From positions 1-64,000 of the IMG/VR virus record IMGVR_UViG_3300047552_001097: a DNA stretch of 64,000 nt, one strand, 5' to 3'. How positions within the stretch are numbered: the first letter of the stretch is position 1; each line of letters starts with the position of its first letter. This document shows positions 1-64,000 of this stretch, in pieces. Made by a program: the position numbers and the translations under genes. Origin of the DNA: a virus. The notes under the pieces were generated by a model, which saw nothing but the letters and a program-made list of their open reading frames with translations, had not been told where the DNA came from and did no database searches.

Positions 1-2
1 GG

Positions 3-146
3 TGGGTACATAAGGGGTGGGTGATAGTGAGACTAGATATAATAAATGGAATACATGAGTTAAGGAGAAATAGAAAGGTTAAAGGAGACATAAAGAATAT
101 TAAAGACATAGGTTATGTAGGGGGTGTATACCCCCTTATTTATTAG
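3..146 (+). CDS. C-terminal end of an unrecognised gene cut by the window edge
   Basis: A + strand frame is open from the left edge to a TAG at 144-146, giving about 47 codons. The codons look like the rest of the phage (AGA arginine, ATA isoleucine). No motif is recognised. It meets the - strand gene at 143-562 tail to tail with a few bases of overlap, and a hairpin lies inside its last codons. The fragment is short, so the frame could be open by chance. Confidence 0.35.
   Translation, partial: WVHKGWVIVRLDIINGIHELRRNRKVKGDIKNIKDIGYVGGVYPLIY
120..135 (+). terminator. GC-stem hairpin between convergent genes
   Basis: GGGGGT, a GTAT loop, then ACCCCC form a perfect 6-bp stem followed by TTATTTATT. 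This looks like an intrinsic terminator for + strand transcription entering from the left. It lies between two convergent gene ends. On the - strand the run after the stem is less T-rich, so termination in that direction is less certain. A near-identical hairpin occurs at 2289-2304. Confidence 0.55.
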
Positions 147-562
147 ATAACAGATAGAAGTTCTTTAGGTAGATTGTTTTTATCTACTAACCGACCAAGA
201 GAGATAGACCTACCTAGTTTGTATGAGAAGTTATCCTTTTCTCCTAGGATAGAGAAGTCATAGTAGGTTCTGCCCTTTACTTCTACTACACAGATAGTAG
301 CTATAGGTTTAGAGTGTTTAGGAGGTTTACCCTGACCATATGAAACTTTAGATATTTCTATAAGTTTATTTTTTATAGAGGTTAGTCTATCTTTATATTC
401 AAACTGAAACTCATAGAAGTTCTTTATATATTCATCTTTTGATAGTTTGTCTTTAAAGGGATAGTTTTCATATCCTCCAGATATCCTTTTATCTAGAGGT
501 AGGATTCTTAGGTGATGAAACTTAATAGTAAACAAGGAGTCTTCAATCTTTAGGTTATACAT
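143..562 (-). CDS. Hypothetical protein, 139 aa
   Basis: I do not recognise this protein. It is soluble-looking, rich in lysine and aromatic residues, and has no signal peptide or membrane segment. The start is an ATG in an AAATATG context, as for many genes in this genome. It is the last gene of the - strand cluster that begins at 3010, and it ends at the convergent hairpin at 120-135. The placement suggests an accessory or early function, but that is inference only. Confidence 0.7.
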   Translation of the reverse strand: MYNLKIEDSLFTIKFHHLRILPLDKRISGGYENYPFKDKLSKDEYIKNFYEFQFEYKDRLTSIKNKLIEISKVSYGQGKPPKHSKPIATICVVEVKGRTYYDFSILGEKDNFSYKLGRSISLGRLVDKNNLPKELLSVI

Positions 563-580
563 ATTTTCCTCTTAAAGAAT

Positions 581-805
581 CTAGTTATGTAAATCCCATC
601 CAAGGGGGAATGACTTAACGATATAGTCTAAGTGTTGTTTATGAGTTTTAGATAAAGAGTGATAGTTCGATAGATTAGTTATATGATGCTTAAGGGTTGT
701 ACGAGAGTATGGGACTAGGCGTTTATAGCTATGAGTTTTAACAGAGAATGAGATATCAATAAAGTCCTTCCAGGTAGGGTCTATTAATTCCCAAGTGTAA
801 ATCAT
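581..805 (-). CDS. Small hypothetical protein, 74 aa
   Basis: This small basic protein is rich in histidine, serine and tyrosine (many HH, SYHS and KTHK-type stretches). No known domain is recognised. It sits between the 328-aa and 139-aa genes of the same - strand cluster, with 3 bp and 18 bp spacers, so the genes are probably cotranscribed. The regular spacing and matching codon use support it being real. Confidence 0.6.
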   Translation of the reverse strand: MIYTWELIDPTWKDFIDISFSVKTHSYKRLVPYSRTTLKHHITNLSNYHSLSKTHKQHLDYIVKSFPLGWDLHN

Positions 806-808
806 AGA

Positions 809-1795
809 TTAAGCTAAAGATATAAGGTGGTTCTTCCAGATACAGGCTTCATCAATAACTTCCATAGACCTATCTATAGAACCAAGGGAGTAGTCTATGA
901 ATTCTTCTATAGAAGTTATAAGTTTAGTATTAAGGTTTATATGTAAACCTTTATTTGTTATTTTTTTTACTATCTTTAAATCTTTATCCGTCTCTTTTAT
1001 CCTATACTCTATAGTCTCTAAATCAAACTTCTTACATCCTCTAATATCCTCTTTTCTTATATTAAATATAAATATTTCCTTATGTTTAGATTCCCAATAA
1101 ATAGGGATTATGGGACTAATAATATTAATATAGAACTCATATATCTTTGCTTCTATATCTAGAATAAAAGTACATGGCTCAAATTCTATACTACCTTCTT
1201 TACCTAGATACAATTGTAATAAGGCTCTAATTTTAGGGATATCTACTTTAATAAGCTCTGGATTCTGAAGAATAAACTGACATAGAAGAACGTATATAAA
1301 GAATTCCTTATATGAGAGTATATCTAAGGATTCAATATTTCTATTTGTTAGATTAGTAATAACCTCTTTATAGTTAGGTTCATCCCATCTAAACAGATGT
1401 TTATAGATATAAAGATTAAAGGTAAGGAGATTAATCCTCCCTTTTTGATATAGAGATTGAGCTATTTGATATACAAGGTTATGTAGATTAAAGGTAAGGA
1501 ATACTTCTATATCAAAGTTTTGAAATGGGTATGAATTACTATACTGTTCTAGATTTATATCTTTAAATAGAGATATGAATAGAGGTAGATAGTCCTCGTT
1601 AATATTACCCTCTAGTTGATATTCAATCCTATCTGAGTATATAAGATAGTGGGTATCTGTATAGAACTTCTTATTCAATATAGATATTTCTACTAGATGG
1701 TTATCTATAGAATTAGATTCTAGTAGGTAATCAGAGTACATATTAGGGATAAATCTAGACTTAACTTTATTAAGTAAAGTGATATTAAGAACCAT
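809..1795 (-). CDS. Hypothetical protein, 328 aa
   Basis: This is the longest protein of the left - strand cluster and I do not recognise it. The middle is rich in leucine, isoleucine, tyrosine and phenylalanine and looks alpha-helical, with no clear transmembrane segment or catalytic motif. The C-terminus, around residues 295-320, is acidic (EEFIDYSLGS, MEVIDEACIW). The start codon has the TTAATATGG context and lies 1 bp after the stop of the upstream gene, which implies translational coupling. Confidence 0.75.
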   Translation of the reverse strand: MVLNITLLNKVKSRFIPNMYSDYLLESNSIDNHLVEISILNKKFYTDTHYLIYSDRIEYQLEGNINEDYLPLFISLFKDINLEQYSNSYPFQNFDIEVFLTFNLHNLVYQIAQSLYQKGRINLLTFNLYIYKHLFRWDEPNYKEVITNLTNRNIESLDILSYKEFFIYVLLCQFILQNPELIKVDIPKIRALLQLYLGKEGSIEFEPCTFILDIEAKIYEFYINIISPIIPIYWESKHKEIFIFNIRKEDIRGCKKFDLETIEYRIKETDKDLKIVKKITNKGLHINLNTKLITSIEEFIDYSLGSIDRSMEVIDEACIWKNHLISLA

Positions 1796-1796
1796 A

Positions 1797-2276
1797 TTAA
1801 AGAAAGAATAAATTAGGATTTATAGGGATTTGATGTAATAGATTCTTATCTATATCAAATATAGATATATATGCTGGGTTATATATTTGAAGTACCTTCC
1901 ATTCTTTTCTAGAAGGAAAGAATCCATCTATATCATCTAGGCAGAATATATATTTATATTTATCATTAGGTAGATAGGAACTATTCCACCATTCGTAATT
2001 AGAAGGTATTAGTTTATTAATACTTTTATAAGAAATAAATATACTAGGATTTCCTTCTTTATCTTTTATAATGGCAGTTACATTTCTTTCTATAACTTTA
2101 GATTCAAAACCTTTAATAGAATTTAAAGCATTACTTATAGCTCTAGCGCCTTTTTCTTTGGATAGAATAATAACAAAACAGGGTGGTTCTAAACAACTAA
2201 TACTTTTTTTAAGAGCTTTAATAGATATAAATCCAGGACATAATATTACAGTTCTAGGCTGATAGTTTATTATCAT
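1797..2276 (-). CDS. Hypothetical protein, about 159 aa (start moved downstream)
   Basis: The open frame extends to an ATG at 2306, but that start would place a terminator-like hairpin (2289-2304) inside the first codons. The next ATG, at 2276 (MIINYQPRTVILCPGF), has the CAATATG context typical here and lies just after the hairpin, so I prefer it. The protein alternates short beta-like stretches (TVILCPGFISI, CFVIILS, AIIKDKEG, YIFCLDDIDGFF), suggesting a compact alpha/beta fold. Function is unknown. Confidence 0.65.
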   Translation of the reverse strand: MIINYQPRTVILCPGFISIKALKKSISCLEPPCFVIILSKEKGARAISNALNSIKGFESKVIERNVTAIIKDKEGNPSIFISYKSINKLIPSNYEWWNSSYLPNDKYKYIFCLDDIDGFFPSRKEWKVLQIYNPAYISIFDIDKNLLHQIPINPNLFFL

Positions 2277-2288
2277 ATTGAATAAAGA

Positions 2289-2304
2289 GGGGGTATAAAC
2301 CCCC
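2289..2304 (-). terminator. Hairpin after the KilA-N gene
   Basis: On the - strand this reads GGGGGT, TTAT loop, ACCCCC, then TCTTTATT: a 6-bp GC-rich stem with a T-rich tail. It lies 9 bp past the KilA-N stop codon and before the preferred start of the next gene. It is nearly the same element as the hairpin at 120-135, so it is probably a reused terminator or attenuator design. Confidence 0.5.
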
Positions 2305-2312
2305 ATTACAAT

Positions 2313-2651
2313 TTAATAAAGTACCGTATGAATCATATCTTCTATAGACATAGGGGGGAAACTAGAGGGTCTTTTAAGTTGAATCCAGGATAGAAAGGCT
2401 ATAGCTACAATAGGATGAACCCAAGTTCCTTGTTTACTATAGTCCCCTCCTACCTTAATATCTGTAGTTTTACACCCTTTTTCTTGTAGTTTATTAACAA
2501 GAACTATAGTAGAAGGAAGATTAAGAAAAGCATTAACTCTTAGATTATGTTTTTTAGCTAAGGGAGTTATATAGACCAGGTTATCACTTTCTCTTATATC
2601 TACCTTGACCTTCTGTAGACCCAGGGAGGTATCACTATTGATTGAGACCAT
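2313..2651 (-). CDS. KilA-N domain protein
   Basis: Residues 75-90 read GTWVHPIVAIAFLSWI, the signature of the KilA-N fold, which is found in phage and large DNA virus proteins and thought to bind nucleic acid. The 112-aa length matches a stand-alone KilA-N domain with no partner domain. The start has an AATATATG context and overlaps the upstream nuclease gene by 52 bp, which is long for this genome. A later start is possible but would remove part of the domain. It probably acts in the host cytoplasm as a regulator, which is inference. Confidence 0.8.
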   Translation of the reverse strand: MVSINSDTSLGLQKVKVDIRESDNLVYITPLAKKHNLRVNAFLNLPSTIVLVNKLQEKGCKTTDIKVGGDYSKQGTWVHPIVAIAFLSWIQLKRPSSFPPMSIEDMIHTVLY

Positions 2652-3010
2652 ATATTTAGACCTTCTTTCTTTGCTTTATCTTCTAGTGAATTAAACTCAA
2701 TATCAGTACAGTATAGAGAATAAGTATGGGCTAGACCTTCTGCTACTAGTTCTTTACTTACATCTATACCGGTCTCATTAGTAATCTTACTTATGTTTCT
2801 TCCATATATATCTACTCCTAATACTTCAATGGTTAATTTTTGATTGGAGATTAATGAATTTAGTCTTTGTCTAGATTCTGGTCCATAGTTTTGACTTAGT
2901 TCTGGAGCATCTATACAATATAATCTATGTCTAACGTTATTTATCTTTAGAGTATCTCCATCTATAACGTAAGGAAGTAAAGATACTAATGCAATAACTA
3001 TGATATTCAT
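2600..3010 (-). CDS. Secreted thermonuclease (SNase-like)
   Basis: This is a staphylococcal-nuclease family enzyme that cleaves DNA or RNA phosphodiester bonds using calcium. The first 14 residues (MNIIVIALVSLLPY) are hydrophobic like a short signal or membrane-targeting peptide. The catalytic set is intact: VIDGDT (D19), R29, IDAPE (D34, E37) and the YGR arginine R71, matching D21, R35, D40, E43 and R87 of the staphylococcal enzyme. The C-terminus has the family ending (GLNIWS...PPWVYRR). It is the first gene of the - strand cluster. A secreted form could degrade extracellular or periplasmic DNA. Confidence 0.88.
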   Translation of the reverse strand: MNIIVIALVSLLPYVIDGDTLKINNVRHRLYCIDAPELSQNYGPESRQRLNSLISNQKLTIEVLGVDIYGRNISKITNETGIDVSKELVAEGLAHTYSLYCTDIEFNSLEDKAKKEGLNIWSQSIVIPPWVYRRSR

Positions 3011-3040
3011 AATAGATATATTCTATATGTATTTATTATA

Positions 3041-3358
3041 ATGGAGAGTACAAAGTGGAAAGGGGTTTATAGAGATAACGGAAAGTTAGTTTATAGAGGA
3101 TTAAAGTTTGAGGATTTCAATAAACCTAAACCAAGTAATAAAAAGGATAAGAAGTTTATGGTTCTAGCTAAATATAAAGAAGATATTAAACTTGTTCATT
3201 TTGGTGCTAAGGGATATAGTGATTACACTAAGCATAAAGACCCTAAGAGAAGGGATAATTATAGAGCTAGACATGAGGCTATACTTAATAAAGAAGGTAA
3301 GCCTGCATACAAAGACCCGTTATCCCCAGCCTATTGGGCATATAACTATTTATGGTAG
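3041..3358 (+). CDS. DUF5754-like protein
   Basis: The core HFGAKGYSDYTKHKD (residues 53-67), followed by YRARH and a C-terminal PAYWAYNYLW, matches the small basic family I know as DUF5754, found in large eukaryotic DNA viruses and phages. Its function is unknown. Length (105 aa) is normal for the family. The protein is very basic, so nucleic-acid contact is plausible but unproven. The gene starts 30 bp from the divergent nuclease gene, so a bidirectional promoter must lie in 3011-3040. The family identification is from memory of its consensus. Confidence 0.75.
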   Translation: MESTKWKGVYRDNGKLVYRGLKFEDFNKPKPSNKKDKKFMVLAKYKEDIKLVHFGAKGYSDYTKHKDPKRRDNYRARHEAILNKEGKPAYKDPLSPAYWAYNYLW

Positions 3359-3813
3359 AACTTTTAACTTTAACCCCCACTATACTTATAGAATCTATAG
3401 GTGTATTTAGTTCCATTACCTCCCATGAATCTACTATAACTTTATTAAATGGAGTTATAGAGATAAACAATCTACTTAACTCTAAACAATCGGAGTTGGA
3501 TTATATATCTAAAGAACTAGATATACCTTTATCTTTATTTTTAAATAAAAGATTTGTAGTAAAAGATAGTAATGTTCTTTATTTATGTAATAATTTATTA
3601 GAGATAAGAACTTATATTAAGCCTAAGTTAGCGGTAAGGGTTGATATAGATTTAGAGTTAAAGGGTTATATAGAGGATGAGGACTTATTTCCTTATATGA
3701 AACAATGGTTTAAGCCATCTCCTTTGGTTTATATAGATAAATATGTCTATCCTCTAGAGGTAGAAGGAGATAAAGTCTATTACTCTTATACTAAGAGGTA
3801 TAAGATAGATTAA
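3352..3813 (+). CDS. Hypothetical protein, 153 aa
   Basis: I do not recognise this protein. It overlaps the end of the DUF5754-like gene by 7 bp, so the two are probably translationally coupled. The N-terminal 40 residues are rich in T, I, S and L; the rest is acidic and aromatic. It is followed by an 18-bp palindrome that starts in its stop codon. Confidence 0.7.
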   Translation: MVELLTLTPTILIESIGVFSSITSHESTITLLNGVIEINNLLNSKQSELDYISKELDIPLSLFLNKRFVVKDSNVLYLCNNLLEIRTYIKPKLAVRVDIDLELKGYIEDEDLFPYMKQWFKPSPLVYIDKYVYPLEVEGDKVYYSYTKRYKID

Positions 3814-3830
3814 TTTCTTATATAAGAAAT
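3813..3830. promoter_or_regulatory. Perfect 18-bp palindrome, possible operator
   Basis: ATTTCTTATATAAGAAAT is a perfect inverted repeat with no loop, placed at the stop of the 153-aa gene and upstream of a small ORF. A gapless palindrome of this size is more typical of a dimeric repressor site than of a terminator, and it lacks a T-run. It may also be chance in AT-rich DNA. Confidence 0.3.
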
Positions 3831-3865
3831 ATATATAATATTAAAAGTAAACATAATAAAAAGCT

Positions 3866-4045
3866 ATGATATATTATAATTTAGGTTCATTACCCTCAGA
3901 GATTAGAAGTGTAAATGCTTCTATTTCTATGCCAAGGTTTAATGCTGCTAGAATGGAGACTCCTATTCCTATTTCTAGACCTTCTGGTACTAGTTCTTTT
4001 AGTAGAGCTAGAGGTCCTGGTATTGGGTATTTATTTCAACAATAA
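3866..4045 (+). CDS. Small basic protein, 59 aa
   Basis: This reading frame fills most of the otherwise empty 3814-4127 interval. The product starts MIYYNLGSLPSEIRSVNASI and ends in a Ser/Arg/Gly/Pro-rich tail (PSGTSSFSRARGPGIGYLFQQ-type composition). It has no recognised domain. Codon use matches neighbouring genes, and it is flanked by an upstream palindrome and a downstream hairpin terminator, which supports an independent unit. It could be a short virion or peptide-like protein. Confidence 0.5.
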   Translation: MIYYNLGSLPSEIRSVNASISMPRFNAARMETPIPISRPSGTSSFSRARGPGIGYLFQQ

Positions 4046-4061
4046 GTTCTAATAAATATAG

Positions 4062-4082
4062 GCTCTATAGATGATATAGAGC
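4062..4082 (+). terminator. Hairpin terminator after the 59-aa ORF
   Basis: GCTCTATA, loop GATGA, then TATAGAGC form a perfect 8-bp stem, followed by TTATACCTTTT. It lies 16 bp after the stop of the 59-aa ORF and before the tail-gene set that starts at 4128. It probably separates the two transcripts. Confidence 0.5.
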
Positions 4083-4127
4083 TTATACCTTTTATGTTAT
4101 ATTAATTAGATAAATATAGAGAATGAT

Positions 4128-4460
4128 ATGTATAAGTTATTAGATAAGAGTTATAGATTAGTTGGAGAGATGAATGATAAAACCCTAGTAGATGAAATAA
4201 AGGGTGTTGTGAAGTATACATTAGGGTACATAGACTTTAACTTTTTAAAGAAGAAGAGTAATAAAGTTCTAGGTAATTTAATTAATATTCCTCTTGATAT
4301 TTATATAGAGGAGCCAACAGATGAGGGTTTTAGGTTATATAAATTAGATTCTATTGATTATATGAGTACGGTTAATCAAGGAATCAATATAGGAGTAAAG
4401 GATATGGTAGTAAGTCTAAAGGAGTTTACAGATAGTAATTTAACTAGAGAAGCTCTATGA
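4128..4460 (+). CDS. Hypothetical protein, 110 aa
   Basis: This small alpha/beta protein is not recognised. It heads a tightly packed + strand set (4128-6363) in which the following genes overlap at ATGA junctions, so the set is one operon. The neighbour at 4599 is PAAR-like, which suggests a role at the tail tip or baseplate. No signal peptide or membrane segment is visible. Confidence 0.65.
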   Translation: MYKLLDKSYRLVGEMNDKTLVDEIKGVVKYTLGYIDFNFLKKKSNKVLGNLINIPLDIYIEEPTDEGFRLYKLDSIDYMSTVNQGINIGVKDMVVSLKEFTDSNLTREAL

Positions 4461-4675
4461 TTAAGAATTTATTAAGAAGATTAAGGAATCTATATAGACT
4501 CTCTAATATAGATATAGACAGACACTCTTTAGATTTAACTACTATAAGAAAGATTTATATAGAGACTTTAGATTTAACAGATAAGGATATAGATACATAT
4601 GAAATTGGTAGTTTGCATGGGTCATCGAGTATTAAGGACCACTCCTCCTATGATAGGTTTAGTCTTAGAAGGTAG
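4457..4675 (+). CDS. Hypothetical protein, 72 aa, overlapping the PAAR-like gene
   Basis: The start overlaps the previous stop by 4 bp (ATGA), a normal coupled junction. The N-terminus is very basic (MIKNLLRRLRNLYRL). The last 25 codons overlap the PAAR-like gene in another frame, so the end of this protein is constrained by that overlap. The function is not known. Confidence 0.55.
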   Translation: MIKNLLRRLRNLYRLSNIDIDRHSLDLTTIRKIYIETLDLTDKDIDTYEIGSLHGSSSIKDHSSYDRFSLRR

Positions 4676-4853
4676 TATTAACTTAATGATTAAGGGTAGA
4701 CCTGTTTCTTATATAGGGGCTAAGACGCTAGGAGGTTTAATTCTTACAGGTAGTAAAAGGTTATATATAAAAGGTAGACCAATAGCCCTTCATCTAGGTA
4801 AACTAACTAATGGTATAACTTTAGAGGGATGTTTTAATATAACAAGTGTATGA
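4599..4853 (+). CDS. PAAR-like tail spike tip protein
   Basis: At 84 aa it is the size of PAAR tip proteins such as T4 gp5.4, which cap and sharpen the central spike of contractile tails. The sequence shows repeated beta elements with the family feel: LEGSINLMIKGRPVSYIGA, LTGSKRLYIKGRPIALHLG and a final LEGCFNITSV, so the G-x-P-type loop (KGRP) occurs twice. Metal-binding histidines are not all obvious. The start at 4599 has an ATATG context, but an ATG at 4617 would shorten the overlap with the upstream gene. It is coupled to the next gene by ATGA. Confidence 0.65.
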   Translation: MKLVVCMGHRVLRTTPPMIGLVLEGSINLMIKGRPVSYIGAKTLGGLILTGSKRLYIKGRPIALHLGKLTNGITLEGCFNITSV

Positions 4854-5839
4854 ATTTAGATAATATAAGACAGTTTATTAAACAAGATGATGGTACAGAG
4901 TCTATACAAGATATAGAAAAACCAGAGTTTCCAGATATATCTAAAGGGTTTAATACTGCTTTTAAAGAGATGCACTACCCTCAAATAGATATGAAATGGG
5001 AGTATGGAAGTAATACTTTAGTAGGAGAAGAAATATGGGAAAGGTCTTTTACCACTCTTGAATTCTTACCTTCTACATCAATTAAAGAGGTTATTCAACC
5101 AGATATTGATGAGGAATATAAGACCAATTCCTTCTATTTAGTTAGATTCCCCTTTCTAGAATACGAATATAAAGCTACTAAACCCTTCTTTGAATGGGAT
5201 TTATCTGTTAATAAATACATACATGAAGAGCTGTTCTATCGTAAAAAGAGTAGTTCTATTAGATGGGATAGACCTTTTAATACTTATATAAACCCCAATT
5301 CTGATACTGAGATTAAGTATTATTTACCTTTAAGCCTCCCTTTTATTAAAGAGTTTGTACCTAATAAAGCTCTAGGATTTCAAGTAAGGTCTGATTCTAC
5401 CTTTGTAATAGAGAGTAATCAAATAGTTTATCCTTCTAATGAATTAATAACCCCAGCTATAGAGTCTCAATATAACATTACTTTCCCTTATATAAGTAAT
5501 CAAACTTATAGTAATTACATATCTATAAGACAGGATGGGGATTACCAGTATGAGGATTTATATCATTTAGTTAATGGTAATGCCTCTCCTACTTATATTG
5601 AAATAGACCTTTGGGGCCTTGATAAGATACCAAATAGTAAAAGGATCATACCCAATGGAGAAGATTATGAAAGACAAGAGATTCTTATACATCCATCTAA
5701 TACTCCATTAGAACAAAGGTTAAAGCCCCCTAATACTAATTTTGATGATAGTGGATTCTGGAATATGGAATCTCCAACTAACTATAAAGATATAGTCAAC
5801 TATTATGATAGAAAGAGTAAGGACTCTAGTTTAAGTTGA
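4850..5839 (+). CDS. Putative structural protein, 329 aa
   Basis: I do not recognise this protein. It is rich in Y, F, W, P and N, with no coiled coil, signal peptide or membrane segment, which is typical of a beta-rich virion protein. It is translationally coupled to the PAAR-like gene (ATGA overlap) and followed after 1 bp by the next gene. The context suggests a tail-tip or baseplate component; this is inference. Confidence 0.7.
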   Translation: MNLDNIRQFIKQDDGTESIQDIEKPEFPDISKGFNTAFKEMHYPQIDMKWEYGSNTLVGEEIWERSFTTLEFLPSTSIKEVIQPDIDEEYKTNSFYLVRFPFLEYEYKATKPFFEWDLSVNKYIHEELFYRKKSSSIRWDRPFNTYINPNSDTEIKYYLPLSLPFIKEFVPNKALGFQVRSDSTFVIESNQIVYPSNELITPAIESQYNITFPYISNQTYSNYISIRQDGDYQYEDLYHLVNGNASPTYIEIDLWGLDKIPNSKRIIPNGEDYERQEILIHPSNTPLEQRLKPPNTNFDDSGFWNMESPTNYKDIVNYYDRKSKDSSLS

Positions 5840-5840
5840 T

Positions 5841-6212
5841 ATGAAAGAGGATAAGATATTAAATTATTTAGTAATGGAGTTAAAAAGGACTCCTAAAGAG
5901 GTTCAAAGACTAGGGATTGAACTTCTCCTTTTAGAGGATTTAGATAGTATTAGACTACTAAGAAGGCGCTTAAATGATAGATTAAAGACCCCTATTAGTA
6001 GAAGTTATCTAAGTGAATTAAAGATAATGTATTATATGCTTGGCAATTATATTACAGAAGTAGAAGATATTGAAGATACAGCCCCTATAGATATACTAGA
6101 TTTTATTAAATCCTATGATAATCCTTTATCAATTGATGTCCAACCACCTAATGATTTACTCATGTCTAACTCAACAACCTATAGAGCTAGACTCCCTAAA
6201 AATACCAAATGA
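5841..6212 (+). CDS. Hypothetical protein, 123 aa
   Basis: The N-terminal two thirds is helical and charged (KEDKILNYLVMELKRTPKEV, LRRRLNDRLKTP). The middle is acidic (EVEDIEDTAPIDILDF). No family is recognised. The start follows the previous stop by 1 bp in a GATATG context. The last 98 bp overlap the 6115 frame, which is +1 relative to this one, so a frameshifted longer product is possible but no convincing slippery site was found. Confidence 0.65.
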   Translation: MKEDKILNYLVMELKRTPKEVQRLGIELLLLEDLDSIRLLRRRLNDRLKTPISRSYLSELKIMYYMLGNYITEVEDIEDTAPIDILDFIKSYDNPLSIDVQPPNDLLMSNSTTYRARLPKNTK

Positions 6213-6363
6213 TATTACTTATATACAACTAGTTATATCTATATTTAATAGAGAGGGGGACTTATTAGATTGTATAAGTGAGTATTTACCTAACTCTATA
6301 TCTGTAATAAGAAGTAAGGTAAAGGTGGTTTATAAGATGATAGAGAAGCTAGAACTAGACTAA
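6115..6363 (+). CDS. Hypothetical protein, up to 82 aa, start uncertain
   Basis: The part beyond the upstream gene (about residues 33-82) has normal composition (DITYIQLVISIFNREGDLLD, then a basic helical end), so this end is probably coding. The ATG at 6115 forces a 98-bp overlap with the 123-aa gene, and later ATG codons at 6136 and 6151 are alternatives. The 3' end overlaps the stop of the giant - strand gene by 9 bp. The function is unknown. Confidence 0.45.
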   Translation: MIILYQLMSNHLMIYSCLTQQPIELDSLKIPNDITYIQLVISIFNREGDLLDCISEYLPNSISVIRSKVKVVYKMIEKLELD

Positions 6364-9300
6364 ATCCTCATACTCAGAGTTATCTATAGTAAGTTCAACT
6401 ACAGAGTTGTTAGAGACCATAGCAAAGAGACCCTCTGGTACAGAGAATTCATTAGATATATAATCCCCTTCAAATATAGACTCACTAACTCTAACCATCT
6501 CCTCCCATTGAATAAACCCACCATCCTCACTATAGATATCTGGGTCATTAGTATCCTGCTCTGTACTATAAGCCTCTGATATAAGTTGCTCATCTATAGC
6601 CTCAATAGCTCTTTCTATAATAGTAAACTCTGATTGGTTATCTGTTATAGGTTGCATCATACTACCAGCTATACCTGCACCTACCATACCAAATAGTCCT
6701 GAGAGTACAGCACTAGTTATACTCTGAGCAGCTATCCTTTTACCGCCCATAGCATCATAATCTAGAGCTCCTTTATTACTATTAAATAGATATCTTAGTT
6801 TCTCATTAGAGGAAAGTTGACTAAGTTTAGCTTCTCTATACATCTGAGCTTTATATGAGCTTAGATGAGATAGAGACATCATAGAGTTAATAGCACTCTT
6901 CTCTACAAATGGAGCTACTACAGAAGCACCTAGAGTAAAACCTATTTCTCTAGCTGCTGCTAACCCTATAGCCTCACCTAAATCTCCATCTGTTTCACTA
7001 AGAGCCATATTAAGTTTAAAGGAGCCTCCTATCATAGACTTAGTTAACATAGCTTTAGGGTCTATACTAGTTCCCTTCTTACCGTAGGCTATAGAAAAGA
7101 TAGTACCCCCCACTATATTACCTATAGCGTCTGGGTTGATAGTCCCATTAATAACAGCACTACCTATAGTGGTTAGAGCTAGAGGTAATGCTAGTTCCAT
7201 AAAGTTATTAATGTTATTAAACTGTACTGCCTGGGATAGATTATTAAAATTAGGGGTAAGGGACTGGGCGTAAGCATTAGAACTACCTGTATCTACCTTG
7301 GTTCTAAGACTGGCTAGTTTATGCTGTCTATACTCTGATGTGGCTTTATTATATTGTCTCTCTATCTGTTCTATCTCTGTTATAGAGAGACCATGATTCT
7401 CTCCTAATAGAGCTTTAATAAAACTCTCTCCCTCTACATAAGAATCTATCTCCTCTTTTTTTCCATACATCTTAGTAAGGAACTCGTTAAGAGCCCTCCC
7501 TTTTGCCATAGAGGCAGTGGTCTCTAACTTATTTGATAGATACTTCTCTAGAGTGGTATTAATAGTATTACCATTTTCATCCTTATACTCCATACTAGAA
7601 CCAGACTCAATGGCATTAAATAGAGCTAGTCTAGATTGAAAGTCTTTCTTAGCTTCTTCCTCTGGCATGTTAGCTAGTTTGTATGCAAATGTATCAACTA
7701 TTTTTCCATTCTCCTTTTTAATACCAGTCATAAGGAGAGGGATATTTCCTTTAAAGTTAGTCTTTAAAAATTCATTAGAGGCAAAGGTATCCCATACAGC
7801 AGGTATAGCATGAGAGCTTAGTTTATTACTTCCAGCTAAATTAAGCATGGTATCCCATATATCAGCTCCTAGTAGTTCAGTATTAGAAGAGTTACCTCCC
7901 ATTAGGCTAATAGTTTTTTGTCTAGCTCCTTCCATATCTGTAAATCTACTTAACCCCTCTCCATATTTACCCATCATCTTATCGGTAAATTCTGTAGTAG
8001 TATTAATAATCTCTAACATACTAAGAACCTCTCTAGCTCCTCCTTTATTTGTATCTAGGTTTAAGTAATTAGATTTAATATCCTCTTCATTTTTATTAAA
8101 GATTCTAGATAGGATATGAAGGTTTCTAGAACCCTCTGCTGTATCTGAATTAAATCTTTTATTAATGAAATCTTGTATATCTTCTCCATTTACCTGGTCT
8201 CTATCCTTACCTAACTCCCTACTTATTATCCCTATATAACCAGAGAAGATGGTGTCTAAGAAGCTACTTTGTTCCCCTTTATCATATCCACTTGCTCCTG
8301 TAGTTATGTTATATCTATAGGCTATAACTAAGGATTCAAGGTCTCTCTTTACCTTTAAAGCTCCAATATCAAAGGCTGATATCTCCTCTTTATTACCAAA
8401 TGTATTAAGTTCTTGTACTAATCTTTCATATTGGGTGTTATCAATACTAAGGTCTGAGGCTAGAATCTGCTCATTCTTAGTAGAAGTAGCCCCTCCCCAG
8501 AAGGATGAAACTATTACCCCATTCATTAATTTAACTCTTCCATCCTCACTTAAGGTCTCTCTATTTCTCACTAAAGAGCCTAGTTGCATAAATACATCCA
8601 TACCAACATTAGAGCCAGAGGGACCGAACTTACCTGCTTCTCTAGTGATAAGAGCTCTTTGTTTATCTGGATTATCACTTAGGGACTCATATTCACTAGA
8701 TAGTCTCTCCATATTAGCTATGAAATCACCTCCAGCTTTAGGTTTAATTCCATCTCTTAATAGTTGGTTTATGCTTTTTATAAAGGCTAGGATTCCCTCT
8801 CCTGTATCACTATTTCTCTTAATAGAGGATACAAAGTCCTCTTCTTTTATCCCTTGAGAATTATAGAAATCATTATCTCTAAGGAACTGTTTAGTAGATT
8901 CCTCTTGAATAATAGAGGATAGAGCTAGTAAAGGACTCTCTTGATATAAAGTTCCTACAAAGGTGTTATAGGTTTTACCTAGTACATCACCCCCAGCTTT
9001 ACCCATAATCTTAACCATCATGTCATAACCAGTAAGAGACATATTAACCCCTGCCCCCTGTCCTAATATAGATTGAAGACTACTTACACTCTTTAATCTA
9101 GCTGCATATAAACCACTAGCCCTAGCTAATATCTCCTCCTCTTGTTCCTTAGATATAGAAGTAGAGTTAGGGGCAATAGATTGTATAGATTTGTACATAA
9201 GATCTAATAAATCCTTCTGAGCCTCCTCTCCCATAAGTAATATACCTAGATAAGTATTTCTATTAGCATTAGTCTCATCTTGGGCTAATACCTTTAATCT

Positions 9301-12300
9301 ATCTTGTAATAAATGAAACCCAGAATGGGCATTAGATACAGAAGCTAGATAGCTAAATAAAGACATATTAGGACCATTATTACCAGTAGTAGGTATACCT
9401 GTTTGTTGCTTAGATAAAACAGTAGTCTCTGTATTTATAAAGACATCCTTAAGGATGCTATTCACTTTCTTAATAGAAGAGCCCGTACCCCCTAATCCCC
9501 CAAATAGACCTCTACCCTGTTCTATAAAAGTAAGAGCTACATTCATACTTATATCATTCTGTTGAAAACCTTCTGGTCCTCCTAAGAAATGTTCTACTCT
9601 TATACCTAGGTAGTTAGCCACCTCTTTCTTAACAGCTTTACTAAAAGAGGAACTTTCTAATTGATTTCTCCAGGTGTATAACTTAGCCTTATTATTAGCT
9701 ATCCTTACTTTATGTTCCTCTATCTCACTCTTAAGGATATGAACCCTAGTCTTTTCTTCTTTTATACCTTCTTCTAAAGCCAATCTATCTTCATATGAGG
9801 ATAAGGGACCTAGACCCCCTACTTTATTATCAATGCTAGTATCTAGAGCCCTTATTCTAGCCTCTGTAGTCTTAATCATAATACTGTCACTCTCTATAGA
9901 CCTTTGTAGGTCCATAAACTGACTAAAGATAGTAGTATAGGGGTCCCCATCAAAGTCCCCTATATTCATAGTTAAAAGGGATATGGGGGATAGTAGAGAT
10001 AATCCTTTATTCCTTTCCTCATCGTATTGAACCATAGAATCCTGTCCTATAGCTTGATTAAGTAGAGATATATCTTGTATAACAGTAAGAGCCATTCTTT
10101 GTTGTTCACTACCTCCAATGGGGGGACTTCTAAATCCTAAGACTTCAATACTATCTCTCATGTCTAGATGGTTCATCATTTTTTCCATTAGAGCTATAGA
10201 GTTAGATAAAAGACTTTCATTAAGAGTTAGTTTATATTTATTTACTACTTGTCCTTTAACTACTCTAGACTCTGTAACAGCTAGCTTAGGGTTTATATTT
10301 AATAAAGAATATATATTTATATCTGGGTCAATAGATTTAAATATCCTTTCTAGAGCTTTAAGGGATGTGTCATTAATAGATTGGGTCTTAACTATCTTTC
10401 TAAGTATGGCTAGCCCACTAGATAAATCATCTAGTCCCTGTTTATTCTTATTAAGCATATCTATTTGAGATTCTGAGTTCTTAAAGGTATCTCTAGCCCT
10501 TCTACTAAACTCTTGACTTACTGAACTAGAGCTCTTAATATACTCTCCTAGAGCTGTCTCTATAACTATAGCCTTCTCCTTAATATCAGATATACCCCCT
10601 AGGTATTTATGCTCATCAAAGGAGAAACTTTTAGTTTTTTTATAAGTACCTTCTAAAGATTCAATAGTTTGAAGTAATCCAGGTTTATCTTTAGTACCCT
10701 CCAAATGTTGATAAATAGAACTATATTCCTCTTTAAATCTTTGATTCGATTGAGGTATAATATTCTCGAATCTATATTGAATATAAGCCAATTTCATTTT
10801 TATTGGCTCATAGGTAATATTTTCATTGGCCTCTATATATTTTTGATGTTCTTCTATAGCATTACCTTCTTTATCTTTTCCAAACCATTTAGGAACTTTA
10901 ATACTATCTATATCCTTATATAGAGTTTCTAGTTCACCCTCAGATAGAGATGGGTTCTCTAGTTTAAGTTGAGATATAACTAGTTCTTGTTTTCTCTTTT
11001 TAAGTTCATCTAATTGATTTTTAGTATCAGCTTGATAGGTAGTAAATATATTTCTTATAGCTTCTTTAAACAGCTTAATTTCTTTACCTATATTAAGAAC
11101 TTTATCCTTTAGACTTCTATGTTGAGAAATTATAGAACTCCTTTGTTCTAGTAGAGTAGTTTTTCTTACTTCTATTAGTTTATTAATAGAGAGGGTTATA
11201 GATTCTTCTAACTCTCTTAATTGATTAAGTTCAGAGTGATACTCTATAGAGTTTCCAGGATGAATTTGCTTTTTAAACTCTTGTATCTCACTTCTTATAT
11301 TGGCTCTATTAATCTCTAAAGATTCTATTAGTCTAGTAAACTCTCTTTTTTCAATAGATTTATCTATTCCTATATCTCTAAGAAATAAAGAAGCGGCTTT
11401 CTCTTCTCTTATAATTATTTCTTTATACTTGGATATAGACTTAGATAAACCCTGGATAGAGGATTTAGTATCTACTTCACCTAATCTACTTTGTATTTCT
11501 TTTATAGCTTTACCATTAATCTCATCATATTTAGATTTAAGTTCCTTTTCTCTAGACATTAGATAAGTAATAACAGGGGAGTACCTATCTAAACTAGATA
11601 ATCCTTCTATAGAATTTATCCTAGTAGATAAGTGTTCTATTTCTCCATCTAACTTTTTAATTTGAAGCTCTAATGGACTTTCATATTCACTAATCTCTTG
11701 AGTAAGAGCTAATTGCTTTCTTTCTAATTTAGCTTTATACTCTGTTAAATCAGCCCATTCACTATCGGCTATCTCTTCATAAGGAGCTATCTTTAAGAAA
11801 TAAAGTCTATTTTCTAATTCCCTCTCTTCTAATAAAAGTCTAGAAGAGTCTTGTTTATACTCTTTAACTTTGTATAAATGATTAAGTTTATTTTTTACTT
11901 CTGTATATTCTTTATCTATTTTGTTAATATATTCTGTACTATGAATTCCTAAGTGTATATTTCTCTTAATCTTAGATAAGATTTCTAATCTAGATTTATA
12001 ACTAGAAATATCTTCTTCTAGAATTCTATAGCCATTGGAACTTGGATTTAAACCCATCCAAGGAGGAGTTTCCAAAGCACTTCTATCATATATTTTTATA
12101 CTACTTTTAATTTTATTTATATATTTTAATCTACTTTCAATTTCTCTAGAGTATTGGTATATAAGTCTTTTAGTAGTACCTAGCCAAGTTTCTCCTTCTA
12201 ATTCACTTATAGTTCTATTAACATATTTATGTTCTTCTTCAAGTTCTTGTTGTATAGATTCTAGTTTCTTTATATCTCTTTCTCTAATTTCCTCGTCCCT

Positions 12301-15300
12301 TTTTTTAGCTTCTGGTGAGGATAGAAACTCTATAGTAGCATTTCTATATTTCATTTCGAGTTCACTTAATTCTAGTTGTTTACTCTCTAAGGAATTATAT
12401 CTACTACCATAATCATCTAGATAAACACTCTTAGAAGTAGAGTCTATACTCTGTTGAATACTAGTTCTAGCTCTATTTAATCTATTTAACTCATTCTCTA
12501 AATCACTTATAGAGTTATTACTATACTCATTTCTACTTTTATCTAGTTCTTTCCTTAATACTATAGAGGTAGAATCACTAGGTTTAATGTCTGGAAATAA
12601 TTCTCTACCTACTAAACTATTCTGTTCTAGAGTTATATTGGCTCTCTTTATATATAGTTCTTGTTCTACTTTTCTAATTCTATCTTCTATTTGTTGTAGA
12701 TTATTACCATGAATTAGTAAATCTTCATTATTAGGTCTAACCATTATAGTTCCACTTTTACCCTCTTCTTTAGCCTTTTGTATCTGTTCTATAAGGTTTA
12801 TTTGTTCTTCTCTTAATTTAATTAATCTATTCTTATCATCTCTAATAGAATTTAACTCCTCACTTATTCCAATTAAGGAGGAGATTCTATCTCTTTCTAG
12901 TTCTAATATCTTAACCTTACTCTTTATATAACCATCTTCTAAATCAATATCCTTAGAGTTCTTTATTAAATCTAGTTCATATTCCAATTTAGATAAGTTA
13001 TCTCTAGTGGGTCTCATCCCCTTAACCTTACTTTCTTGTAGCTTTAATCTATAGATAATACTATCTGAACTATCGATTTCTTCTATAGTTCTTTCTATAT
13101 AATGAATCTCTTTATTAACATCTGATAGGTTACTACTATATATTCCTCTAATAAAAGAGGCTATTCTCTTAACTGTTTTATTATCTGGAACTATCTTACT
13201 TAATGATTTACCTTCTTCTACTATCTTAGTTAATCTAGTTCTTTCACTATTTAATTCTTTAATCCTTTCATTAATAAGGGTTTTATCTATACCCTCACTA
13301 GCTCTTTTAAGACTTAATAGCTCTAATCTCTGTTTATTTAAACTCTCAACTTGGCTTTCTATATCAACTAAATAGCTATTTAGATAATCCAAACTACTAG
13401 ATATATCAAAGCTACCACTCTTTTCTAGAGCCTTAAAACTATTTAATATACTAGATAACTCCTCTCTTTTATTTATTAAAGAAGGGAGACTGTTTATTTG
13501 ATTAATCTTTCTAGATAATGAATCTGGGTCATTACCACTAGAATTAATTCTTTGTAATTCATTTAAATCTCTTAACTCCCTATTTATCTCTCTAAAGGTA
13601 GGAGCATATGCTTCAATATGGCTCTGAACTCTCTTATAATATTCACTGAACAATACAGATACTGGTATAGAATCCACCCCAGTAGCTACTTGTAAAACCC
13701 TTCTTATATTACCTAGTTCCAATTGATTAGCTTTACTTAATCTCTCTTTAAATATAGAACTAGCCTCATTTACTAGTTTTAATACTTCTTCTGGGAGATT
13801 ATAATAAAGGTCTTCTTGTATAGATGGAAATATGGAATAATCAACTAGATTACTTTGAAATATAGAGAAGAATATATTTAAATCCATACCTGCTGGACCA
13901 CTAACTCTATTATTAATGTCTAGAGTCATCTTATATAAGAACTCGGAAGGGATATTATATCTGTATTCATTATTTAAGAAAGGCTTAGTTGTCTTCTCAT
14001 AAACTATACCTTTATTCGTCTTAATCCTATTTATTTCATCTTCTAATACCTCTAGTTCTATAAGAAAGATTCCCTCTTTATATACTTTAGAACCCTCACT
14101 TAATCTTTTCCATTTATTGAATTTAGTCTTATCTCTTTTATATGCCTTATTTTCCTCTATATCTCCTTCCACTAATCCGCTTCTTTTTATCCTTTCAGCC
14201 TCTAGTTTAGCTAGTTCTACAGCTAAAGAATCTCCCTGATTCTTACCTATTTGTATATTAGATAGGAGTTCAAGTCTAGATAAAAGGCTATTAGCCTGTC
14301 TATTAAGGGGTTCTATAACAGCAGTATCTTCTTGGTTTATACTCCCTAACTTACCAATAAGAGAGTCCACTTCTTTCTTTATAGTTAGAACTTCATCAAT
14401 ATACGACATACCTAAAGGAGAAAGTCCCCCTCTAACTGCTAATAAAGCTGCTCTAATAACATTCTGTTCCTTATAAGAGCTACTAGAATTACCTATATTC
14501 TCTAGTAAACTAACTAATTCATAACGTTCAGGACTAGCACTAGTATATCTATTAAGAGCCTCTTTAGCTAATAGAATACTACCATTAGGTATTAACCAAG
14601 AAGCTGCTGATGAGGTTACAGCTCCACTATGTCTAGTTTTAAATCCAATAGCAGCTTGAGCTCTAGTACCAGCACTAGCCTCTGCCATAAGATTAACTAT
14701 ACCCTGGTCTCCAAAAGCATAGGAGTAGAACTTCTTAAGTAGTATAAGTTCTTCTTTATCTAGTTCAATAACACCTGTACCTTCTTCCTTAGCTCTAACA
14801 ATCTTATCTCTAACATTAGACATAGCAGTACCAGGAGCAAAGGCACTAGCTAGAAATATGGTTCTACTTACTATCTCATCAATATAAGAACCATAGGCAT
14901 CACCTAATCCTTTAAGTTCAGCTCCACTCATAAGATAACTATAATACTTCTGACTATAGTCCAGCTCTAGTCTTACCTTACCCCCTATGTCATTACTACT
15001 ATCCTCTGACATATATATCTGAGGAAGACTAAAGGCAAAGCTCTTATAGTTTAACTGGTCTAGTATAGGGGATACAGAACCAGCTCCAAAGGGTTTATCA
15101 CTATGTAATTGATAGTACCTACTTATATCTAATAACCTTCTAGAACTTATATTATCTAATAAAGTAAGAGCCCCAGTTATATCAAATCCAGACCCCATCT
15201 TATCTTTCATATCTACAATAATCCCTCTTATAGCCTCATTCTCTGATGGGTTATAGGTCATTAATTGATTAATCTTTTCTATGGTATCTATCCTACTCTC

Positions 15301-18300
15301 AGGTGTAAGGTTATTACTATCTAGCTCCTTTATTAATATATTAACTACATTATTTACTAGAGCTCCATATGACTCATAGTCCTTCTTATATTGATTTAAA
15401 TAGGCTGTAGTCCTAGCATCTACCCCAGCATATATACCTAAGAACTTACTCTTATGTAATTGAGAACCTAGTCTTATATCTGATATGTCATATACTTTTT
15501 TATCTATCCAATCTCTATCCCTTATATCCCCACTTACACTATGTAAAGTTGCACTATCTGATACAACAGATAACATATTAGCAACTATAGTTCTTAATGA
15601 GGATATAGACCCTTGTTCTTGGAAGGATGAACTTACTTGCATAAGGGGTTTAAGTAAGTGCTGATATTCCAGAGCTCCTGTAGACTTAGAACCTATAGAC
15701 TCCTTACTCTCAGAGGCTAGTAGGTCTGTGAATAATCTTATAACTGTAGATTGAGTAGTAAATCCTCTTACCATAGCTCTAACAGCATTAAGATAATCTA
15801 AAGATTCCTTCTCCTCTTTATCTAAAGATGTTAATGACCTTTTCTCTAATAGAGAACCCCTCTCTAGTTTATTAAGGTCCACATCCCCCATAATAGAAGC
15901 TATTTGTTTAATAATTTCATTGTTATTAAAATCTATTTCTGTAGGTATGGTTATGCCATCATTATCATATTTAGATAGTTGGGCTATAAGGTCTAGGGAA
16001 CCAGCTAGTATAGAAGCCTCTCTTTCAAAGGGGTTATCTATTCTAATAAACTCTCTACCCACTAGACCTTTACCTTCTCCTAGATCTGATACTAGTTTTC
16101 TCTCTAACCATGAAGTGATATAATTAATACCCTCTTGTTCCCCTTTAGCTGCTTTAAGTAACATCTGAGAATCTAGTAGAGCTAAGGAAGGTGTCTGTTG
16201 AGTATTAAACAATCCCTTTGTCTTAGATACTAGAGCATTACCAAACATAGAACCAAACTTAGTTCTTATATCTTGGTACTTGTGGTAATTAGGGTCACTA
16301 TCATTGAATATGGCATTTATAGCAGTATCAAAGTCCCCTAATCCAGTAATAGCTCCTACTAATTCAGAGGACCCGTTTAAATGACTAATAACAGTTCCTA
16401 GAGCCTGATTCCTAAAGAAGGAACCCATTTCCCCTTTAATACTAGATTCAAATAGAATCGTATTAATATCCTTCTTTACATCAGAATCCATCCACTCATT
16501 ACCAAAGGCTAGGGCTAAGGATAGTAATAGTTTATTCCCTTTCTTATTAGATATAGTATTAGGATTAAACTCACTTATAAGAGAACGTAATAGCTGTTCG
16601 TTTCTTACTATATGGGAACCATGAGAATAGAAATGACTCTTTAAGTTAGTGGGGTTAAAAAGACCAAATATAGAGCCCACATCTACTTTTGTATATCCAT
16701 CCTGAGTCTTATTGAATTGGGCAGCTAGATAGGAGAAGAAGTCCATGTTTTGATATCTACTATCTTTAATATCCAGGAAGTCAGTGGATGTGAATTTAAG
16801 TACAGCCTTAGCTAGAGTACCAATACCCTCAACTCTTCTACCCCCCTCTAGAATAAAGGAGCGGTTATATACCATTTCCCATATAAGCTGGTTATTATCA
16901 GCATTACCTGTTAATTGTTTAGAGCTTACTAGATATTCTATAGAGTTAGCTGCATTCCTATGCCAAGTCTGTCTATCTAATCTAGAGACATTAGGTAAAT
17001 CATCTATAGTTCTAAAGTTATCTATTACTCCATTAAGGAATGCCACCTGGTCCCTAGAGTCTACCATTGATTTAAGGACATAATGTCCAGACTCTCTATC
17101 TAAAGAATAATACTTATTAAACTCTGTACCTAATACTGCTTGTTTAAGAGTAGATAAAACATCCTTTGATTGATTAATAAGCTCAATAGATTGTTTAACT
17201 CCACTAGTTGTTTCACTTATTAACTCACTAGAGTTACCCCATACTAGAACTCTATTAGTATCAGTATCAAAGGTTATGATATCTCCTTTACGGGCTAGTA
17301 GTTTACCATTAGAGACCCAATCCTCTGATAGTTTAGAGGACTTCTGTTTCTTCTCTGCTTTCTCTATAAAGCCACTCATAGTTCTAATCTTAGACATAAC
17401 CTCCACTCTTTCATTTAGAGGTATGTTCTTATAGCCTTTATATTGTTTTATTAAAGAATGTAACTCTTTAATGTCATCATTACTTCCACCATATAGGGGG
17501 TTGGCATAGGCATAATCACTAAAGTCTCCAGTTAGTTGAACTAATATAACTGGATTAAGTCCTTCTGTTGTACCAGTAAACCCCTTGGTTCCAGAGGCTA
17601 AACTATCAGCACTTCTCGCTCTATATAACAACATAAAGCGAGCTAATGAAATGTCCCCTCTTCTATATTCAAAGTCTTCTTCTTTAAATCCAAAGTCTTC
17701 TTTTAACTCTTCTTTAGCTTGTTCTACTATAGATGCTAACTCACTGGTCATAACCCCTCTAAATCCACTAGCATTTATAATTCCAATACTTAAGTCCTCA
17801 CCTAAGTAACTCTCAGCTTTAAGATATAGATGATTTAGTTTATGTAATATAGTTTGTTTAGATTGATTATTTAATCCTTTTGTTCTATCTATAGCTATTT
17901 CTATTAGTCTATTAAAGGAGTAAAGTCCTATATTATCTTCTTGAACTACTATTTTCAGATTATCCAGGACCTTCTTTGTATTAGTATCTATACCAGAATT
18001 TGTAGTGTTAAGTCTATTAAATAGGGTTTCTACTACTTGAACTTTAATATTTAGACTTCTCTTTTCTATAATATTATTAACATTACCCTTTGTTAAAAGG
18101 GCATAGGATATTTCTTTATCTATTTCATACATACCCCTAGTTCCTAGTTTATTCTTCATTCTTTGGGGTACTTGACTAACTTTCTTAGCAACATTATAAG
18201 TATAAGTAACTATTTCATCACTATATTTAAAGCCACTTCCATCAATAATTCTTTCATATTTACTATCAATCTTTTGGATAAGACTAGATTCAAAGGTACT

Positions 18301-21300
18301 TTTACCCCCCTTTCTTCTATTTCTATATTCATTTAATCTATTAACCATAGCTTCTATACTATGAATCTCTTCATTATATAGAGCTACTTTATACTCATTA
18401 TAGATAGATTCAAAGATATATCTATCAAACTCATCTCTTTTAGTTACATATCCGACCCCACCATATTTAGCAAACTCTACTAAAGCTATATCTCCTATAG
18501 GAGTTTTCTTAATTCCATGTATAGATAAACCCCCTTCTTCTATACTTTCACTTATAGAACCACCTTCTGCTACACCTCTAATAGCTCCTTCTGTACCCTT
18601 ACCAGTAGTATCTGAAGGACCAAATATATAAGGTTGGGCTATAGCAAATCTAAATATATTGCTTATACCATCCCCTCTTTTCTTTAAATTACTAAGGAAA
18701 ACTCTTTGAGACCTATTAATTCCATATAAAGGAGTTTTGAATTCAGCCTGGTTATCTGTATAAGTAGATACCTGTTTCTGTGTAATAAAGGGTTCTAGTA
18801 GTCCAGCTTTAACTAACTTAATGGCATTAATAAAGCTATCATCGTACATAAATTCCCTTCTACTCTCTATAATTCCAAGAGCAATGTCTGATTGAAATGT
18901 ATGTATATCCCCTATTCCCATACTTAAATCGAACCCTTCTCTTATACTTTCTATAACAGCTTCCTTACTAAAGAGTAGTTGTCTCTTATTAGATTCAGAT
19001 AAATTACTATCTTTAAGAGCTCTATTAATAGTTCTAATAGCTTGTAATCCTTTAATAACCCTAGTTCTTATATCTAAGTCATTAGAGTTATCTACTAATT
19101 GATATGACATAAGGGAAGAACTCTTAAGCTGAGAGACTATATCCTCTCCCCCTCTAAGGTTTAAAGAGGCTTTAAATGAGCCACTAATACCTATTCCATG
19201 TCTCTGTTCAAACTTTGTTATTAAATTAGTTATCTCTATATCTGATAGGGAACTAGACCTTAAGAAGTCTCCAGCTATGCCATTATATCTAGATACTCTC
19301 CCATAAGTTAAATACTCTAGATAATCTAACCCAGCTTTACCTAACATACTATTACCCTGAACATTCTCCTTTTTACTTAGAGACCTCATATAATGCAAAG
19401 GTTGAGTTATTAAAGCTCTATAAGTCATCTCCCCAGCTAAAGAAGATATAACGTTAGAAAATGTTTCTATAGGTGTTAGTAATAAACTCTCCCTGCTCTT
19501 TAATGGTTTATATTGAAGACTATAAGAACCATCATCTCTCCTAGTAAAGGAATCTTTACCATAAGGAAGATTTATAGTCTCTTCTTGATTATTAATAAAT
19601 AGACTTTTACCTACTAGCTTATTCTGGTCTATAAGATATATAAACCCACTTTTATTATTTAATCCCCCTTTTAAAGCTGTAACTCTAAAGGAGGAATTAT
19701 TATATGTAACCCCAGCTTTATGTCCACTTATTAATGAACCTGCATTAATATCTACCTGTATACTTATTAGTTCTCCATGTTGACCATAAGATTTCTTTAT
19801 AGATATACCTTCCCCTTTACCTAGTCCCATTTCTTTATTAAGGGCTTCTAGTCTAGCTATAAGAGTGTTAAGAGAAGCTCTATCCACTTTATTAGTCCAT
19901 GAGGCTTTACTAGAGGATAGAGAACTATCTACATTACCTACTTTAGTTCTAGTTAATCTAAACCACTCTCTTTCTAGGTGTTGACCCTCTGAGGCTTTAA
20001 AGTCCTCCATCTCCTCTGACATACTATCTTTACTTCTATATAGAGTCCCCTCTCTTTCACCATATCTCCTCATATCTCTAGCTAGATTAATAATACCCAC
20101 TTCCCCACTAGTAGTATCATCCCCTACATCAAAGGCTAAGGAGGAACTACCAAAGTTAGATGAACCTTGTATAGCTCCTATATGTTTAAAGGAATCATCC
20201 TCCCCTCTATACCTTTGTATGGCAAATATATTCTTTACATGACTCATAGTCTCTGTAACCTCTATAATATTCCCACTAGTTATAGCTAGTATCTGAAGGG
20301 CTGTTCTATAACTAGACTCACTACTTACCTTATTATAGAATCTGGATAATTTATCTCTAGGGTCAATGAATTTATCTATAGATACTCCATAGTTAACTCC
20401 CCCTTTATCTAATCCTAAAAGATTAATAAGGGCTTTAGAGTCTCTATTTACTGCATTAGTAAGAGTTCTTAGAGAACTACTGTATCTATCTTCAAATACC
20501 TTAGAACCTAATCTAACAGTAGATTCATAATCTAGGGAGGTGTTCTCCATTCTACCTAGGAGATAACTAACTTTCTCTATAGTAGGTTCTAGAACTTTAT
20601 CTCTATAGTTTCTAATATCAACAGAGACATAGGCTCTTCCCTTATTAACTAGCTCAAAGAACTTATATTGAATCTCACTTCTATAGATAGAGTCTCGGTT
20701 ATTACCTTTATTCCTTATTAAGAATGTTTCTATAGGTATAGTTCTAGATTTACCAGAGGGACCAAACTCTCCACTATAATCCCCTTTCTTACCATAATAG
20801 ATATCATCATCTAGTTGAAGGAGCCATACCTGGTTAAGGTTAGCGTATAGTTCTATAGGTTTATCATATGTAGATTTACTAGAAGCATATTTAATCATAG
20901 TCCTAAGTCCCTGTCCTATATCCCCGGCATTACCTATTTGATTACCAGTAACAGCTCTTCTAGTTTTAATCTCATTAAGAGCTATCATCCTAGCTTGGAG
21001 GTATAGATGTGTATCTATATACTCCTGTTTCTTCTCCTTTGTCATAGAACTAGAGAAGGAGCTTCTTATATCTAAAGCTGTTCTTTTAACTCCATCCATA
21101 TCTGGAATATAGTAGCTAGATGAATTAGGATTTATTCTATCTAGTCTATTATGAAGAATGATTACTTCTTCATAGTTAGACCCTGCTACTGAAGGACTAT
21201 TACCTACTGGAGAAGTTAAGTTAAAGGAGCCTAACATAGCAAACTTCTCAGTAGTATATAACTTAGGGTGATAGCTGCCACTATCTATAAACTCTAGGTT

Positions 21301-22473
21301 CATATTAGGTAGATAGTTAGCTATAGTGTTATTTATATTACCTGGTGATGTAAGAGTCTCTACATCATTAACTCCTAGGGATATAAGTTTCTCTTTAACA
21401 ATATCCTTTTGAACTCTATAAATCCTTTCCATAATAATAATATTAGGGCCAAGGATTTGATGACCCACCATATTAGCATTACTTCCATTAGAGGGGGCAG
21501 CTAGTCTAATACTAAACTTAAAGTCTCCAGAGGCTATTCTACTAGATTCCCTCTGTAGTTTAGATACTAGTACATCAGATATAGTCTTATTCTGAAGTTG
21601 AAATAGGTCTATAGTTAGTTCTTTATCGGCACTTTCTATAAAAGCAATAGCCATTCTCACACCGGGTTTATATACATAATCACTCTTATCTAGTAACCTA
21701 GTGGAGAAATCTTTGACATAAGAAGTAGATGTAGTAAACCCATAATCCATCCTTTTTAATAGAATCTCTGGATCTGTTCTTATTAATTCATCATGTATCT
21801 TGTTAACTCTATTAGTAACTTGATACTCTTCTCCAGTTAATAAGTGATTTAAAACCCATCTTCCCTTAGCCATTCCATCTAAATCATTAATATTAGGATT
21901 CTCTTTTAGTATCTTAAGACCCCCATATATGTTCTTATTAACTTCATTACTAACTACTTCAGTAGTGTCATGGTCAAATAAATATCTATATGCAACACTG
22001 GAAGTATACCTTTCATACTCTATTCGGCGCTTATCCTTTTCCTTCTCAGATAGAGTTGACTCAAAGAAACCATCATTTAATCCAATATTAAACTCTCCAG
22101 TTATACGATTAATGGCCTTTATCCCACTAGTTGATAGGTTGTATAAATCACTTGAAAAGGCAGAGAATGCGTTTCTAGCTAGAGCTCTAGCTGCTTCTTC
22201 ATATACATCTACCTTATCCTGTAGAATATCCTGTTTAACAACTTGTTTTATATAATCCCTTCTTTGAACCTCTTCCTTCTCTGTGTAATAACCCCTATAG
22301 TTCTTACTAGAACTTACTCCAAAATCCTGATTATATTTATCATCATATTGTTCATTAAAAAGGAAATGGGTATTAATAGTATCTTTTAAATGGTCTCTTA
22401 TTCCTTTCTCATAGAAAGAACCACTTAATATTCTATTATCTGTAGGGTTATTACTCCAATTAGGATAGTGCAT
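6355..22473 (-). CDS. Giant 5,372-aa protein: PLD-like enzyme, coiled coil, candidate single-chain RNA polymerase
   Basis: One uninterrupted frame covers a quarter of the window. Residues about 265-800 carry two phospholipase D/nuclease half-sites: HPK at 402-404 with GSFN at 415-418 and later acidic residues, then HVK at 745-747 with GSSN at 770-773. Residues about 2960-4020 are almost continuous coiled coil rich in E, K, L, I and S. At 4173-4177 lies DFDGD in the context NIGDFDGDPY, preceded by GFRSPPIGG. This resembles the catalytic loop and upstream R-x-P element of RNA polymerase beta-prime/YonO/crAss-like enzymes. A possible beta-like basic element, GFKTRHSG, is at 2610-2617. Hydrophobic stretches occur near 5090-5130, 5170-5190 and 5250-5275. 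I infer a virion protein ejected into the host. A tape measure is the alternative, because the tail assembly chaperone gene is next door. Existence of the gene is certain; the polymerase role is moderately supported. Confidence 0.93.
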   Translation of the reverse strand: MHYPNWSNNPTDNRILSGSFYEKGIRDHLKDTINTHFLFNEQYDDKYNQDFGVSSSKNYRGYYTEKEEVQRRDYIKQVVKQDILQDKVDVYEEAARALARNAFSAFSSDLYNLSTSGIKAINRITGEFNIGLNDGFFESTLSEKEKDKRRIEYERYTSSVAYRYLFDHDTTEVVSNEVNKNIYGGLKILKENPNINDLDGMAKGRWVLNHLLTGEEYQVTNRVNKIHDELIRTDPEILLKRMDYGFTTSTSYVKDFSTRLLDKSDYVYKPGVRMAIAFIESADKELTIDLFQLQNKTISDVLVSKLQRESSRIASGDFKFSIRLAAPSNGSNANMVGHQILGPNIIIMERIYRVQKDIVKEKLISLGVNDVETLTSPGNINNTIANYLPNMNLEFIDSGSYHPKLYTTEKFAMLGSFNLTSPVGNSPSVAGSNYEEVIILHNRLDRINPNSSSYYIPDMDGVKRTALDIRSSFSSSMTKEKKQEYIDTHLYLQARMIALNEIKTRRAVTGNQIGNAGDIGQGLRTMIKYASSKSTYDKPIELYANLNQVWLLQLDDDIYYGKKGDYSGEFGPSGKSRTIPIETFLIRNKGNNRDSIYRSEIQYKFFELVNKGRAYVSVDIRNYRDKVLEPTIEKVSYLLGRMENTSLDYESTVRLGSKVFEDRYSSSLRTLTNAVNRDSKALINLLGLDKGGVNYGVSIDKFIDPRDKLSRFYNKVSSESSYRTALQILAITSGNIIEVTETMSHVKNIFAIQRYRGEDDSFKHIGAIQGSSNFGSSSLAFDVGDDTTSGEVGIINLARDMRRYGEREGTLYRSKDSMSEEMEDFKASEGQHLEREWFRLTRTKVGNVDSSLSSSKASWTNKVDRASLNTLIARLEALNKEMGLGKGEGISIKKSYGQHGELISIQVDINAGSLISGHKAGVTYNNSSFRVTALKGGLNNKSGFIYLIDQNKLVGKSLFINNQEETINLPYGKDSFTRRDDGSYSLQYKPLKSRESLLLTPIETFSNVISSLAGEMTYRALITQPLHYMRSLSKKENVQGNSMLGKAGLDYLEYLTYGRVSRYNGIAGDFLRSSSLSDIEITNLITKFEQRHGIGISGSFKASLNLRGGEDIVSQLKSSSLMSYQLVDNSNDLDIRTRVIKGLQAIRTINRALKDSNLSESNKRQLLFSKEAVIESIREGFDLSMGIGDIHTFQSDIALGIIESRREFMYDDSFINAIKLVKAGLLEPFITQKQVSTYTDNQAEFKTPLYGINRSQRVFLSNLKKRGDGISNIFRFAIAQPYIFGPSDTTGKGTEGAIRGVAEGGSISESIEEGGLSIHGIKKTPIGDIALVEFAKYGGVGYVTKRDEFDRYIFESIYNEYKVALYNEEIHSIEAMVNRLNEYRNRRKGGKSTFESSLIQKIDSKYERIIDGSGFKYSDEIVTYTYNVAKKVSQVPQRMKNKLGTRGMYEIDKEISYALLTKGNVNNIIEKRSLNIKVQVVETLFNRLNTTNSGIDTNTKKVLDNLKIVVQEDNIGLYSFNRLIEIAIDRTKGLNNQSKQTILHKLNHLYLKAESYLGEDLSIGIINASGFRGVMTSELASIVEQAKEELKEDFGFKEEDFEYRRGDISLARFMLLYRARSADSLASGTKGFTGTTEGLNPVILVQLTGDFSDYAYANPLYGGSNDDIKELHSLIKQYKGYKNIPLNERVEVMSKIRTMSGFIEKAEKKQKSSKLSEDWVSNGKLLARKGDIITFDTDTNRVLVWGNSSELISETTSGVKQSIELINQSKDVLSTLKQAVLGTEFNKYYSLDRESGHYVLKSMVDSRDQVAFLNGVIDNFRTIDDLPNVSRLDRQTWHRNAANSIEYLVSSKQLTGNADNNQLIWEMVYNRSFILEGGRRVEGIGTLAKAVLKFTSTDFLDIKDSRYQNMDFFSYLAAQFNKTQDGYTKVDVGSIFGLFNPTNLKSHFYSHGSHIVRNEQLLRSLISEFNPNTISNKKGNKLLLSLALAFGNEWMDSDVKKDINTILFESSIKGEMGSFFRNQALGTVISHLNGSSELVGAITGLGDFDTAINAIFNDSDPNYHKYQDIRTKFGSMFGNALVSKTKGLFNTQQTPSLALLDSQMLLKAAKGEQEGINYITSWLERKLVSDLGEGKGLVGREFIRIDNPFEREASILAGSLDLIAQLSKYDNDGITIPTEIDFNNNEIIKQIASIMGDVDLNKLERGSLLEKRSLTSLDKEEKESLDYLNAVRAMVRGFTTQSTVIRLFTDLLASESKESIGSKSTGALEYQHLLKPLMQVSSSFQEQGSISSLRTIVANMLSVVSDSATLHSVSGDIRDRDWIDKKVYDISDIRLGSQLHKSKFLGIYAGVDARTTAYLNQYKKDYESYGALVNNVVNILIKELDSNNLTPESRIDTIEKINQLMTYNPSENEAIRGIIVDMKDKMGSGFDITGALTLLDNISSRRLLDISRYYQLHSDKPFGAGSVSPILDQLNYKSFAFSLPQIYMSEDSSNDIGGKVRLELDYSQKYYSYLMSGAELKGLGDAYGSYIDEIVSRTIFLASAFAPGTAMSNVRDKIVRAKEEGTGVIELDKEELILLKKFYSYAFGDQGIVNLMAEASAGTRAQAAIGFKTRHSGAVTSSAASWLIPNGSILLAKEALNRYTSASPERYELVSLLENIGNSSSSYKEQNVIRAALLAVRGGLSPLGMSYIDEVLTIKKEVDSLIGKLGSINQEDTAVIEPLNRQANSLLSRLELLSNIQIGKNQGDSLAVELAKLEAERIKRSGLVEGDIEENKAYKRDKTKFNKWKRLSEGSKVYKEGIFLIELEVLEDEINRIKTNKGIVYEKTTKPFLNNEYRYNIPSEFLYKMTLDINNRVSGPAGMDLNIFFSIFQSNLVDYSIFPSIQEDLYYNLPEEVLKLVNEASSIFKERLSKANQLELGNIRRVLQVATGVDSIPVSVLFSEYYKRVQSHIEAYAPTFREINRELRDLNELQRINSSGNDPDSLSRKINQINSLPSLINKREELSSILNSFKALEKSGSFDISSSLDYLNSYLVDIESQVESLNKQRLELLSLKRASEGIDKTLINERIKELNSERTRLTKIVEEGKSLSKIVPDNKTVKRIASFIRGIYSSNLSDVNKEIHYIERTIEEIDSSDSIIYRLKLQESKVKGMRPTRDNLSKLEYELDLIKNSKDIDLEDGYIKSKVKILELERDRISSLIGISEELNSIRDDKNRLIKLREEQINLIEQIQKAKEEGKSGTIMVRPNNEDLLIHGNNLQQIEDRIRKVEQELYIKRANITLEQNSLVGRELFPDIKPSDSTSIVLRKELDKSRNEYSNNSISDLENELNRLNRARTSIQQSIDSTSKSVYLDDYGSRYNSLESKQLELSELEMKYRNATIEFLSSPEAKKRDEEIRERDIKKLESIQQELEEEHKYVNRTISELEGETWLGTTKRLIYQYSREIESRLKYINKIKSSIKIYDRSALETPPWMGLNPSSNGYRILEEDISSYKSRLEILSKIKRNIHLGIHSTEYINKIDKEYTEVKNKLNHLYKVKEYKQDSSRLLLEERELENRLYFLKIAPYEEIADSEWADLTEYKAKLERKQLALTQEISEYESPLELQIKKLDGEIEHLSTRINSIEGLSSLDRYSPVITYLMSREKELKSKYDEINGKAIKEIQSRLGEVDTKSSIQGLSKSISKYKEIIIREEKAASLFLRDIGIDKSIEKREFTRLIESLEINRANIRSEIQEFKKQIHPGNSIEYHSELNQLRELEESITLSINKLIEVRKTTLLEQRSSIISQHRSLKDKVLNIGKEIKLFKEAIRNIFTTYQADTKNQLDELKKRKQELVISQLKLENPSLSEGELETLYKDIDSIKVPKWFGKDKEGNAIEEHQKYIEANENITYEPIKMKLAYIQYRFENIIPQSNQRFKEEYSSIYQHLEGTKDKPGLLQTIESLEGTYKKTKSFSFDEHKYLGGISDIKEKAIVIETALGEYIKSSSSVSQEFSRRARDTFKNSESQIDMLNKNKQGLDDLSSGLAILRKIVKTQSINDTSLKALERIFKSIDPDINIYSLLNINPKLAVTESRVVKGQVVNKYKLTLNESLLSNSIALMEKMMNHLDMRDSIEVLGFRSPPIGGSEQQRMALTVIQDISLLNQAIGQDSMVQYDEERNKGLSLLSPISLLTMNIGDFDGDPYTTIFSQFMDLQRSIESDSIMIKTTEARIRALDTSIDNKVGGLGPLSSYEDRLALEEGIKEEKTRVHILKSEIEEHKVRIANNKAKLYTWRNQLESSSFSKAVKKEVANYLGIRVEHFLGGPEGFQQNDISMNVALTFIEQGRGLFGGLGGTGSSIKKVNSILKDVFINTETTVLSKQQTGIPTTGNNGPNMSLFSYLASVSNAHSGFHLLQDRLKVLAQDETNANRNTYLGILLMGEEAQKDLLDLMYKSIQSIAPNSTSISKEQEEEILARASGLYAARLKSVSSLQSILGQGAGVNMSLTGYDMMVKIMGKAGGDVLGKTYNTFVGTLYQESPLLALSSIIQEESTKQFLRDNDFYNSQGIKEEDFVSSIKRNSDTGEGILAFIKSINQLLRDGIKPKAGGDFIANMERLSSEYESLSDNPDKQRALITREAGKFGPSGSNVGMDVFMQLGSLVRNRETLSEDGRVKLMNGVIVSSFWGGATSTKNEQILASDLSIDNTQYERLVQELNTFGNKEEISAFDIGALKVKRDLESLVIAYRYNITTGASGYDKGEQSSFLDTIFSGYIGIISRELGKDRDQVNGEDIQDFINKRFNSDTAEGSRNLHILSRIFNKNEEDIKSNYLNLDTNKGGAREVLSMLEIINTTTEFTDKMMGKYGEGLSRFTDMEGARQKTISLMGGNSSNTELLGADIWDTMLNLAGSNKLSSHAIPAVWDTFASNEFLKTNFKGNIPLLMTGIKKENGKIVDTFAYKLANMPEEEAKKDFQSRLALFNAIESGSSMEYKDENGNTINTTLEKYLSNKLETTASMAKGRALNEFLTKMYGKKEEIDSYVEGESFIKALLGENHGLSITEIEQIERQYNKATSEYRQHKLASLRTKVDTGSSNAYAQSLTPNFNNLSQAVQFNNINNFMELALPLALTTIGSAVINGTINPDAIGNIVGGTIFSIAYGKKGTSIDPKAMLTKSMIGGSFKLNMALSETDGDLGEAIGLAAAREIGFTLGASVVAPFVEKSAINSMMSLSHLSSYKAQMYREAKLSQLSSNEKLRYLFNSNKGALDYDAMGGKRIAAQSITSAVLSGLFGMVGAGIAGSMMQPITDNQSEFTIIERAIEAIDEQLISEAYSTEQDTNDPDIYSEDGGFIQWEEMVRVSESIFEGDYISNEFSVPEGLFAMVSNNSVVELTIDNSEYEDLV

Positions 22474-22501
22474 AATATAAATACAATTAAGAATAAGATA
22501 T

Positions 22502-22684
22502 ATGAATAAAGATTTACAAGAACCTCTATATAAAGAATGTAGAGGTAAGACTTTAGATAGTCGTATTAAATCTGCCCCCTTTTCTTATAGATACTTTTCT
22601 ATAAGGTCATATAAGTCTAATTCCTTTGAGGAAATGGAGATAAAAAGACAATTAGAAGAGGAACTATATTATACGACTATTTAA
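22502..22684 (+). CDS. Small hypothetical protein, 60 aa
   Basis: This short charged protein (basic start, EEMEIKRQLEEELYY helix near the end) has no known domain. It starts 28 bp from the divergent giant gene and precedes the tail assembly chaperone gene by 41 bp. The ATATATG start context and matching codon use support it. It could be a small chaperone or regulator, but nothing proves this. Confidence 0.55.
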   Translation: MNKDLQEPLYKECRGKTLDSRIKSAPFSYRYFSIRSYKSNSFEEMEIKRQLEEELYYTTI

Positions 22685-22725
22685 TTATGTTATATTAGAA
22701 CAAGTTATATATTAGTAATATAAAT

Positions 22726-23166
22726 ATGAACACATTAAGTAATGTAGCTTTAGGTCCTTTTGAGTTACCCTCTGGAAAGGTAATTACGTTTAGAACTTTA
22801 TCTTTTAAAGAAAGAAGAGAATTGCTTTCTAAGTGGCAGAAGAATGATGGTAGAACCCAAGGTTATCTTCTAGAAGAATATTTTATGGCTGCTGCTTTAG
22901 TAACAGAGGATAATCAAGGAGTTATTGATGAGTATCAATCTTCAGATGGTTATATTGCTAGACTTGACCATTGGTCAATGAAAGATACCTCTTATTATAT
23001 GGAAGCCTTTATTATCATTAATGGTGTAGGTGAGAGAGAAAGACCTAATATTGAGGCAGAGGTAAAAAAAATACTTGGGGTTACTCCAGGTACACCCTTA
23101 CCCCCTCCCCCACCCGTTTCTCAGGAGAGTACCTCCTCTCTACCCAAAGGGCTAAAGATTATGTAA
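22726..23166 (+). CDS. Tail assembly chaperone, short form
   Basis: The N-terminus has the look of phage tail assembly chaperones: FELPSGKVITFRTLSFKERR near residues 12-32, then a helical domain that usually binds the tape measure and tube. After residue 113 the frame crosses an A AAA AAA heptamer and continues to a Pro-rich tail ending at 23166. The short form (146 aa) is the unshifted product. The gene lies between the giant - strand gene and the portal gene, not in the usual place between tube and tape measure. The start has an ATAAATATG context. Confidence 0.72.
   Translation: MNTLSNVALGPFELPSGKVITFRTLSFKERRELLSKWQKNDGRTQGYLLEEYFMAAALVTEDNQGVIDEYQSSDGYIARLDHWSMKDTSYYMEAFIIINGVGERERPNIEAEVKKILGVTPGTPLPPPPPVSQESTSSLPKGLKIM
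23064..23070 (+). promoter_or_regulatory. -1 ribosomal frameshift slippery site A AAA AAA
   Basis: The chaperone frame reads GTA AAA AAA ATA, so the heptamer A AAA AAA is correctly phased for a -1 slip. The -1 frame has a stop at 23052-23054, just before the site, and is then open to 23694. This is the classic layout of the lambda G/GT type. A stimulatory structure downstream was not worked out; the C-rich stretch at 23100-23115 may pair with later G-runs. Confidence 0.75.
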
Positions 23167-23696
23167 TTCCTCCCATCCAAGTATGGGGAGTATTAGATGT
23201 TTATTATTCATATGAACTAAATAATCTATCTACATTATTCCCCACACCTTTAATGCCTATAGCTCCACTATTATATATAGGGTTAAAAGAAAGATATCTT
23301 ATTAATATACCTATAGATACATTAAGTAGAGCTATAGATAGTCTAAGATTTATTCCTCCTTCCTATGCCGGTTCTTTATACTATGACCCTAATATCCCTT
23401 ATTACTTTAGTTTATTAGTTGATGCTATTTCCACTAATATAGTAGAGCAGACTCAACTAGATAACTGGATAAGAATATGTCAAGTATGTCCTCTACCCTT
23501 ATTTCAAGATATAGCTTATTTAGAGTTAGATATCTTTTGGAGTACAGCTATAGCTAAGGCGGTAGATAGTTATGTTAGAGAGCAGAATAAGAAACAGGAT
23601 GAAGTAATGAAGAATCTAGAGAAGAAGTTAATTAAAGAGGATATACCTACAAGTAACTTTAATCACATACCCATGCCCAAGAATTATGGAATGTAA
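23070..23696 (+). CDS. Tail assembly chaperone, -1 frameshift extension
   Basis: This segment is translated as the C-terminal part of a fusion with the 22726 gene after a -1 slip at 23064-23070. The -1 frame codes about 208 residues (PPIQVWGVLDVYYSYELN, then a helical domain and a charged tail EQNKKQDEVMKNLEKKL). An internal ATG at 23253 would give a separate 147-aa protein, but the open frame extends well upstream of it and overlaps the first gene through the Pro-rich stretch, which fits frameshifting better. The fused form would recruit tail tube subunits to the tape measure. The portal gene follows 6 bp later. Confidence 0.7.
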   Translation, partial: NTWGYSRYTLTPSPTRFSGEYLLSTQRAKDYVIPPIQVWGVLDVYYSYELNNLSTLFPTPLMPIAPLLYIGLKERYLINIPIDTLSRAIDSLRFIPPSYAGSLYYDPNIPYYFSLLVDAISTNIVEQTQLDNWIRICQVCPLPLFQDIAYLELDIFWSTAIAKAVDSYVREQNKKQDEVMKNLEKKLIKEDIPTSNFNHIPMPKNYGM

Positions 23697-23702
23697 ATAA
23701 AT

Positions 23703-25079
23703 ATGGATAGAACTCCAGTAGAGAATAAGACAACACAACTAGAGAGTAGCCCTCCTAGTATAGATTTAATCCCTTCTTATAAAAGGAAACCCCCAGTAAT
23801 AAGACAGATGGGTAGAACCACTTCTTATATCTCTACTGGAGATGACCTCTTTACCTCTTGTGTTAGACCTAGTATCCAACAACTATCCTTATGGGATTCA
23901 GCTAGAAGGAAAGAACCTATTCTATTTGATGGGTTACAAAAGATGGTAGGAGCTGTTAGAGCTAAGTATGCTGGATGTAGTCATCCAGACCCTATTATTA
24001 ATACTTTTGTTAATAGAGTTCTAGAGAATAGAATACTTGAATGGGTAGGCTCTATAACTAATACTATGCTATGGAGTGGGTTCTGTGTAGGAGAGATAGT
24101 CCATGAATATAAGACTGGTATTAATGGGGAGAAGCAGGTATGGATAAAGGACTTTTTTACTTACCACCCTATAGAGCCTAGATTTATATTAAATAAACAG
24201 GGACTTCTTACTCATGGCGAGTTAATGGAAGAAAGTTCTTTATCTACAGGTATATGGGTTCCAGCTCCGGAGTATTTATCATCTAAAAGAGCTATAAATC
24301 ATTCTTTTACAGGTAGTCATGTTAGATTACCTAAGACTAAAGTTTTTCATATAGCTTTTAATTCAGAAGGTAATAATCCTTATGGAATGTCTCAATTAGA
24401 AGCTGCTACTAAATATCATATATATAAAGAAACCTTCTTAGAGATGGAGGCAGCCGCTCTTGATAGATATGGGACTCCCCTTATTTACTGTACTGTACCC
24501 TTACAAAAGACTAAGGAATCAGTGCAAGAGCCTGATGGTTCTATAAGGGACCTTTATTACCATGAAGTAATAAGTAATCATCTAGCTGATTTGAGGTCAC
24601 AGCAGACCATAGTTTTATCTTATGCTGATAAAGATAACCCACCTAAGTTAGAGGCTCTTACTACAGGTAATAACTTTAGTGATACGTTTAATATGGGTAT
24701 AGAACTCTGTGATAGTAATATGATGATAGCTCTAGGTATACCTAATCTAATACTAAAAGATAATAATCAGGGGTTAGGGACTGGTGGTGCAGCAGAGAGA
24801 CAAATGGAGGCATTCCATTTATTTATTACAGATATATTTAATACAGTAACTAATAAGATAATAGAACAGGTTATTACTCCTTTAATTCTATGGAACTTTG
24901 ATATAGATAAGCATCCATTAGCTACTCAACCTGTTACCTTTCTATCTAAACCTATTAGATGGTCAGAGAATCAGGTTCTGGTTAATGTTATTAAAACACT
25001 AACAGAACTTAATTATATAAACCCAGAGGACCCTAAACATAAGGCTTGGGTACTAGATATGTTTAATATACCTAAATAA
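23703..25079 (+). CDS. Portal protein
   Basis: At 458 aa with the pattern of Mu gp29/DUF935-like portals: GNNPYGMSQLEAA (near 232-244) followed by a long helix YHIYKETFLEMEAAALDRYG and PLIYCTVPL, then a helical crown region with an NNQGLGTGG loop. Portals form the dodecameric ring at one capsid vertex through which DNA is packaged and ejected. The position before protease, scaffold and capsid genes supports the call. The start has the AAATATGG context. No terminase gene lies upstream in this window. Confidence 0.85.
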   Translation: MDRTPVENKTTQLESSPPSIDLIPSYKRKPPVIRQMGRTTSYISTGDDLFTSCVRPSIQQLSLWDSARRKEPILFDGLQKMVGAVRAKYAGCSHPDPIINTFVNRVLENRILEWVGSITNTMLWSGFCVGEIVHEYKTGINGEKQVWIKDFFTYHPIEPRFILNKQGLLTHGELMEESSLSTGIWVPAPEYLSSKRAINHSFTGSHVRLPKTKVFHIAFNSEGNNPYGMSQLEAATKYHIYKETFLEMEAAALDRYGTPLIYCTVPLQKTKESVQEPDGSIRDLYYHEVISNHLADLRSQQTIVLSYADKDNPPKLEALTTGNNFSDTFNMGIELCDSNMMIALGIPNLILKDNNQGLGTGGAAERQMEAFHLFITDIFNTVTNKIIEQVITPLILWNFDIDKHPLATQPVTFLSKPIRWSENQVLVNVIKTLTELNYINPEDPKHKAWVLDMFNIPK

Positions 25080-25081
25080 AG

Positions 25082-26104
25082 ATGCCACAAGTATTTCATA
25101 AAGATATAAAGCCTCAAGATGTACACCCCCCCTACTCTTTTATATTTAATACAGCAATACAAAGAGAGGCTGCTCTTGTTACTAATAATGATATTGGGAA
25201 ACTAGCTAGACAAATAGATGAGGATTCTATATATATACTTACATCTACAGCTCCTACTTGGATAAAACTATTAATGCAAGGGGATAGTACCTTTCCTTCT
25301 GGTATAGCTGGTGGGGATTTAAGTGGAGTGTATCCTAATCCTAGAGTTATAGCAGACTCTCATAGTCACACCCCAGGTTTGACTGTTCCTTTATATCCAA
25401 CTACTTTACCCCCTTCAGGTATAGCTGGAGGAGATTTAACAGGTTCTTATCCTAATCCTGAACTATCTAATACTGGAGTAATACCTGCTTTATATCACTA
25501 TCCTTCTATAGAAGTGGATAGTAAAGGAAGGGTAAGATCTATACAAAGTAATCCTAAAGGAGAAACTAATTTAGGTACTTCTTTAGGTAATGGATTACCT
25601 ATATATAAAGATAAGCAGGGATTTAATCTTTTATTTAGGTCTATTAAAGGAGAGGGGGGTATAGATATAACTAATGTACTAGATACACTAGTAGTAAGAC
25701 CTGGGAATAATCTAGCGCTTTTATCGGGTTCTACATTTACAGGTCCTATATCTACCCCTTCTCTGGCTTCTCCTCTAATAGAGACTAGTAGATTAGTCTC
25801 TAGTATTTATATGTCAGGTACTGGGGGTTCTTGGAATATAAGAGCTCAGGATGGGAATATACAGACTAGAACTATAGCTAGTTCCTGTTATATATCCTCT
25901 ATCTCTGGTTGTAGAGAAGGAGAAAGATACACTCTAGTGATTAGACAGAATAGTATAGGAGGACATAATATTACCTTTAGTCAAGAGTATAAATTTTGTA
26001 GAGGAGACACTTTATCTATATCTCCTAATAGTATATCTACTATAGATATACTAGTTACTCACTTATCTGAGTATTTATGTACTATAAAAAAAGATTATAT
26101 ATAA
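25082..26104 (+). CDS. Fibre-like virion protein with GGDLxGxYPNP repeats
   Basis: Two copies of the phage fibre repeat occur at residues 72-87 (PSGIAGGDLSGVYPNP) and 111-126 (PSGIAGGDLTGSYPNP). These repeats are known in tail and head fibres and adhesins and usually form trimeric beta shafts. The N-terminal 70 residues may be the virion-attachment domain. The rest is beta-rich and ends in a small sandwich-like region with SGTGGSWNIRAQDG and GREGERYTLVI-type strands. Its place between portal and protease genes suggests a head or neck fibre rather than a tail fibre. It starts 2 bp after the portal stop. Confidence 0.7.
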   Translation: MPQVFHKDIKPQDVHPPYSFIFNTAIQREAALVTNNDIGKLARQIDEDSIYILTSTAPTWIKLLMQGDSTFPSGIAGGDLSGVYPNPRVIADSHSHTPGLTVPLYPTTLPPSGIAGGDLTGSYPNPELSNTGVIPALYHYPSIEVDSKGRVRSIQSNPKGETNLGTSLGNGLPIYKDKQGFNLLFRSIKGEGGIDITNVLDTLVVRPGNNLALLSGSTFTGPISTPSLASPLIETSRLVSSIYMSGTGGSWNIRAQDGNIQTRTIASSCYISSISGCREGERYTLVIRQNSIGGHNITFSQEYKFCRGDTLSISPNSISTIDILVTHLSEYLCTIKKDYI

Positions 26105-26105
26105 A

Positions 26106-26525
26106 CTACAATTTACGGGACATAAGGTATTGGCTAGATAGTTGATTAAGGTGTAAATATCCTTGAGCCATAAGTATATGGATACAGGGAGCTTTACTTT
26201 TAGAGAAGGAGTAGCAGGTACAAGAGGAAAGATTAGCTGGTAATTGATATTCCTCCTTAGTGTTAACACATAACCATCCATTAGATATAGGTATAAGAAG
26301 ATACCCTTTATAAATTAGATAAGCATATGTAAATACCTTAATCATATTAGAAGGGGAGTCCCATAGTTTATTAATATTAAATTTATATTTTCTTTTAAAT
26401 AGATAAAATGATAAGGATATGTTATCCTTTTCTTCCTCTAGATTTATATTAGATATAGACTTATTAAGATAATCAAATAAAAGAAAAAAAGCAATAGGAG
26501 ATGTAGATTTAGAATCAAGTAACAT
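26106..26525 (-). CDS. SWIM zinc-finger protein
   Basis: The C-terminal half carries C102-x-C104 and C114-x-H116 (SCTCYSFSKSKAPCIHIL), the CxC...CxH pattern of SWIM zinc fingers, which bind DNA or partner proteins. The N-terminal 90 residues are hydrophobic and aromatic without a clear domain. It is the only - strand gene among the head genes. Its ATG abuts the ATG of the protease-scaffold gene at a CATATG palindrome, so both promoters would lie inside coding DNA of the partner. No + strand frame fills this stretch, which supports it being real. It may be a regulator or recent insertion. Confidence 0.65.
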   Translation of the reverse strand: MLLDSKSTSPIAFFLLFDYLNKSISNINLEEEKDNISLSFYLFKRKYKFNINKLWDSPSNMIKVFTYAYLIYKGYLLIPISNGWLCVNTKEEYQLPANLSSCTCYSFSKSKAPCIHILMAQGYLHLNQLSSQYLMSRKL

Positions 26526-27908
26526 ATGAATAAAATTCCATTAGAGATAGAGAGTAAGAATATATTAAATATACCAGTAGCCAAGGTTGGTAAATGGTAT
26601 AGGAATAATAGAGTTATATCATTTACCATGAAGGACTTAAAGTCTATGGTAGATAACTTTAAGAAGAGGGTTCTGTCTTTTAATCCTTTTTTAACCTATG
26701 GTCATTTAGTTGATACAGCTTCAATAGACTCACATAGAAAGAAGGGAGATATATTAGATTTATATATTAAAGGAAATACTCTATGGGCCAAAGCTATAAC
26801 AAAAGAAGATACTTATGAAAGTATTTTAAAAGGAGAATATGAACACTCATCAGGAGAGTTTATATTAGATTATACTAATCCTAATACTGGAATGAAGACT
26901 GGAGCTGTTTTATTAAGATTAGCTCTTACTAACTCTCCCTTTTTACCATTAGGTAAAATCGAAGCTCTGTCCTTAGATGTAAATGATAATATTGAAGTAT
27001 TTAGTATTCAAGTAGATGTACCTAAAGTTATTATGGAAAATATAGAAGAAGTTAATCCTATTAAGGAACCTTTAGAAGATTCAACTGTTATAGAAGTTCC
27101 TCTAGAACAATCTAAAGAACCTGAACCTATTACTGAAGTTCAAATAGAAGCCTCTTTAGATTCTAAAGTAGAAGAGTTTGTAGTAAAGTCTACTTCTAAA
27201 GCAGAACCTTTGGTAAAAGAAGAACTTTTAACTAAAGAGGAATTAAAGGTAGAACCCCCAGTAGAAGTTGTCCCACAATCTCCTACTTCTAAAGAAGATA
27301 ATAAAGAAAACTTATCAATATCACCAAAAGAAAAACCCAATAAAAAGAAGAATATGCCCCAAATTAGTGACCCAACCCCTAATGAAATTAATATTCAATC
27401 TCTAGTAGATTCATTAAAGACTCAATTAGAAGCTACTTATGCTGCTCAACTAGAGAGACTAAGTATTCAAAATGAGAGTCTTGTAAAGCAACTAGAGGCT
27501 AAAGAGACACAAGTTGAGGAACTTTCAGTACAAGCTAAGACTCAAAGTCTATCTTTATCTGCTACTCATCAACAGATGTTACATGTACAGGATGGAATCT
27601 TTGAAGATTATTTAATTGCTAATGGAGCTCCTCCTGTTATTATCAATAAAGCTAAAGAGTTAAGAAATGCTATTCTAGCTGGAGATAATATTATTAAATT
27701 ATCTAATGATGAAGGTCAAGAAGTAGAATATACATATTCTCAATACATCTCAGACCTAGTAGTATCAGCCCTAAAGATTTATCCAATTGAGCCCTCTCAA
27801 ACTGGAGTCTCTAGATTCTCTATTACAAATGCTCCCTTTGATTCCAATGGTTCCCATTTATTTTTAAATGAGATTATTCGTAGAAACAAAGAAAAGGTTA
27901 ATAAATAA
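26526..27908 (+). CDS. Head maturation protease fused to scaffold (Mu gpI-like)
   Basis: Residues 1-160 look like a Mu gpI-type serine protease: conserved TYGH (H60), a central beta region, and EHSSGEF around 106-112 with the probable nucleophile S108 or S109. Residues 180-275 are an acidic E, P and K-rich linker. Residues 277-460 are a coiled-coil scaffold (QLEATYAAQLERLSIQNESL and following). In Mu-like phages the protease cleaves scaffold and capsid during head maturation. An internal ATG at 27354 gives the scaffold alone. The capsid gene follows 45 bp later, as expected. Confidence 0.8.
   Translation: MNKIPLEIESKNILNIPVAKVGKWYRNNRVISFTMKDLKSMVDNFKKRVLSFNPFLTYGHLVDTASIDSHRKKGDILDLYIKGNTLWAKAITKEDTYESILKGEYEHSSGEFILDYTNPNTGMKTGAVLLRLALTNSPFLPLGKIEALSLDVNDNIEVFSIQVDVPKVIMENIEEVNPIKEPLEDSTVIEVPLEQSKEPEPITEVQIEASLDSKVEEFVVKSTSKAEPLVKEELLTKEELKVEPPVEVVPQSPTSKEDNKENLSISPKEKPNKKKNMPQISDPTPNEINIQSLVDSLKTQLEATYAAQLERLSIQNESLVKQLEAKETQVEELSVQAKTQSLSLSATHQQMLHVQDGIFEDYLIANGAPPVIINKAKELRNAILAGDNIIKLSNDEGQEVEYTYSQYISDLVVSALKIYPIEPSQTGVSRFSITNAPFDSNGSHLFLNEIIRRNKEKVNK
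27354..27908 (+). CDS. Nested scaffold protein from internal start
   Basis: An in-frame ATG at residue 277 of the protease-scaffold gene has the AGAATATGC context used by true starts here. It falls exactly at the junction between the low-complexity linker and the coiled coil. Translation from it would give a 184-aa free scaffold, as in Mu gpI/gpZ and lambda C/Nu3. This is inferred from position and context, not shown. Confidence 0.55.
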   Translation: MPQISDPTPNEINIQSLVDSLKTQLEATYAAQLERLSIQNESLVKQLEAKETQVEELSVQAKTQSLSLSATHQQMLHVQDGIFEDYLIANGAPPVIINKAKELRNAILAGDNIIKLSNDEGQEVEYTYSQYISDLVVSALKIYPIEPSQTGVSRFSITNAPFDSNGSHLFLNEIIRRNKEKVNK

Positions 27909-27953
27909 AACTACCCTTTTAATTTATATTTAAGTAACTATTAATAAATAAAT

Positions 27954-29219
27954 ATGCCAGTTCCAAATAATACAAACTTTTCACCCTGGGCCTCTCCTCT
28001 TAGTCCTATTAGACCGGACTTAATTCCTTCTGAACCTATTTATACAGAAGTAGCTAGAAGTTTTATTCCTAATGTTGGTCAATCCCCCCTAACTGAATTA
28101 TTCCCTATTGAGGAAATTCTAGAACGTACTGTTATTATCAACCAATACTTTGAAGCTGCCTATTCTATTTGGCCACTTGTTGATTGGGGTAAGCCTGATG
28201 TTGTAACAGGTTTTAATAAAGGGGCTATGCAAACAAGAAGCTATCAACCCCTTGTTATTCGTAATACTAAGGCTCTCTCATATGGAGAGATGAATATTCG
28301 TCTTCGTAGTGGTACTAATGAAAGATGGAGACCAGAAGAACAAATTGTTAGTGTTATTGAAGGTATGGTAAGAGAACATAACCTAACATGGGATGTATAT
28401 CGTACTATGATGCTTCAAGGTGGTATTGACCATAGTGATAGTCAAACAGGCTCTTCCGCTAGAGTACCTGCTGAAATCCCTCTTCATAACATCTGGAATT
28501 GGTCTGTATCATCTGGTTATAAGGGTAGAGCTGATTCCTCTGTATTTCTAGATATTACAGATAACAACTCAGTACAACCTACTTCTCAAGGTACTCCTTG
28601 GACCCACCCTAATGCTGATGTCTTAGGTACTATACAAAAGATTAGTAGTTATTTCTCTACTACTAATAAGAGTATGCCTACTGATATCTATATGTCTAGA
28701 GAACTAGCTCATATCCTAGCTGGTAATAACCAGGTTAAGATGGCTAGAGGAGCTACTGTATTTGGTTTACCAGGTGGAGCAGTTTCTAGAGATACTCCAG
28801 ACCCAGACTTATCTAGAATGTTTAGTATGGATAATATGGGTCTATCATCTATTAATGGTCTTCCTGTTAAGATTATTGATACTATCTATAGAGACCAAGC
28901 TACTGGTTTAATGCGCTCTGCATGGCCTAAGAATAAGGTAGTAATTGCATCTAGAGTAGCTCCAGATGGTTCTCCTGAAGCTCCAGGTAGAACTCAGTTC
29001 TGTATATCTGAACAAGCAGGTACTTCCTCTGGTCTATGGGTAAGAACTATTGATAACTCTGTACCCCCAGCAGCCCCTGCTATGATGATTCAAATGGGTA
29101 ATGCTGGTCTTCCATATCTTAAATACCCCTATAGAGTTGTTCATATGACAGTATCTAGTGTGGCTGATGTTAATGCTAGATTAGGTGCTGTAGGGGACCT
29201 AAGTTTTGGTGTTGTATAA
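27954..29219 (+). CDS. Major capsid protein (HK97-fold)
   Basis: This 421-aa protein follows the protease-scaffold gene and has capsid features: an N-terminal arm, ELFPIEEILERTVIINQYFEA, a long spine-like helix region (EEQIVSVIEGMVREHNLTWD), and YMSRELAHILAGN with a beta-rich C-terminal A-domain (VAPDGSPEAPGRTQF). Codon use is unlike its neighbours, with many CGT arginines and C-ending codons, which fits a very highly expressed gene. It begins in an AATAAATATG context and ends just before a long hairpin terminator. Confidence 0.85.
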   Translation: MPVPNNTNFSPWASPLSPIRPDLIPSEPIYTEVARSFIPNVGQSPLTELFPIEEILERTVIINQYFEAAYSIWPLVDWGKPDVVTGFNKGAMQTRSYQPLVIRNTKALSYGEMNIRLRSGTNERWRPEEQIVSVIEGMVREHNLTWDVYRTMMLQGGIDHSDSQTGSSARVPAEIPLHNIWNWSVSSGYKGRADSSVFLDITDNNSVQPTSQGTPWTHPNADVLGTIQKISSYFSTTNKSMPTDIYMSRELAHILAGNNQVKMARGATVFGLPGGAVSRDTPDPDLSRMFSMDNMGLSSINGLPVKIIDTIYRDQATGLMRSAWPKNKVVIASRVAPDGSPEAPGRTQFCISEQAGTSSGLWVRTIDNSVPPAAPAMMIQMGNAGLPYLKYPYRVVHMTVSSVADVNARLGAVGDLSFGVV

Positions 29220-29236
29220 CTCTAATCTCTAATAAA

Positions 29237-29273
29237 TATATATATTACTAATTACCTGTTAGTAATATATATA
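29237..29273 (+). terminator. Terminator after the major capsid gene
   Basis: A 15-bp stem (29237-29251 with 29259-29273) closes a 7-nt loop TTACCTG. The stem is AT-rich and has no strong T-run afterwards. It lies 17 bp after the capsid stop. It may act as a partial terminator or stabilise the capsid mRNA 3' end. Confidence 0.6.
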
Positions 29274-29305
29274 CTATTAATAAATAATATCTATTAATAA
29301 AGTAT

Positions 29306-30811
29306 ATGCCATCACTTTCAACTGGTTTAATCAATAATTCACAGGTTCTAGTAGGAGCAAGAACCTTAGCTGCATCAAGTCCTTATATTCCAGGTGCAGT
29401 ATTACAAGCTCCTAGAGTAGTGTTACATGACCCTATTACTCTTGCAGCAGCAATGGCCTCTGCTACTGCTTGGAATGCTTCTACTACCACTTCAGCTACC
29501 CCTAATATCATCTCCTTTGTAGGAGGTTCTATTGAGTTTGGTGGAATGGTCTTTCCATTAGATACTGGTCCTGCCACTGGTTCTAATAAAGTAGGTAATG
29601 TATCTATTGACTTAGATTATCTATATAGTCAACTATGTATTAAAAATACAGTCTGTCCAGAGTATATTATAGCTGCTGTACCTAGATATGATGAGGCTAT
29701 GACTGAGCAAGAGGCTAGAGCTAGAGGTTTATCCTTTTATCTATCCTTAGCTTCTACTGGCGAGTTTGTAGCTCGTAGAGTTATTAATGAGGCTTGTATG
29801 GGTACATATTGTGGAGCAGGGGGTATTGAAGGTCTATACATGAAATACATCAATGGGTGTGCTGATTGTGATGAGATTAGTGTATTATTTGATTGTCTTA
29901 ATGATACTTGTTCTAAGGGTATGTGTATTAAAGGAGTAGCTTTTATCCTAGCTGAATCATGCCCAGCTAGTAACTGCTGCTCCTCTAGTGCTAACTACAC
30001 TAAATGTGAACTAGAACAGATTCTAGCTACTCTACCCTCTGTACAGAGTGTAAGACTCTTTCCAAGAGTAGGGGCCTTTGGTACTGATATTGGTGTTACT
30101 ACAGCAGGTATGTACACTCTTAATGAGTTTTTTGGTACTGTAGCTACCCCCACCCCATTCCCTGACGATACTACTGGTACAGCCGGGTCTAATAGTTCAT
30201 TCTTAGGTTCACCTTCTATTGGTTCAGATTTTGGAGAAGAGAATGGTCCTGGTTCTCAGTTATATAGACTACAATCTATATCCTTTTTTAAGGATGAGGC
30301 AGCAGTAAATAGCTGTGACTCCCCTGTAGTAATTCAGAGTCCTTCCTCTATGGCTCAAGTTAATGCTACTATTGATAGATTAACCTTTGTAGACCCTAAC
30401 ACTAATCCTTGTGTAGTTAATTGTGGCTATGGATGGGATGCTAATGAAATTAGGATTGTAGCTAGAGAGTATGATTTATCCTGCTGCAACTTTGACCCCA
30501 CTAATCAAGGACACTATCCTAAGATTAGTAGGTATATTACTAAGAGAGATGCTATTGGGGCTCCTTGGTTAGGTCGAGTTAATCCAGCCTATAGTGAAGA
30601 TAGTCAAATTTCTCTTAGACTACCTAATGTCTCTAGTGGTGGGGGTGCTTTACATTACTATGCTAATCCTATTGGGATTATGAAATTCTCTATTAGATCC
30701 TTAACTGCACCAGTAGCCCCTAATACTGCTGTTACAGATCCTAATCCTAACGTCATAATTGATCCAGCTAGTGTAGTATTAATGCCTACCTTCTTTTTAG
30801 GTAATGGTTAA
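29306..30811 (+). CDS. Cysteine-rich virion protein, 501 aa
   Basis: I do not recognise a family. The N-terminus is Ala/Ser/Thr-rich (ALAAAMASATAWNASTTTSA). From about residue 110 there are many cysteines, including CMGTYCGAGG, GCADCDEISVLFDCLNDTC and CPASNCCSS, then more near 330-400. The protein has no signal peptide. Directly after the capsid gene and with its own terminator, it is probably an abundant head decoration or minor capsid protein. The clustered cysteines suggest metal sites or disulfides. Confidence 0.7.
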   Translation: MPSLSTGLINNSQVLVGARTLAASSPYIPGAVLQAPRVVLHDPITLAAAMASATAWNASTTTSATPNIISFVGGSIEFGGMVFPLDTGPATGSNKVGNVSIDLDYLYSQLCIKNTVCPEYIIAAVPRYDEAMTEQEARARGLSFYLSLASTGEFVARRVINEACMGTYCGAGGIEGLYMKYINGCADCDEISVLFDCLNDTCSKGMCIKGVAFILAESCPASNCCSSSANYTKCELEQILATLPSVQSVRLFPRVGAFGTDIGVTTAGMYTLNEFFGTVATPTPFPDDTTGTAGSNSSFLGSPSIGSDFGEENGPGSQLYRLQSISFFKDEAAVNSCDSPVVIQSPSSMAQVNATIDRLTFVDPNTNPCVVNCGYGWDANEIRIVAREYDLSCCNFDPTNQGHYPKISRYITKRDAIGAPWLGRVNPAYSEDSQISLRLPNVSSGGGALHYYANPIGIMKFSIRSLTAPVAPNTAVTDPNPNVIIDPASVVLMPTFFLGNG

Positions 30812-30846
30812 TAATCCCCTTACTTTATCTGTATAATTAGTATTAA

Positions 30847-30882
30847 GCTATGTAAGATATAAGAGTTCTTACATAGCATTTT
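30847..30882 (+). terminator. Intrinsic terminator
   Basis: GCTATGTAAGA (30847-30857) pairs perfectly with TCTTACATAGC (30867-30877) around a 9-nt loop, followed by ATTTTAAT. It lies 35 bp after the cysteine-rich gene. It is a good intrinsic terminator shape. Confidence 0.7.
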
Positions 30883-30905
30883 AATATTAAATCTTTTAAT
30901 TAATT

Positions 30906-31523
30906 ATGATAAGTATTATTAGTAAAGCTACATTTAAATATGTTTTTAATGGTGTATCCTATTGGGTACATTCTGGAGAGGTTATTAATATAGACCCTAG
31001 AATTCCAGAGAAGAGAGAATTACTTAAGTATTTTCTATCTAAGGACTTTGAATCTCTTAGGAAGTTCTTTTATATTGATTTAAATGAGGCTAAGAAGTAT
31101 TTAACTCAAGAGGAGATAGAGGATTTCTCTAAAGATAAAGATAGTTTATATTTAGAGGTTCCTTCTAGTTTCTATCAACCTATACAAGAAGCCTTACCTA
31201 ATTCCTTTATTAAAGAAGTAGAAGAGGTTAAATCTGAACCTAAGAAAGAGATTAAGGCTTCTTCTTTAGATTCTATTAAACTTGTAGAAGATAAAAAAGA
31301 GTTTGTAGAGATTCATAGTTCTATTCCAGAACTAGATTCATTACATAAAGAAGAAAAGGAAAAGGAGGATAGTAGAAGGGAGGAACTAGAGAATAGTCAT
31401 TGGAATAAGATTAAGAATATAGCTGAAGAAATGGGCTTACAGTATTCAAATAAACCTGAGACTATTAAGAAGATACTTGAAAAAGAGTTTAATAGAACAG
31501 AAGACTCTTTAGATTTTATCTAA
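30906..31523 (+). CDS. Neck or head-tail connector candidate, 205 aa
   Basis: The N-terminal 90 residues form a small domain that opens with beta strands (ATFKYVFNGVSYWVHSGEVI). The middle (95-160) is acidic-basic low complexity. The last 45 residues (WNKIKNIAEEMGLQYSNKPE, then TIKKILEKEF) resemble the short helix-turn-helix HeH/SAP-like motif found at the C-termini of some phage head-tail joining proteins. Position after the capsid and before the sheath supports a connector role. The exact function is not known. Confidence 0.6.
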   Translation: MISIISKATFKYVFNGVSYWVHSGEVINIDPRIPEKRELLKYFLSKDFESLRKFFYIDLNEAKKYLTQEEIEDFSKDKDSLYLEVPSSFYQPIQEALPNSFIKEVEEVKSEPKKEIKASSLDSIKLVEDKKEFVEIHSSIPELDSLHKEEKEKEDSRREELENSHWNKIKNIAEEMGLQYSNKPETIKKILEKEFNRTEDSLDFI

Positions 31524-31586
31524 TATTTAGACTCATTAGTTTATCTATTGGAGATATCCTTTATCTCCAATTTATTAATTATATTT

Positions 31587-33251
31587 ATGAAAGTAAATAC
31601 TAGCCCAGAGATTTTATCAATAATTGACTCTCCAATATTTTATGAAAGGGTAAGACAATACTCACTTATTATTAATGAATCAATTAGTAATATAACAATA
31701 AGAGATATAACTGTTAATGAATCAATACCAAGAATAGTATTTAGATTAGCTTTTGCTAAGGATAAACAGGGTTATCCAGTGTTTAAAGGTATAAGTTCTA
31801 ATACAGAGAATCTGGAGTTTATTATCTATTCTTTATTAACATCTTCTATATTTATAGATAACTTTATTAGATTAGCCTCTTGTTATACAGCCTCTAAATT
31901 AATAAGGTCTATACCTTTAAACGGGGACCTTAAACTATTAGATGTTGCTAATAGGATAGAACAGGAAGCAAATGAAGAGATTAATCTAGTTATAGGGGTT
32001 CTATCAGAGGATTCAGCTAAGTATATTAATGAGAGTTTACTACAGTTATCTAATAGAGAGGGTAAGCTATCTTTATCTTCTACACCAGCTTTCTATATAT
32101 CTCAAGAGATTAATTATCTAACTATTCCCTCCAATGCCTTTGATTTAGTAAAAGAGGATATAGCTAGGATTAATAATGTTAAGACTTATCCTTCTATTTC
32201 CATACCCCCTGGCTATAATGGTTATTGTTTATTTACTCTAACTTCTAATAAAGAGTCTAAGTTATATGAGGAGTTAGTGGAACTAGAGGATAAAGAGGAT
32301 ATAGATTCAATAGTATATAAACTAGGAACTTTATTTAATCAAGCCTATAAGAATCTAAACTCTAATCTTCTATGTACTACTAATATAGATAATATTAAGA
32401 GTGTTGAACTTAAGTATTTAAAACAAGAACTTTATCCTAATTCAATAACAAATAATGAGAAACAACTAGTCTTTGTTTTATCTACTAAAGTTCACTTTCT
32501 TAACTTTACAGCTAGGGAACTATCCTCTTTTATTAATAGAGAGTTTATAAGTATTCTATTCTTCCTATGTCCTATCACTATTCAAGACCCTTTATCTAAT
32601 AGGTCTAAATGGTTAAGAGGGGTTCCTGGGATTATAGCTGGTATTAATCCAGACTATAAATCCTTATCTAACAAGGGACCTCATTCTCTATTTATTGATG
32701 TAGAGAAGGGTTCGGTTATTCCCTCTGCTACAGATACAGAGGATGAAGTTAACACTTTCTATTTCTCAAATACTCAACCTATAAGTGGAACTATAACAAT
32801 TAGAGCTTCTAGTGCTCCCTTTTCTAATAACATATCCTCCTGGAATCTTACATTTAATGGGGCTAATAGTGAACAAATAGCTTATGAAATCCTTAATTCA
32901 ATCTATGAAAGAAGAGATAATAATGAGTTAATAGGTTCTTTACCTTATAGTAATGCCATATCAATTGTCCCCTTTGTATTAACAAATGAGGAGGTTCGGA
33001 TAGTAATAGATATATTTAATCCAATAGAAGAATTACTTATTGGTACAGGTAGTAGTAAGAAGATATTAACTTCATATAAGAAAGGTAATAGGTCTATAAC
33101 AGTAAAGAGTCAGTTAGATTATGTTAATTATGCAAGAAATACTAAAGAGGAGGATAAACCCTATAGTGTTGGATTATCAATAAAAGCTAATGAATCAAAT
33201 CTTATGGTTAAAGCAAATCAAAGAATTAAATATATAGAAAGAAGATGTTAG
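31587..33251 (+). CDS. Putative neck/head completion protein, about 554 aa
   Basis: The frame is open from a TTG at 31548, but the ATG at 31587 (MKVNTSPEILSIIDS) has the normal ATG and TTTATG context, so I start there. No family is recognised. It has helical N-terminal and beta-rich C-terminal parts, including SGTITIRASSAPFSNNISSW near residues 395-414. It overlaps the next gene by 7 bp. Between capsid and sheath genes it is likely a neck or tail-completion component. Confidence 0.65.
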   Translation: MKVNTSPEILSIIDSPIFYERVRQYSLIINESISNITIRDITVNESIPRIVFRLAFAKDKQGYPVFKGISSNTENLEFIIYSLLTSSIFIDNFIRLASCYTASKLIRSIPLNGDLKLLDVANRIEQEANEEINLVIGVLSEDSAKYINESLLQLSNREGKLSLSSTPAFYISQEINYLTIPSNAFDLVKEDIARINNVKTYPSISIPPGYNGYCLFTLTSNKESKLYEELVELEDKEDIDSIVYKLGTLFNQAYKNLNSNLLCTTNIDNIKSVELKYLKQELYPNSITNNEKQLVFVLSTKVHFLNFTARELSSFINREFISILFFLCPITIQDPLSNRSKWLRGVPGIIAGINPDYKSLSNKGPHSLFIDVEKGSVIPSATDTEDEVNTFYFSNTQPISGTITIRASSAPFSNNISSWNLTFNGANSEQIAYEILNSIYERRDNNELIGSLPYSNAISIVPFVLTNEEVRIVIDIFNPIEELLIGTGSSKKILTSYKKGNRSITVKSQLDYVNYARNTKEEDKPYSVGLSIKANESNLMVKANQRIKYIERRC

Positions 33252-33982
33252 ATTCTTATCCAATAACTACAGCAGTACCTTCCTTACCTTTCTTATGTAG
33301 ATATATATTCAGACTATTATCTACACATCCCCTAATAATAAATCCACCTATATATCACCCTGTAACAGGAGAAAGAGTTTATATAAAGGGATATAAGTTA
33401 TTTAATGGTATAGAGACTAATCTAGGTTTATATTGTTCTATATTTCCTCACTCTACTCCTACTGATGGTATAAGTCTACCTAAACCAGCAGATACATCTA
33501 CTTCTGTTCTATTTGAGCCCCAAGGTAATGGGTATGATTTAGCAGTATACCATATAGCTCTTAAACTTCACTATAATTTTTCTATATTAGGTAATAAGGA
33601 GACTAATAATGACCTTATAGCTGTACCCTTAGATGCTGCTATACACCCATCTCAGACTCCATATGCTAGAGAGGGGTCTAGAGAGTTAGAACTATACTAC
33701 AGTCCAAGTCTATACATTATTGGTGAGTATTTAGAGTTAATACGATTAGCTATTTTAGATAAAGAACATACATTTTCTATGCCATCTGTTTTTAGAACAT
33801 CAGATATACCAAGAAATATACAGGTTCTTTATTTTAATTTAAAGACTCCACCTTGGGAGAAGGATAAGGCTTTATATTTCCATGAAGGAGAAATACTTAT
33901 TCGTATTGATTCAATCCTATCTAAAGAATGGAAGAGTCAATTTGAAGTTCCCACTGCTTCCTTCCAAGTCTCCGTTTTATAA
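33245..33982 (+). CDS. Tail terminator/neck candidate, 245 aa
   Basis: This beta-rich protein lies immediately before the sheath gene, where contractile phages usually encode the tail terminator (gp15-like) or a neck protein. Features are YHIALKLHYNFSI (a likely strand pair near 105-117), PSLYIIGEYLELIRLAI and a C-terminal SILSKEWKSQFEVPTASFQV. No family is recognised with confidence. Coupled to the upstream gene by overlap. Confidence 0.55.
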   Translation: MLDSYPITTAVPSLPFLCRYIFRLLSTHPLIINPPIYHPVTGERVYIKGYKLFNGIETNLGLYCSIFPHSTPTDGISLPKPADTSTSVLFEPQGNGYDLAVYHIALKLHYNFSILGNKETNNDLIAVPLDAAIHPSQTPYAREGSRELELYYSPSLYIIGEYLELIRLAILDKEHTFSMPSVFRTSDIPRNIQVLYFNLKTPPWEKDKALYFHEGEILIRIDSILSKEWKSQFEVPTASFQVSVL

Positions 33983-34001
33983 TCTTTATTTAATATTATT
34001 T

Positions 34002-36983
34002 ATGTCCATTCCATATATTAAATTCCATGAAGTAAATGATAGTACCTCACCTATATCTCCTAATGCTAGAAATAGAATTCTTATAGCTGGAGAGTTCTCT
34101 AGAGGACCAGCTAATGAGGTAAGGTTTATAGCTAACTATAAGGACTTCTCTGATAGATATGGTTCTGATAATGCTATAGGTTCAACAGCCTTCCAAGCTG
34201 CATGGGACCAAGGGGCTAGAGACTTTGCTCTATTAAGAGTTCTAGGAGCAGGTTCTCCAGCTAAGGGTTATATAGACTTTAATGGTTATGCCTCTAAGTC
34301 TAATGATATGGTTCTAGCTATGAGATTTATAGGGGACCCTGTTATTAGAAGTCTTAGAAAGATACCTACCTCTATTACTACAACTGGTAACTATGTAGGC
34401 TCTGTCTCTGGTAGATACTGGTTTAGAGTTGATGAGAAAGATGATAAAGGTTATTACAATGTAAAATACGTATTTGTACCTATTGGGATAGAGGGTTATA
34501 TAAACTGGTATCCACAGAGTAGAACAGACAAGAATTGGAGTGTAGACCCAACCTTTCCCTTTTCAACTATAGGTGCAGCTTTAATTCAAGAGACATCTAA
34601 TCTATCCTCTATATCATCTTCTCTTCTACAGTTAGTAGGAGCTGAGCCTATAGTGTTCTCTAACACTTGCTTAGATTTAGTACAACCAGGAATGACTTGT
34701 GGACAGGCTCAGGTTAATGGTTGGAAAGTTGTTATTGAAGTAGGGGATATGAGGTGGATATGGCATACTGATAGTGCAGGAGCTACTAAGTTACTAGATA
34801 AGAATAACTCTGGATATACAGGTAATATCCCTGTTATAGTTCCAGGTACTAATGGTGTTGCTTCCTTTAACACTATGGATGGAGTCACCCTAACCTCTAC
34901 CCAAACAGGACAGGATATACCTGCCTCTGGTCTATTTGCTAATTCTACTACTGCTGGAGCTATTAACCCATATATCATTCCAGTTACTGAATCCTTTATA
35001 TTCCATGAAGAGGATACTGGGGCTCCTATATCTGTGGATAATGGGGTGTTTGTTAGATTTGATAATGCTTCTACACAACAGTCTATTCAATTAATGAATG
35101 GGGATATGTGGACTGTTAGAGTTAACTTTGATAAGTTTGATATTCCTATTTATGATGGAGCAACCCCATCTCAAGTTGTTACTTCCATAATGGAGGTTAC
35201 TCAAGGTAGAGAGCCTATTGGGTTAGTAGAGAGAAATGAACTAGATAATGGTCTTATATTTGGTTTAGATGAGACTTTCTTTAATGGTTCTATAGGTAAT
35301 AACTATTCATATTATGTAGAACTAGCTGAACCAGATGGAGAGGTAATCACCCAAGCCTCCTTCTATAGTGGTGAGTTATATATTCAAGTTCCTATCAGAT
35401 ATGGCATATATATCAAACCAGGGGCTGTTGTTTCTTTAGTAGAGAGTGGGGGTATCTATGGGGTAGTTAATGTCTCTAACCCTTTTGACCCTAATGCTAA
35501 TAAACCTATTAGTAGAAACATCCTTAGTCCTAATACTAGAGTTACTAAGGTAGATGCTCCTATCTATGGTGGGGGTCTAGCTACTATATGGTTAGATAAA
35601 CCCGTGATATCAGACTTTGATAGTATAGGTCTATTCCATTTTGCTAATCCTAATGGTCTATCTATCTCTACCTATACTAGCTATATGGCTAAGTTTATGC
35701 AAGGTGGACAGAATGGTCCTACTAGAGCTTCTAGAGACTTATATACAATGGAGGGACTTCCCCTTGTATCTCTATTTGCTATATCAGAGGGAGCGTGGGG
35801 TAATAACTTAAGAATCTCTTTATATCCCTTTGATAACAAGTCTTTTAGATTAATGATAGTAGACCTTAATAAGAATAACTTTGACCCTCCTTTAGCAGAT
35901 GAGATGTTTAATGTCTCATTCGATAGGATAGATGAGCAGGGTGGACTTATAGACCTTTCTACATCTAAGTTTATAAGAGGGGTATTTCTACCTAAGTATA
36001 TTAACAGAAACTTTAATGTTTCATTATTAAGAAAGAGTCCTATGAGGTTAGCTGCACCTGATGATACAGCTACTGACCCTTCAGACTTTGCACATCCTGA
36101 GATGTTTGGTCCTAGAGTTCTATCTACTATTACTCTTGAAGGAGGCTTTGATGGTCCCCCACCTACTGATGCTGACTATATAAGAGCTATAGATTTATCT
36201 AAATCTAGTCCTGTTAATATGCTAGTTCTACCAGGTATATATAGTCCTGTAGTTAAACAAAGGATGATAGCTGCTGCTAATGGTGCTGATGAGTTTGAAG
36301 GTCTACGTATAGCTATACTTAATGCTCCTCCTAGATTAACTCCAGAAGCAGCTAGAGTAGAATCTATAGGTTATGACTCTAAGAGAGCAGTTCTATTAGC
36401 TGGATGGTCTACTTATGGTGGAGCTCTTAATGCTCAGAGATATGGCCTATCTCCAGATGCTCCCTATGCTGGGAAATTAGCTTCTATACCTATTTATGTA
36501 GGACCCCATGCTCGTTCTAGTAGTGGACCTGTATTTGGATTAGCTGAGGTAGATACTCAACCATACACTTCTAAAGCTCAATTAGAGATGTACCATGATG
36601 CAAGGATGGAGGTTATTATGTTAGACCCCATATCCCTATCCTTTAACTTCCTTAATGGTAGAACTACTAGTATGCTAGCTGCATGGGAGAAGGTCTCTTT
36701 TACTAGAGTAGTAGATATGATTCGTATGGACCTAGCTAGAAGTCTTAATCAATATAAGAGTGAACCTAACACTCCTAGATTAAGACAGAGGATAGCTTCT
36801 TCTATTGATGCTTATCTAGGAACTCTATTTAGAAATGGGGTTATAGCTCTATCTACTACAGCTAGTGTTAATGCTAATCCTCAGAATCCAGCAGGTATAC
36901 AAATTAGCTTCTCTGTCGTACCTGTGTACTCAGCGGATTATATAGATGTTTATATTAGTAGAGCTGATTTAGGAGTTTCATAA
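34002..36983 (+). CDS. Tail sheath protein
   Basis: The contractile sheath subunit, unusually large at about 993 aa (T4 gp18 has 659). The open frame reaches upstream to 33882, but this would overlap the previous gene by 101 bp. The ATG at 34002 (MSIPYIKFHEVND) matches the normal sheath N-terminus. Typical elements are RILIAGEFSRGP with YKDFSDRYG, and a C-terminal domain with YKSEPNTPRLRQRIASSIDAY, YLGTLFRNGVIAL and PVYSADYIDVYISR. The insert of roughly residues 150-560 is probably surface domains decorating the sheath. Confidence 0.9.
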   Translation: MSIPYIKFHEVNDSTSPISPNARNRILIAGEFSRGPANEVRFIANYKDFSDRYGSDNAIGSTAFQAAWDQGARDFALLRVLGAGSPAKGYIDFNGYASKSNDMVLAMRFIGDPVIRSLRKIPTSITTTGNYVGSVSGRYWFRVDEKDDKGYYNVKYVFVPIGIEGYINWYPQSRTDKNWSVDPTFPFSTIGAALIQETSNLSSISSSLLQLVGAEPIVFSNTCLDLVQPGMTCGQAQVNGWKVVIEVGDMRWIWHTDSAGATKLLDKNNSGYTGNIPVIVPGTNGVASFNTMDGVTLTSTQTGQDIPASGLFANSTTAGAINPYIIPVTESFIFHEEDTGAPISVDNGVFVRFDNASTQQSIQLMNGDMWTVRVNFDKFDIPIYDGATPSQVVTSIMEVTQGREPIGLVERNELDNGLIFGLDETFFNGSIGNNYSYYVELAEPDGEVITQASFYSGELYIQVPIRYGIYIKPGAVVSLVESGGIYGVVNVSNPFDPNANKPISRNILSPNTRVTKVDAPIYGGGLATIWLDKPVISDFDSIGLFHFANPNGLSISTYTSYMAKFMQGGQNGPTRASRDLYTMEGLPLVSLFAISEGAWGNNLRISLYPFDNKSFRLMIVDLNKNNFDPPLADEMFNVSFDRIDEQGGLIDLSTSKFIRGVFLPKYINRNFNVSLLRKSPMRLAAPDDTATDPSDFAHPEMFGPRVLSTITLEGGFDGPPPTDADYIRAIDLSKSSPVNMLVLPGIYSPVVKQRMIAAANGADEFEGLRIAILNAPPRLTPEAARVESIGYDSKRAVLLAGWSTYGGALNAQRYGLSPDAPYAGKLASIPIYVGPHARSSSGPVFGLAEVDTQPYTSKAQLEMYHDARMEVIMLDPISLSFNFLNGRTTSMLAAWEKVSFTRVVDMIRMDLARSLNQYKSEPNTPRLRQRIASSIDAYLGTLFRNGVIALSTTASVNANPQNPAGIQISFSVVPVYSADYIDVYISRADLGVS

Positions 36984-37015
36984 TTGATTATACTTATTCA
37001 CATTCATAAATTTAT

Positions 37016-37831
37016 ATGGCTTGGAAAGATACTTATTCACAATATACAGATTCACTTTATTGCTCTCCAGTTAATAATACGGGTCTAGACCCATTACAGG
37101 GCTTTGACTTCTTTGTATGGGTACAGGATGTATGTACTGGTAAAGTAGCATGGTTTGGTCTATTTCAATCTCTTACATTAAGTATTAGAGATGCTACAGA
37201 GACATATCTAGAGTTGGGTCAGAGATTACCCATTCACCTTAATGGTGAAATTCAGATAGCCTGGGTATTAGAACAAGGTCTAGTAGATATGAACTTTGTA
37301 GAAAGAGCCTTTGGTACTAGTTGTCTTAGAAGAGACATGTATATTACCAGAGGTCCTAGATTTCAAATATCCTTTGATGCCAATGCTCAAGAATTAGAGA
37401 ACTTTAATACAGGAAATGTGGTTGGTAAATTAGATAGAGGAAATACAGGGGGTCAAGGAACAGGTGGTACAGGATTAATTTCTAGACAAGGCTCAGATGA
37501 ATACTTTAGTTTTCCAGAGGCTGCCTATGCTACTAGAAATGGGGGACCTGATGCTGGTAAGAAAGGTCCTACAGCGGTAGGTAGATATGATGTACTTAGA
37601 TGTAAACTAGATTCTATATCCATTGGTATTATGCCCGGAAGAAGAGTAGTAGCTGTTAGATGGGAAGGTGTAGCTGAAGGTATATGCTTTGTACCAACTA
37701 GTGTTCAGACATTTAAAACTGATAGAGCCAGATTGGGTAATGCTTCTTCTGGTAACTTTGTTAATGGTATTGACTTTGCTAATGGAGCTCCTGGGGCTCT
37801 TACTACTATGACTGCTGGAGCAAGTCAATAA
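37016..37831 (+). CDS. Tail tube protein
   Basis: At 271 aa it directly follows the sheath gene, the standard order. The middle has the tube pattern ETYLELGQRLPIHLNGEIQI followed by WVLEQGLVDMNFVERAFG, as in gp19-like tubes. A Gly-rich loop (residues about 141-153) and a C-terminal Gly/Ala-rich tail are extensions. The tube surrounds the DNA channel and is driven through the envelope when the sheath contracts. A strong terminator follows, as expected for an abundant product. Confidence 0.8.
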   Translation: MAWKDTYSQYTDSLYCSPVNNTGLDPLQGFDFFVWVQDVCTGKVAWFGLFQSLTLSIRDATETYLELGQRLPIHLNGEIQIAWVLEQGLVDMNFVERAFGTSCLRRDMYITRGPRFQISFDANAQELENFNTGNVVGKLDRGNTGGQGTGGTGLISRQGSDEYFSFPEAAYATRNGGPDAGKKGPTAVGRYDVLRCKLDSISIGIMPGRRVVAVRWEGVAEGICFVPTSVQTFKTDRARLGNASSGNFVNGIDFANGAPGALTTMTAGASQ

Positions 37832-37848
37832 CCCCAACCTATTAATTT

Positions 37849-37890
37849 AAAAAGCTATCTTATCTATTAGAATAAATAAGATAGCTTTTT
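37849..37890 (+). terminator. Strong intrinsic terminator after the tube gene
   Basis: AAAAAGCTATCTTAT (37849-37863) pairs with ATAAGATAGCTTTTT (37876-37890), a 15-bp stem with a T-run on its 3' arm. It is followed immediately by the hub gene start at 37897. The A-tail to T-tail symmetry would let it work in both directions. Confidence 0.8.
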
Positions 37891-37896
37891 ATTTAT

Positions 37897-39903
37897 ATGA
37901 AACAATATAATCCAAATTGTTCAGTACCTGCTGCTGCCATTACATATGCTGGTGGGTTAACAGGTAATCAACCTATACTCTTTACCACTCAATACGGGCA
38001 TGTAGATACAGGAGTTGGTCCTAGTGGTACAAAGGAGGATAAGTATGCAGATAGACCCCTAGAATGGGCTATTAACTATATAAAGGTTACTATAGTAAGG
38101 GACTGGAGTAGTTCTATAGCTAATATCATGTTAACTTCTAGTATCCCCTCTAACCTATGTGATTGTCCTCCATTACCTAATCTATCTAAGATAAGAGGTG
38201 GTAACTACCCTTATCTAACAGTAGAGGATGAAATACGTATATACATGGGTTTTATAGGGGCAGTAGGTCAACCTATAACGGCTGATATGTTAGATGAGAT
38301 ACCAGTAGACCTATGTCCAGAGGGAGTGGAATGTGGGATACCTAGTGGTGAATCCTTTAAGCAAGACCCTAATAAACCCTTATGTCCTGTATTCTGGGGC
38401 TTTATAGATAACATCTCAGTATCCGCTGATATTAAGTCTGGATATAGAGTTCTTATTCAATGTAGAGATAGAACCAGGGTCTTTAGTGATACTAAGATAA
38501 TCTCTATCCCAGCTCTCTCAGGTAGAAGTAGAAACCTAACAGATAAAGGGGTTAAGACAGGTTTAGCTGATGGTAGAAGAGAGGACATTCTTATACAAGT
38601 AGCTAGAGCTGCTACTGGTAGACTATTTGACTCTACTGGTAATGTTCTATATCAATCTACTAGTAAGGATGGTAAATCAGATACATGTTGGAAACCTGTA
38701 ATAGGGGGTTCTGATTTATTAGAGGAGAATAAGTATCAGCCAGGGTGGGGGGAGTCAGGAGTTCAGTACAAGCCTTCAGAGTTAGGGGTTATGAGGTATA
38801 CAGGGTTTGAGGGGGATGTAGTAAGTGGGTTAACTAGAGTATCTCCACCAGAGGACCCAGCTTTATGGATAAGAGAGGCTATGTTTAAGATTATGCTTCC
38901 TTATTCAGAGCCTAGGTTCCATATGTGGGTACAGAGACCTCCCTTAGTAGCAGTGGCAGGAGCTGCTGTATTTCAGATAAAGGAAAAAACCCCCATAGAA
39001 GTAATGACCTTTCTAGCTAATTCAGAGGAGAGACCTACTGACTTCTATGCTTCTCATGTTAATGGGGATTTTATATTTGCACCTAGGATGTTAGATACTA
39101 GTGGATTCTATGACCCTAATAGATTCTATAGAACCTATTTCTATAATAGTTACCCCAGGACTTTATCTAGTAATCCCCCCTCCCCTAATCAGATGATAAT
39201 AAGCATGAGGTCTGTAACTTCATCTCTAGCAGCCTTTAATAGATATGTTCTTATAGATGCTACTACAGAAGGAGCTTCTAATGCTTTCCTAGATAAGCTA
39301 GTTCTATCAATGGAAACTACCCCTTGGTCTTTAGATGATAGAGATGTTAAACCTCCTTGTAGAGTTCAGATTATCTATGATGGTAATTTAACAGCTTATG
39401 GTAATGAGGACTATCAACAAGCGGGTGCAGCTATTACTGTAGCTCTATCTCATGCTAGAACTTGGTCTAAGGAGTTACAGGGTATACAAATAACTATAAT
39501 GGGAGACCCCACTCTATATCCTAATGAAGCTATAAGAGTTTATAATACAGTTCTCCATGATTATGCTACTAGCTTTAATCCTGGTACAGTAGAGAGTCAA
39601 CAAGTAGCTGTAGATAATTTAGCTAGAGTAGAGAGCTTGTTTAATGATGAGGAGTTTGTTAAGAAGGTTATGACTCTTTCCTCTAATAAGAAATATAAAC
39701 TAGATAACTTTGATAGTCAACAGGCTAAGACCTTAAAGGATGAGGCTAATGCCCTTTTTAATAGTCATATGATTCAATCTAATAAAGACCCAGATAACCT
39801 TATTCTACCTGTCTATAAGATAAGGTCTGTACAACATACTCTATCAGTAACAGGTAACTCCCCAGGCTTCTTTACTAAATTAGAATGTATAGGGGATTAT
39901 TGA
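37897..39903 (+). CDS. Baseplate hub protein (gpD/gp27-like)
   Basis: This 668-aa protein has the hub fold signature: EDEIRIYMGFIGAVG around residues 110-124 and FWGFIDNISVSADIKSGYRV near 167-186, continuing LIQCRDRTRVFS, as in late-control gpD and T4 gp27-like proteins. The C-terminal part includes VQIIYDGNLTAYGNEDYQQA and GIQITIMGDPTLYPNEAIRV, which look like the second barrel. The trimeric hub joins the tube to the spike. The next gene encodes the spike, which supports the call. Confidence 0.75.
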   Translation: MKQYNPNCSVPAAAITYAGGLTGNQPILFTTQYGHVDTGVGPSGTKEDKYADRPLEWAINYIKVTIVRDWSSSIANIMLTSSIPSNLCDCPPLPNLSKIRGGNYPYLTVEDEIRIYMGFIGAVGQPITADMLDEIPVDLCPEGVECGIPSGESFKQDPNKPLCPVFWGFIDNISVSADIKSGYRVLIQCRDRTRVFSDTKIISIPALSGRSRNLTDKGVKTGLADGRREDILIQVARAATGRLFDSTGNVLYQSTSKDGKSDTCWKPVIGGSDLLEENKYQPGWGESGVQYKPSELGVMRYTGFEGDVVSGLTRVSPPEDPALWIREAMFKIMLPYSEPRFHMWVQRPPLVAVAGAAVFQIKEKTPIEVMTFLANSEERPTDFYASHVNGDFIFAPRMLDTSGFYDPNRFYRTYFYNSYPRTLSSNPPSPNQMIISMRSVTSSLAAFNRYVLIDATTEGASNAFLDKLVLSMETTPWSLDDRDVKPPCRVQIIYDGNLTAYGNEDYQQAGAAITVALSHARTWSKELQGIQITIMGDPTLYPNEAIRVYNTVLHDYATSFNPGTVESQQVAVDNLARVESLFNDEEFVKKVMTLSSNKKYKLDNFDSQQAKTLKDEANALFNSHMIQSNKDPDNLILPVYKIRSVQHTLSVTGNSPGFFTKLECIGDY

Positions 39904-39935
39904 TAGTATATAAAGGATATATATAAATAATAATT

Positions 39936-42572
39936 ATGTATAACGATGATGGAGAGTTAGGAAGAAGAAGGCAGTATAACAATAGGATGGAGAGTTCTAC
40001 TAAAGCTGTAAGGGGTAACTTTGAGATTCTATATGGGAAGATAGTGGGACTTATAGGCGCTGAGAGTTATGAACATAAAGGGTTTAACTATCAAGTAGAG
40101 CTTATAGATACAGGACAGTATATTTTATGTAGAAGGTTACTACCCTATGCTTCATATGAGGGAGTAGGAGTTTATCATCCAATGGAGGTAGGAGACCCTG
40201 TAGTAGTAGCTGTTAAGAATGGGGTTATGAGAGATGGGTTGATACTAGGCTCTTTTTTTACAGAAGGTAACTACGAAGAGTTCTATGTAGATGGATTAGG
40301 TGGAGAACCCACTCAATATAATCAGGGGACTCTAAGACAGATGGAGAATAATGCTCCTAGTGTTCATCCTAATAGAGTGGCTCAGCCAGACTCCTTCTTT
40401 CATATAGTAGGGGGAAAGAATGTATTAGAGGCATTCCATGACCCCTCTCTTACTGATGGAAGTATAGATAAAAGGGCTCTTAAAAGGAATCAACCTGTAT
40501 CCATAGAACTAAAGAATAGATTAGGAGACTGGTCTCAATGGGTTTCTGGGGATGCTATTATCTACTCAGACCAGGCTATTATTCTTGCTTCTAGTATGAG
40601 TGGAGCTTCTATTTGTAAGAAGCAAAAGGAGATGGTAGAGTATTATGAACAAATGGCTAAGGACTTAGAATCCTATCTATCCGATAGTAGGTCCTATTCC
40701 CCTATTGATTTATCTCAGGGGGTAACAGGTTTAATATCTGTTACTACAGAGGGGAATATTCCTTTAACAAGTGAGTTAGATGAGGATAAGAGGGTAAAGA
40801 TTAATAAATCAAAGGAGCATAGGTTAAGAAGATATATAAATGGGTATGAGAATCCAGACTTTCTACAATGGGCCCCTTTTATTGAATATCATTTAGTAGA
40901 GATAAAGAGGTTAGCAGAGGAGGCTAGAAAGGGGTTAACTAATTGTAAGGAGAGTGAGTATTTAGTTAATAGAGAAACAGAGGTTAGTAAAGAAATAAAT
41001 AAAGAACTACCCTCTAATGACCAATGTCAGGTTCTATCAGATAATGGTGCAATAGATGATAAGTATATAGAGTCATTAGCTGAGCATTCTATATGTAAGA
41101 AAGGGAATACTAAACACTATCCTTATGTAAAGTGGAAGGCTAATAAAGAAGACTTAGTTAAGTTAGATAGTCTAGCTATTAAGGGTAAAGAAGAAAGGTT
41201 AATTCATAAGGATATAGTTACTCCTTTAAAAGAACTCTTTGATAAAGCTAAGAAAGTTGGTATTAATCTAGCAGCTACTTCTAGTTATAGAGATGAAGAT
41301 ACTTTAGAAGATTCAAATAAAAGAACTTGTACAGACCTTGATGAGACCTCTATCAAATCAGTTGCCCCTTATACTCATAGTGAGCATATAACTGGTTATG
41401 CTCTGGATATTGTAGATAGAGATGATGCAAGTACCCATTCCTTAGATAGTAAGGTAAATAGTAAAGCCTGGGAGTGGTTAGGTAAGAACTTAAAGGATTC
41501 GGACTTTGAGTTGTCATTCCCTAAAGATAATAAACAGGGAGTAAACTATGAACCTTGGCATATTAGATATATAGGAGATAAGCTCCCTAAGTTCTTAGCA
41601 GTAATGTTTGCCTATACAAGGGGTAACACTGATTTAATTAAGGAGTTAGTAGGTAAGTTATGTAAAGATAGACCCCCAGAGTCTAACTCTAATACTAATA
41701 AAGGGAAAGATAGAAGTGATTTAGATATTGATTTACTTATAGATAAGGTCACTAAGGCTAATCCTACTCTAGTCTCTGATAAGACTGGGATTCATTCTTT
41801 TGGAGTAATAGGTAAAAAGACTTTTTTATCTAAGAAAGCTAAAGAGAGTATAGGTCCAGCATCTATTATTAAGTTGAATATAGCTCTAGCCTTTGATAGT
41901 TTGATGAAAGGAACTCCTTTAACTCAATTAAAAAGAAAGTTTGATATAAGTAAATTTCCCATTGAGGTTATAGCTGAGGGAGACTCTTTTAATGGTAGGT
42001 CTGTATTCCTTTTAGAGAATCTAGTAGAAGCTATGTTAAAAGATAGTTCTAATACTGCAACTAATATTCTTTTTCTTTTATTAGGGGAAAGAGATGATGG
42101 TAGGGGTAACTCTGTATTTAATAGAGATAAGTCTAATGAAACTCTAAAGGGAACTAGTCCTTCTACTGAGTTTAATAGGTTATTATCTTCTACTAGTGAA
42201 GCCGAAAAAGCTAAGGATACTACCAATAAATCTACAACGGAGGATGCCCTTAATGCTATGTATAAACTAGCTATATCTAATGTTCCATTAACTAAGGAGA
42301 TTAGTATTCCCGCATTAGGGGAAGCCGAGAGACCTTCTGGATTACAGAAAGTAGAGCTTAATAAGATAGGTTGGAATAGTTATGCTAGTGGTAATGTTTG
42401 TTTATATAAAGGTAAGAAAGGAAGGTTTGTTATAGGTGGATTTACTAACTATGACCCATCTAAAGAAACAGACTATGACTTAAAACTATTAACTCAGGCT
42501 TCTAATTTAGCTATTAAAGCTCTAGAAAGTGGTATTGAATATATAGAACAAATGGAGATAGAGGGATTTTAA
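39936..42572 (+). CDS. Hub spike protein with VanY carboxypeptidase and beta-lactamase-like domains
   Basis: Residues about 25-130 form a gp5/VgrG-like OB fold (FEILYGKIVGLIGAE, then VGDPVVVAVKNGVMRDGLIL). Residues about 400-560 are a VanY/M15B D,D-carboxypeptidase: SEHITGYALD gives H484 and D491, and EPWH gives H542, the usual zinc ligands. Residues about 590-870 resemble class A beta-lactamases and related D,D-peptidases: SIIK (S643, K646), SSN (704-706) and KIG (810-812) match SxxK, SDN and KTG. I did not find a clear E166 equivalent, so peptidoglycan binding or transpeptidase-like hydrolysis is more likely than antibiotic hydrolysis. The arrangement suggests a spike that clips cell-wall peptides. 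Confidence 0.82.
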   Translation: MYNDDGELGRRRQYNNRMESSTKAVRGNFEILYGKIVGLIGAESYEHKGFNYQVELIDTGQYILCRRLLPYASYEGVGVYHPMEVGDPVVVAVKNGVMRDGLILGSFFTEGNYEEFYVDGLGGEPTQYNQGTLRQMENNAPSVHPNRVAQPDSFFHIVGGKNVLEAFHDPSLTDGSIDKRALKRNQPVSIELKNRLGDWSQWVSGDAIIYSDQAIILASSMSGASICKKQKEMVEYYEQMAKDLESYLSDSRSYSPIDLSQGVTGLISVTTEGNIPLTSELDEDKRVKINKSKEHRLRRYINGYENPDFLQWAPFIEYHLVEIKRLAEEARKGLTNCKESEYLVNRETEVSKEINKELPSNDQCQVLSDNGAIDDKYIESLAEHSICKKGNTKHYPYVKWKANKEDLVKLDSLAIKGKEERLIHKDIVTPLKELFDKAKKVGINLAATSSYRDEDTLEDSNKRTCTDLDETSIKSVAPYTHSEHITGYALDIVDRDDASTHSLDSKVNSKAWEWLGKNLKDSDFELSFPKDNKQGVNYEPWHIRYIGDKLPKFLAVMFAYTRGNTDLIKELVGKLCKDRPPESNSNTNKGKDRSDLDIDLLIDKVTKANPTLVSDKTGIHSFGVIGKKTFLSKKAKESIGPASIIKLNIALAFDSLMKGTPLTQLKRKFDISKFPIEVIAEGDSFNGRSVFLLENLVEAMLKDSSNTATNILFLLLGERDDGRGNSVFNRDKSNETLKGTSPSTEFNRLLSSTSEAEKAKDTTNKSTTEDALNAMYKLAISNVPLTKEISIPALGEAERPSGLQKVELNKIGWNSYASGNVCLYKGKKGRFVIGGFTNYDPSKETDYDLKLLTQASNLAIKALESGIEYIEQMEIEGF

Positions 42573-42574
42573 TT

Positions 42575-43042
42575 ATGAAATATAAACTATTAGTTGTTAT
42601 ACATGAGTCTTTAATAACCTTTGAAGAAGTGTTAGAACTAGTGCAAAGTTCTAATATTCAGGGGACATATCATTCATTTATTAGAAGAGATGGAGAGATT
42701 ATTTATTTAGAGGAGTCTACTAAGAATGTAAATGCAGCTATGGAATCTTCTTTTAATGGAGAAGAAATACTAGGTTCAGTAGACCCCTTTGCTTATCATA
42801 TATGTCTAGAAAGTCCTATTAACTGTCCTATTAAAGCAAGAGAACATCTAGGATATACAGACCAACAGTATTACTCATTAGCCTGGTTGATAGCTAGTTT
42901 AAATCCAGAATCTAATAGGATAGTTAAACATAAGGATATAGACACTTCTGGAACTATTTATGATCCTAGGAGTTTAGATATTTTAAGGGTTAAGTCTGAT
43001 ATACCCAAGTTCCTAGCTCATGTTAAACCTATTACTATATAG
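42575..43042 (+). CDS. N-acetylmuramoyl-L-alanine amidase-like protein
   Basis: This has the layout of Amidase_2/T7-lysozyme enzymes at 155 aa: VVIHES (H10), YHSFIRRDGEIIYL, AYHICLES, QQYYSLAWLIASL and a C-terminal KHKDIDTSGTIYDPR (H119, D130). H10 and H119 are the likely zinc ligands, with D130 in place of the cysteine of T7 lysozyme. The enzyme would cut the bond between muramic acid and the stem peptide. It has no signal peptide and lies between spike and lysozyme genes, so it is probably virion-borne or tail-assembled rather than a plain endolysin. Confidence 0.75.
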   Translation: MKYKLLVVIHESLITFEEVLELVQSSNIQGTYHSFIRRDGEIIYLEESTKNVNAAMESSFNGEEILGSVDPFAYHICLESPINCPIKAREHLGYTDQQYYSLAWLIASLNPESNRIVKHKDIDTSGTIYDPRSLDILRVKSDIPKFLAHVKPITI

Positions 43043-43044
43043 AT

Positions 43045-44265
43045 ATGAATGTATTTGAAAAGTATAATGCTCTTAGAAGTAATAAATATGTAATAGCTGT
43101 ACTAAATCTAATATCTTATTATGAATCGGGAGGGTATGGTCATAAGGGATTAGAACAGTATCAAGTGTCATGGGGTGGAGTGTTAGTAGATTTAAAGGCT
43201 AATGCTCCTAAACACCCTTGGCCTGGGGGTGGATGTGCTGAGAGTACAGCTCTACCTAGAGCTGTAGGTAGATATCAATTCTGTGGATATGTATGGGATG
43301 AGATATTAACTTATCAGGGATTAGAGAATCTAGATTTTAGTAATCCAGTACACCAGGATGTAGCTGCTATAGCAAGAATGGATGTGTTTAGAAAGAAACT
43401 AGACTTAGTTCTAGAAGGTAAAATGCTAGAGGCTATTATAGGTACTGATGTAGAAGCAGATGGTCTATCTTGGGAATGGGCAGGTCTACCTCCTGGTAGG
43501 TATAGGGAGAATAGAAATGTACCAATAGAACCTGCTGAGAGAATGCTAGCTGAGTTCTTAACATCTAAGTTACCCTCTGATGGGGGTGATGGCACTTATA
43601 AAGGGGGAGGTTCCTCTAGTAATGGAACTAATACAAGTATTAGTTCGGATGGTTTATCTATTTCTACAGGTCCCTCTTCTATCCTAGGATTTAATATAGA
43701 AACAATAAGGAGTGAGCTATGTTATTCTATGAGATTCTGTAAGGTACTAGGAGGATTTGTTCCTACTAAAGCAGAAAGGATTCTAGGAGGCAATCCCTCT
43801 TTGAATGGTTCTTTAACAGTTTTTTCTCCAGGTTCTAATACTGGTTCTACTCCAGGGAAAATGGGTAAGTTTACTCCCAAAGAAGGTTTTATTAATCCTT
43901 GTCCTTCTATAGCTATGAATAGTCCTTTTGGTTGGAGATGGGGAAGAATGCACTGGGGTCTAGACTTTGCAGGGCCTATAGGTACAGATATAATGGCTTC
44001 TGCTGATGGTGTGGTGGATGAAGCTGGATGGAATGATGGGGGTTATGGTAATTGGGTTATTATTGTTCATCAAGATAGTCCTAGAACTGAGACTCTGTAT
44101 GGTCATATGGACACTACGCCTTTTGTTAAAAAGGGAGACAAGGTTAAACAAGGTCAGGTTATAGGACCTATGGGTACTACTGGGTTTAGTACAGGACCTC
44201 ATCTTCATTTTGAAATAAAACTAAATGGTGAGAAAGTAGACCCAGCCCCTCTTATTGGTTTATAG
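43045..44265 (+). CDS. Lysozyme-M23 endopeptidase fusion
   Basis: Residues 1-180 look like a lysozyme: LISYYESGG with the likely catalytic E27, and AVGRYQF (73-79). A Ser/Gly linker follows. Residues about 280-406 are a complete M23 (lysostaphin-type) peptidase: H303-x3-D307, a central GYGNWVIIVH, YGHMD with H354, and GPHLHFE with H386 and H388. The enzyme would cut both glycan chains and cross-links. Within the tail gene set and without a signal peptide it is probably a tail lysin. Starts 2 bp after the amidase stop. Confidence 0.88.
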   Translation: MNVFEKYNALRSNKYVIAVLNLISYYESGGYGHKGLEQYQVSWGGVLVDLKANAPKHPWPGGGCAESTALPRAVGRYQFCGYVWDEILTYQGLENLDFSNPVHQDVAAIARMDVFRKKLDLVLEGKMLEAIIGTDVEADGLSWEWAGLPPGRYRENRNVPIEPAERMLAEFLTSKLPSDGGDGTYKGGGSSSNGTNTSISSDGLSISTGPSSILGFNIETIRSELCYSMRFCKVLGGFVPTKAERILGGNPSLNGSLTVFSPGSNTGSTPGKMGKFTPKEGFINPCPSIAMNSPFGWRWGRMHWGLDFAGPIGTDIMASADGVVDEAGWNDGGYGNWVIIVHQDSPRTETLYGHMDTTPFVKKGDKVKQGQVIGPMGTTGFSTGPHLHFEIKLNGEKVDPAPLIGL

Positions 44266-44267
44266 AT

Positions 44268-44837
44268 ATGAAAGAACTTATATTTAAAGAACTTAATTCA
44301 TCTAGACATTTCTCTACTAGACATATAGATTTCTTATCTCTTCTCCTAGATTCTTCCTATACAAAGGAAGATAAAGAGTTACAAGATGCAAGGTCCTATA
44401 TCTATATCCTTCTAAATTTAAAACCAATAGAAGTTCTTATAGTCTCATATCTAATAGAGAAACAGGATATATTCTACTCTAAATCTAACTCTCTAAACTC
44501 TAAATCTATATCTAATCCTATATCTAGTATTAGTATTCTTAATGCTATCTTCCTAATTCATAATCAGAAGTTATCTAGTGAGTATATAAGATTAGTTATG
44601 TTAGAGGGTTTAACTCTCTCTAAAGAGTTAGAGATATATGGATATAGAGTTAAGATTCCTTCTATATCTAATTGGAATGGAGGGACTTTCTATAGAGTTA
44701 TGAGTGATTTAGGTATAGATTATGAAGGTAAGAGTAAGATAGATAGTCTAGATTTTATATTAAGAAGGCTAGAATATGAAGAGAAGATTATAAATAATGC
44801 TTTAGTTATATATGAAAGATTTAGAAAATATAGATAA
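44268..44837 (+). CDS. Hypothetical protein, 189 aa
   Basis: Mostly helical protein with long Leu/Ile/Ser-rich stretches (SISNPISSISILNAIFLIHN) and no known domain. The gene contains no CG dinucleotide in 570 bp. Its end overlaps the next gene by 26 bp. The context is tail assembly, perhaps as a baseplate or chaperone component, but nothing in the sequence shows the role. Confidence 0.65.
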   Translation: MKELIFKELNSSRHFSTRHIDFLSLLLDSSYTKEDKELQDARSYIYILLNLKPIEVLIVSYLIEKQDIFYSKSNSLNSKSISNPISSISILNAIFLIHNQKLSSEYIRLVMLEGLTLSKELEIYGYRVKIPSISNWNGGTFYRVMSDLGIDYEGKSKIDSLDFILRRLEYEEKIINNALVIYERFRKYR

Positions 44838-45912
44838 TAATCTATTAGATAAAGAGCTTTTATCTAGAAGAAAGATTAGTTTTTTATATAAAAGATTAGA
44901 GGATATTAACAGAATTCATATAAAGGATACTAATTATCTAGCTACTTCAGATAGATATATATCTATAATTGAGTCATTAGCCATTAGTTTATTAACTATT
45001 CCCTGGGATAGAGATGCTAAATCTAGAGAGATAACTAGAGCTTCCTCTATTATTCATATGGATTATTTTATTAATAATGACTATTTAGATTTTATTCATA
45101 GTAGAAAGATAAACCCTTGGATAGGTAAACCTGGAACTTTATTAGGAGAACTACTACTAATGGATAATCTAAATAGCTATCTTAGTATTCACCAAATGTT
45201 AGATAAGTGTGTTACCCAGGCTCTTATTCGTAATAATCTTCAATGGTTTATTAATAGAAAGCTAGATGAAGCTATAGAGGATGAATTATATACAAACATA
45301 GAGATTAGATTACAAGTCTTAACTAACCAATCCAGATTTATTAAAAGGCTTTCTCAATGGACTCAATCTATTAATTCACTAGATACAAGTAATAAATCCA
45401 GTGAGTTAGATGTCATATTACAGGATATAAAACTCATTCTTTATAGAAATGGATACCAGTATATAGAGGAAGTAGAGAGTGAATCTATATTATTTCTAGA
45501 CCATTCTTATAATCTTGGACAACTTATTAGTGAATTAATAGATAAAAGAAGGAGTATTTCCCTAGGTTTTAATCAACCTTCTAATACTAAAGAGGAGGCT
45601 ATTATGTTCTTTTTAGAGATAGTATCTCCATCAATGGATAGATTAATAGTTCAAAAGATAGTAGATGAAGTTAAATCCTTCTTTCTACCAGGAGGTATTG
45701 ATTATTACTTAGTAGTAATGTCTGCTCTATATCTGTCTAGAGCTCTAAGTCTATCTATATATACCTCTGATATAAAGAATATTAAGTTTAATTTATATCT
45801 AGCTGGCTATCTATTAAGAAAAAGTAATATAAGAAGTTTAAATATTCTAGGTAATAACTGTTGTTATAGCTCTAGTTTAAAAGATAAAGAACCTATTAGA
45901 ATACCTCTATGA
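44812..45912 (+). CDS. Hypothetical tail-region protein, 366 aa
   Basis: Helical protein without recognised motifs. It includes WDRDAKSREITRASSIIHMD (near residues 65-85) and a hydrophobic C-terminal part (YYLVVMSALYLSRALSLSIY). It overlaps both neighbours, by 26 bp upstream and by an ATGA at the downstream end, so it belongs to the same operon. A baseplate or tape-measure-associated role is possible. Confidence 0.65.
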   Translation: MKDLENIDNNLLDKELLSRRKISFLYKRLEDINRIHIKDTNYLATSDRYISIIESLAISLLTIPWDRDAKSREITRASSIIHMDYFINNDYLDFIHSRKINPWIGKPGTLLGELLLMDNLNSYLSIHQMLDKCVTQALIRNNLQWFINRKLDEAIEDELYTNIEIRLQVLTNQSRFIKRLSQWTQSINSLDTSNKSSELDVILQDIKLILYRNGYQYIEEVESESILFLDHSYNLGQLISELIDKRRSISLGFNQPSNTKEEAIMFFLEIVSPSMDRLIVQKIVDEVKSFFLPGGIDYYLVVMSALYLSRALSLSIYTSDIKNIKFNLYLAGYLLRKSNIRSLNILGNNCCYSSSLKDKEPIRIPL

Positions 45913-48900
45913 CCACTCCAAAACCCACAGAGACTAATAAAGAAGTAGCTCCTAAAGAAGTAGCTAAAGATACAGATAAGACTTTAAAAGAAGAGAAGGC
46001 TAATACTGATAAGGAAACAGATAAAGCAGAGGAGACAGTAGAAAGTAGTAATACTAAGAAGAGAAAACTATTACCAGCTAATATCCTTACAGAGCCTAGG
46101 TTATTAATGAATGGGGGTACTCCTCAGACAGAGACTCTTAATGTAGTAGAGGAGGTTACTGTTAAGGTACAACAAACAGCAGAGGCTAAGGCTAAGGCTG
46201 CTAGTAAAGTGTCAAAGGAGAAGAGTTTTCCATCCCAATTAGGTACAACTCTAATTGAGATGACTAAGAGTTTATTTAACTATCAAAGGTTATTTACTTA
46301 TGAACCTAATATAGAGAAACTTAATCAGGCTGCCCTTAATACTAATGAGGGTAATACCACATCTATAGTCTCTAATAAGGGTATACAGATATCATCAGCC
46401 TCGTCCTTGGATTTGTCTAGTCTTACAGCTAGTTCTGTCCATGCTCCAATGGTTATAACCAATAGCTCTACTACCTATAATAAAAGTGAGGCTTTCTACT
46501 CTCTAGGTAATACTAATCAGAGTAGATATGAGCTGTCATATAACCAGAGTAATAAGTTTATTAATACAGGTAAACATAATCTAGATATATTCTCTCTATC
46601 AGAAGATAAGAGTCGAAACAAGATTCTAGAAGCTACTATTGATTATAGTGAGACCTCCCCCTCTATATCTAGATATTCATCTACTGATAACACCCTAACA
46701 GATAATCATAAGTTACAGGTAGCAGAGGACTCTTTATATCAAACTCAGACAGGCTCTATAGTTATAGCTAATGGAAGACCTATAGCTGATAACATTCCCT
46801 CCCTTTTATCTTTTCCTATTACTGGTATTAACCCTAATCAAAGTCTTATGGTTATAGGAGAGGGTACTATAACTACTAACTCCTCTAAACAAATAAAGAA
46901 TACTGTACCTAGAATGACCTCTGTAGGTAAGTTTATAGAGAATATAGCTAAGGATAAGGCTGTGACTCTTACAGACCTACATAATGTATATTCTGACACC
47001 TCTGTTATTCTAGGGAATAAGGGATTTATATCTGGTACTACTCTTAAATCAGCTACCACTCTTATAGGTAAATTCACCTTCTTGGGAGGATTTCTAAGTG
47101 CTGTCTATACAGGTAAATCTCTTATATCTATTGCTAAGAACGTTTTATCTAAAGTAGAAATACCTATTAAACTCCCTATTCCCCCTTTACCATCTAAGCC
47201 TAAAGGATATGACTCTAAGGATATAGATGATTGTATTCCTAAAAGTCAGAAAGAAGAGGATGAGATTGTAGAGGATTATCATAATCAACCTATAGACCCT
47301 ACTCTATACTATGTTCCTTATTTAGGGGATTTAGAGGAGTATGAAAGTCTAGGAGATACTGTCCCTAAACTCTTTATCCTTAGAAGGAATCTTAGAAGAG
47401 TTGATAGAGAAGTAAATAAGGTAAGTAAAGAGATATTAAAGTATAAGGCTTATAGTTCTCAGTTTAATGAACTAATACAAATAAAGGTAGATTTAGACCT
47501 TAGATTTGTAGGGATAATTAATAAAATAAGAGCTTTAGAAGCTAAGTTAAGAGCTTTGGGTATAGATACAGAACAGTTTGAGTTTAGTGAGCCTACCCTA
47601 GATTCTGTAATTCTCTATGATAATAATGATGCTCCTATAGATGCTGGTATAGATACAGAAAGAAGGGTTTCTATACCTCCTAGTAATAGAGAGGATTCTA
47701 CTACTCCTCTAGAGGAACAACCTTCTAGGAGTTCTACTACAGGAGATAATTCTAATGAAGAGAGCGAGGACTATCAACAGTATAGAAAGAATAGAGATAC
47801 TCTTCCTTCCTTGGAACAGGATGCTTATAAAAAAGAGAAGGAGTTATCTTCTAATAAATCTACAGGTAATACTGTTCAAGCTAGTGAGGAGAGTGGTTCC
47901 TTAAGTAGTTCAGCCTTTACTACTAGAACTACTTCTCTAAGATATGAACTTAGTTCTAAGAGGGAGATAAAGGGTATAGAGAGTAGTAAGAAACCATCAC
48001 TAGCCCCAGGCTCTTATTTAAATCTTTTTAGTCAGGATGTAGAAGATACTGATGAAGAGAAGCAAGAAACAGAGAATAACTCTATATCTACTCTAGGGGC
48101 CTTTGAGAAACTATCTTTATCTATATTTACAAAGGCTGTGGATGAGTTAGATAGCTTAACAGACCTTGATAAACAATTACTAAAAGAGAAAGGAGATGCC
48201 ATTATTAAAGAGATACAAAGGAGTAAATCCTTTAAAGGTATAGCTACTGCATTAGGTCTAGATAAGAAATATGATGAGGTTATAGAAGGTCTAGATAAAC
48301 AATTAACTAATCATATAGGAGCGGGCTTCCTTTGTTTATTAGATAAAGGTATATCTAAGGCTAAAGGGGCTAGTAATAGATATATTAATAATCTAGAGAG
48401 GATACAAGATATTGTAGTAAATATACCTAATAGAGGCGTAGAGTCAGGAGAGGACTTTGGTAGAGACCTATTATTTACTCTTAATAAATCTCAAGACCCT
48501 ATAGGAGATATTAAGAAAGTGTTTACTCGTTCTCTTATAAGGAAGTATGGTTTAACCCCTGGTATTAACCCTTCTATTCCAGACCCCTATAGTGGTTTAT
48601 ATAAGACTCAGAAGGCTATAGATGGGGATTTAAGGAATATAGAAAGTCTTGTATCTAGTCTAGTAGAGGACATTATTAAGGATAAAGAGGTTGTTATAGA
48701 GGCTTATGATGAACATGTTAGACCTCTAGTTAAAGATGTAGTAGATACTTATAAAGAAAAAGGGTTTAGTGGTTTAGTCTCTAGAGTTACTCAGGATACA
48801 GAAACTAAAGAGTTTATAAAGAATAAAGTAGAGGATTTTATAGATAGTAAAACTAAGGCTATTGGTGGGATTAATACTATTAAGAAGATACCTAAACTTA

Positions 48901-49034
48901 TAAAACTATTAACTAAGTATGATATCCCTATCCTAGAAAGAGTTAACACTATTATGGATTGTTTAGATATATTGGAGGAAGCTCGTAATATATTTAATCC
49001 TGATATATTAGAGGATGTAATTATTAATAACTAA
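45909..49034 (+). CDS. Large tail/baseplate protein, 1,041 aa
   Basis: The first 60 residues are low complexity K, E, T. Around residues 380-412 is a hydrophobic stretch (TTLIGKFTFLGGFLSAVYTG) and at about 485-555 a coiled coil (LRRNLRRVDREVNKVSKEIL, LEAKLRALG). The region 560-720 is Ser/Thr/Glu-rich. The C-terminal 300 residues are helical. These are loose tape-measure traits, and the length fits a tail of ordinary size, but it lies after the hub rather than between tube and hub. It could equally be an internal baseplate protein. Confidence 0.7.
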   Translation: MTTPKPTETNKEVAPKEVAKDTDKTLKEEKANTDKETDKAEETVESSNTKKRKLLPANILTEPRLLMNGGTPQTETLNVVEEVTVKVQQTAEAKAKAASKVSKEKSFPSQLGTTLIEMTKSLFNYQRLFTYEPNIEKLNQAALNTNEGNTTSIVSNKGIQISSASSLDLSSLTASSVHAPMVITNSSTTYNKSEAFYSLGNTNQSRYELSYNQSNKFINTGKHNLDIFSLSEDKSRNKILEATIDYSETSPSISRYSSTDNTLTDNHKLQVAEDSLYQTQTGSIVIANGRPIADNIPSLLSFPITGINPNQSLMVIGEGTITTNSSKQIKNTVPRMTSVGKFIENIAKDKAVTLTDLHNVYSDTSVILGNKGFISGTTLKSATTLIGKFTFLGGFLSAVYTGKSLISIAKNVLSKVEIPIKLPIPPLPSKPKGYDSKDIDDCIPKSQKEEDEIVEDYHNQPIDPTLYYVPYLGDLEEYESLGDTVPKLFILRRNLRRVDREVNKVSKEILKYKAYSSQFNELIQIKVDLDLRFVGIINKIRALEAKLRALGIDTEQFEFSEPTLDSVILYDNNDAPIDAGIDTERRVSIPPSNREDSTTPLEEQPSRSSTTGDNSNEESEDYQQYRKNRDTLPSLEQDAYKKEKELSSNKSTGNTVQASEESGSLSSSAFTTRTTSLRYELSSKREIKGIESSKKPSLAPGSYLNLFSQDVEDTDEEKQETENNSISTLGAFEKLSLSIFTKAVDELDSLTDLDKQLLKEKGDAIIKEIQRSKSFKGIATALGLDKKYDEVIEGLDKQLTNHIGAGFLCLLDKGISKAKGASNRYINNLERIQDIVVNIPNRGVESGEDFGRDLLFTLNKSQDPIGDIKKVFTRSLIRKYGLTPGINPSIPDPYSGLYKTQKAIDGDLRNIESLVSSLVEDIIKDKEVVIEAYDEHVRPLVKDVVDTYKEKGFSGLVSRVTQDTETKEFIKNKVEDFIDSKTKAIGGINTIKKIPKLIKLLTKYDIPILERVNTIMDCLDILEEARNIFNPDILEDVIINN

Positions 49035-49035
49035 T

Positions 49036-49530
49036 ATGGACTCTTTATCTCTACTTTATCTACTAGAAGACCTTCCTAGATATATTCAATACATCAATCT
49101 TTATAATGATTTAAACCCAGAAGAGCCTATTATTCTACCAAAGAACTGTCAATTACCTAGAGAAACCTCTATAGCTTCTACTTGTTTACTTAATGGAATA
49201 ACTAATAATCAGGTCTCCTTTAGTTATATAGAGAGACCTAAGTACCCTCCTACTATTAATAAAAGTAAGTTAGTTATTAAACCAAAGAGCTATATAAGAC
49301 TCCTAGATAACTCTTATCATTATCCTTATATATCAAACCAGGAGTTTATACCCCTTTGTTTAGTTAGTGTAATAACCCAATACGACACTCAATCTAACCA
49401 AGGAATTGCTTATATGAGTCCTAGAGATGTGTATGTTATAGATGCTTTCTCTGTACTAAGGAAGATAAATACTATTCAATTAGGCTCTTTATACTCTATT
49501 AATCTAGAAGATTGTTATATTGATTATTGA
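49036..49530 (+). CDS. Hypothetical protein, 164 aa
   Basis: Small beta-rich protein, not recognised. It starts 1 bp after the previous stop in a TAATATG context. The C-terminus (RDVYVIDAFSVLRKINTIQL, then GSLYSINLEDCYIDY) suggests a LysM-like or tube-hub adaptor size, but no motif proves it. The next gene starts 1 bp after it. Confidence 0.65.
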   Translation: MDSLSLLYLLEDLPRYIQYINLYNDLNPEEPIILPKNCQLPRETSIASTCLLNGITNNQVSFSYIERPKYPPTINKSKLVIKPKSYIRLLDNSYHYPYISNQEFIPLCLVSVITQYDTQSNQGIAYMSPRDVYVIDAFSVLRKINTIQLGSLYSINLEDCYIDY

Positions 49531-49531
49531 T

Positions 49532-49861
49532 ATGTTAAGTATAAGTAAACCCCCTTTCTATGACTATAAAGGCTTAGTTCTTTTAATAAAGAATGTAGAT
49601 AAGATAGGTAAAAGAGTTAATATAAGCCTTTATGAAGAGGATTTAAGTTGTATTAATTCTCTATTTACTCTTATAAATGAATATATAAATGTACCTAAAG
49701 GAGAGAGTTTATTCCAAAAGGAGATAGATATTACCCCCTTTCGTATCTATAAGATAGAACTTATATATGAAGATAATAGAACTTCATTAGTGTTAACTCC
49801 TAATAAAGGACAATTAATAGTCGGAGTTCCCTATTCTTCTTACTCTTATCTAGAGATATAG
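49532..49861 (+). CDS. Hypothetical protein, 109 aa
   Basis: The frame is open from a TTG at 49520 that overlaps the upstream gene, but the ATG at 49532 (MLSISKPPFYDYKGLVLLIK) has the usual GATATG context, so I choose that. Small alpha/beta protein, not recognised. Lies upstream of the gp25-like wedge gene. Confidence 0.6.
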   Translation: MLSISKPPFYDYKGLVLLIKNVDKIGKRVNISLYEEDLSCINSLFTLINEYINVPKGESLFQKEIDITPFRIYKIELIYEDNRTSLVLTPNKGQLIVGVPYSSYSYLEI

Positions 49862-49905
49862 AGCTATATTTTATATAGATTAATAGAAGATAAATAGGAG
49901 ACTAT

Positions 49906-50358
49906 ATGAAAGATTTAGCTTTAAAAGATGGAGATATAAGTCTAGGTGTAAGTGAGTTAGTTCAACAAGAGTATGGAACTAGGAGAGTAAAAGACCTTTT
50001 AGTTATAGATAAAGAGACAACTCTTAAGAGATTATTAAAAAGAGCTCTAATAACTCCTATTACTTATATAGGTAGAGAGGTAATTAATTATGATGAGGGT
50101 TCTGATAGGTTAGATTTATATTATGGTAATGGATTATATCTAGAGTTATCTGAACCATTAACTCCTGAGTGGTTAGAAAGAGCCAATAGTCATATAAGAA
50201 AAGCTCTTGCATTTTTACCTCCCGATATTCAAGTAAATAATACTAAGGTAGATATTGTATCAGAGTCCTCTGTATCTATAGTAATAACATACACTTTTAA
50301 TAATCAATTAATGACTATACAAGAACTTATAGATATAAATAATCTATCTATATCTTAA
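49906..50358 (+). CDS. Baseplate wedge protein, gp25/GpW-like
   Basis: The 150-aa size, and placement immediately before the gpJ-like gene, match the gp25/GpW wedge subunit. The sequence KALAFLPPDIQVNNTKVDIV near residues 104-123 resembles the family region where a strand pair follows a helix, and LEYGN-type elements (LYYGNGLYLELSEPL) precede it. Unusually, it has an AGGAG sequence 9 bp upstream of its ATG, a rare Shine-Dalgarno here. Confidence 0.6.
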   Translation: MKDLALKDGDISLGVSELVQQEYGTRRVKDLLVIDKETTLKRLLKRALITPITYIGREVINYDEGSDRLDLYYGNGLYLELSEPLTPEWLERANSHIRKALAFLPPDIQVNNTKVDIVSESSVSIVITYTFNNQLMTIQELIDINNLSIS

Positions 50359-50364
50359 ATAAAT

Positions 50365-51420
50365 ATGATACCTAAGACTACAGAACAGATTATTCAATTA
50401 TTTAGAAAGGAGTTATCTACCTCTGGCTCTGAACTAGCTAACTTCTATAGATATAGTAATCTTCATTTAATATATAGGTCTATAGCCTCTATACTCTCAG
50501 AACAGGATACAGATATAAAGATAACAAAGGATACAGGGTTTATATCTACTAGTACCGGAGAGGATTTAGATTATATAGGTAGAGACTTTAGTGTTTATAG
50601 AGATGAAGGTAATAAGGCTAGAGGATATGTACTAGCATCCAACTCTTCTCTAATAGAGATACCTCCTGGCACTATATTAAACATTGCTTCTCAGGCTCTT
50701 CAATATGAGACCTTAGAAAGAAGGGTTCTATCAAATAACATACCTCAGAGTATACCTATAGTTTCTCTATCTAGTTCCTCTCTATATAACATTAGTGCTG
50801 GTACTGTTTTATATAACTCTATATTCCCCTCTACTTCCTTTATAGTAGGTAGATATTCCACTAATGGTAGATATTATCCAGACTTAGTAGGAGGCTCTGA
50901 TTTAGAAGAGGATGACTCCTTTAGAGATAGGATTCTAAGAAAGATTGTAGGTACAGAGTTTGGTACTTATGGAGCTATATATGATGCTGTTAAATCCCTA
51001 CCATTTATTAGCCAGGTAATAATAAAGGATTCCCTTCCTGTACCTGGCTATTTTACAGTATATATAGATACAGCAGATACTGTAAATATAAATACAGTTA
51101 GAAGACTTGTTAATAATATTAAACCTATAGGAGTGGGATTTGTTATTAGACCTATTCTCTATACAAGTTTCTCTATAGTAGCTAGAGTAAGGGTTAATAG
51201 AATAGAGGAGGGGGTTCTTAATAATATAAAGACTAGAATAAGGGATTTAACTACAAATCTAAGGGTAGATGAACATTTATCTAGGGATTCTATTCTTGCA
51301 TCTATTATGAGAGTTAATGGAGTTATATCTGTATCTTTAACCTCCCCTTCTGGAGATTTAATACCAGCCTCTCAACAGGTGGTATCTATAGATAATATCC
51401 AAATAGATTTATATGAATAA
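50365..51420 (+). CDS. Baseplate J-like protein (gp6-like wedge)
   Basis: This has the baseplate J pattern at 351 aa: EIPPGTILNIASQALQYETL, GGSDLEEDDSFRDRIL (around 178-193), GTYGAIYDAVKSLPFISQVI and a repeat-like beta C-terminus. J/gp6 proteins form the baseplate ring that holds the wedge together. Starts 6 bp after the gp25-like gene in an AAATATG context, with the gpI-position gene following. Confidence 0.85.
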   Translation: MIPKTTEQIIQLFRKELSTSGSELANFYRYSNLHLIYRSIASILSEQDTDIKITKDTGFISTSTGEDLDYIGRDFSVYRDEGNKARGYVLASNSSLIEIPPGTILNIASQALQYETLERRVLSNNIPQSIPIVSLSSSSLYNISAGTVLYNSIFPSTSFIVGRYSTNGRYYPDLVGGSDLEEDDSFRDRILRKIVGTEFGTYGAIYDAVKSLPFISQVIIKDSLPVPGYFTVYIDTADTVNINTVRRLVNNIKPIGVGFVIRPILYTSFSIVARVRVNRIEEGVLNNIKTRIRDLTTNLRVDEHLSRDSILASIMRVNGVISVSLTSPSGDLIPASQQVVSIDNIQIDLYE

Positions 51421-51425
51421 AATAT

Positions 51426-54400
51426 ATGCTTACTTGTATTGAAGCACTAGAGAAAATAAGTTCCCTATCTGGATTAGATTTAGATGAATCTATAGATATT
51501 TCAATAGAGTCTGGGAATCAGTATAGTTCTATTAATTATATATCTGGTTATATCAAGGGATTAGATAATGGAACTTCCTTTTCTAATTATGAGAGTGGGG
51601 TATATGAGAAAGAATGTTCTATATCTACTGGTATGTGGGTATATAAAGATAAGGTAGTTACAGATAACTCCTGGTGTTTGAAAGACTGTTATGAGCCTTA
51701 TACCCCTATATGTAAGACTAAGGAACCCATCTATATAGACTATATATATGAACCAGATGTCTTTGAATCCAACACTTATGAACAGAGGTTAATATATAAA
51801 GAATCTTTTAAACCCTGTGGATGGGTAGATACTCCAGAACCATATATCCCTACTTATGAAATCTATAACTCTATATATGAACAAGGTAACTCTATCCTTA
51901 ATCAATATTCAATCTCTAAAGGTTTAATCCCTATAGAGATATATGATAACTGCTATGAAACTTGTTATCAAACAGAGACTATAGAGTTAGATAGAGAGTA
52001 TTCATTTGTTATAAATAAGTCCACTTGCTATGAAGAGGGGGTCTATGAGAATTGTTATACAGAGGGTTATTTTGTATATTGGCAGACTTCTTTTATATAT
52101 GAAGAATCCTGCTATGACTCTTGTACAGTTAATAGTTTATTTCCTTTATTCTTCTTTACTAGAAGACAGGATACATGGTTATTAGAAGATGTCTTTTGTA
52201 AGGATATAAATACACCTACTAGATATATAGATAATGATGGTCATCTTATTAATATTGAAGTATCTAGTTGTATAGATAAAGAACCATTACTCTGGAATGA
52301 TGATTTATTAATAGACCAAGACTGGTTAGAGTCTGATGGTAGTAGCTGCTTTGATAACTGCTATGAAAAGAGATATTACTATTATGATGAGGATAGGTAT
52401 GTATACCAAGAAGGAGTTTATGAAAGTGGTGTATATACTAAAAGAGCTCTTCTAATGTCTCTTCCCTTTATGGATGTCCAATGTCCAACCTGTAATATAT
52501 CTTCTAATTGTTTAGTATCTTTCTTAGGGAATATTATTCTAGAGCATCATTATAATTTAGAGGTAAGGGGAATGACAAGAGTACAGGATTACTTATATAG
52601 TAAATCTAGACCTCTAGAGATATTAGATTCTTGTTGTACTAGACCCTATGTAGTTAATGACCAGCTCGTAAGGATTAATGGAGATGTTATAGAGATATTC
52701 CAAGAGGGTTTATTAAAAGATGATTATCTTTATTCATTAGATATTGGATACACTATAGAGAGTACCAATGAGTTTATCCCTATTCAATCTAATGTTCCTA
52801 TATCCCTTAATGGTTTCTACTCTTTATCTAGCTATATACCAGAGGGGATTAAGACTTTAATTCTATATAAATCTAATTATTACTTTAAGAAGGAAGTAGT
52901 AAGATTCTATGGAGCTTCATCTTCTAATCAATTTCTTATTCAGGATTCTTTATCTTTATTTAATAGTGTAACTAATACAACTACTATTGAGGATATAAGT
53001 ATATCTCTTATATTGTTACTATTATCTTCTTATAAAGAGTCTAAACCTTGTTCTACAGTTATATCTTTTAAGTCTTTACATCCATATATAAAGTCAGTTA
53101 TAGATAATAATCTAGACATTCTATCTACATTAATTGATAACTCTAATGATAAAAGAAGGGGTTCTATACCTAAGCAAGTAAGGTCTAATACTAAGCCAGA
53201 ACATATATATGATGATAGTTATTATCTAGAAAAGAGGGTTATTACTTGTTATGAAGAGGGGGTTTATAGTAATAAATGCGACTTCTTATGGGATGAATCC
53301 TTGATTATTGGGGATGAAATGTACTGTTTATCTAGTTGTTTTAAGGAATCTATACTGGATTTCTCTATTAATAGAGAGGTGGATAATAGGTCTATAGCCT
53401 GGTTATTACTTGCCTATCTAACATATACAGAGGTTATTAATACAAATAAATATCAGTCTTCTATTGATTTATTATATGAATATCTCATTTCAGAAATAGA
53501 TTATACTAATAAATTTATATATAAAGGTTACTCTCATTCTGATATATATAGTAATTCCACTAGGTTAGAACTGATAGATACTTCCACTAACATAGCTGTT
53601 TGTATAGCCCTACTAAAGCATTATTCAGTAACATCTAACTCAATATCCCTACTTTATGCCTCTAAACTAAAGAGATATATCTATCAATACCTTTATTCTA
53701 GAGATGATAACTTATTCATGGATGAAGGTTACTTTACTTTAGATAGTAATTTATATGGTCTATGGCTATCTTTAGAAGTTAATGAAGCCCCTGCTGTAGA
53801 GACTATATTAGACTTCTTTACAACTAGTCTTAATGAAGTATCTACTAATGTATCTATAAAGATAGATACTATAGATAATGAAGATATTCTTTTATTAGAT
53901 AACTCCTATATCTATACAAATATAGAATCTATATCCTTAAGAAATAATATAAAGGTTAATAATCTTTTATACTATCTGTTTAACTACTCTTTACAACAAG
54001 GCTATACCCACTCCTTCTTTATATTTAAAGATACAAGTCTAGATAGTAATATAGGTATTGCTAGTTGTTTATCTGATAGTTTATTTGAACATGAGTTGTT
54101 TAGAACTTATGGATATGAAGATATAGAAGTTTTAGAGACTAGTGAAGCTCTAATAGAAAATAGATTAAGGGATATGATGCCTATAGGATTTGACTGGTTT
54201 AGTAGAGAATCTTTAACTAGACAAGGAAATATAGGTAATCTCTTAGGCTCTGTAAGTGGAAGTTTAGCTCTTAATAATGTTTCTATAAAGAGAATAAAGG
54301 ATTCTATATCTTTAACTAATAGTAGGACTTATTCTATTAAGAGATGGGAACAGGATTTGAAAATGGTTAGATGGGAGTCTGAGACCTATACAGAATACAA

Positions 54401-54950
54401 GGATAGAGTGAGAAAGTTTATAAATAAGCCGTATATTATAAATCAAGCTATTCCTTATTTATTAAGTTTATATAAAATTGATGTAAAAAAACAATGGGAT
54501 TGGAGTAGTAATATTACAAATAAATATAATTCTTTGTTCTTCTCTACTTCTAATGCTTATATTCAAGAAACAGATACAGTTATTAACACTCATATACTAG
54601 TAGTTAATTTCCCTATAACTCCCTCTCTTTATAGGTCTATAGAAGAGGTTAAACCTATAGGAACAAAGGTTATATTTGATTGGCAGTTAGATATAGAAAC
54701 TTGTTTAATAGAACAAGAGTTAGAACCCTCTATAGTAGACCTTTCTACTGTTCAGAGAATACCTTCTTATTTCATAAATGAAGTATGTTGTAGTAGTAAT
54801 AGTTGTAGAGTCTTAATGAAGATAGAACTAGAGTTTGCTGTTCCCTACCCTCTTTATTTAAATAAGGATTCTATTCTAGGTCTAGAACAAGAAAGTGATA
54901 ATCTAACTATTATAAGGGCTAATAATCTTTATAGTTATTTTTATAAGTAA
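51426..54950 (+). CDS. Large Cys-rich baseplate protein (gpI position), 1,174 aa
   Basis: It follows the gpJ-like gene, where gpI/tail-fibre connector proteins normally lie, but is far longer. A module recurs near residues 68-90, 288-320 and 620-640: W-x2-D-x-L/V-x2-D-x-W followed by CY or CF and E. There are many CYE/GVY units. Residues about 650-800 are helical repeats (TSTNIAVCIALLKHYSVTSN, LYSRDDNLFMDEGYF) resembling an alpha/alpha toroid, as in some glycoside-acting enzymes, though no catalytic motif is evident. The C-terminal region includes PIGFDWFSRESLTRQGNIGN. Possible receptor-binding arms; uncertain. Confidence 0.75.
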   Translation: MLTCIEALEKISSLSGLDLDESIDISIESGNQYSSINYISGYIKGLDNGTSFSNYESGVYEKECSISTGMWVYKDKVVTDNSWCLKDCYEPYTPICKTKEPIYIDYIYEPDVFESNTYEQRLIYKESFKPCGWVDTPEPYIPTYEIYNSIYEQGNSILNQYSISKGLIPIEIYDNCYETCYQTETIELDREYSFVINKSTCYEEGVYENCYTEGYFVYWQTSFIYEESCYDSCTVNSLFPLFFFTRRQDTWLLEDVFCKDINTPTRYIDNDGHLINIEVSSCIDKEPLLWNDDLLIDQDWLESDGSSCFDNCYEKRYYYYDEDRYVYQEGVYESGVYTKRALLMSLPFMDVQCPTCNISSNCLVSFLGNIILEHHYNLEVRGMTRVQDYLYSKSRPLEILDSCCTRPYVVNDQLVRINGDVIEIFQEGLLKDDYLYSLDIGYTIESTNEFIPIQSNVPISLNGFYSLSSYIPEGIKTLILYKSNYYFKKEVVRFYGASSSNQFLIQDSLSLFNSVTNTTTIEDISISLILLLLSSYKESKPCSTVISFKSLHPYIKSVIDNNLDILSTLIDNSNDKRRGSIPKQVRSNTKPEHIYDDSYYLEKRVITCYEEGVYSNKCDFLWDESLIIGDEMYCLSSCFKESILDFSINREVDNRSIAWLLLAYLTYTEVINTNKYQSSIDLLYEYLISEIDYTNKFIYKGYSHSDIYSNSTRLELIDTSTNIAVCIALLKHYSVTSNSISLLYASKLKRYIYQYLYSRDDNLFMDEGYFTLDSNLYGLWLSLEVNEAPAVETILDFFTTSLNEVSTNVSIKIDTIDNEDILLLDNSYIYTNIESISLRNNIKVNNLLYYLFNYSLQQGYTHSFFIFKDTSLDSNIGIASCLSDSLFEHELFRTYGYEDIEVLETSEALIENRLRDMMPIGFDWFSRESLTRQGNIGNLLGSVSGSLALNNVSIKRIKDSISLTNSRTYSIKRWEQDLKMVRWESETYTEYKDRVRKFINKPYIINQAIPYLLSLYKIDVKKQWDWSSNITNKYNSLFFSTSNAYIQETDTVINTHILVVNFPITPSLYRSIEEVKPIGTKVIFDWQLDIETCLIEQELEPSIVDLSTVQRIPSYFINEVCCSSNSCRVLMKIELEFAVPYPLYLNKDSILGLEQESDNLTIIRANNLYSYFYK

Positions 54951-54988
54951 TATTTATTTATAATATTATTAACCTATAAAAAGTTAAT

Positions 54989-56095
54989 ATGTTTGATTTA
55001 ATAATTGTAGGGGCTGGACCTAGGGGTATAGGTTTAGCCCTTCAAGCTATAGAGAGAAGTTTATCTGTACTAATAATAGACCCAGAACCTTTATCTACTT
55101 GGAGGAATATCCCAATAGATATAAATATGAGAAGTCCTATAGGATTTGATTTAGTATCCTTTATGCCAGAGTATAGACAATATAGTTTATCAACTTATCT
55201 AGGTTCTTATCAAGAGTTTAATAATCAAGAGGATATAGAAAGGTCTACGAGTGTAGTAACTAGACAGCACTTTATTAACTATATGGAGTTTATGTGGAGT
55301 AGAGTTTTATCTATATGTAGTTATAAACAGGACAAGGTTATTAACATATGGCCTAATAAAGTTATGACTACTAAGGAAGTATATAGAGGTAAGAATGTGG
55401 TTATAGCCTATTCCCCTATTAAGGCTAAGAACCCTAATTGGTTGAATCTAGAGTTAAAGAGAAAGCTAGTTACTGCTAAGGATATAGATTCTATAAATAA
55501 CTCTCTTATCTGGGTTATAGGTAGTGGACAAAGTGCCGCAGAGTATGTTTATTCTTTATGTTCTAAAGGTAATACAGTCTATTGGTTTAATAAGAAAACT
55601 CCTAGAGTAGACCAGTACCCTGCGCCTAGTTATAATCATTGGGGTTATAAGAGTGCTCTAGGCCCTTACTATAGGAGTATTAAAGAGAATAAGGAGGCAG
55701 CTATGAGATATATGAAGGATATAAAGAGATGGCAACCATCTATTACTCCAGATATAGATACTAAGTTATCTACAGTTAAAGATAGATATAAGGTTATACT
55801 AGATAACCCCTCTTCTATAGAGGTAAATATGGATTATATTTTTCTATGTAATGGAGTTAACTCTAGTGTTGATTTAGTACCATTAGCCTTACCAGTAGAT
55901 AGACATATTTATAACAATGATTTACCTCTTTTACATACAGGATTTAGAAGCTCCTTATCTAACGAAAGGAGTGGAGGGAAGGGGGGTTATATCTTTACAG
56001 GGTTACTGGCTTCTTTATATGATGGACCTAGGCAAGGAAGTTTAATCTCTATAGGGTTAACATCTAAAGAGATATTAGATAATATTAATTTATAA
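54989..56095 (+). CDS. FAD/NAD(P)-dependent oxidoreductase
   Basis: Two dinucleotide-binding motifs are clear: GAGPRG at 8-13 for FAD, followed by an acidic strand end (VLIIDPEP), and GSGQSAAEY from G178 for NAD(P)H. The pattern DINMRSPIGFDL and TRQHFINYMEFMW is like flavin monooxygenases and the SidA/IucD/PvdA group. Near the end is LLHTGFRSSLSNERSGGKGG. The 368-aa length fits a stand-alone enzyme. It lies between two baseplate genes in the same operon, with no obvious horizontal-transfer signature. It could modify a host metabolite, a tail component, or be incorporated in the virion. Confidence 0.8.
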   Translation: MFDLIIVGAGPRGIGLALQAIERSLSVLIIDPEPLSTWRNIPIDINMRSPIGFDLVSFMPEYRQYSLSTYLGSYQEFNNQEDIERSTSVVTRQHFINYMEFMWSRVLSICSYKQDKVINIWPNKVMTTKEVYRGKNVVIAYSPIKAKNPNWLNLELKRKLVTAKDIDSINNSLIWVIGSGQSAAEYVYSLCSKGNTVYWFNKKTPRVDQYPAPSYNHWGYKSALGPYYRSIKENKEAAMRYMKDIKRWQPSITPDIDTKLSTVKDRYKVILDNPSSIEVNMDYIFLCNGVNSSVDLVPLALPVDRHIYNNDLPLLHTGFRSSLSNERSGGKGGYIFTGLLASLYDGPRQGSLISIGLTSKEILDNINL

Positions 56096-56099
56096 ATCT

Positions 56100-56603
56100 A
56101 TGGATAAGTATGAGTTTAACTTAAGAGATACTACCACTTATATATCTAGATATAAGAGGTTATTAGTTTATTTAGAGGGTTCCCCTAGTTTTTATATAGG
56201 AATAGGTTATTCTTCTGAGGCTAATAGTATTAACCCTTCTGAGAGTTTAGAGGATATAAAGGGGTTAATAGGTATAAGAAAGATTAATAAATTAATTCTA
56301 GTAAAAGAATCTTCCTGTGGTTCATATAAGATAAATAATAGATTATGGGAAGAGGATAATACTAAACCTACACATCTTTATATCAATGCTTTTATTAATA
56401 GAGATGACTTTAACTTCTCTTTCTTTAATATTATTGGTATTATAAGTAATCCTATTTTTAATGTAGAAAATAATAAGGATATCTATACTTCTTTAGAAGT
56501 TGTTAATCCAGGTATACTTCATTGGGTGGCTTATATGACTACTATTTCTAGATTAGAAATAACTTATAAATTACCAGAACTTAATCTTTTAATTAAAATA
56601 TAA
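56100..56603 (+). CDS. Hypothetical baseplate/fibre-region protein, 167 aa
   Basis: Beta-rich protein, not recognised. It begins FNLRDTTTYISRYKRLLVYL and ends HWVAYMTTISRLEITYKLPE, which has the look of a virion protein. It lies 4 bp after the oxidoreductase stop and 2 bp before the DUF4815-like gene. Tail peripheral structure is the likely place, by context only. Confidence 0.65.
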   Translation: MDKYEFNLRDTTTYISRYKRLLVYLEGSPSFYIGIGYSSEANSINPSESLEDIKGLIGIRKINKLILVKESSCGSYKINNRLWEEDNTKPTHLYINAFINRDDFNFSFFNIIGIISNPIFNVENNKDIYTSLEVVNPGILHWVAYMTTISRLEITYKLPELNLLIKI

Positions 56604-56605
56604 TT

Positions 56606-59600
56606 ATGAACTTATATAAGTATAAAGAGAACTCTTTATATAAAGATAGATTTACTCCTGATTCTAATTGGTTAAAGGTTCTATTTACTCCTGGAAGACC
56701 TGTTCAAAGTGCTGAACTTATAGAGCTTCAATCTATTATTAGACATAGTTATAAGCTAGGGATGGATAAGGTTCTAGGAGCTTTATCTATAGTTCAAGGT
56801 CTGAACTATACTCTTTCTATAGAGGAAGACACCACTTTTATATCTATATCAGAAGGAATAATATATACAGAAGGCTCTTTTATACCAGTTAAATCTAAGG
56901 ATTTAGAGTTTAGTCTTAATGAAGAGGTCTCTATTGGAGTTTTATTAAATGAAGTTATTATTACAGAGAATGAAGATAACTCTCTTAAATCTAACCATCC
57001 TTATGGTTTACCAGGAGCCCATAGACTAGTTTGGGAAGGAGATATCACTCTTAATAATCCCTTATCCTTTGAGATATATAGATATGAGAAGGGAGAAATA
57101 ATTCAATCTAATAATTATCCCTTTAAAGAATTACTATCTGAGATATCTACTTTTATAGATTCTATATATGGTTCCTTCCTTTTATATGGATTAAAAACCT
57201 CTTTTATCTCTACACAAGAACCCTTATCTGAATCTATTACTGTAGATAACTCTAGCCTTATATCTGATATAAACTCGATTGAATCTCAAATATCCTCTTT
57301 GAAGATAAGGAAGAGAGACCTGGAATCCTCTATTAATCAACTAATATCAAGTAACTTATCTAGTAATTTAATCCTAGCTGAGACCTATATTCAACAACTA
57401 AGAGAGGCTAATCAAGAAGAAACTACCCTTTCTAACTCTCTATTAGAAAAGAGAATAGCTTTATCTAGATTAATAGAGCGTAATCCTATTAACTCTAGGA
57501 GTATAGTTAATTTATCTATTAGTCCAGGTTCAGCTTTTGTAAAAGGATATAAAACTATTAAACCATACCCATCCCTTATTCAATATCCTTATTCTATAGA
57601 GACTAAAGAGGTTAAAGGAGCTAGGTTTATTAATAGCTCAACCTATATTCCATCTAAGTTATCTCTTATACCTTCTATAGATTATGCAACTATAAAGGCA
57701 GCTTCTATTAATATATCTATTAAGTTTAATCAAATTATATTTAATAATCAGCTTGTAGATGTTGTTATACAAGCAAATACATCTTCTTTTTTATCTATAG
57801 AAGATATTATTAATAGCATAAGTGCTTTTGAATTAAGCTCTTTAACCCTTACTTCTACAGTATTGAATCAGGCTAATATTTCCTTATCTCCTATAGAAAT
57901 AAAACAATTATTATCTCTTAACTTTAATATTACAAAGACTAACTCTAATTCTATAACTATTCAAATAAAGGATTCAAGCTCTAGAACTTCTATTAGATTA
58001 GATACTTATTCTAGTTCTCAGTATTTATCTTGGAGTCAATCTACTAGTTTTAGTTCTATTAGTAATATAAATAGATATCTATTACCTAGTGTAAATGTTA
58101 GTAAGATAACTAGAATAGTAGGAGAGTTAAAAGCTGATGGCTATAGATTAACTAGAGGGGAGTCTAATAGAGATTTTCTAGGAGAGGATTCTATATTCTC
58201 TTTACTATTAGTTTATCAGGATAATACTATTTATATTCCAGGAGTGGATTATCGATTAGATACTCAACAATATATTAATTGGATAGGTAATAAACCTCAA
58301 CCCGGAGATTCTTATTATGTAAATTATATGTATACAGAAGAATTATCAAAAGATGAGTATTCTATATCTAATAATGAAATATTAATTAATATCCCTATTC
58401 CCCCCGGTTATGGGTTTGAAGTAGATTATCTCTATTCCATAGATAAGAAACTAACTGTAACTATAGATACTAATTCAGATATAGAAATCTATGAGACTTC
58501 TATACCGGAAGGGGTTCTCTCTCTATCTAATGTCTATATAAAAGGGAAGGAAGTAGAAGTAGTTGAACTAGATAATAAAATTCCTTCTCTATCAGATATA
58601 TATTTATTATCTCAACAAGTAGACCAACATACTAATCTTCTTAATACTCTTTTATCTAATCAAGAACAATATCTTGATAATCAAGAGAATAACCTATTGG
58701 CAACTTGGAATATAGATTTATCTACTTTTAATGATATTGATATAGATTTAACTACAGGGGCTATAGATGTATTTATTAAATCTTTTAATCCTTCATTTAG
58801 AACAAAAGAGATATCTATATTAGCTAATGACTGTTACAAGGATAAATTAAATCTATGTAAGTTCTACACTTTACCTTTTATATCTATACCTTTTATATCT
58901 AATAATAGAGCTACTAGGTATATATCTAGTTATGGCTATAGTAATATATCTACTTATATTTATCCAGCTTTTCTATGGGCTAATAATGATAGTTCTTATC
59001 CTTATCTTGCTAATAATGAAAATGTAGAGGGGGAAATAACCTGTTCTATATATAAGGAAATGAATGAAATATTAGATTCTATAGATAGTAAATACTCTGT
59101 AGATACTTATAATCCTTTAGGTAATATAGTTCCAATAGAGTATACCTTTTACCTTTTAGTAGAAGGCTTATTAACATATGAAGATGGAATAACTATTCTT
59201 TTTGATTCTAAATCTATACCTTCTATTAATCTTATTAAAGGTTCTGTAATTAATAATATATTAAGAGCTGATGTTAATGGCGTTATATACCTATCTTTAC
59301 TTATATCTATACCCCAGCCTGGTAATTATTTAATATCTATATTTAACTCTAGATTTAATAAATCTATTAATTTACCTATATACAATAGTTATGAGTTACC
59401 TATATATAACAATTTAAGTAAGTATGATTATAGAAGTAGAAAGAGAGAGATAGAAATTAATAATGAGGGAGTTACTACTTCTTTTAGTGCTATAAATCAA
59501 TACTTTAATACAACTAGGGACTTCTTTATAACTAAACTAGAACTTAGATTAAGAGAAATTGGTAACAATAATTTAATAGTTGGTATAGATAAACTAGGTC

Positions 59601-60511
59601 TAAATAGTATTCCAGAATTAAGGTTAGTGGAATCTAAACCTAATGATTATTATTACTCAAACGACTCTTCTGCTATTACAACTACAGAATTTCTATATCC
59701 TACTTTGATAAATAAAGGAGATTATTCTATTGGAATAGATGGAGAAGAATATAAATTATACGCTTCTTTTAATCAAGAGAAGGATTATCTTACTGGTTCT
59801 TTATTTAACTCCTATAGTTTATTATCTCAAGATAGGTTATTTATTAGTAAAGATGGTAAATCTACTAGTGAATTATTATATACTAATCTCTCTTATCAAA
59901 TATATAGAGCCGAGTTTATAGTAGGTTCTAGTGTATATATTCCTTTAGGGGTCTACGGTTTATCTAATGGATTTACTAATATAAGTCATTTTTCTTATAA
60001 TACTAAGGATATAGTACCCCCAGGAACCCTTATTCAATATGAATATAAAACAAGTTCAGATTGGATTCCCTTTAAATCTAATACTATAACTAGACTTATT
60101 TCCATAGCTCCTTCTATAGAGTTAAGAGTTTTAATTAATTCATCTTCTTCCTTTGTATCTCCAATAGTAAATATAGAAGGTTCTACTATAGCTTTATACT
60201 CCGATAATTCTACTTATAAGTTATATACAGAGAGCAAATCCTTTCCCTTTACCTTTAATAAAGTTGTAGTTAAAGTAGATATATATAACAAGAAGGATGA
60301 AGATACTTTATCTTTATATAACTTAAAGACATTAAATAATGAGATTCAGTCTCTTCAATTTGTATCTTCTATTAATAGAAATACCTATATAACCAGTGAG
60401 TATAAGCTGGAACAAGGTTCTTTAGATACTCTAAATCTAGTTTTTGATTGTTATTCCCCTGGTATTGATAAGTTAATCCTAAGAAATATAAGAGTATATA
60501 TATATGGATAA
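56606..60511 (+). CDS. DUF4815-like large tail protein, 1,301 aa
   Basis: The N-terminus shows the DUF4815 pattern: a Tyr/Phe-rich start, LKVLFTPGRPVQSAELIEL near 23-41, then IIRHSYKLGMDKVLGAL and a repeating ISISEGIIYTEGSFIPV. This domain occurs at the N-terminus of large phage baseplate/fibre connector proteins. A coiled coil lies near 220-290 (IESQISSLKIRKRDLESSI, LREANQEETTL). The rest is beta-rich. The gene overlaps the next by 8 bp. Likely a peripheral baseplate or long-fibre base. Confidence 0.75.
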   Translation: MNLYKYKENSLYKDRFTPDSNWLKVLFTPGRPVQSAELIELQSIIRHSYKLGMDKVLGALSIVQGLNYTLSIEEDTTFISISEGIIYTEGSFIPVKSKDLEFSLNEEVSIGVLLNEVIITENEDNSLKSNHPYGLPGAHRLVWEGDITLNNPLSFEIYRYEKGEIIQSNNYPFKELLSEISTFIDSIYGSFLLYGLKTSFISTQEPLSESITVDNSSLISDINSIESQISSLKIRKRDLESSINQLISSNLSSNLILAETYIQQLREANQEETTLSNSLLEKRIALSRLIERNPINSRSIVNLSISPGSAFVKGYKTIKPYPSLIQYPYSIETKEVKGARFINSSTYIPSKLSLIPSIDYATIKAASINISIKFNQIIFNNQLVDVVIQANTSSFLSIEDIINSISAFELSSLTLTSTVLNQANISLSPIEIKQLLSLNFNITKTNSNSITIQIKDSSSRTSIRLDTYSSSQYLSWSQSTSFSSISNINRYLLPSVNVSKITRIVGELKADGYRLTRGESNRDFLGEDSIFSLLLVYQDNTIYIPGVDYRLDTQQYINWIGNKPQPGDSYYVNYMYTEELSKDEYSISNNEILINIPIPPGYGFEVDYLYSIDKKLTVTIDTNSDIEIYETSIPEGVLSLSNVYIKGKEVEVVELDNKIPSLSDIYLLSQQVDQHTNLLNTLLSNQEQYLDNQENNLLATWNIDLSTFNDIDIDLTTGAIDVFIKSFNPSFRTKEISILANDCYKDKLNLCKFYTLPFISIPFISNNRATRYISSYGYSNISTYIYPAFLWANNDSSYPYLANNENVEGEITCSIYKEMNEILDSIDSKYSVDTYNPLGNIVPIEYTFYLLVEGLLTYEDGITILFDSKSIPSINLIKGSVINNILRADVNGVIYLSLLISIPQPGNYLISIFNSRFNKSINLPIYNSYELPIYNNLSKYDYRSRKREIEINNEGVTTSFSAINQYFNTTRDFFITKLELRLREIGNNNLIVGIDKLGLNSIPELRLVESKPNDYYYSNDSSAITTTEFLYPTLINKGDYSIGIDGEEYKLYASFNQEKDYLTGSLFNSYSLLSQDRLFISKDGKSTSELLYTNLSYQIYRAEFIVGSSVYIPLGVYGLSNGFTNISHFSYNTKDIVPPGTLIQYEYKTSSDWIPFKSNTITRLISIAPSIELRVLINSSSSFVSPIVNIEGSTIALYSDNSTYKLYTESKSFPFTFNKVVVKVDIYNKKDEDTLSLYNLKTLNNEIQSLQFVSSINRNTYITSEYKLEQGSLDTLNLVFDCYSPGIDKLILRNIRVYIYG

Positions 60512-62750
60512 TAAAATATTGTTCCAAGAAGGTACTAGTTTAACTTTTCTAAATAGGGTTCAAGATACTTTGAATCAAGACCTTTATACTCTTTTTAATA
60601 CTCTATACTCTGTTTTCTTATATATAAATAAACCTTTAGTTGTTATAGAAGAAGATAAAGGAAGAGTCTTTGTATCCTCTGGTTCTATTTATATCTATCT
60701 AGATAAGGGTTATTTTATTAACTTCCCCTCTTCTTATATACCTATAAGATCTAATAACTTTATTATTGGGTTATCTATTAGAACTATAGAAGAACCTAGT
60801 GGGGACCCTCAATTAGAAGATATACCCCTTTCCTCTGTTCTAGGTTCATCTAAATTAGTTATTGAATCCACCGTTTCATCCTTTCAATCTTCTAATGATG
60901 TTATTCCAATAGCCTTTATAGAAGATAATAAAGTTGTTTATATTCCTAATAGATACTCTAATATTCAATCTACTATTTATGAATATTGGAGTTCTATTTT
61001 TGGATTATATATATCTAAGGGATTCTATTACTCAATTATTGATAATAAAATAAAGATTTCTCCTGGGTTGGCATATATAAATCAATTAGTTATAGTAAGA
61101 GTTCCCACTATATTAGAGTTAAAACCTGGGAATATTATGTTAAACTCTCTAGGTGATATTTATTATGAAGAGCCTGTTACTATACCTTTATCGGATATCT
61201 CTTATATATATTCAGACTTAGATGAGGTTATAGATAATGATTATAATTCTTTAATAGAAGTAGATGTATCTTCCTTTAGTTATATAAGTGAACCATTATC
61301 TATACCTTTATTTAATATAGATACTAATTTAAATATAATTCCCACTTCTAATAGAGTTATAGACATTAAAACTCTTAAGGAGAATATAAATATTAATACT
61401 CAATTAATAAGTAAATATCTAAATCTTTTATCTATAACTAGACAAATAAGTATTAAAAAAAGTAATTTAATAGTAGAGAGTTCTATTAAGGATACTAATA
61501 GTGACCCTTTCCATCCAGAATCTAAGTTTGAAATATCTAATAACCAGGCTATTCCTACTATAGATTATGAGAGTTTTAGTCTAACTTCCTTTGTTTCTAT
61601 TAATACCTTTAGGTCTAATGGTTGGATAATACCTCTGCATAGTAAGGATGATTCTATATCTAAACCTAAACAAGAGGAGTTAATTCTTCCACCTTTATCT
61701 AGATTTCTACTTGTATATATAAGAGGATTAGATATAAATCTTGGTTTATATCAATTAGAAATTGTATCTACTCATAGTATTCAACTAGATAGAACTCTTG
61801 TTCAATCTCTTAATATAGGTCTTTATACCTCAATAAATACTTATAGTCCAGATGAGAGAGGTAGATTATCTATAACTATAAAGACTCAACTAGCTTATAT
61901 AAAGATTAATTCTTACATATTAGAGTTAGATACAGAGCATCATCTATTAGAAAAGCAGGGTGAGGTTATATTAAAACAGATACAAGGTATAGTTTCTAGT
62001 ACAGAGGATTACTGCTGGATTACTAATAATAAAGACACTTTAGTTCCATTATCTATTAATCTAATAGGTTTTTTAAGTAAGGTTATAGATAGTAATAGTA
62101 GTTTATTTATAGTTAAATACACTTTATTTAACCAAATAGCTATAGATAAGTTCACCTCTATAAGTGATAACTATTATATTCATGGTTCTAGATTAACTCT
62201 TTATGCTAATAAAGGAATTAATATAGATTACTCAACAGTTAGATTACCAATATCTAATACTAAGTTATATATAGATATTAATAGAGAATATGAAGTTAAC
62301 TATACTAATTGGAATATAAATAAAGAGGGTTCTCTTATTTATAGGTACTTAATTGATGGCAAAGAAGTCCTTTCTATAGATAATAAGAGAAGGTTTAGAG
62401 CTGAAATAGAGATAAAACCCTTTGCTATTGTTAAGGAAAATTCTACTTTTAATATAGGTCAGACTAATGGAATTGGTATTTATATATCCAGAACTTATAG
62501 TGTAGAGATATATAAACAAGTAGAAGTTATATTAGAAGGTCTTGTATCTAATGCTTATATAAGTAGTAATGAGGGTCAAACCTGGGATGAGATGTTAACT
62601 ATAGATAATAAAACCTTTAGTATTGATAATCTCCCCCCTTTAGTTAATATAGAAAGAGGGGATGGAACTATAGAAGTCCTAGAGAGAAATACCATTAAGT
62701 TAAAGATAGAGATGACTAATCTTAAAGGTTTCTCTATATATCTATATTAG
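60504..62750 (+). CDS. Large tail fibre-region protein, 748 aa
   Basis: Beta-rich, Ser/Ile-rich protein starting ILFQEGTSLTFLNRVQDTLN. It follows the DUF4815-like gene with an 8-bp overlap and may be a partner or fibre shaft. A region around residues 60-115 (GRVFVSSGSIYIYLDKGYFI) resembles the DUF4815-type repeat, so distant relatedness to the upstream protein is possible but not shown. Confidence 0.65.
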   Translation: MDNKILFQEGTSLTFLNRVQDTLNQDLYTLFNTLYSVFLYINKPLVVIEEDKGRVFVSSGSIYIYLDKGYFINFPSSYIPIRSNNFIIGLSIRTIEEPSGDPQLEDIPLSSVLGSSKLVIESTVSSFQSSNDVIPIAFIEDNKVVYIPNRYSNIQSTIYEYWSSIFGLYISKGFYYSIIDNKIKISPGLAYINQLVIVRVPTILELKPGNIMLNSLGDIYYEEPVTIPLSDISYIYSDLDEVIDNDYNSLIEVDVSSFSYISEPLSIPLFNIDTNLNIIPTSNRVIDIKTLKENININTQLISKYLNLLSITRQISIKKSNLIVESSIKDTNSDPFHPESKFEISNNQAIPTIDYESFSLTSFVSINTFRSNGWIIPLHSKDDSISKPKQEELILPPLSRFLLVYIRGLDINLGLYQLEIVSTHSIQLDRTLVQSLNIGLYTSINTYSPDERGRLSITIKTQLAYIKINSYILELDTEHHLLEKQGEVILKQIQGIVSSTEDYCWITNNKDTLVPLSINLIGFLSKVIDSNSSLFIVKYTLFNQIAIDKFTSISDNYYIHGSRLTLYANKGINIDYSTVRLPISNTKLYIDINREYEVNYTNWNINKEGSLIYRYLIDGKEVLSIDNKRRFRAEIEIKPFAIVKENSTFNIGQTNGIGIYISRTYSVEIYKQVEVILEGLVSNAYISSNEGQTWDEMLTIDNKTFSIDNLPPLVNIERGDGTIEVLERNTIKLKIEMTNLKGFSIYLY

Positions 62751-62788
62751 TTTTAATCATAATAGAGTAATAAATAGTAGAAAGTCCT

Positions 62789-62914
62789 ATGAGAATTATA
62801 AAGAGTAATAAATCAAGTCCTAGTAATGTAGTCATATATAAGAGTAATTTATATATAGAAGAATTAAAGAAAGAGATAGAAAGATTAAGGCATGATAAAT
62901 CTAGTCTAGATTAG
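62789..62914 (+). CDS. Small helical protein, 41 aa
   Basis: ATG at 62789 gives MRIIKSNKSSPSNVVIYKSN, then a charged helix LYIEELKKEIERLRHDKSSL and a TAG at 62912. The heptad-like LYIEELKKEI... helix suggests a small coiled-coil or adaptor protein. The end overlaps the stop of the convergent endonuclease gene by 9 bp. Short, so only moderately supported. Confidence 0.45.
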   Translation: MRIIKSNKSSPSNVVIYKSNLYIEELKKEIERLRHDKSSLD

Positions 62915-63478
62915 GTCTTTACTCGGTCTAAGGATGTATTCTATAACACTTTTTATTCTATTCTTTAGTTTCTTATTTTGTAAAGGTAGATCAGAGACCT
63001 TTTTTAAGTTTATAATCTTATGAACTCTTAAATATTTTTTAGGACTATCTCTATATACATGAGTTTCTATATTGAAGGGTTTAATATAAGATTGAAGAAT
63101 AAAAAGATTTTCTACATTTTTATTCTCAATTTCCATATAATGCTCTTTCTTATTATTTTTATTTTTTATATGTATAATTTGAGATTTACTATCAAAGATT
63201 CCACATATAAACCCTATGTTTCTAATCTTTTCATCTTTAAATTTATAAGTTAAATCACTTAATAAATCTATCTTATAATTAGTCTTTTTTGCAGTAGAAA
63301 TAACTAACTCAAATTCTTGGTCTAAATCTTTTAGAAAGTTTACAAATATGTCTAGAATATCCTTATCTTTTATATTAATAAGATTTTTTACTCTAGTAGC
63401 TATAAAGAAAGCTCCCTCTAACCAACCCATTTTATAATCTAAATGGTTTTCTTCAGTAAGAATAAACTTCTTTCTCAT
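62906..63478 (-). CDS. LAGLIDADG-like homing endonuclease
   Basis: Two degenerate LAGLIDADG motifs are seen in a 190-aa protein: MGWLEGAFFIATR at residues 17-29 with the acidic residue E21, and IGFICGIFDSKSQI at 87-100 with D95. The spacing (about 70 residues) and basic, lysine-rich C-terminus fit the family. It is a free-standing gene on the - strand between two tail-fibre genes, which is a typical home for phage homing endonucleases. No intron or intein was recognised next to it. Confidence 0.6.
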   Translation of the reverse strand: MRKKFILTEENHLDYKMGWLEGAFFIATRVKNLINIKDKDILDIFVNFLKDLDQEFELVISTAKKTNYKIDLLSDLTYKFKDEKIRNIGFICGIFDSKSQIIHIKNKNNKKEHYMEIENKNVENLFILQSYIKPFNIETHVYRDSPKKYLRVHKIINLKKVSDLPLQNKKLKNRIKSVIEYILRPSKDLI

Positions 63479-63570
63479 TATAGTTTTTAATATGTTTCTT
63501 ATTTATTATAACTACCTCTTATTACCTCTATTAATTTATAAAGGTAATATTAATACTAATATTTATTTAT

Positions 63571-64000
63571 ATGAATAAAATAAAGGTAACTGTTCTTAAA
63601 CCTTTCTCCTATATATTTGCTGGAACTACTAAATATATGAGAGAGGGTCAGATAGTGTATTTTGATCTTAATAATAGTTCAGAGTCACAGGAGGCTTCTT
63701 ATGTTACTAGTTCCTCTTTCCCCTATAGAGCTTTTATATCTGTAGAGTTTGTTAACTCTAGTGAGAATTGTGGAGACTCCTCTTCTGGGAGTGGAGGTTC
63801 CACTGGAGGGGGTTCTGGTACAGGTGGAACCGGAGGTAGTGGCTCTGGAGGAACTAATCCTCTAGGTAGATGGTTAGGTGCCTATCCTACTGCTCCTAGT
63901 AATCCTAGTCTTAATGATTTCTATTACAACACTTCTACTGGACAACTTCTATATTGGAATGGTTCTAGTTGGTCTCTCTTTAATTCAGGTACAGTGGGTA
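63571..64000 (+). CDS. Tail fibre protein, N-terminal part (cut by window edge)
   Basis: ATG at 63571 in a TTTATATG context opens a frame that continues past the window end (143 residues seen). Residues 1-70 form a beta-rich attachment domain, then a long Gly/Ser linker, then LGRWLGAYPTAPSNPSLNDF followed by YYNTSTGQLLYWNGSSW. The last is the collagen-like/WNG repeat module common in fibres that bind host surfaces. The missing C-terminus should carry receptor binding. Confidence 0.75.
   Translation, partial: MNKIKVTVLKPFSYIFAGTTKYMREGQIVYFDLNNSSESQEASYVTSSSFPYRAFISVEFVNSSENCGDSSSGSGGSTGGGSGTGGTGGSGSGGTNPLGRWLGAYPTAPSNPSLNDFYYNTSTGQLLYWNGSSWSLFNSGTVG

Follow-up and report, generated by a model that had tools for sequence, protein, structure and literature searches.

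Wall enzymes at a phage tail tip usually number one or two. Among described systems, the hub protein gp15 of the Anabaena myophage A-1(L), a cyanophage with a contractile tail (PDB 8kea), carries several hydrolase domains in the baseplate, namely lysozyme, endoglucanase and peptidase domains, two of which were shown to lyse Anabaena host cells (PMC10966104). At the tail tip of the Bacillus podovirus phi29, gp13 (PDB 3csq) joins a lysozyme-type domain to an M23 DD-endopeptidase, giving two activities in one protein (PMC9662197). Mycobacteriophage Omega gp39 (PMC3706429) is another close precedent; it is fibronectin-linked, belongs to a siphophage and is fused to neither a spike nor VanY. Closer to the present virus, the Microcystis phages Ma-LMM01 (gp094-095) and MaMV-DC (ORF95-96) have the same hub–spike locus with a GH104–M23 arrangement, and in Microcoleus phage My-WqHQDG this locus holds a spike fused to a beta-lactamase-fold (BLA) domain, an amidase and two M23 genes.

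Here we analysed a 64,000-nucleotide stretch (the window) of a 171,917-base phage genome of the Ma-LMM01 type. Three of its genes encode five wall-enzyme domains at one baseplate locus, including a PBP-A-like serine peptidase domain on the spike, compared with three hydrolase-like domains in the A-1(L) hub, the nearest case. All A-1(L) domains reside in one hub protein, in which VanY, PBP-A-like and amidase domains are not described, whereas here the domains are spread over three proteins, one of them the spike fusion. Relative to phi29 gp13, GH104 replaces the lysozyme and three more domains are present, and unlike this phage, none of Ma-LMM01, MaMV-DC and My-WqHQDG pairs VanY with a PBP-A-like domain.

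Five wall-enzyme domains in a tail operon

The sheath, tube and hub are homologous to those of Ma-LMM01-like cyanophages and lie in identical order, which places the phage in this group. Because of these relatives and an NblA gene (30.7 bits; cut-off 25), its host is very probably cyanobacterial as judged from sequence; no psbA was found in the phage genome. In the tail operon, the wall-enzyme genes sit between the sheath (33882..36983, + strand; Pfam Phage_sheath_1C, E 2.4e-8), tube and putative hub (37897..39903, +) on one side and a baseplate wedge gene (50365..51420, +; phrog_6, E 1.5e-34) on the other. The putative hub, an LMM01-type marker gene to which the hub role is assigned by position, matched no relative among PDB sequences.

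An earlier note on this DNA had proposed five peptidoglycan-acting domains in three adjacent tail genes, and all five were found where and in the order it described: VanY (M15), a serine beta-lactamase fold, Amidase_2, GH104 and M23, on three neighbouring + strand genes with gaps of 2 bases between them. The span that it gave contains the domains, but its start at 41140 falls inside the first gene, which starts at 39936 and has a baseplate-spike OB domain in its N-terminal part. Its labels VanY, amidase and M23 stand, whereas its ‘lysozyme’ is GH104 and its ‘beta-lactamase’ is more aptly called a PBP-A-like DD-peptidase. Catalytic residues of all five domains are kept in the window, the amidase lysine excepted. 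Since about 20 distinct related phages carry most of the same domains at the same place, the arrangement is not due to chance. No RNA families were found around the three genes, and a promoter and terminator scan gave matches below shuffle expectation and was uninformative.

A baseplate spike with two predicted peptidase domains

The product of gene 1 (39936..42572, +; 878 residues) matches a baseplate protein family (phrog_30576, E 1.5e-29) and is best explained as a baseplate spike or spike variant composed of an N-terminal helix, an OB fold and beta-strands, with VanY and PBP-A-like domains fused to its C-terminal side. It has the N-terminal OB domain of gp5/VgrG-type spikes (residues 28–108; 40017..40259, +) within a baseplate operon; the Pfam Phage_base_V match to this domain (E 8e-4) is below cut-off. 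In a structure model built on a 16-row alignment, of which the OB and VanY parts are usable, residues 27–112 resembled OB folds (Z ~10) and residues 27–219 resembled the P1 and Streptomyces CIS spikes (Z 7.6–7.8). The VanY domain (residues 422–548; 41199..41579, +) is a VanY/LdcB (M15) member by its SxHxxGxAxD and ExxH motifs and its Pfam score (E 6.8e-26; 91 bits against a cut-off of 25), and its model matched the BaLdcB structure (Z 14). The catalytic residues H484, D491, E539 and H542 are kept in all six distinct members.

The second predicted peptidase domain (residues 626–840; 41811..42455, +) has a serine beta-lactamase fold, here assigned from sequence, this part of the model being unusable (pLDDT mostly 25–60). 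Residues 631–780 scored above the Pfam Beta-lactamase2 cut-off (E 2.1e-6; 27.7 bits against 22), and the class A motifs SxxK, SxN and KTG-type are all there as SIIK, SSN and KIG (S643xxK646, S704xN706 and K810xG812), as they would be in a true beta-lactamase shielding the phage or its host from antibiotics. That function is highly improbable for a domain fused to a baseplate spike, and a true class A enzyme was rejected on two further grounds: alignment with TEM-1 revealed no equivalent of Glu166 (ExxLN, omega loop), and the best match among solved structures was Thermosynechococcus PBP-A (PDB 2j7v; E 8.5e-13), which shares SxxK, SxN and KxG and outscored every true class A enzyme (best E 2.6e-9). 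In alignments with homologues, cyanobacterial PBP-A-like proteins likewise lacked Glu166. PBP-A is both a DD-carboxypeptidase and a DD-endopeptidase, and discriminates amidated from non-amidated stem peptides (PMC11189452). The phage domain is therefore probably a DD-carboxy-/endopeptidase of PBP-A type, which would act on the cross-link too.

Thermosynechococcus PBP-A is a cellular enzyme, whereas the phage domains, predicted to be virion-borne, formed one clade of their own (95/91 support) beside two divergent cyanobacterial proteins, with long branches. Scanning viral contigs with the BLA profile revealed no further phage group carrying the domain. Identity among relatives is 22–32%, and the S/K/S/N/K/G set is kept in four of seven; the motifs are broken in L010 (K to Q), L003 (no KxG) and L029, where the SxxK and KxG lysines and the SxN asparagine are all missing.

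An amidase and a GH104–M23 protein

Gene 2 (42575..43042, +; 155 residues) encodes an Amidase_2 domain (Pfam E 1.8e-7, above cut-off) with the zinc ligands H10, H119 and D130, kept in most relatives, and Y32. The catalytic lysine of AmpD and T7, two residues before the third ligand, is absent from the window amidase, which has I128 there, and is missing in nearly all amidase relatives, none being conserved. Because this usual lysine is missing, amidase activity is likely from the sequence but not assured.

Gene 3 (43045..44265, +; 406 residues) encodes a GH104 domain, a disordered linker and an M23 domain. The GH104 domain (residues 6–150; 43060..43494, +), identified by profile match with no Pfam call, belongs to the lambda R lytic-transglycosylase family: a profile of this domain from relatives matched lambda lysozyme (3d3d/1am7; E 6e-21), and a related GH104 profile matched lambda R in a one-sequence search (E 3.5e-26). 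The catalytic Glu27 of the window domain lies at the lambda Glu19 position, which holds a glutamate in 9 of 13 distinct GH104 members. LMM01 members have Gln at this position and a Glu two residues on, in an EGAD motif, so loss of the catalytic Glu is not claimed for them. The lysozyme domain of A-1(L) is a relative in both sequence and structure (GH104 profile against the hub chain, E 4e-13; structure Z 11.6).

The M23 endopeptidase domain (residues 291–400; 43915..44244, +) was assigned by Pfam (E 7.5e-34) and structure match (Z 22), and has the HxxxD and HxH ligands and catalytic His (H303, D307, H354, H386 and H388), kept in 25 of 25 domains. M23 matches dominated a Foldseek/VIA structure search with gene 3, in which the A-1(L) hub was present and lambda lysozyme was not among the matches listed; phi29 gp13 (3csq) was also a structural match of gene 3.

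Exchange of modules among relatives

Spike, amidase and glycosidase–M23 form a core common to related phages, found at the same place in diverse LMM01-type contigs. Among these relatives VanY, the PBP-A-like domain and the type of glycosidase fold (GH104, GH24, GH108 or GH19) are exchanged, even where two phages have hubs that are 86% identical, and gains and losses amount to at least three changes for VanY and at least four for the BLA domain. The relatives L015, L025, L026 and L038 carry the amidase as part of the spike protein. Loss of most catalytic residues in relatives had been named as grounds for doubting the set; the residues are mostly kept, as the VanY, M23 and GH104 Glu counts indicate.

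A probable role in entry

We consider it probable that the products of the three genes are cell-wall enzymes carried by the virion, in the baseplate of this Ma-LMM01-type cyanophage, and that they open the wall during entry. Tail contraction would drive the spike through the outer membrane, after which the wall enzymes would act, GH104 cutting glycan strands, the amidase freeing stem peptides, M23 together with the PBP-A-like domain opening D-Ala–DAP cross-links, and VanY and PBP-A trimming the ends of stem peptides. We infer that the five domains are present in the virion and cooperate at this stage, each on its predicted bond, and their combined action would leave a local hole for tube and DNA. 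The earlier note had the domains together attacking the glycan strand, the muramyl-peptide bond, the stem-peptide end and the cross-link; that scheme needs amending in that the beta-lactamase-like domain, probably a DD-peptidase, would act on the cross-link as well, and the amidase lacks its usual catalytic lysine. The N-terminus of gene 1 supports a role in entry, given its baseplate family and the modelled resemblance to contractile spikes. Counting against this explanation are the missing amidase lysine, the broken PBP-A-like motifs of some relatives and the Gln of LMM01 members at the lambda Glu19 position; a carboxypeptidase by itself would also leave the mesh closed.

Amidase, GH104 and M23 domains all occur commonly in endolysins, the MaMV-DH01 copy of the M23 gene is annotated as a lysis gene (PMC9927357), and elsewhere in the genome neither a clear holin nor a classical endolysin was found, so genes 2 and 3 could be endolysins that merely lie beside baseplate genes, gene 1 alone being structural. 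We regard this as unlikely, because the genes follow hub and spike genes in distinct relatives with a complete region, the homologous A-1(L) domain is part of a virion hub, and a separate gene for a membrane-anchored M23 protein, a candidate lysis enzyme, exists away from the tail locus (139921-140577, − strand). A lysis cassette is disfavoured by this conservation of the locus together with the spike–amidase fusions, which fit a virion role. Also quite unlikely is a reading in which VanY and the PBP-A-like domain chiefly bind or recognise stem peptides, so docking the spike and setting host range, with catalysis secondary or lost. Their frequent gain and loss, the missing active-site residues in some relatives and the ability of PBP-A to tell stem peptides apart by amidation are consistent with docking, but full catalytic sets, for which pure binding would have no need, are kept in the window and in most relatives despite the low identity of the beta-lactamase fold.

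The enzyme set had also been taken to imply a thick or modified host wall. The host group does have thick, highly cross-linked peptidoglycan, but the set by itself does not imply such a wall: LMM01-type Microcystis phages carry only GH104–M23 at this place, and close relatives differ in whether they have VanY or the beta-lactamase fold.

Tail wall enzymes are a known kind; a set so large and so quickly reshuffled is undescribed. The locus corrects database labels such as ‘beta-lactamase’, ‘endolysin’ and ‘lysis gene’ for such proteins, and forms a natural series: the hub and M23 stay constant, while other cutters are gained, dropped or exchanged for folds unrelated to them. A speculative and rather unlikely extension is that the baseplate is an exchangeable wall toolkit, whose spike took up two stem-peptide peptidases, one near PBP-A, so that its cutting suits the chemistry (D-iGln amidation, for example) and the cross-linking found in the wall of each cyanobacterial host. 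If so, phages whose tails are almost the same would, on exchanging toolkits, switch host range at the peptidoglycan layer and not at a surface receptor. The locus allows us to ask which bonds need cutting before DNA can pass a cyanobacterial wall that is thick and highly cross-linked, and whether host range is restricted by the chemistry of that wall.

Five wall-acting domains in three tail genes

Within the window (bases 1-64000 of an IMG/VR virus record of 171,917 bases), three plus-strand genes at 39936-42572, 42575-43042 and 43045-44265, separated by 2-base gaps, encode proteins of 878, 155 and 406 residues. Pfam matches above cut-offs identified VanY and Beta-lactamase2 domains in gene 1, Amidase_2 in gene 2 and M23 in gene 3; the VanY domain is closest to LdcB-type carboxypeptidases such as BaLdcB. 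The N-terminal 'lysozyme' of gene 3 had no Pfam match. We assign this domain to the lambda R (GH104) family, because a profile of it built from nine members matched lambda lysozyme (3d3d/1am7; E = 6e-21). Enzymes of that family act as lytic transglycosylases, not as hydrolytic lysozymes. All five wall domains listed in the earlier note were therefore recovered, but its 'lysozyme' and 'beta-lactamase' labels had to be changed, and gene 1 begins upstream of the start it gave, at 39936.

The N terminus of gene 1 is an OB-fold spike domain that matches a PHROG baseplate family (E = 1.5e-29) and falls slightly under the Pfam cut-off for Phage_base_V. In a structure model, residues 27-112 resemble OB folds (Z about 10) and residues 27-219 resemble the spikes of P1 and of a Streptomyces injection system (Z 7.6-7.8). 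Sheath, tube and a 668-residue putative hub (37897-39903) lie 5' of gene 1, and a baseplate wedge lies on the 3' side. The baseplate cluster also includes a gene (54989-56095) that starts with a nucleotide-binding-like GxGPRG motif and belongs to a PHROG without assigned function. Two giant open reading frames occupy window positions 6355-22473 (minus strand; 5372 residues) and whole-genome positions 82793-95965 (plus strand; 4390 residues).

The beta-lactamase fold is probably a PBP-A-like peptidase. Its profile matched Thermosynechococcus PBP-A best (2j7v; E = 8.5e-13, versus 2.6e-9 for true class A enzymes), and cyanobacterial homologues scored 39-70 bits, compared with 24-26 bits for TEM-1 and a staphylococcal-family enzyme. 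The Glu166 motif was absent from both phage and cyanobacterial sequences in the alignment, and the phage domains form a single clade (95/91) next to two divergent cyanobacterial proteins. PBP-A, reported from cyanobacteria only, has DD-carboxypeptidase and DD-endopeptidase activities and prefers stem peptides with amidated D-iGlu (PMC11189452).

Wall enzymes are exchanged at a fixed position

The hub profile matched 41 viral loci, mostly outside named genomes, and we screened their open reading frames with iterated domain profiles. The order hub, spike, amidase, glycosidase-M23 recurs, with the amidase absent at the locus in LMM01-type phages. Besides the window, VanY occurs in L010/L011, L012, L013, L018 (there behind M23) and L022, and the beta-lactamase fold in L010/L011, L012, L013, L003, L021 and L029. 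The glycosidase preceding M23 is GH104 in many loci, GH24 in L015, GH108 in L018, GH19 in L027 and unassigned in others. On the hub tree, these distributions require at least three changes for VanY, four for the beta-lactamase fold, five for GH104 and one for the amidase. L013 and L015 are 89% identical in the sheath and 86% in the hub, whereas the L013 cassette (10885-15494) encodes spike-VanY-beta-lactamase fold, an unfused amidase and, ahead of M23, an unassigned domain, and that of L015 (9730-12586) encodes spike-amidase and GH24-M23. This difference reflects recent exchange at a fixed place, and the relatives as a group keep the slot while swapping its enzymes.

Other rearrangements were also seen. 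The hub gene comprises two open reading frames in L025 (9489-11322) and L026 (9501-11279); L027 (12972-15197) has one spike-fused and one free amidase domain adjoining its GH19-M23 gene; and L012 (15788-17212) and L003 (11925-14552) carry duplication-like pairs of adjacent, similarly built M23 genes.

Loss of most catalytic residues in relatives, which the earlier note had held would count against its reading, was not found, since most are retained although overall identity is low (22-32% for the beta-lactamase fold, 30-42% for GH104). Counted over distinct members, VanY HDEH is kept in 6/6 and M23 HDHHH in 25/25 domains; the exceptions include GH104, with its glutamate in 9/13, and the beta-lactamase fold, with S-K-S-N-K-G complete in 4/7. 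Most amidases have the zinc ligands H, H and D, with no counterpart of the lysine used by AmpD and T7 lysozyme.

Host, wall and tail function

Among 50,697 phage records, hub relatives were confined to LMM01/MaMV-group Microcystis phages and Microcoleus phage My-WqHQDG. The genome also encodes an NblA (phycobilisome degradation) protein above the Pfam cut-off. Together with a hub in the Elainella saxicola assembly, these features make a cyanobacterial host very likely. The Elainella hub lies in an LMM01-type tail locus (contig LUGL01000101) that may be a prophage, an infecting phage or a contaminant. The NblA protein (170814-171146, minus strand; L060) has 110 residues, longer than usual, with the domain N-terminal. 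A second M23 protein (139921-140577, minus strand; L058), with an N-terminal hydrophobic segment, is a candidate lysis enzyme, possibly the true one.

Tail contraction would bring the enzymes into the periplasm with spike and hub. There, the cutters of glycan, amide and cross-link would open the wall; VanY and the PBP-A-like domain, both stem-peptide peptidases, would loosen or trim it. For Gram-negative cells, cyanobacteria have exceptionally thick peptidoglycan with a high degree of cross-linking (PMC7766704, PMC5928242), which fits a large toolkit. However, to read a thick or modified wall from the enzyme set alone goes too far, because LMM01-type Microcystis phages carry only GH104-M23 at the same place.

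Multi-enzyme tail tips are already known from cyanophage A-1(L) and phi29 gp13. In A-1(L), whose tail is solved, two hub domains, an endoglucanase and a peptidase, lyse Anabaena cells, and the authors of that work suggest the same wall-opening role; the hub lysozyme domain, a relative of the window GH104, has no reported activity there (PMC10966104). A beta-lactamase-like tail-tip domain has precedent in mycobacteriophage Omega gp39, detected in virions by mass spectrometry (PMC3706429). A tblastn search of deposited phage records found no VanY and beta-lactamase fold jointly behind such a spike, a weak negative as BLAST misses distant domains. What is new is the number and combination of wall-enzyme domains at one locus, the fusion of a spike to VanY and a PBP-A-like domain, the identification of the latter, as predicted from sequence, and the slot-wise swapping of wall enzymes among cyanophages.

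Follow-up and report, generated by a model that had tools for sequence, protein, structure and literature searches.

Within the baseplate operon of the virus record IMGVR_UViG_3300047552_001097 (171,917 bases), of which we analysed a stretch of 64,000 nucleotides, here called the window, lies a genuine open reading frame (54989-56095, + strand, ATG start) that encodes a flavoprotein of 368 residues. Its best explanation, as judged from the sequence and a predicted model, is a phage-specific enzyme of the N-hydroxylating/class B monooxygenase fold that probably forms part of the baseplate-wedge module in a clade of cyanobacterial contractile-tailed phages. That this NADPH/FAD monooxygenase-like enzyme is devoted to tail assembly and oxidises one of the wedge proteins inside the infected cell is a reading to which we would give a probability of about one half. 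The enzyme family was already known by annotation (gp106 of Ma-LMM01); new here are its obligate link to a wedge-connector gene, its absence from the sampled host chromosomes, its cysteine-rich partner and a pseudoenzyme in one related contig. The operon, as found in the window, reads as follows.

49906..50358, + strand: gp25-like wedge protein, 150 aa (PF04965, E=2.5e-4, 21.2 bits, below the curated cut-off; phrog_43)
50365..51420, + strand: Baseplate J-like wedge protein, 351 aa (PF04865, E=2.5e-14)
51426..54950, + strand: large BW3-like wedge protein (T4 gp7 / P2 gpI type), 1174 aa, 32 Cys (by position and by a C-terminal domain in common with the Herelleviridae protein in this slot)
54989..56095, + strand: putative FAD/NAD(P)H-dependent monooxygenase-like flavoprotein, 368 aa, homologue of Ma-LMM01 gp106 (motifs, Pfam, PHROG, homologues, predicted fold)
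56100..56603, + strand: BW3TFN (baseplate wedge 3 / tail fibre network connector), 167 aa (PF25691, E=3.7e-6; synteny)
56606..60511, + strand: DUF4815 tail protein, 1301 aa, a conserved neighbour (PF16075, E=1.2e-44)
60504..62750, + strand: second large tail protein, 748 aa (conserved by position)

The original prediction had placed the enzyme between two large baseplate genes, with spacers of 38 bp and 4 bp. Both spacers stand, and the upstream neighbour is indeed large, but the gene 4 bp downstream is that of the small BW3TFN protein, and the large DUF4815 gene comes next, starting a further 2 bp on. The embedding of the gene in a baseplate operon was borne out by the gp25-like, Baseplate_J, BW3TFN and DUF4815 proteins around it. 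In phage A511, BW3TFN proteins join baseplate wedge protein 3 (BW3, of the T4 gp7 / P2 gpI type) to the tail-fibre network, and it is to BW3 that receptor-binding proteins attach (PMC10811340). The C-terminal part of the 1174-aa protein matches the Herelleviridae protein of the BW3 slot (141 columns, probability 90%). With this protein in the BW3 slot and BW3TFN in the role of connector, the enzyme gene thus adjoins the connector of the fibre-attachment zone.

A complete two-Rossmann FAD enzyme had been proposed, and its cofactor residues proved intact: the FAD motif is VGAGPRG (residues 7-13, containing GAGPRG) and the NAD(P)H motif IGSGQSA (residues 177-183, containing GSGQSA), a pair found at the observed spacing in none of 200,000 shuffled versions of the window protein. 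The protein matched Pyr_redox_3 (E=4.5e-14, above the curated Pfam cut-off) and Lys_Orn_oxgnase (PF13434; E=4.5e-12, 46.2 bits against a gathering score of 21.3), the latter being matched at E<=0.01 by all 11 members of alignment A4, and it matched PHROG 29209, a family of unknown function, over residues 6-366 (E=3.3e-48). Across 18 diverse homologues 38 residues were invariant, many of them within or close to both dinucleotide motifs and the C-terminal DGPR segment; the invariant set includes GxGPR, RSP..FDL, GxGQ, YPxP, P.IT and DGPR (the G of GxGPR and the S of one RSP being taken from alignments). The FMO signature FxGxxxHxxxY/F/W was absent from 19 of 19 homologues, as was a redox cysteine pair (CxxC or CxxxxC), and no column of conserved cysteine was found. 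The absence of a conserved cysteine from the enzyme led us to reject its identity as a classical thiol-disulphide oxidoreductase or thioredoxin reductase.

The predicted model of the window enzyme (pLDDT 75.8, pTM 0.77) had its best structural matches among ornithine and diamine N-hydroxylases, in agreement with Foldseek, and a search of a viral structure library gave the MaMV-DC protein as the sole full-length relative. The N-hydroxylating monooxygenases KtzI, PvdA, SidA, DfoA and putrescine N-hydroxylase aligned with Z of 22.6-24.8, KtzI being the highest (336 residues, rmsd 3.7 A). By Pfam score, by the FAD GxGxxG and NADPH GxGxxA/S motifs and by overall fold, the protein falls among these enzymes (PF13434), and its anatomy looks like that of a class B flavin monooxygenase. 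It differs from them in its low identity (15-20%), in the absence of a siderophore context around the phage gene and in length, the phage proteins being mostly 337-396 aa as compared with about 425-500 aa. The lysine in the FLKDL segment of KtzI, which we take to be the equivalent of SidA K107, the ligand of the substrate carboxylate in SidA and PvdA, aligns with Phe53 (SPIGFDL) of the window enzyme, a phenylalanine in 18 of 18 homologues, and with alanine in the cadaverine/diamine hydroxylase DfoA. At this position the protein therefore departs from the strict L-ornithine/L-lysine N-hydroxylases, and the loss of the substrate-binding lysine makes the annotated lysine/ornithine substrate doubtful.

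A tblastn search with the window enzyme gave ten phage records, all of cyanophages, at ~35% identity over 98% of the protein. The enzyme is present in the Ma-LMM01-type Microcystis phages, in which gp106 of Ma-LMM01 (35.5% identity over 98%) and ORF106 of MaMV-DC carry the label 'putative lysine/ornithine N-monooxygenase'. These PHROG 29209 members (35-37% identity over 98%) likewise stand before the BW3TFN and DUF4815 genes; gp106 (337 aa) is ~30 residues shorter than the window enzyme. Four records labelled as Acinetobacter phages gave weak matches to iucD-type genes and were rejected as members of the family. Scanning viral contigs with the window protein as a single sequence returned no matches, as did tblastn in phages with the window BW3TFN protein alone; alignments were needed, and alignment-based scans of IMG/VR supplied further lineages. 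About 20 divergent phage lineages have a homologue, mostly at 30-45% identity, immediately before BW3TFN. Neither the enzyme gene nor any baseplate flavoenzyme was the subject of a study in the literature searched, which also contained no experiments on gp106 (the text of a transcriptome paper does not name it), no description of the linkage to wedge genes and none of a phage oxidising its own tail parts during assembly.

A scan with the neighbouring DUF4815 gene, which is independent of the enzyme, gave 42 loci. The enzyme was encoded on 27 of the 28 cyanophage-type IMG/VR contigs in which the upstream region was covered, a count that excludes one uninformative contig (L056) beginning inside DUF4815. 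The exception, L034, retains the rest of the module. Thirteen more distant DUF4815 contigs had no enzyme, and the 8 of these inspected for gene order resemble a Herelleviridae record (L023), while a viral scan based on BW3 added no new contigs devoid of the enzyme. Wherever both flanks of a locus were covered, BW3TFN follows the enzyme gene immediately, at a spacing of -43 to +63 nt and usually with an overlap, whereas between the large wedge protein and the enzyme there are 0 to about 6 kb of variable genes. The Herelleviridae baseplate module (e.g. Staphylococcus phage SEP1) shares the gene order, J-like / large wedge protein / BW3TFN-like / DUF4815, but its enzyme slot is empty and its large wedge protein has no cysteine. 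Gene order in relatives, one of the checks proposed at the outset, thus showed the enzyme in nearly every relative found. To describe it as not an expected tail gene is fair for tailed phages generally, but not within this clade, where it is standard and annotated in Ma-LMM01.

It could also be envisaged that the enzyme is an auxiliary metabolic gene parked in a late operon, where it would make or degrade a small molecule of the host such as a hydroxylated amine or siderophore precursor. The fold and the Pfam match to siderophore N-hydroxylases are in keeping with such a role, as is the lysine/ornithine N-monooxygenase annotation in Ma-LMM01 and MaMV-DC, but we consider it improbable given the invariant Phe53 at the site of the KtzI substrate lysine, the fact that no siderophore genes were seen beside the enzyme, and its distribution and descent. 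Among 292 cyanobacterial genomes, a sample rather than a full search, a single one (Elainella saxicola E1) matched the enzyme at E<=1e-12, and this match lies on a 68-kb phage-like contig that carries the same baseplate genes. In plasmids, the search turned up nothing closer than distant siderophore-type monooxygenases that matched over about half the length. The enzyme was never found apart from the wedge genes, always precedes BW3TFN and is inherited together with them, its distance matrix correlating with those of three wedge-module genes (Mantel r 0.74-0.80, p=1e-4). The suggestion in the original prediction of a host-metabolism gene carried in a late operon was thus not supported, and the 'lysine/ornithine monooxygenase' label is no ground for calling this an auxiliary metabolic gene.

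Over 18 lineages the enzyme was the most conserved of the four genes compared (median identity 34.7%, against 23.8-29.2% for the three wedge-module genes), and in the Ma-LMM01 group its median dN/dS was 0.12, as compared with 0.19 and 0.20 for the next two genes, no broken copies being found there. On this sequence evidence, the enzyme is under strong purifying selection and co-inherited with its structural neighbours. In GC it mostly differs little from the contig that carries it, and as both GC and distances match the phage, a recent acquisition from a host was rejected; by the same kind of evidence it is a long-resident viral gene and not a passing host gene. The host is probably cyanobacterial, as suggested by relatives with Microcystis as host or Microcoleus in their name and by a short NblA-like match outside the window (record G000:C1:171030-171131; 22 bits, below the curated cut-off).

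The foremost alternative to an oxidising enzyme, though itself unlikely, is structural co-option, in which the flavoprotein would itself be built into the baseplate, or would act as a chaperone of its assembly, lying between the BW3 protein and the BW3TFN connector; FAD would then stabilise the fold, and catalysis would be secondary or lost. Its obligate position beside BW3TFN, with genes that usually overlap, would suit such a role, and the baseplates of contractile phages vary widely at their periphery (PMC10811340). A further case is L033, a 152-kb contig, in which the same operon slot (7293-8432) holds a full-length homologue of 379 aa with its frame intact that has lost 18 of the 38 otherwise invariant residues, including both glycines of the FAD motif, the arginine, GxGQ and DGPR. 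Its model, a confident one built from an alignment that included relatives, keeps the fold (pLDDT 89.7, Z 29.4 to KtzI). This pseudoenzyme is known from one contig, and a search for its sequence relatives returned only itself; its retention of full length and fold after the loss of FAD, NADPH and other motifs leaves room for a structural role. Against such a role, the dinucleotide motifs together with YPxP, P[ST]IT and DGPR are invariant in 18 of 19 homologues while the rest drifts to ~35% identity, and invariant, distant motifs amid such drift are the pattern of an active site. The occurrence in L034 of the rest of the module in the absence of the enzyme also argues against this role. That contig (3967-5611) lacks the enzyme as well as the large wedge (BW3-like) gene, so that the J-like gene runs straight into BW3TFN, and no match to the large wedge protein was found elsewhere in its 67 kb.

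If the protein is indeed an active enzyme of tail assembly, it would be produced in the infected cell together with the wedge proteins, bind FAD and be reduced by the NADPH of the cell. It would then activate oxygen in the form of a C4a-(hydro)peroxyflavin and oxygenate side chains in one of the wedge proteins, either ahead of baseplate assembly or while it proceeds, and the zone of tail-fibre attachment would thereby be fixed or cross-linked. The idea that the enzyme could oxidise a tail component, raised in the original prediction, survives with the cofactor motifs intact and the gene in a baseplate operon, and the predicted structure, likewise put forward as a check, retains the cofactor residues in the fold of N-hydroxylating monooxygenases.

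Foremost among the candidate substrates, though unproven, is the cysteine-rich product of the BW3-like gene just upstream (51426..54950), the thiols of which would be oxidised or joined into disulphides; the target may instead be an amine or some other side chain. In enzyme-bearing phages the BW3-slot protein has 6-50 Cys (0.9-3.8%), often in pairs of the type FExGCFxxGC, as compared with mostly 0-1% Cys in the other wedge-module proteins and 0 Cys in the three Herelleviridae-type BW3-slot proteins checked. This contrast may instead reflect host or lineage, as Herelleviridae have Gram-positive hosts and their protein is only partly homologous (141 columns). L034 has neither the BW3-slot protein nor the enzyme, L087 has the enzyme with a BW3-slot protein devoid of a close cysteine pair, and L033 has the degenerate enzyme and yet a BW3-slot protein with 22 Cys. 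In phage Milano, the disulphide-locked baseplate of which offers a likeness, a cysteine-bearing BW3 joining wedge and fibres is disulphide-linked to BW1, BW2, the spike and the fibre, and the text of that paper names no oxidoreductase, thiol oxidase or sulphhydryl oxidase (PMC10811340). As these bonds link wedge, spike and fibre, BW3 would be a sensible target for oxidation, and a disulphide-forming activity has been reported for FMO2 (PMC11645147). The specific proposal that a dedicated flavin monooxygenase oxidises BW3 cysteines to give a covalently locked baseplate, independently of the disulphide machinery of the host, is nevertheless rather doubtful. If it were true, the virus would encode an oxidative maturation step for its contractile tail, and the cysteine-rich partner and the natural exceptions L033 and L034 make the idea open to a direct test in Microcystis phages that can be cultured.

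Cyanobacterial hosts are rich in NADPH, and the gene adjoins those for tail-fibre attachment; both could speak for an effector borne by the virion, carried in the tail so as to act on the host surface, or injected early to change the redox state of the host or quench its defences. Such an effector seems highly improbable, since NADPH would be unavailable outside the cell, a 40-kDa flavoprotein would be unusual as tail cargo, and the sequence appears to hold no signal or cargo domain that would suggest delivery. Tail assembly is usually described as protein-protein self-assembly aided by chaperones and proteases, and an NADPH/FAD enzyme conserved in the wedge operon across a phage clade would imply a chemical maturation step as well.

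Some further features of the window were noted. After the second large tail gene, a 190-aa open reading frame on the opposite strand (62906-63478, - strand), with no Pfam match, has a weak counterpart at the equivalent place in another contig (L019, 18277-18843) and is possibly a homing endonuclease of the free-standing kind. A single open reading frame of 5372 aa (6355-22473, - strand), opposite in strand to the structural genes, fills about a quarter of the window. A tail-sheath-type protein (33882-36983, 1033 aa) seems rather large to be a sheath protein; only its residues 934-1023 match the sheath C-terminal domain of Pfam.
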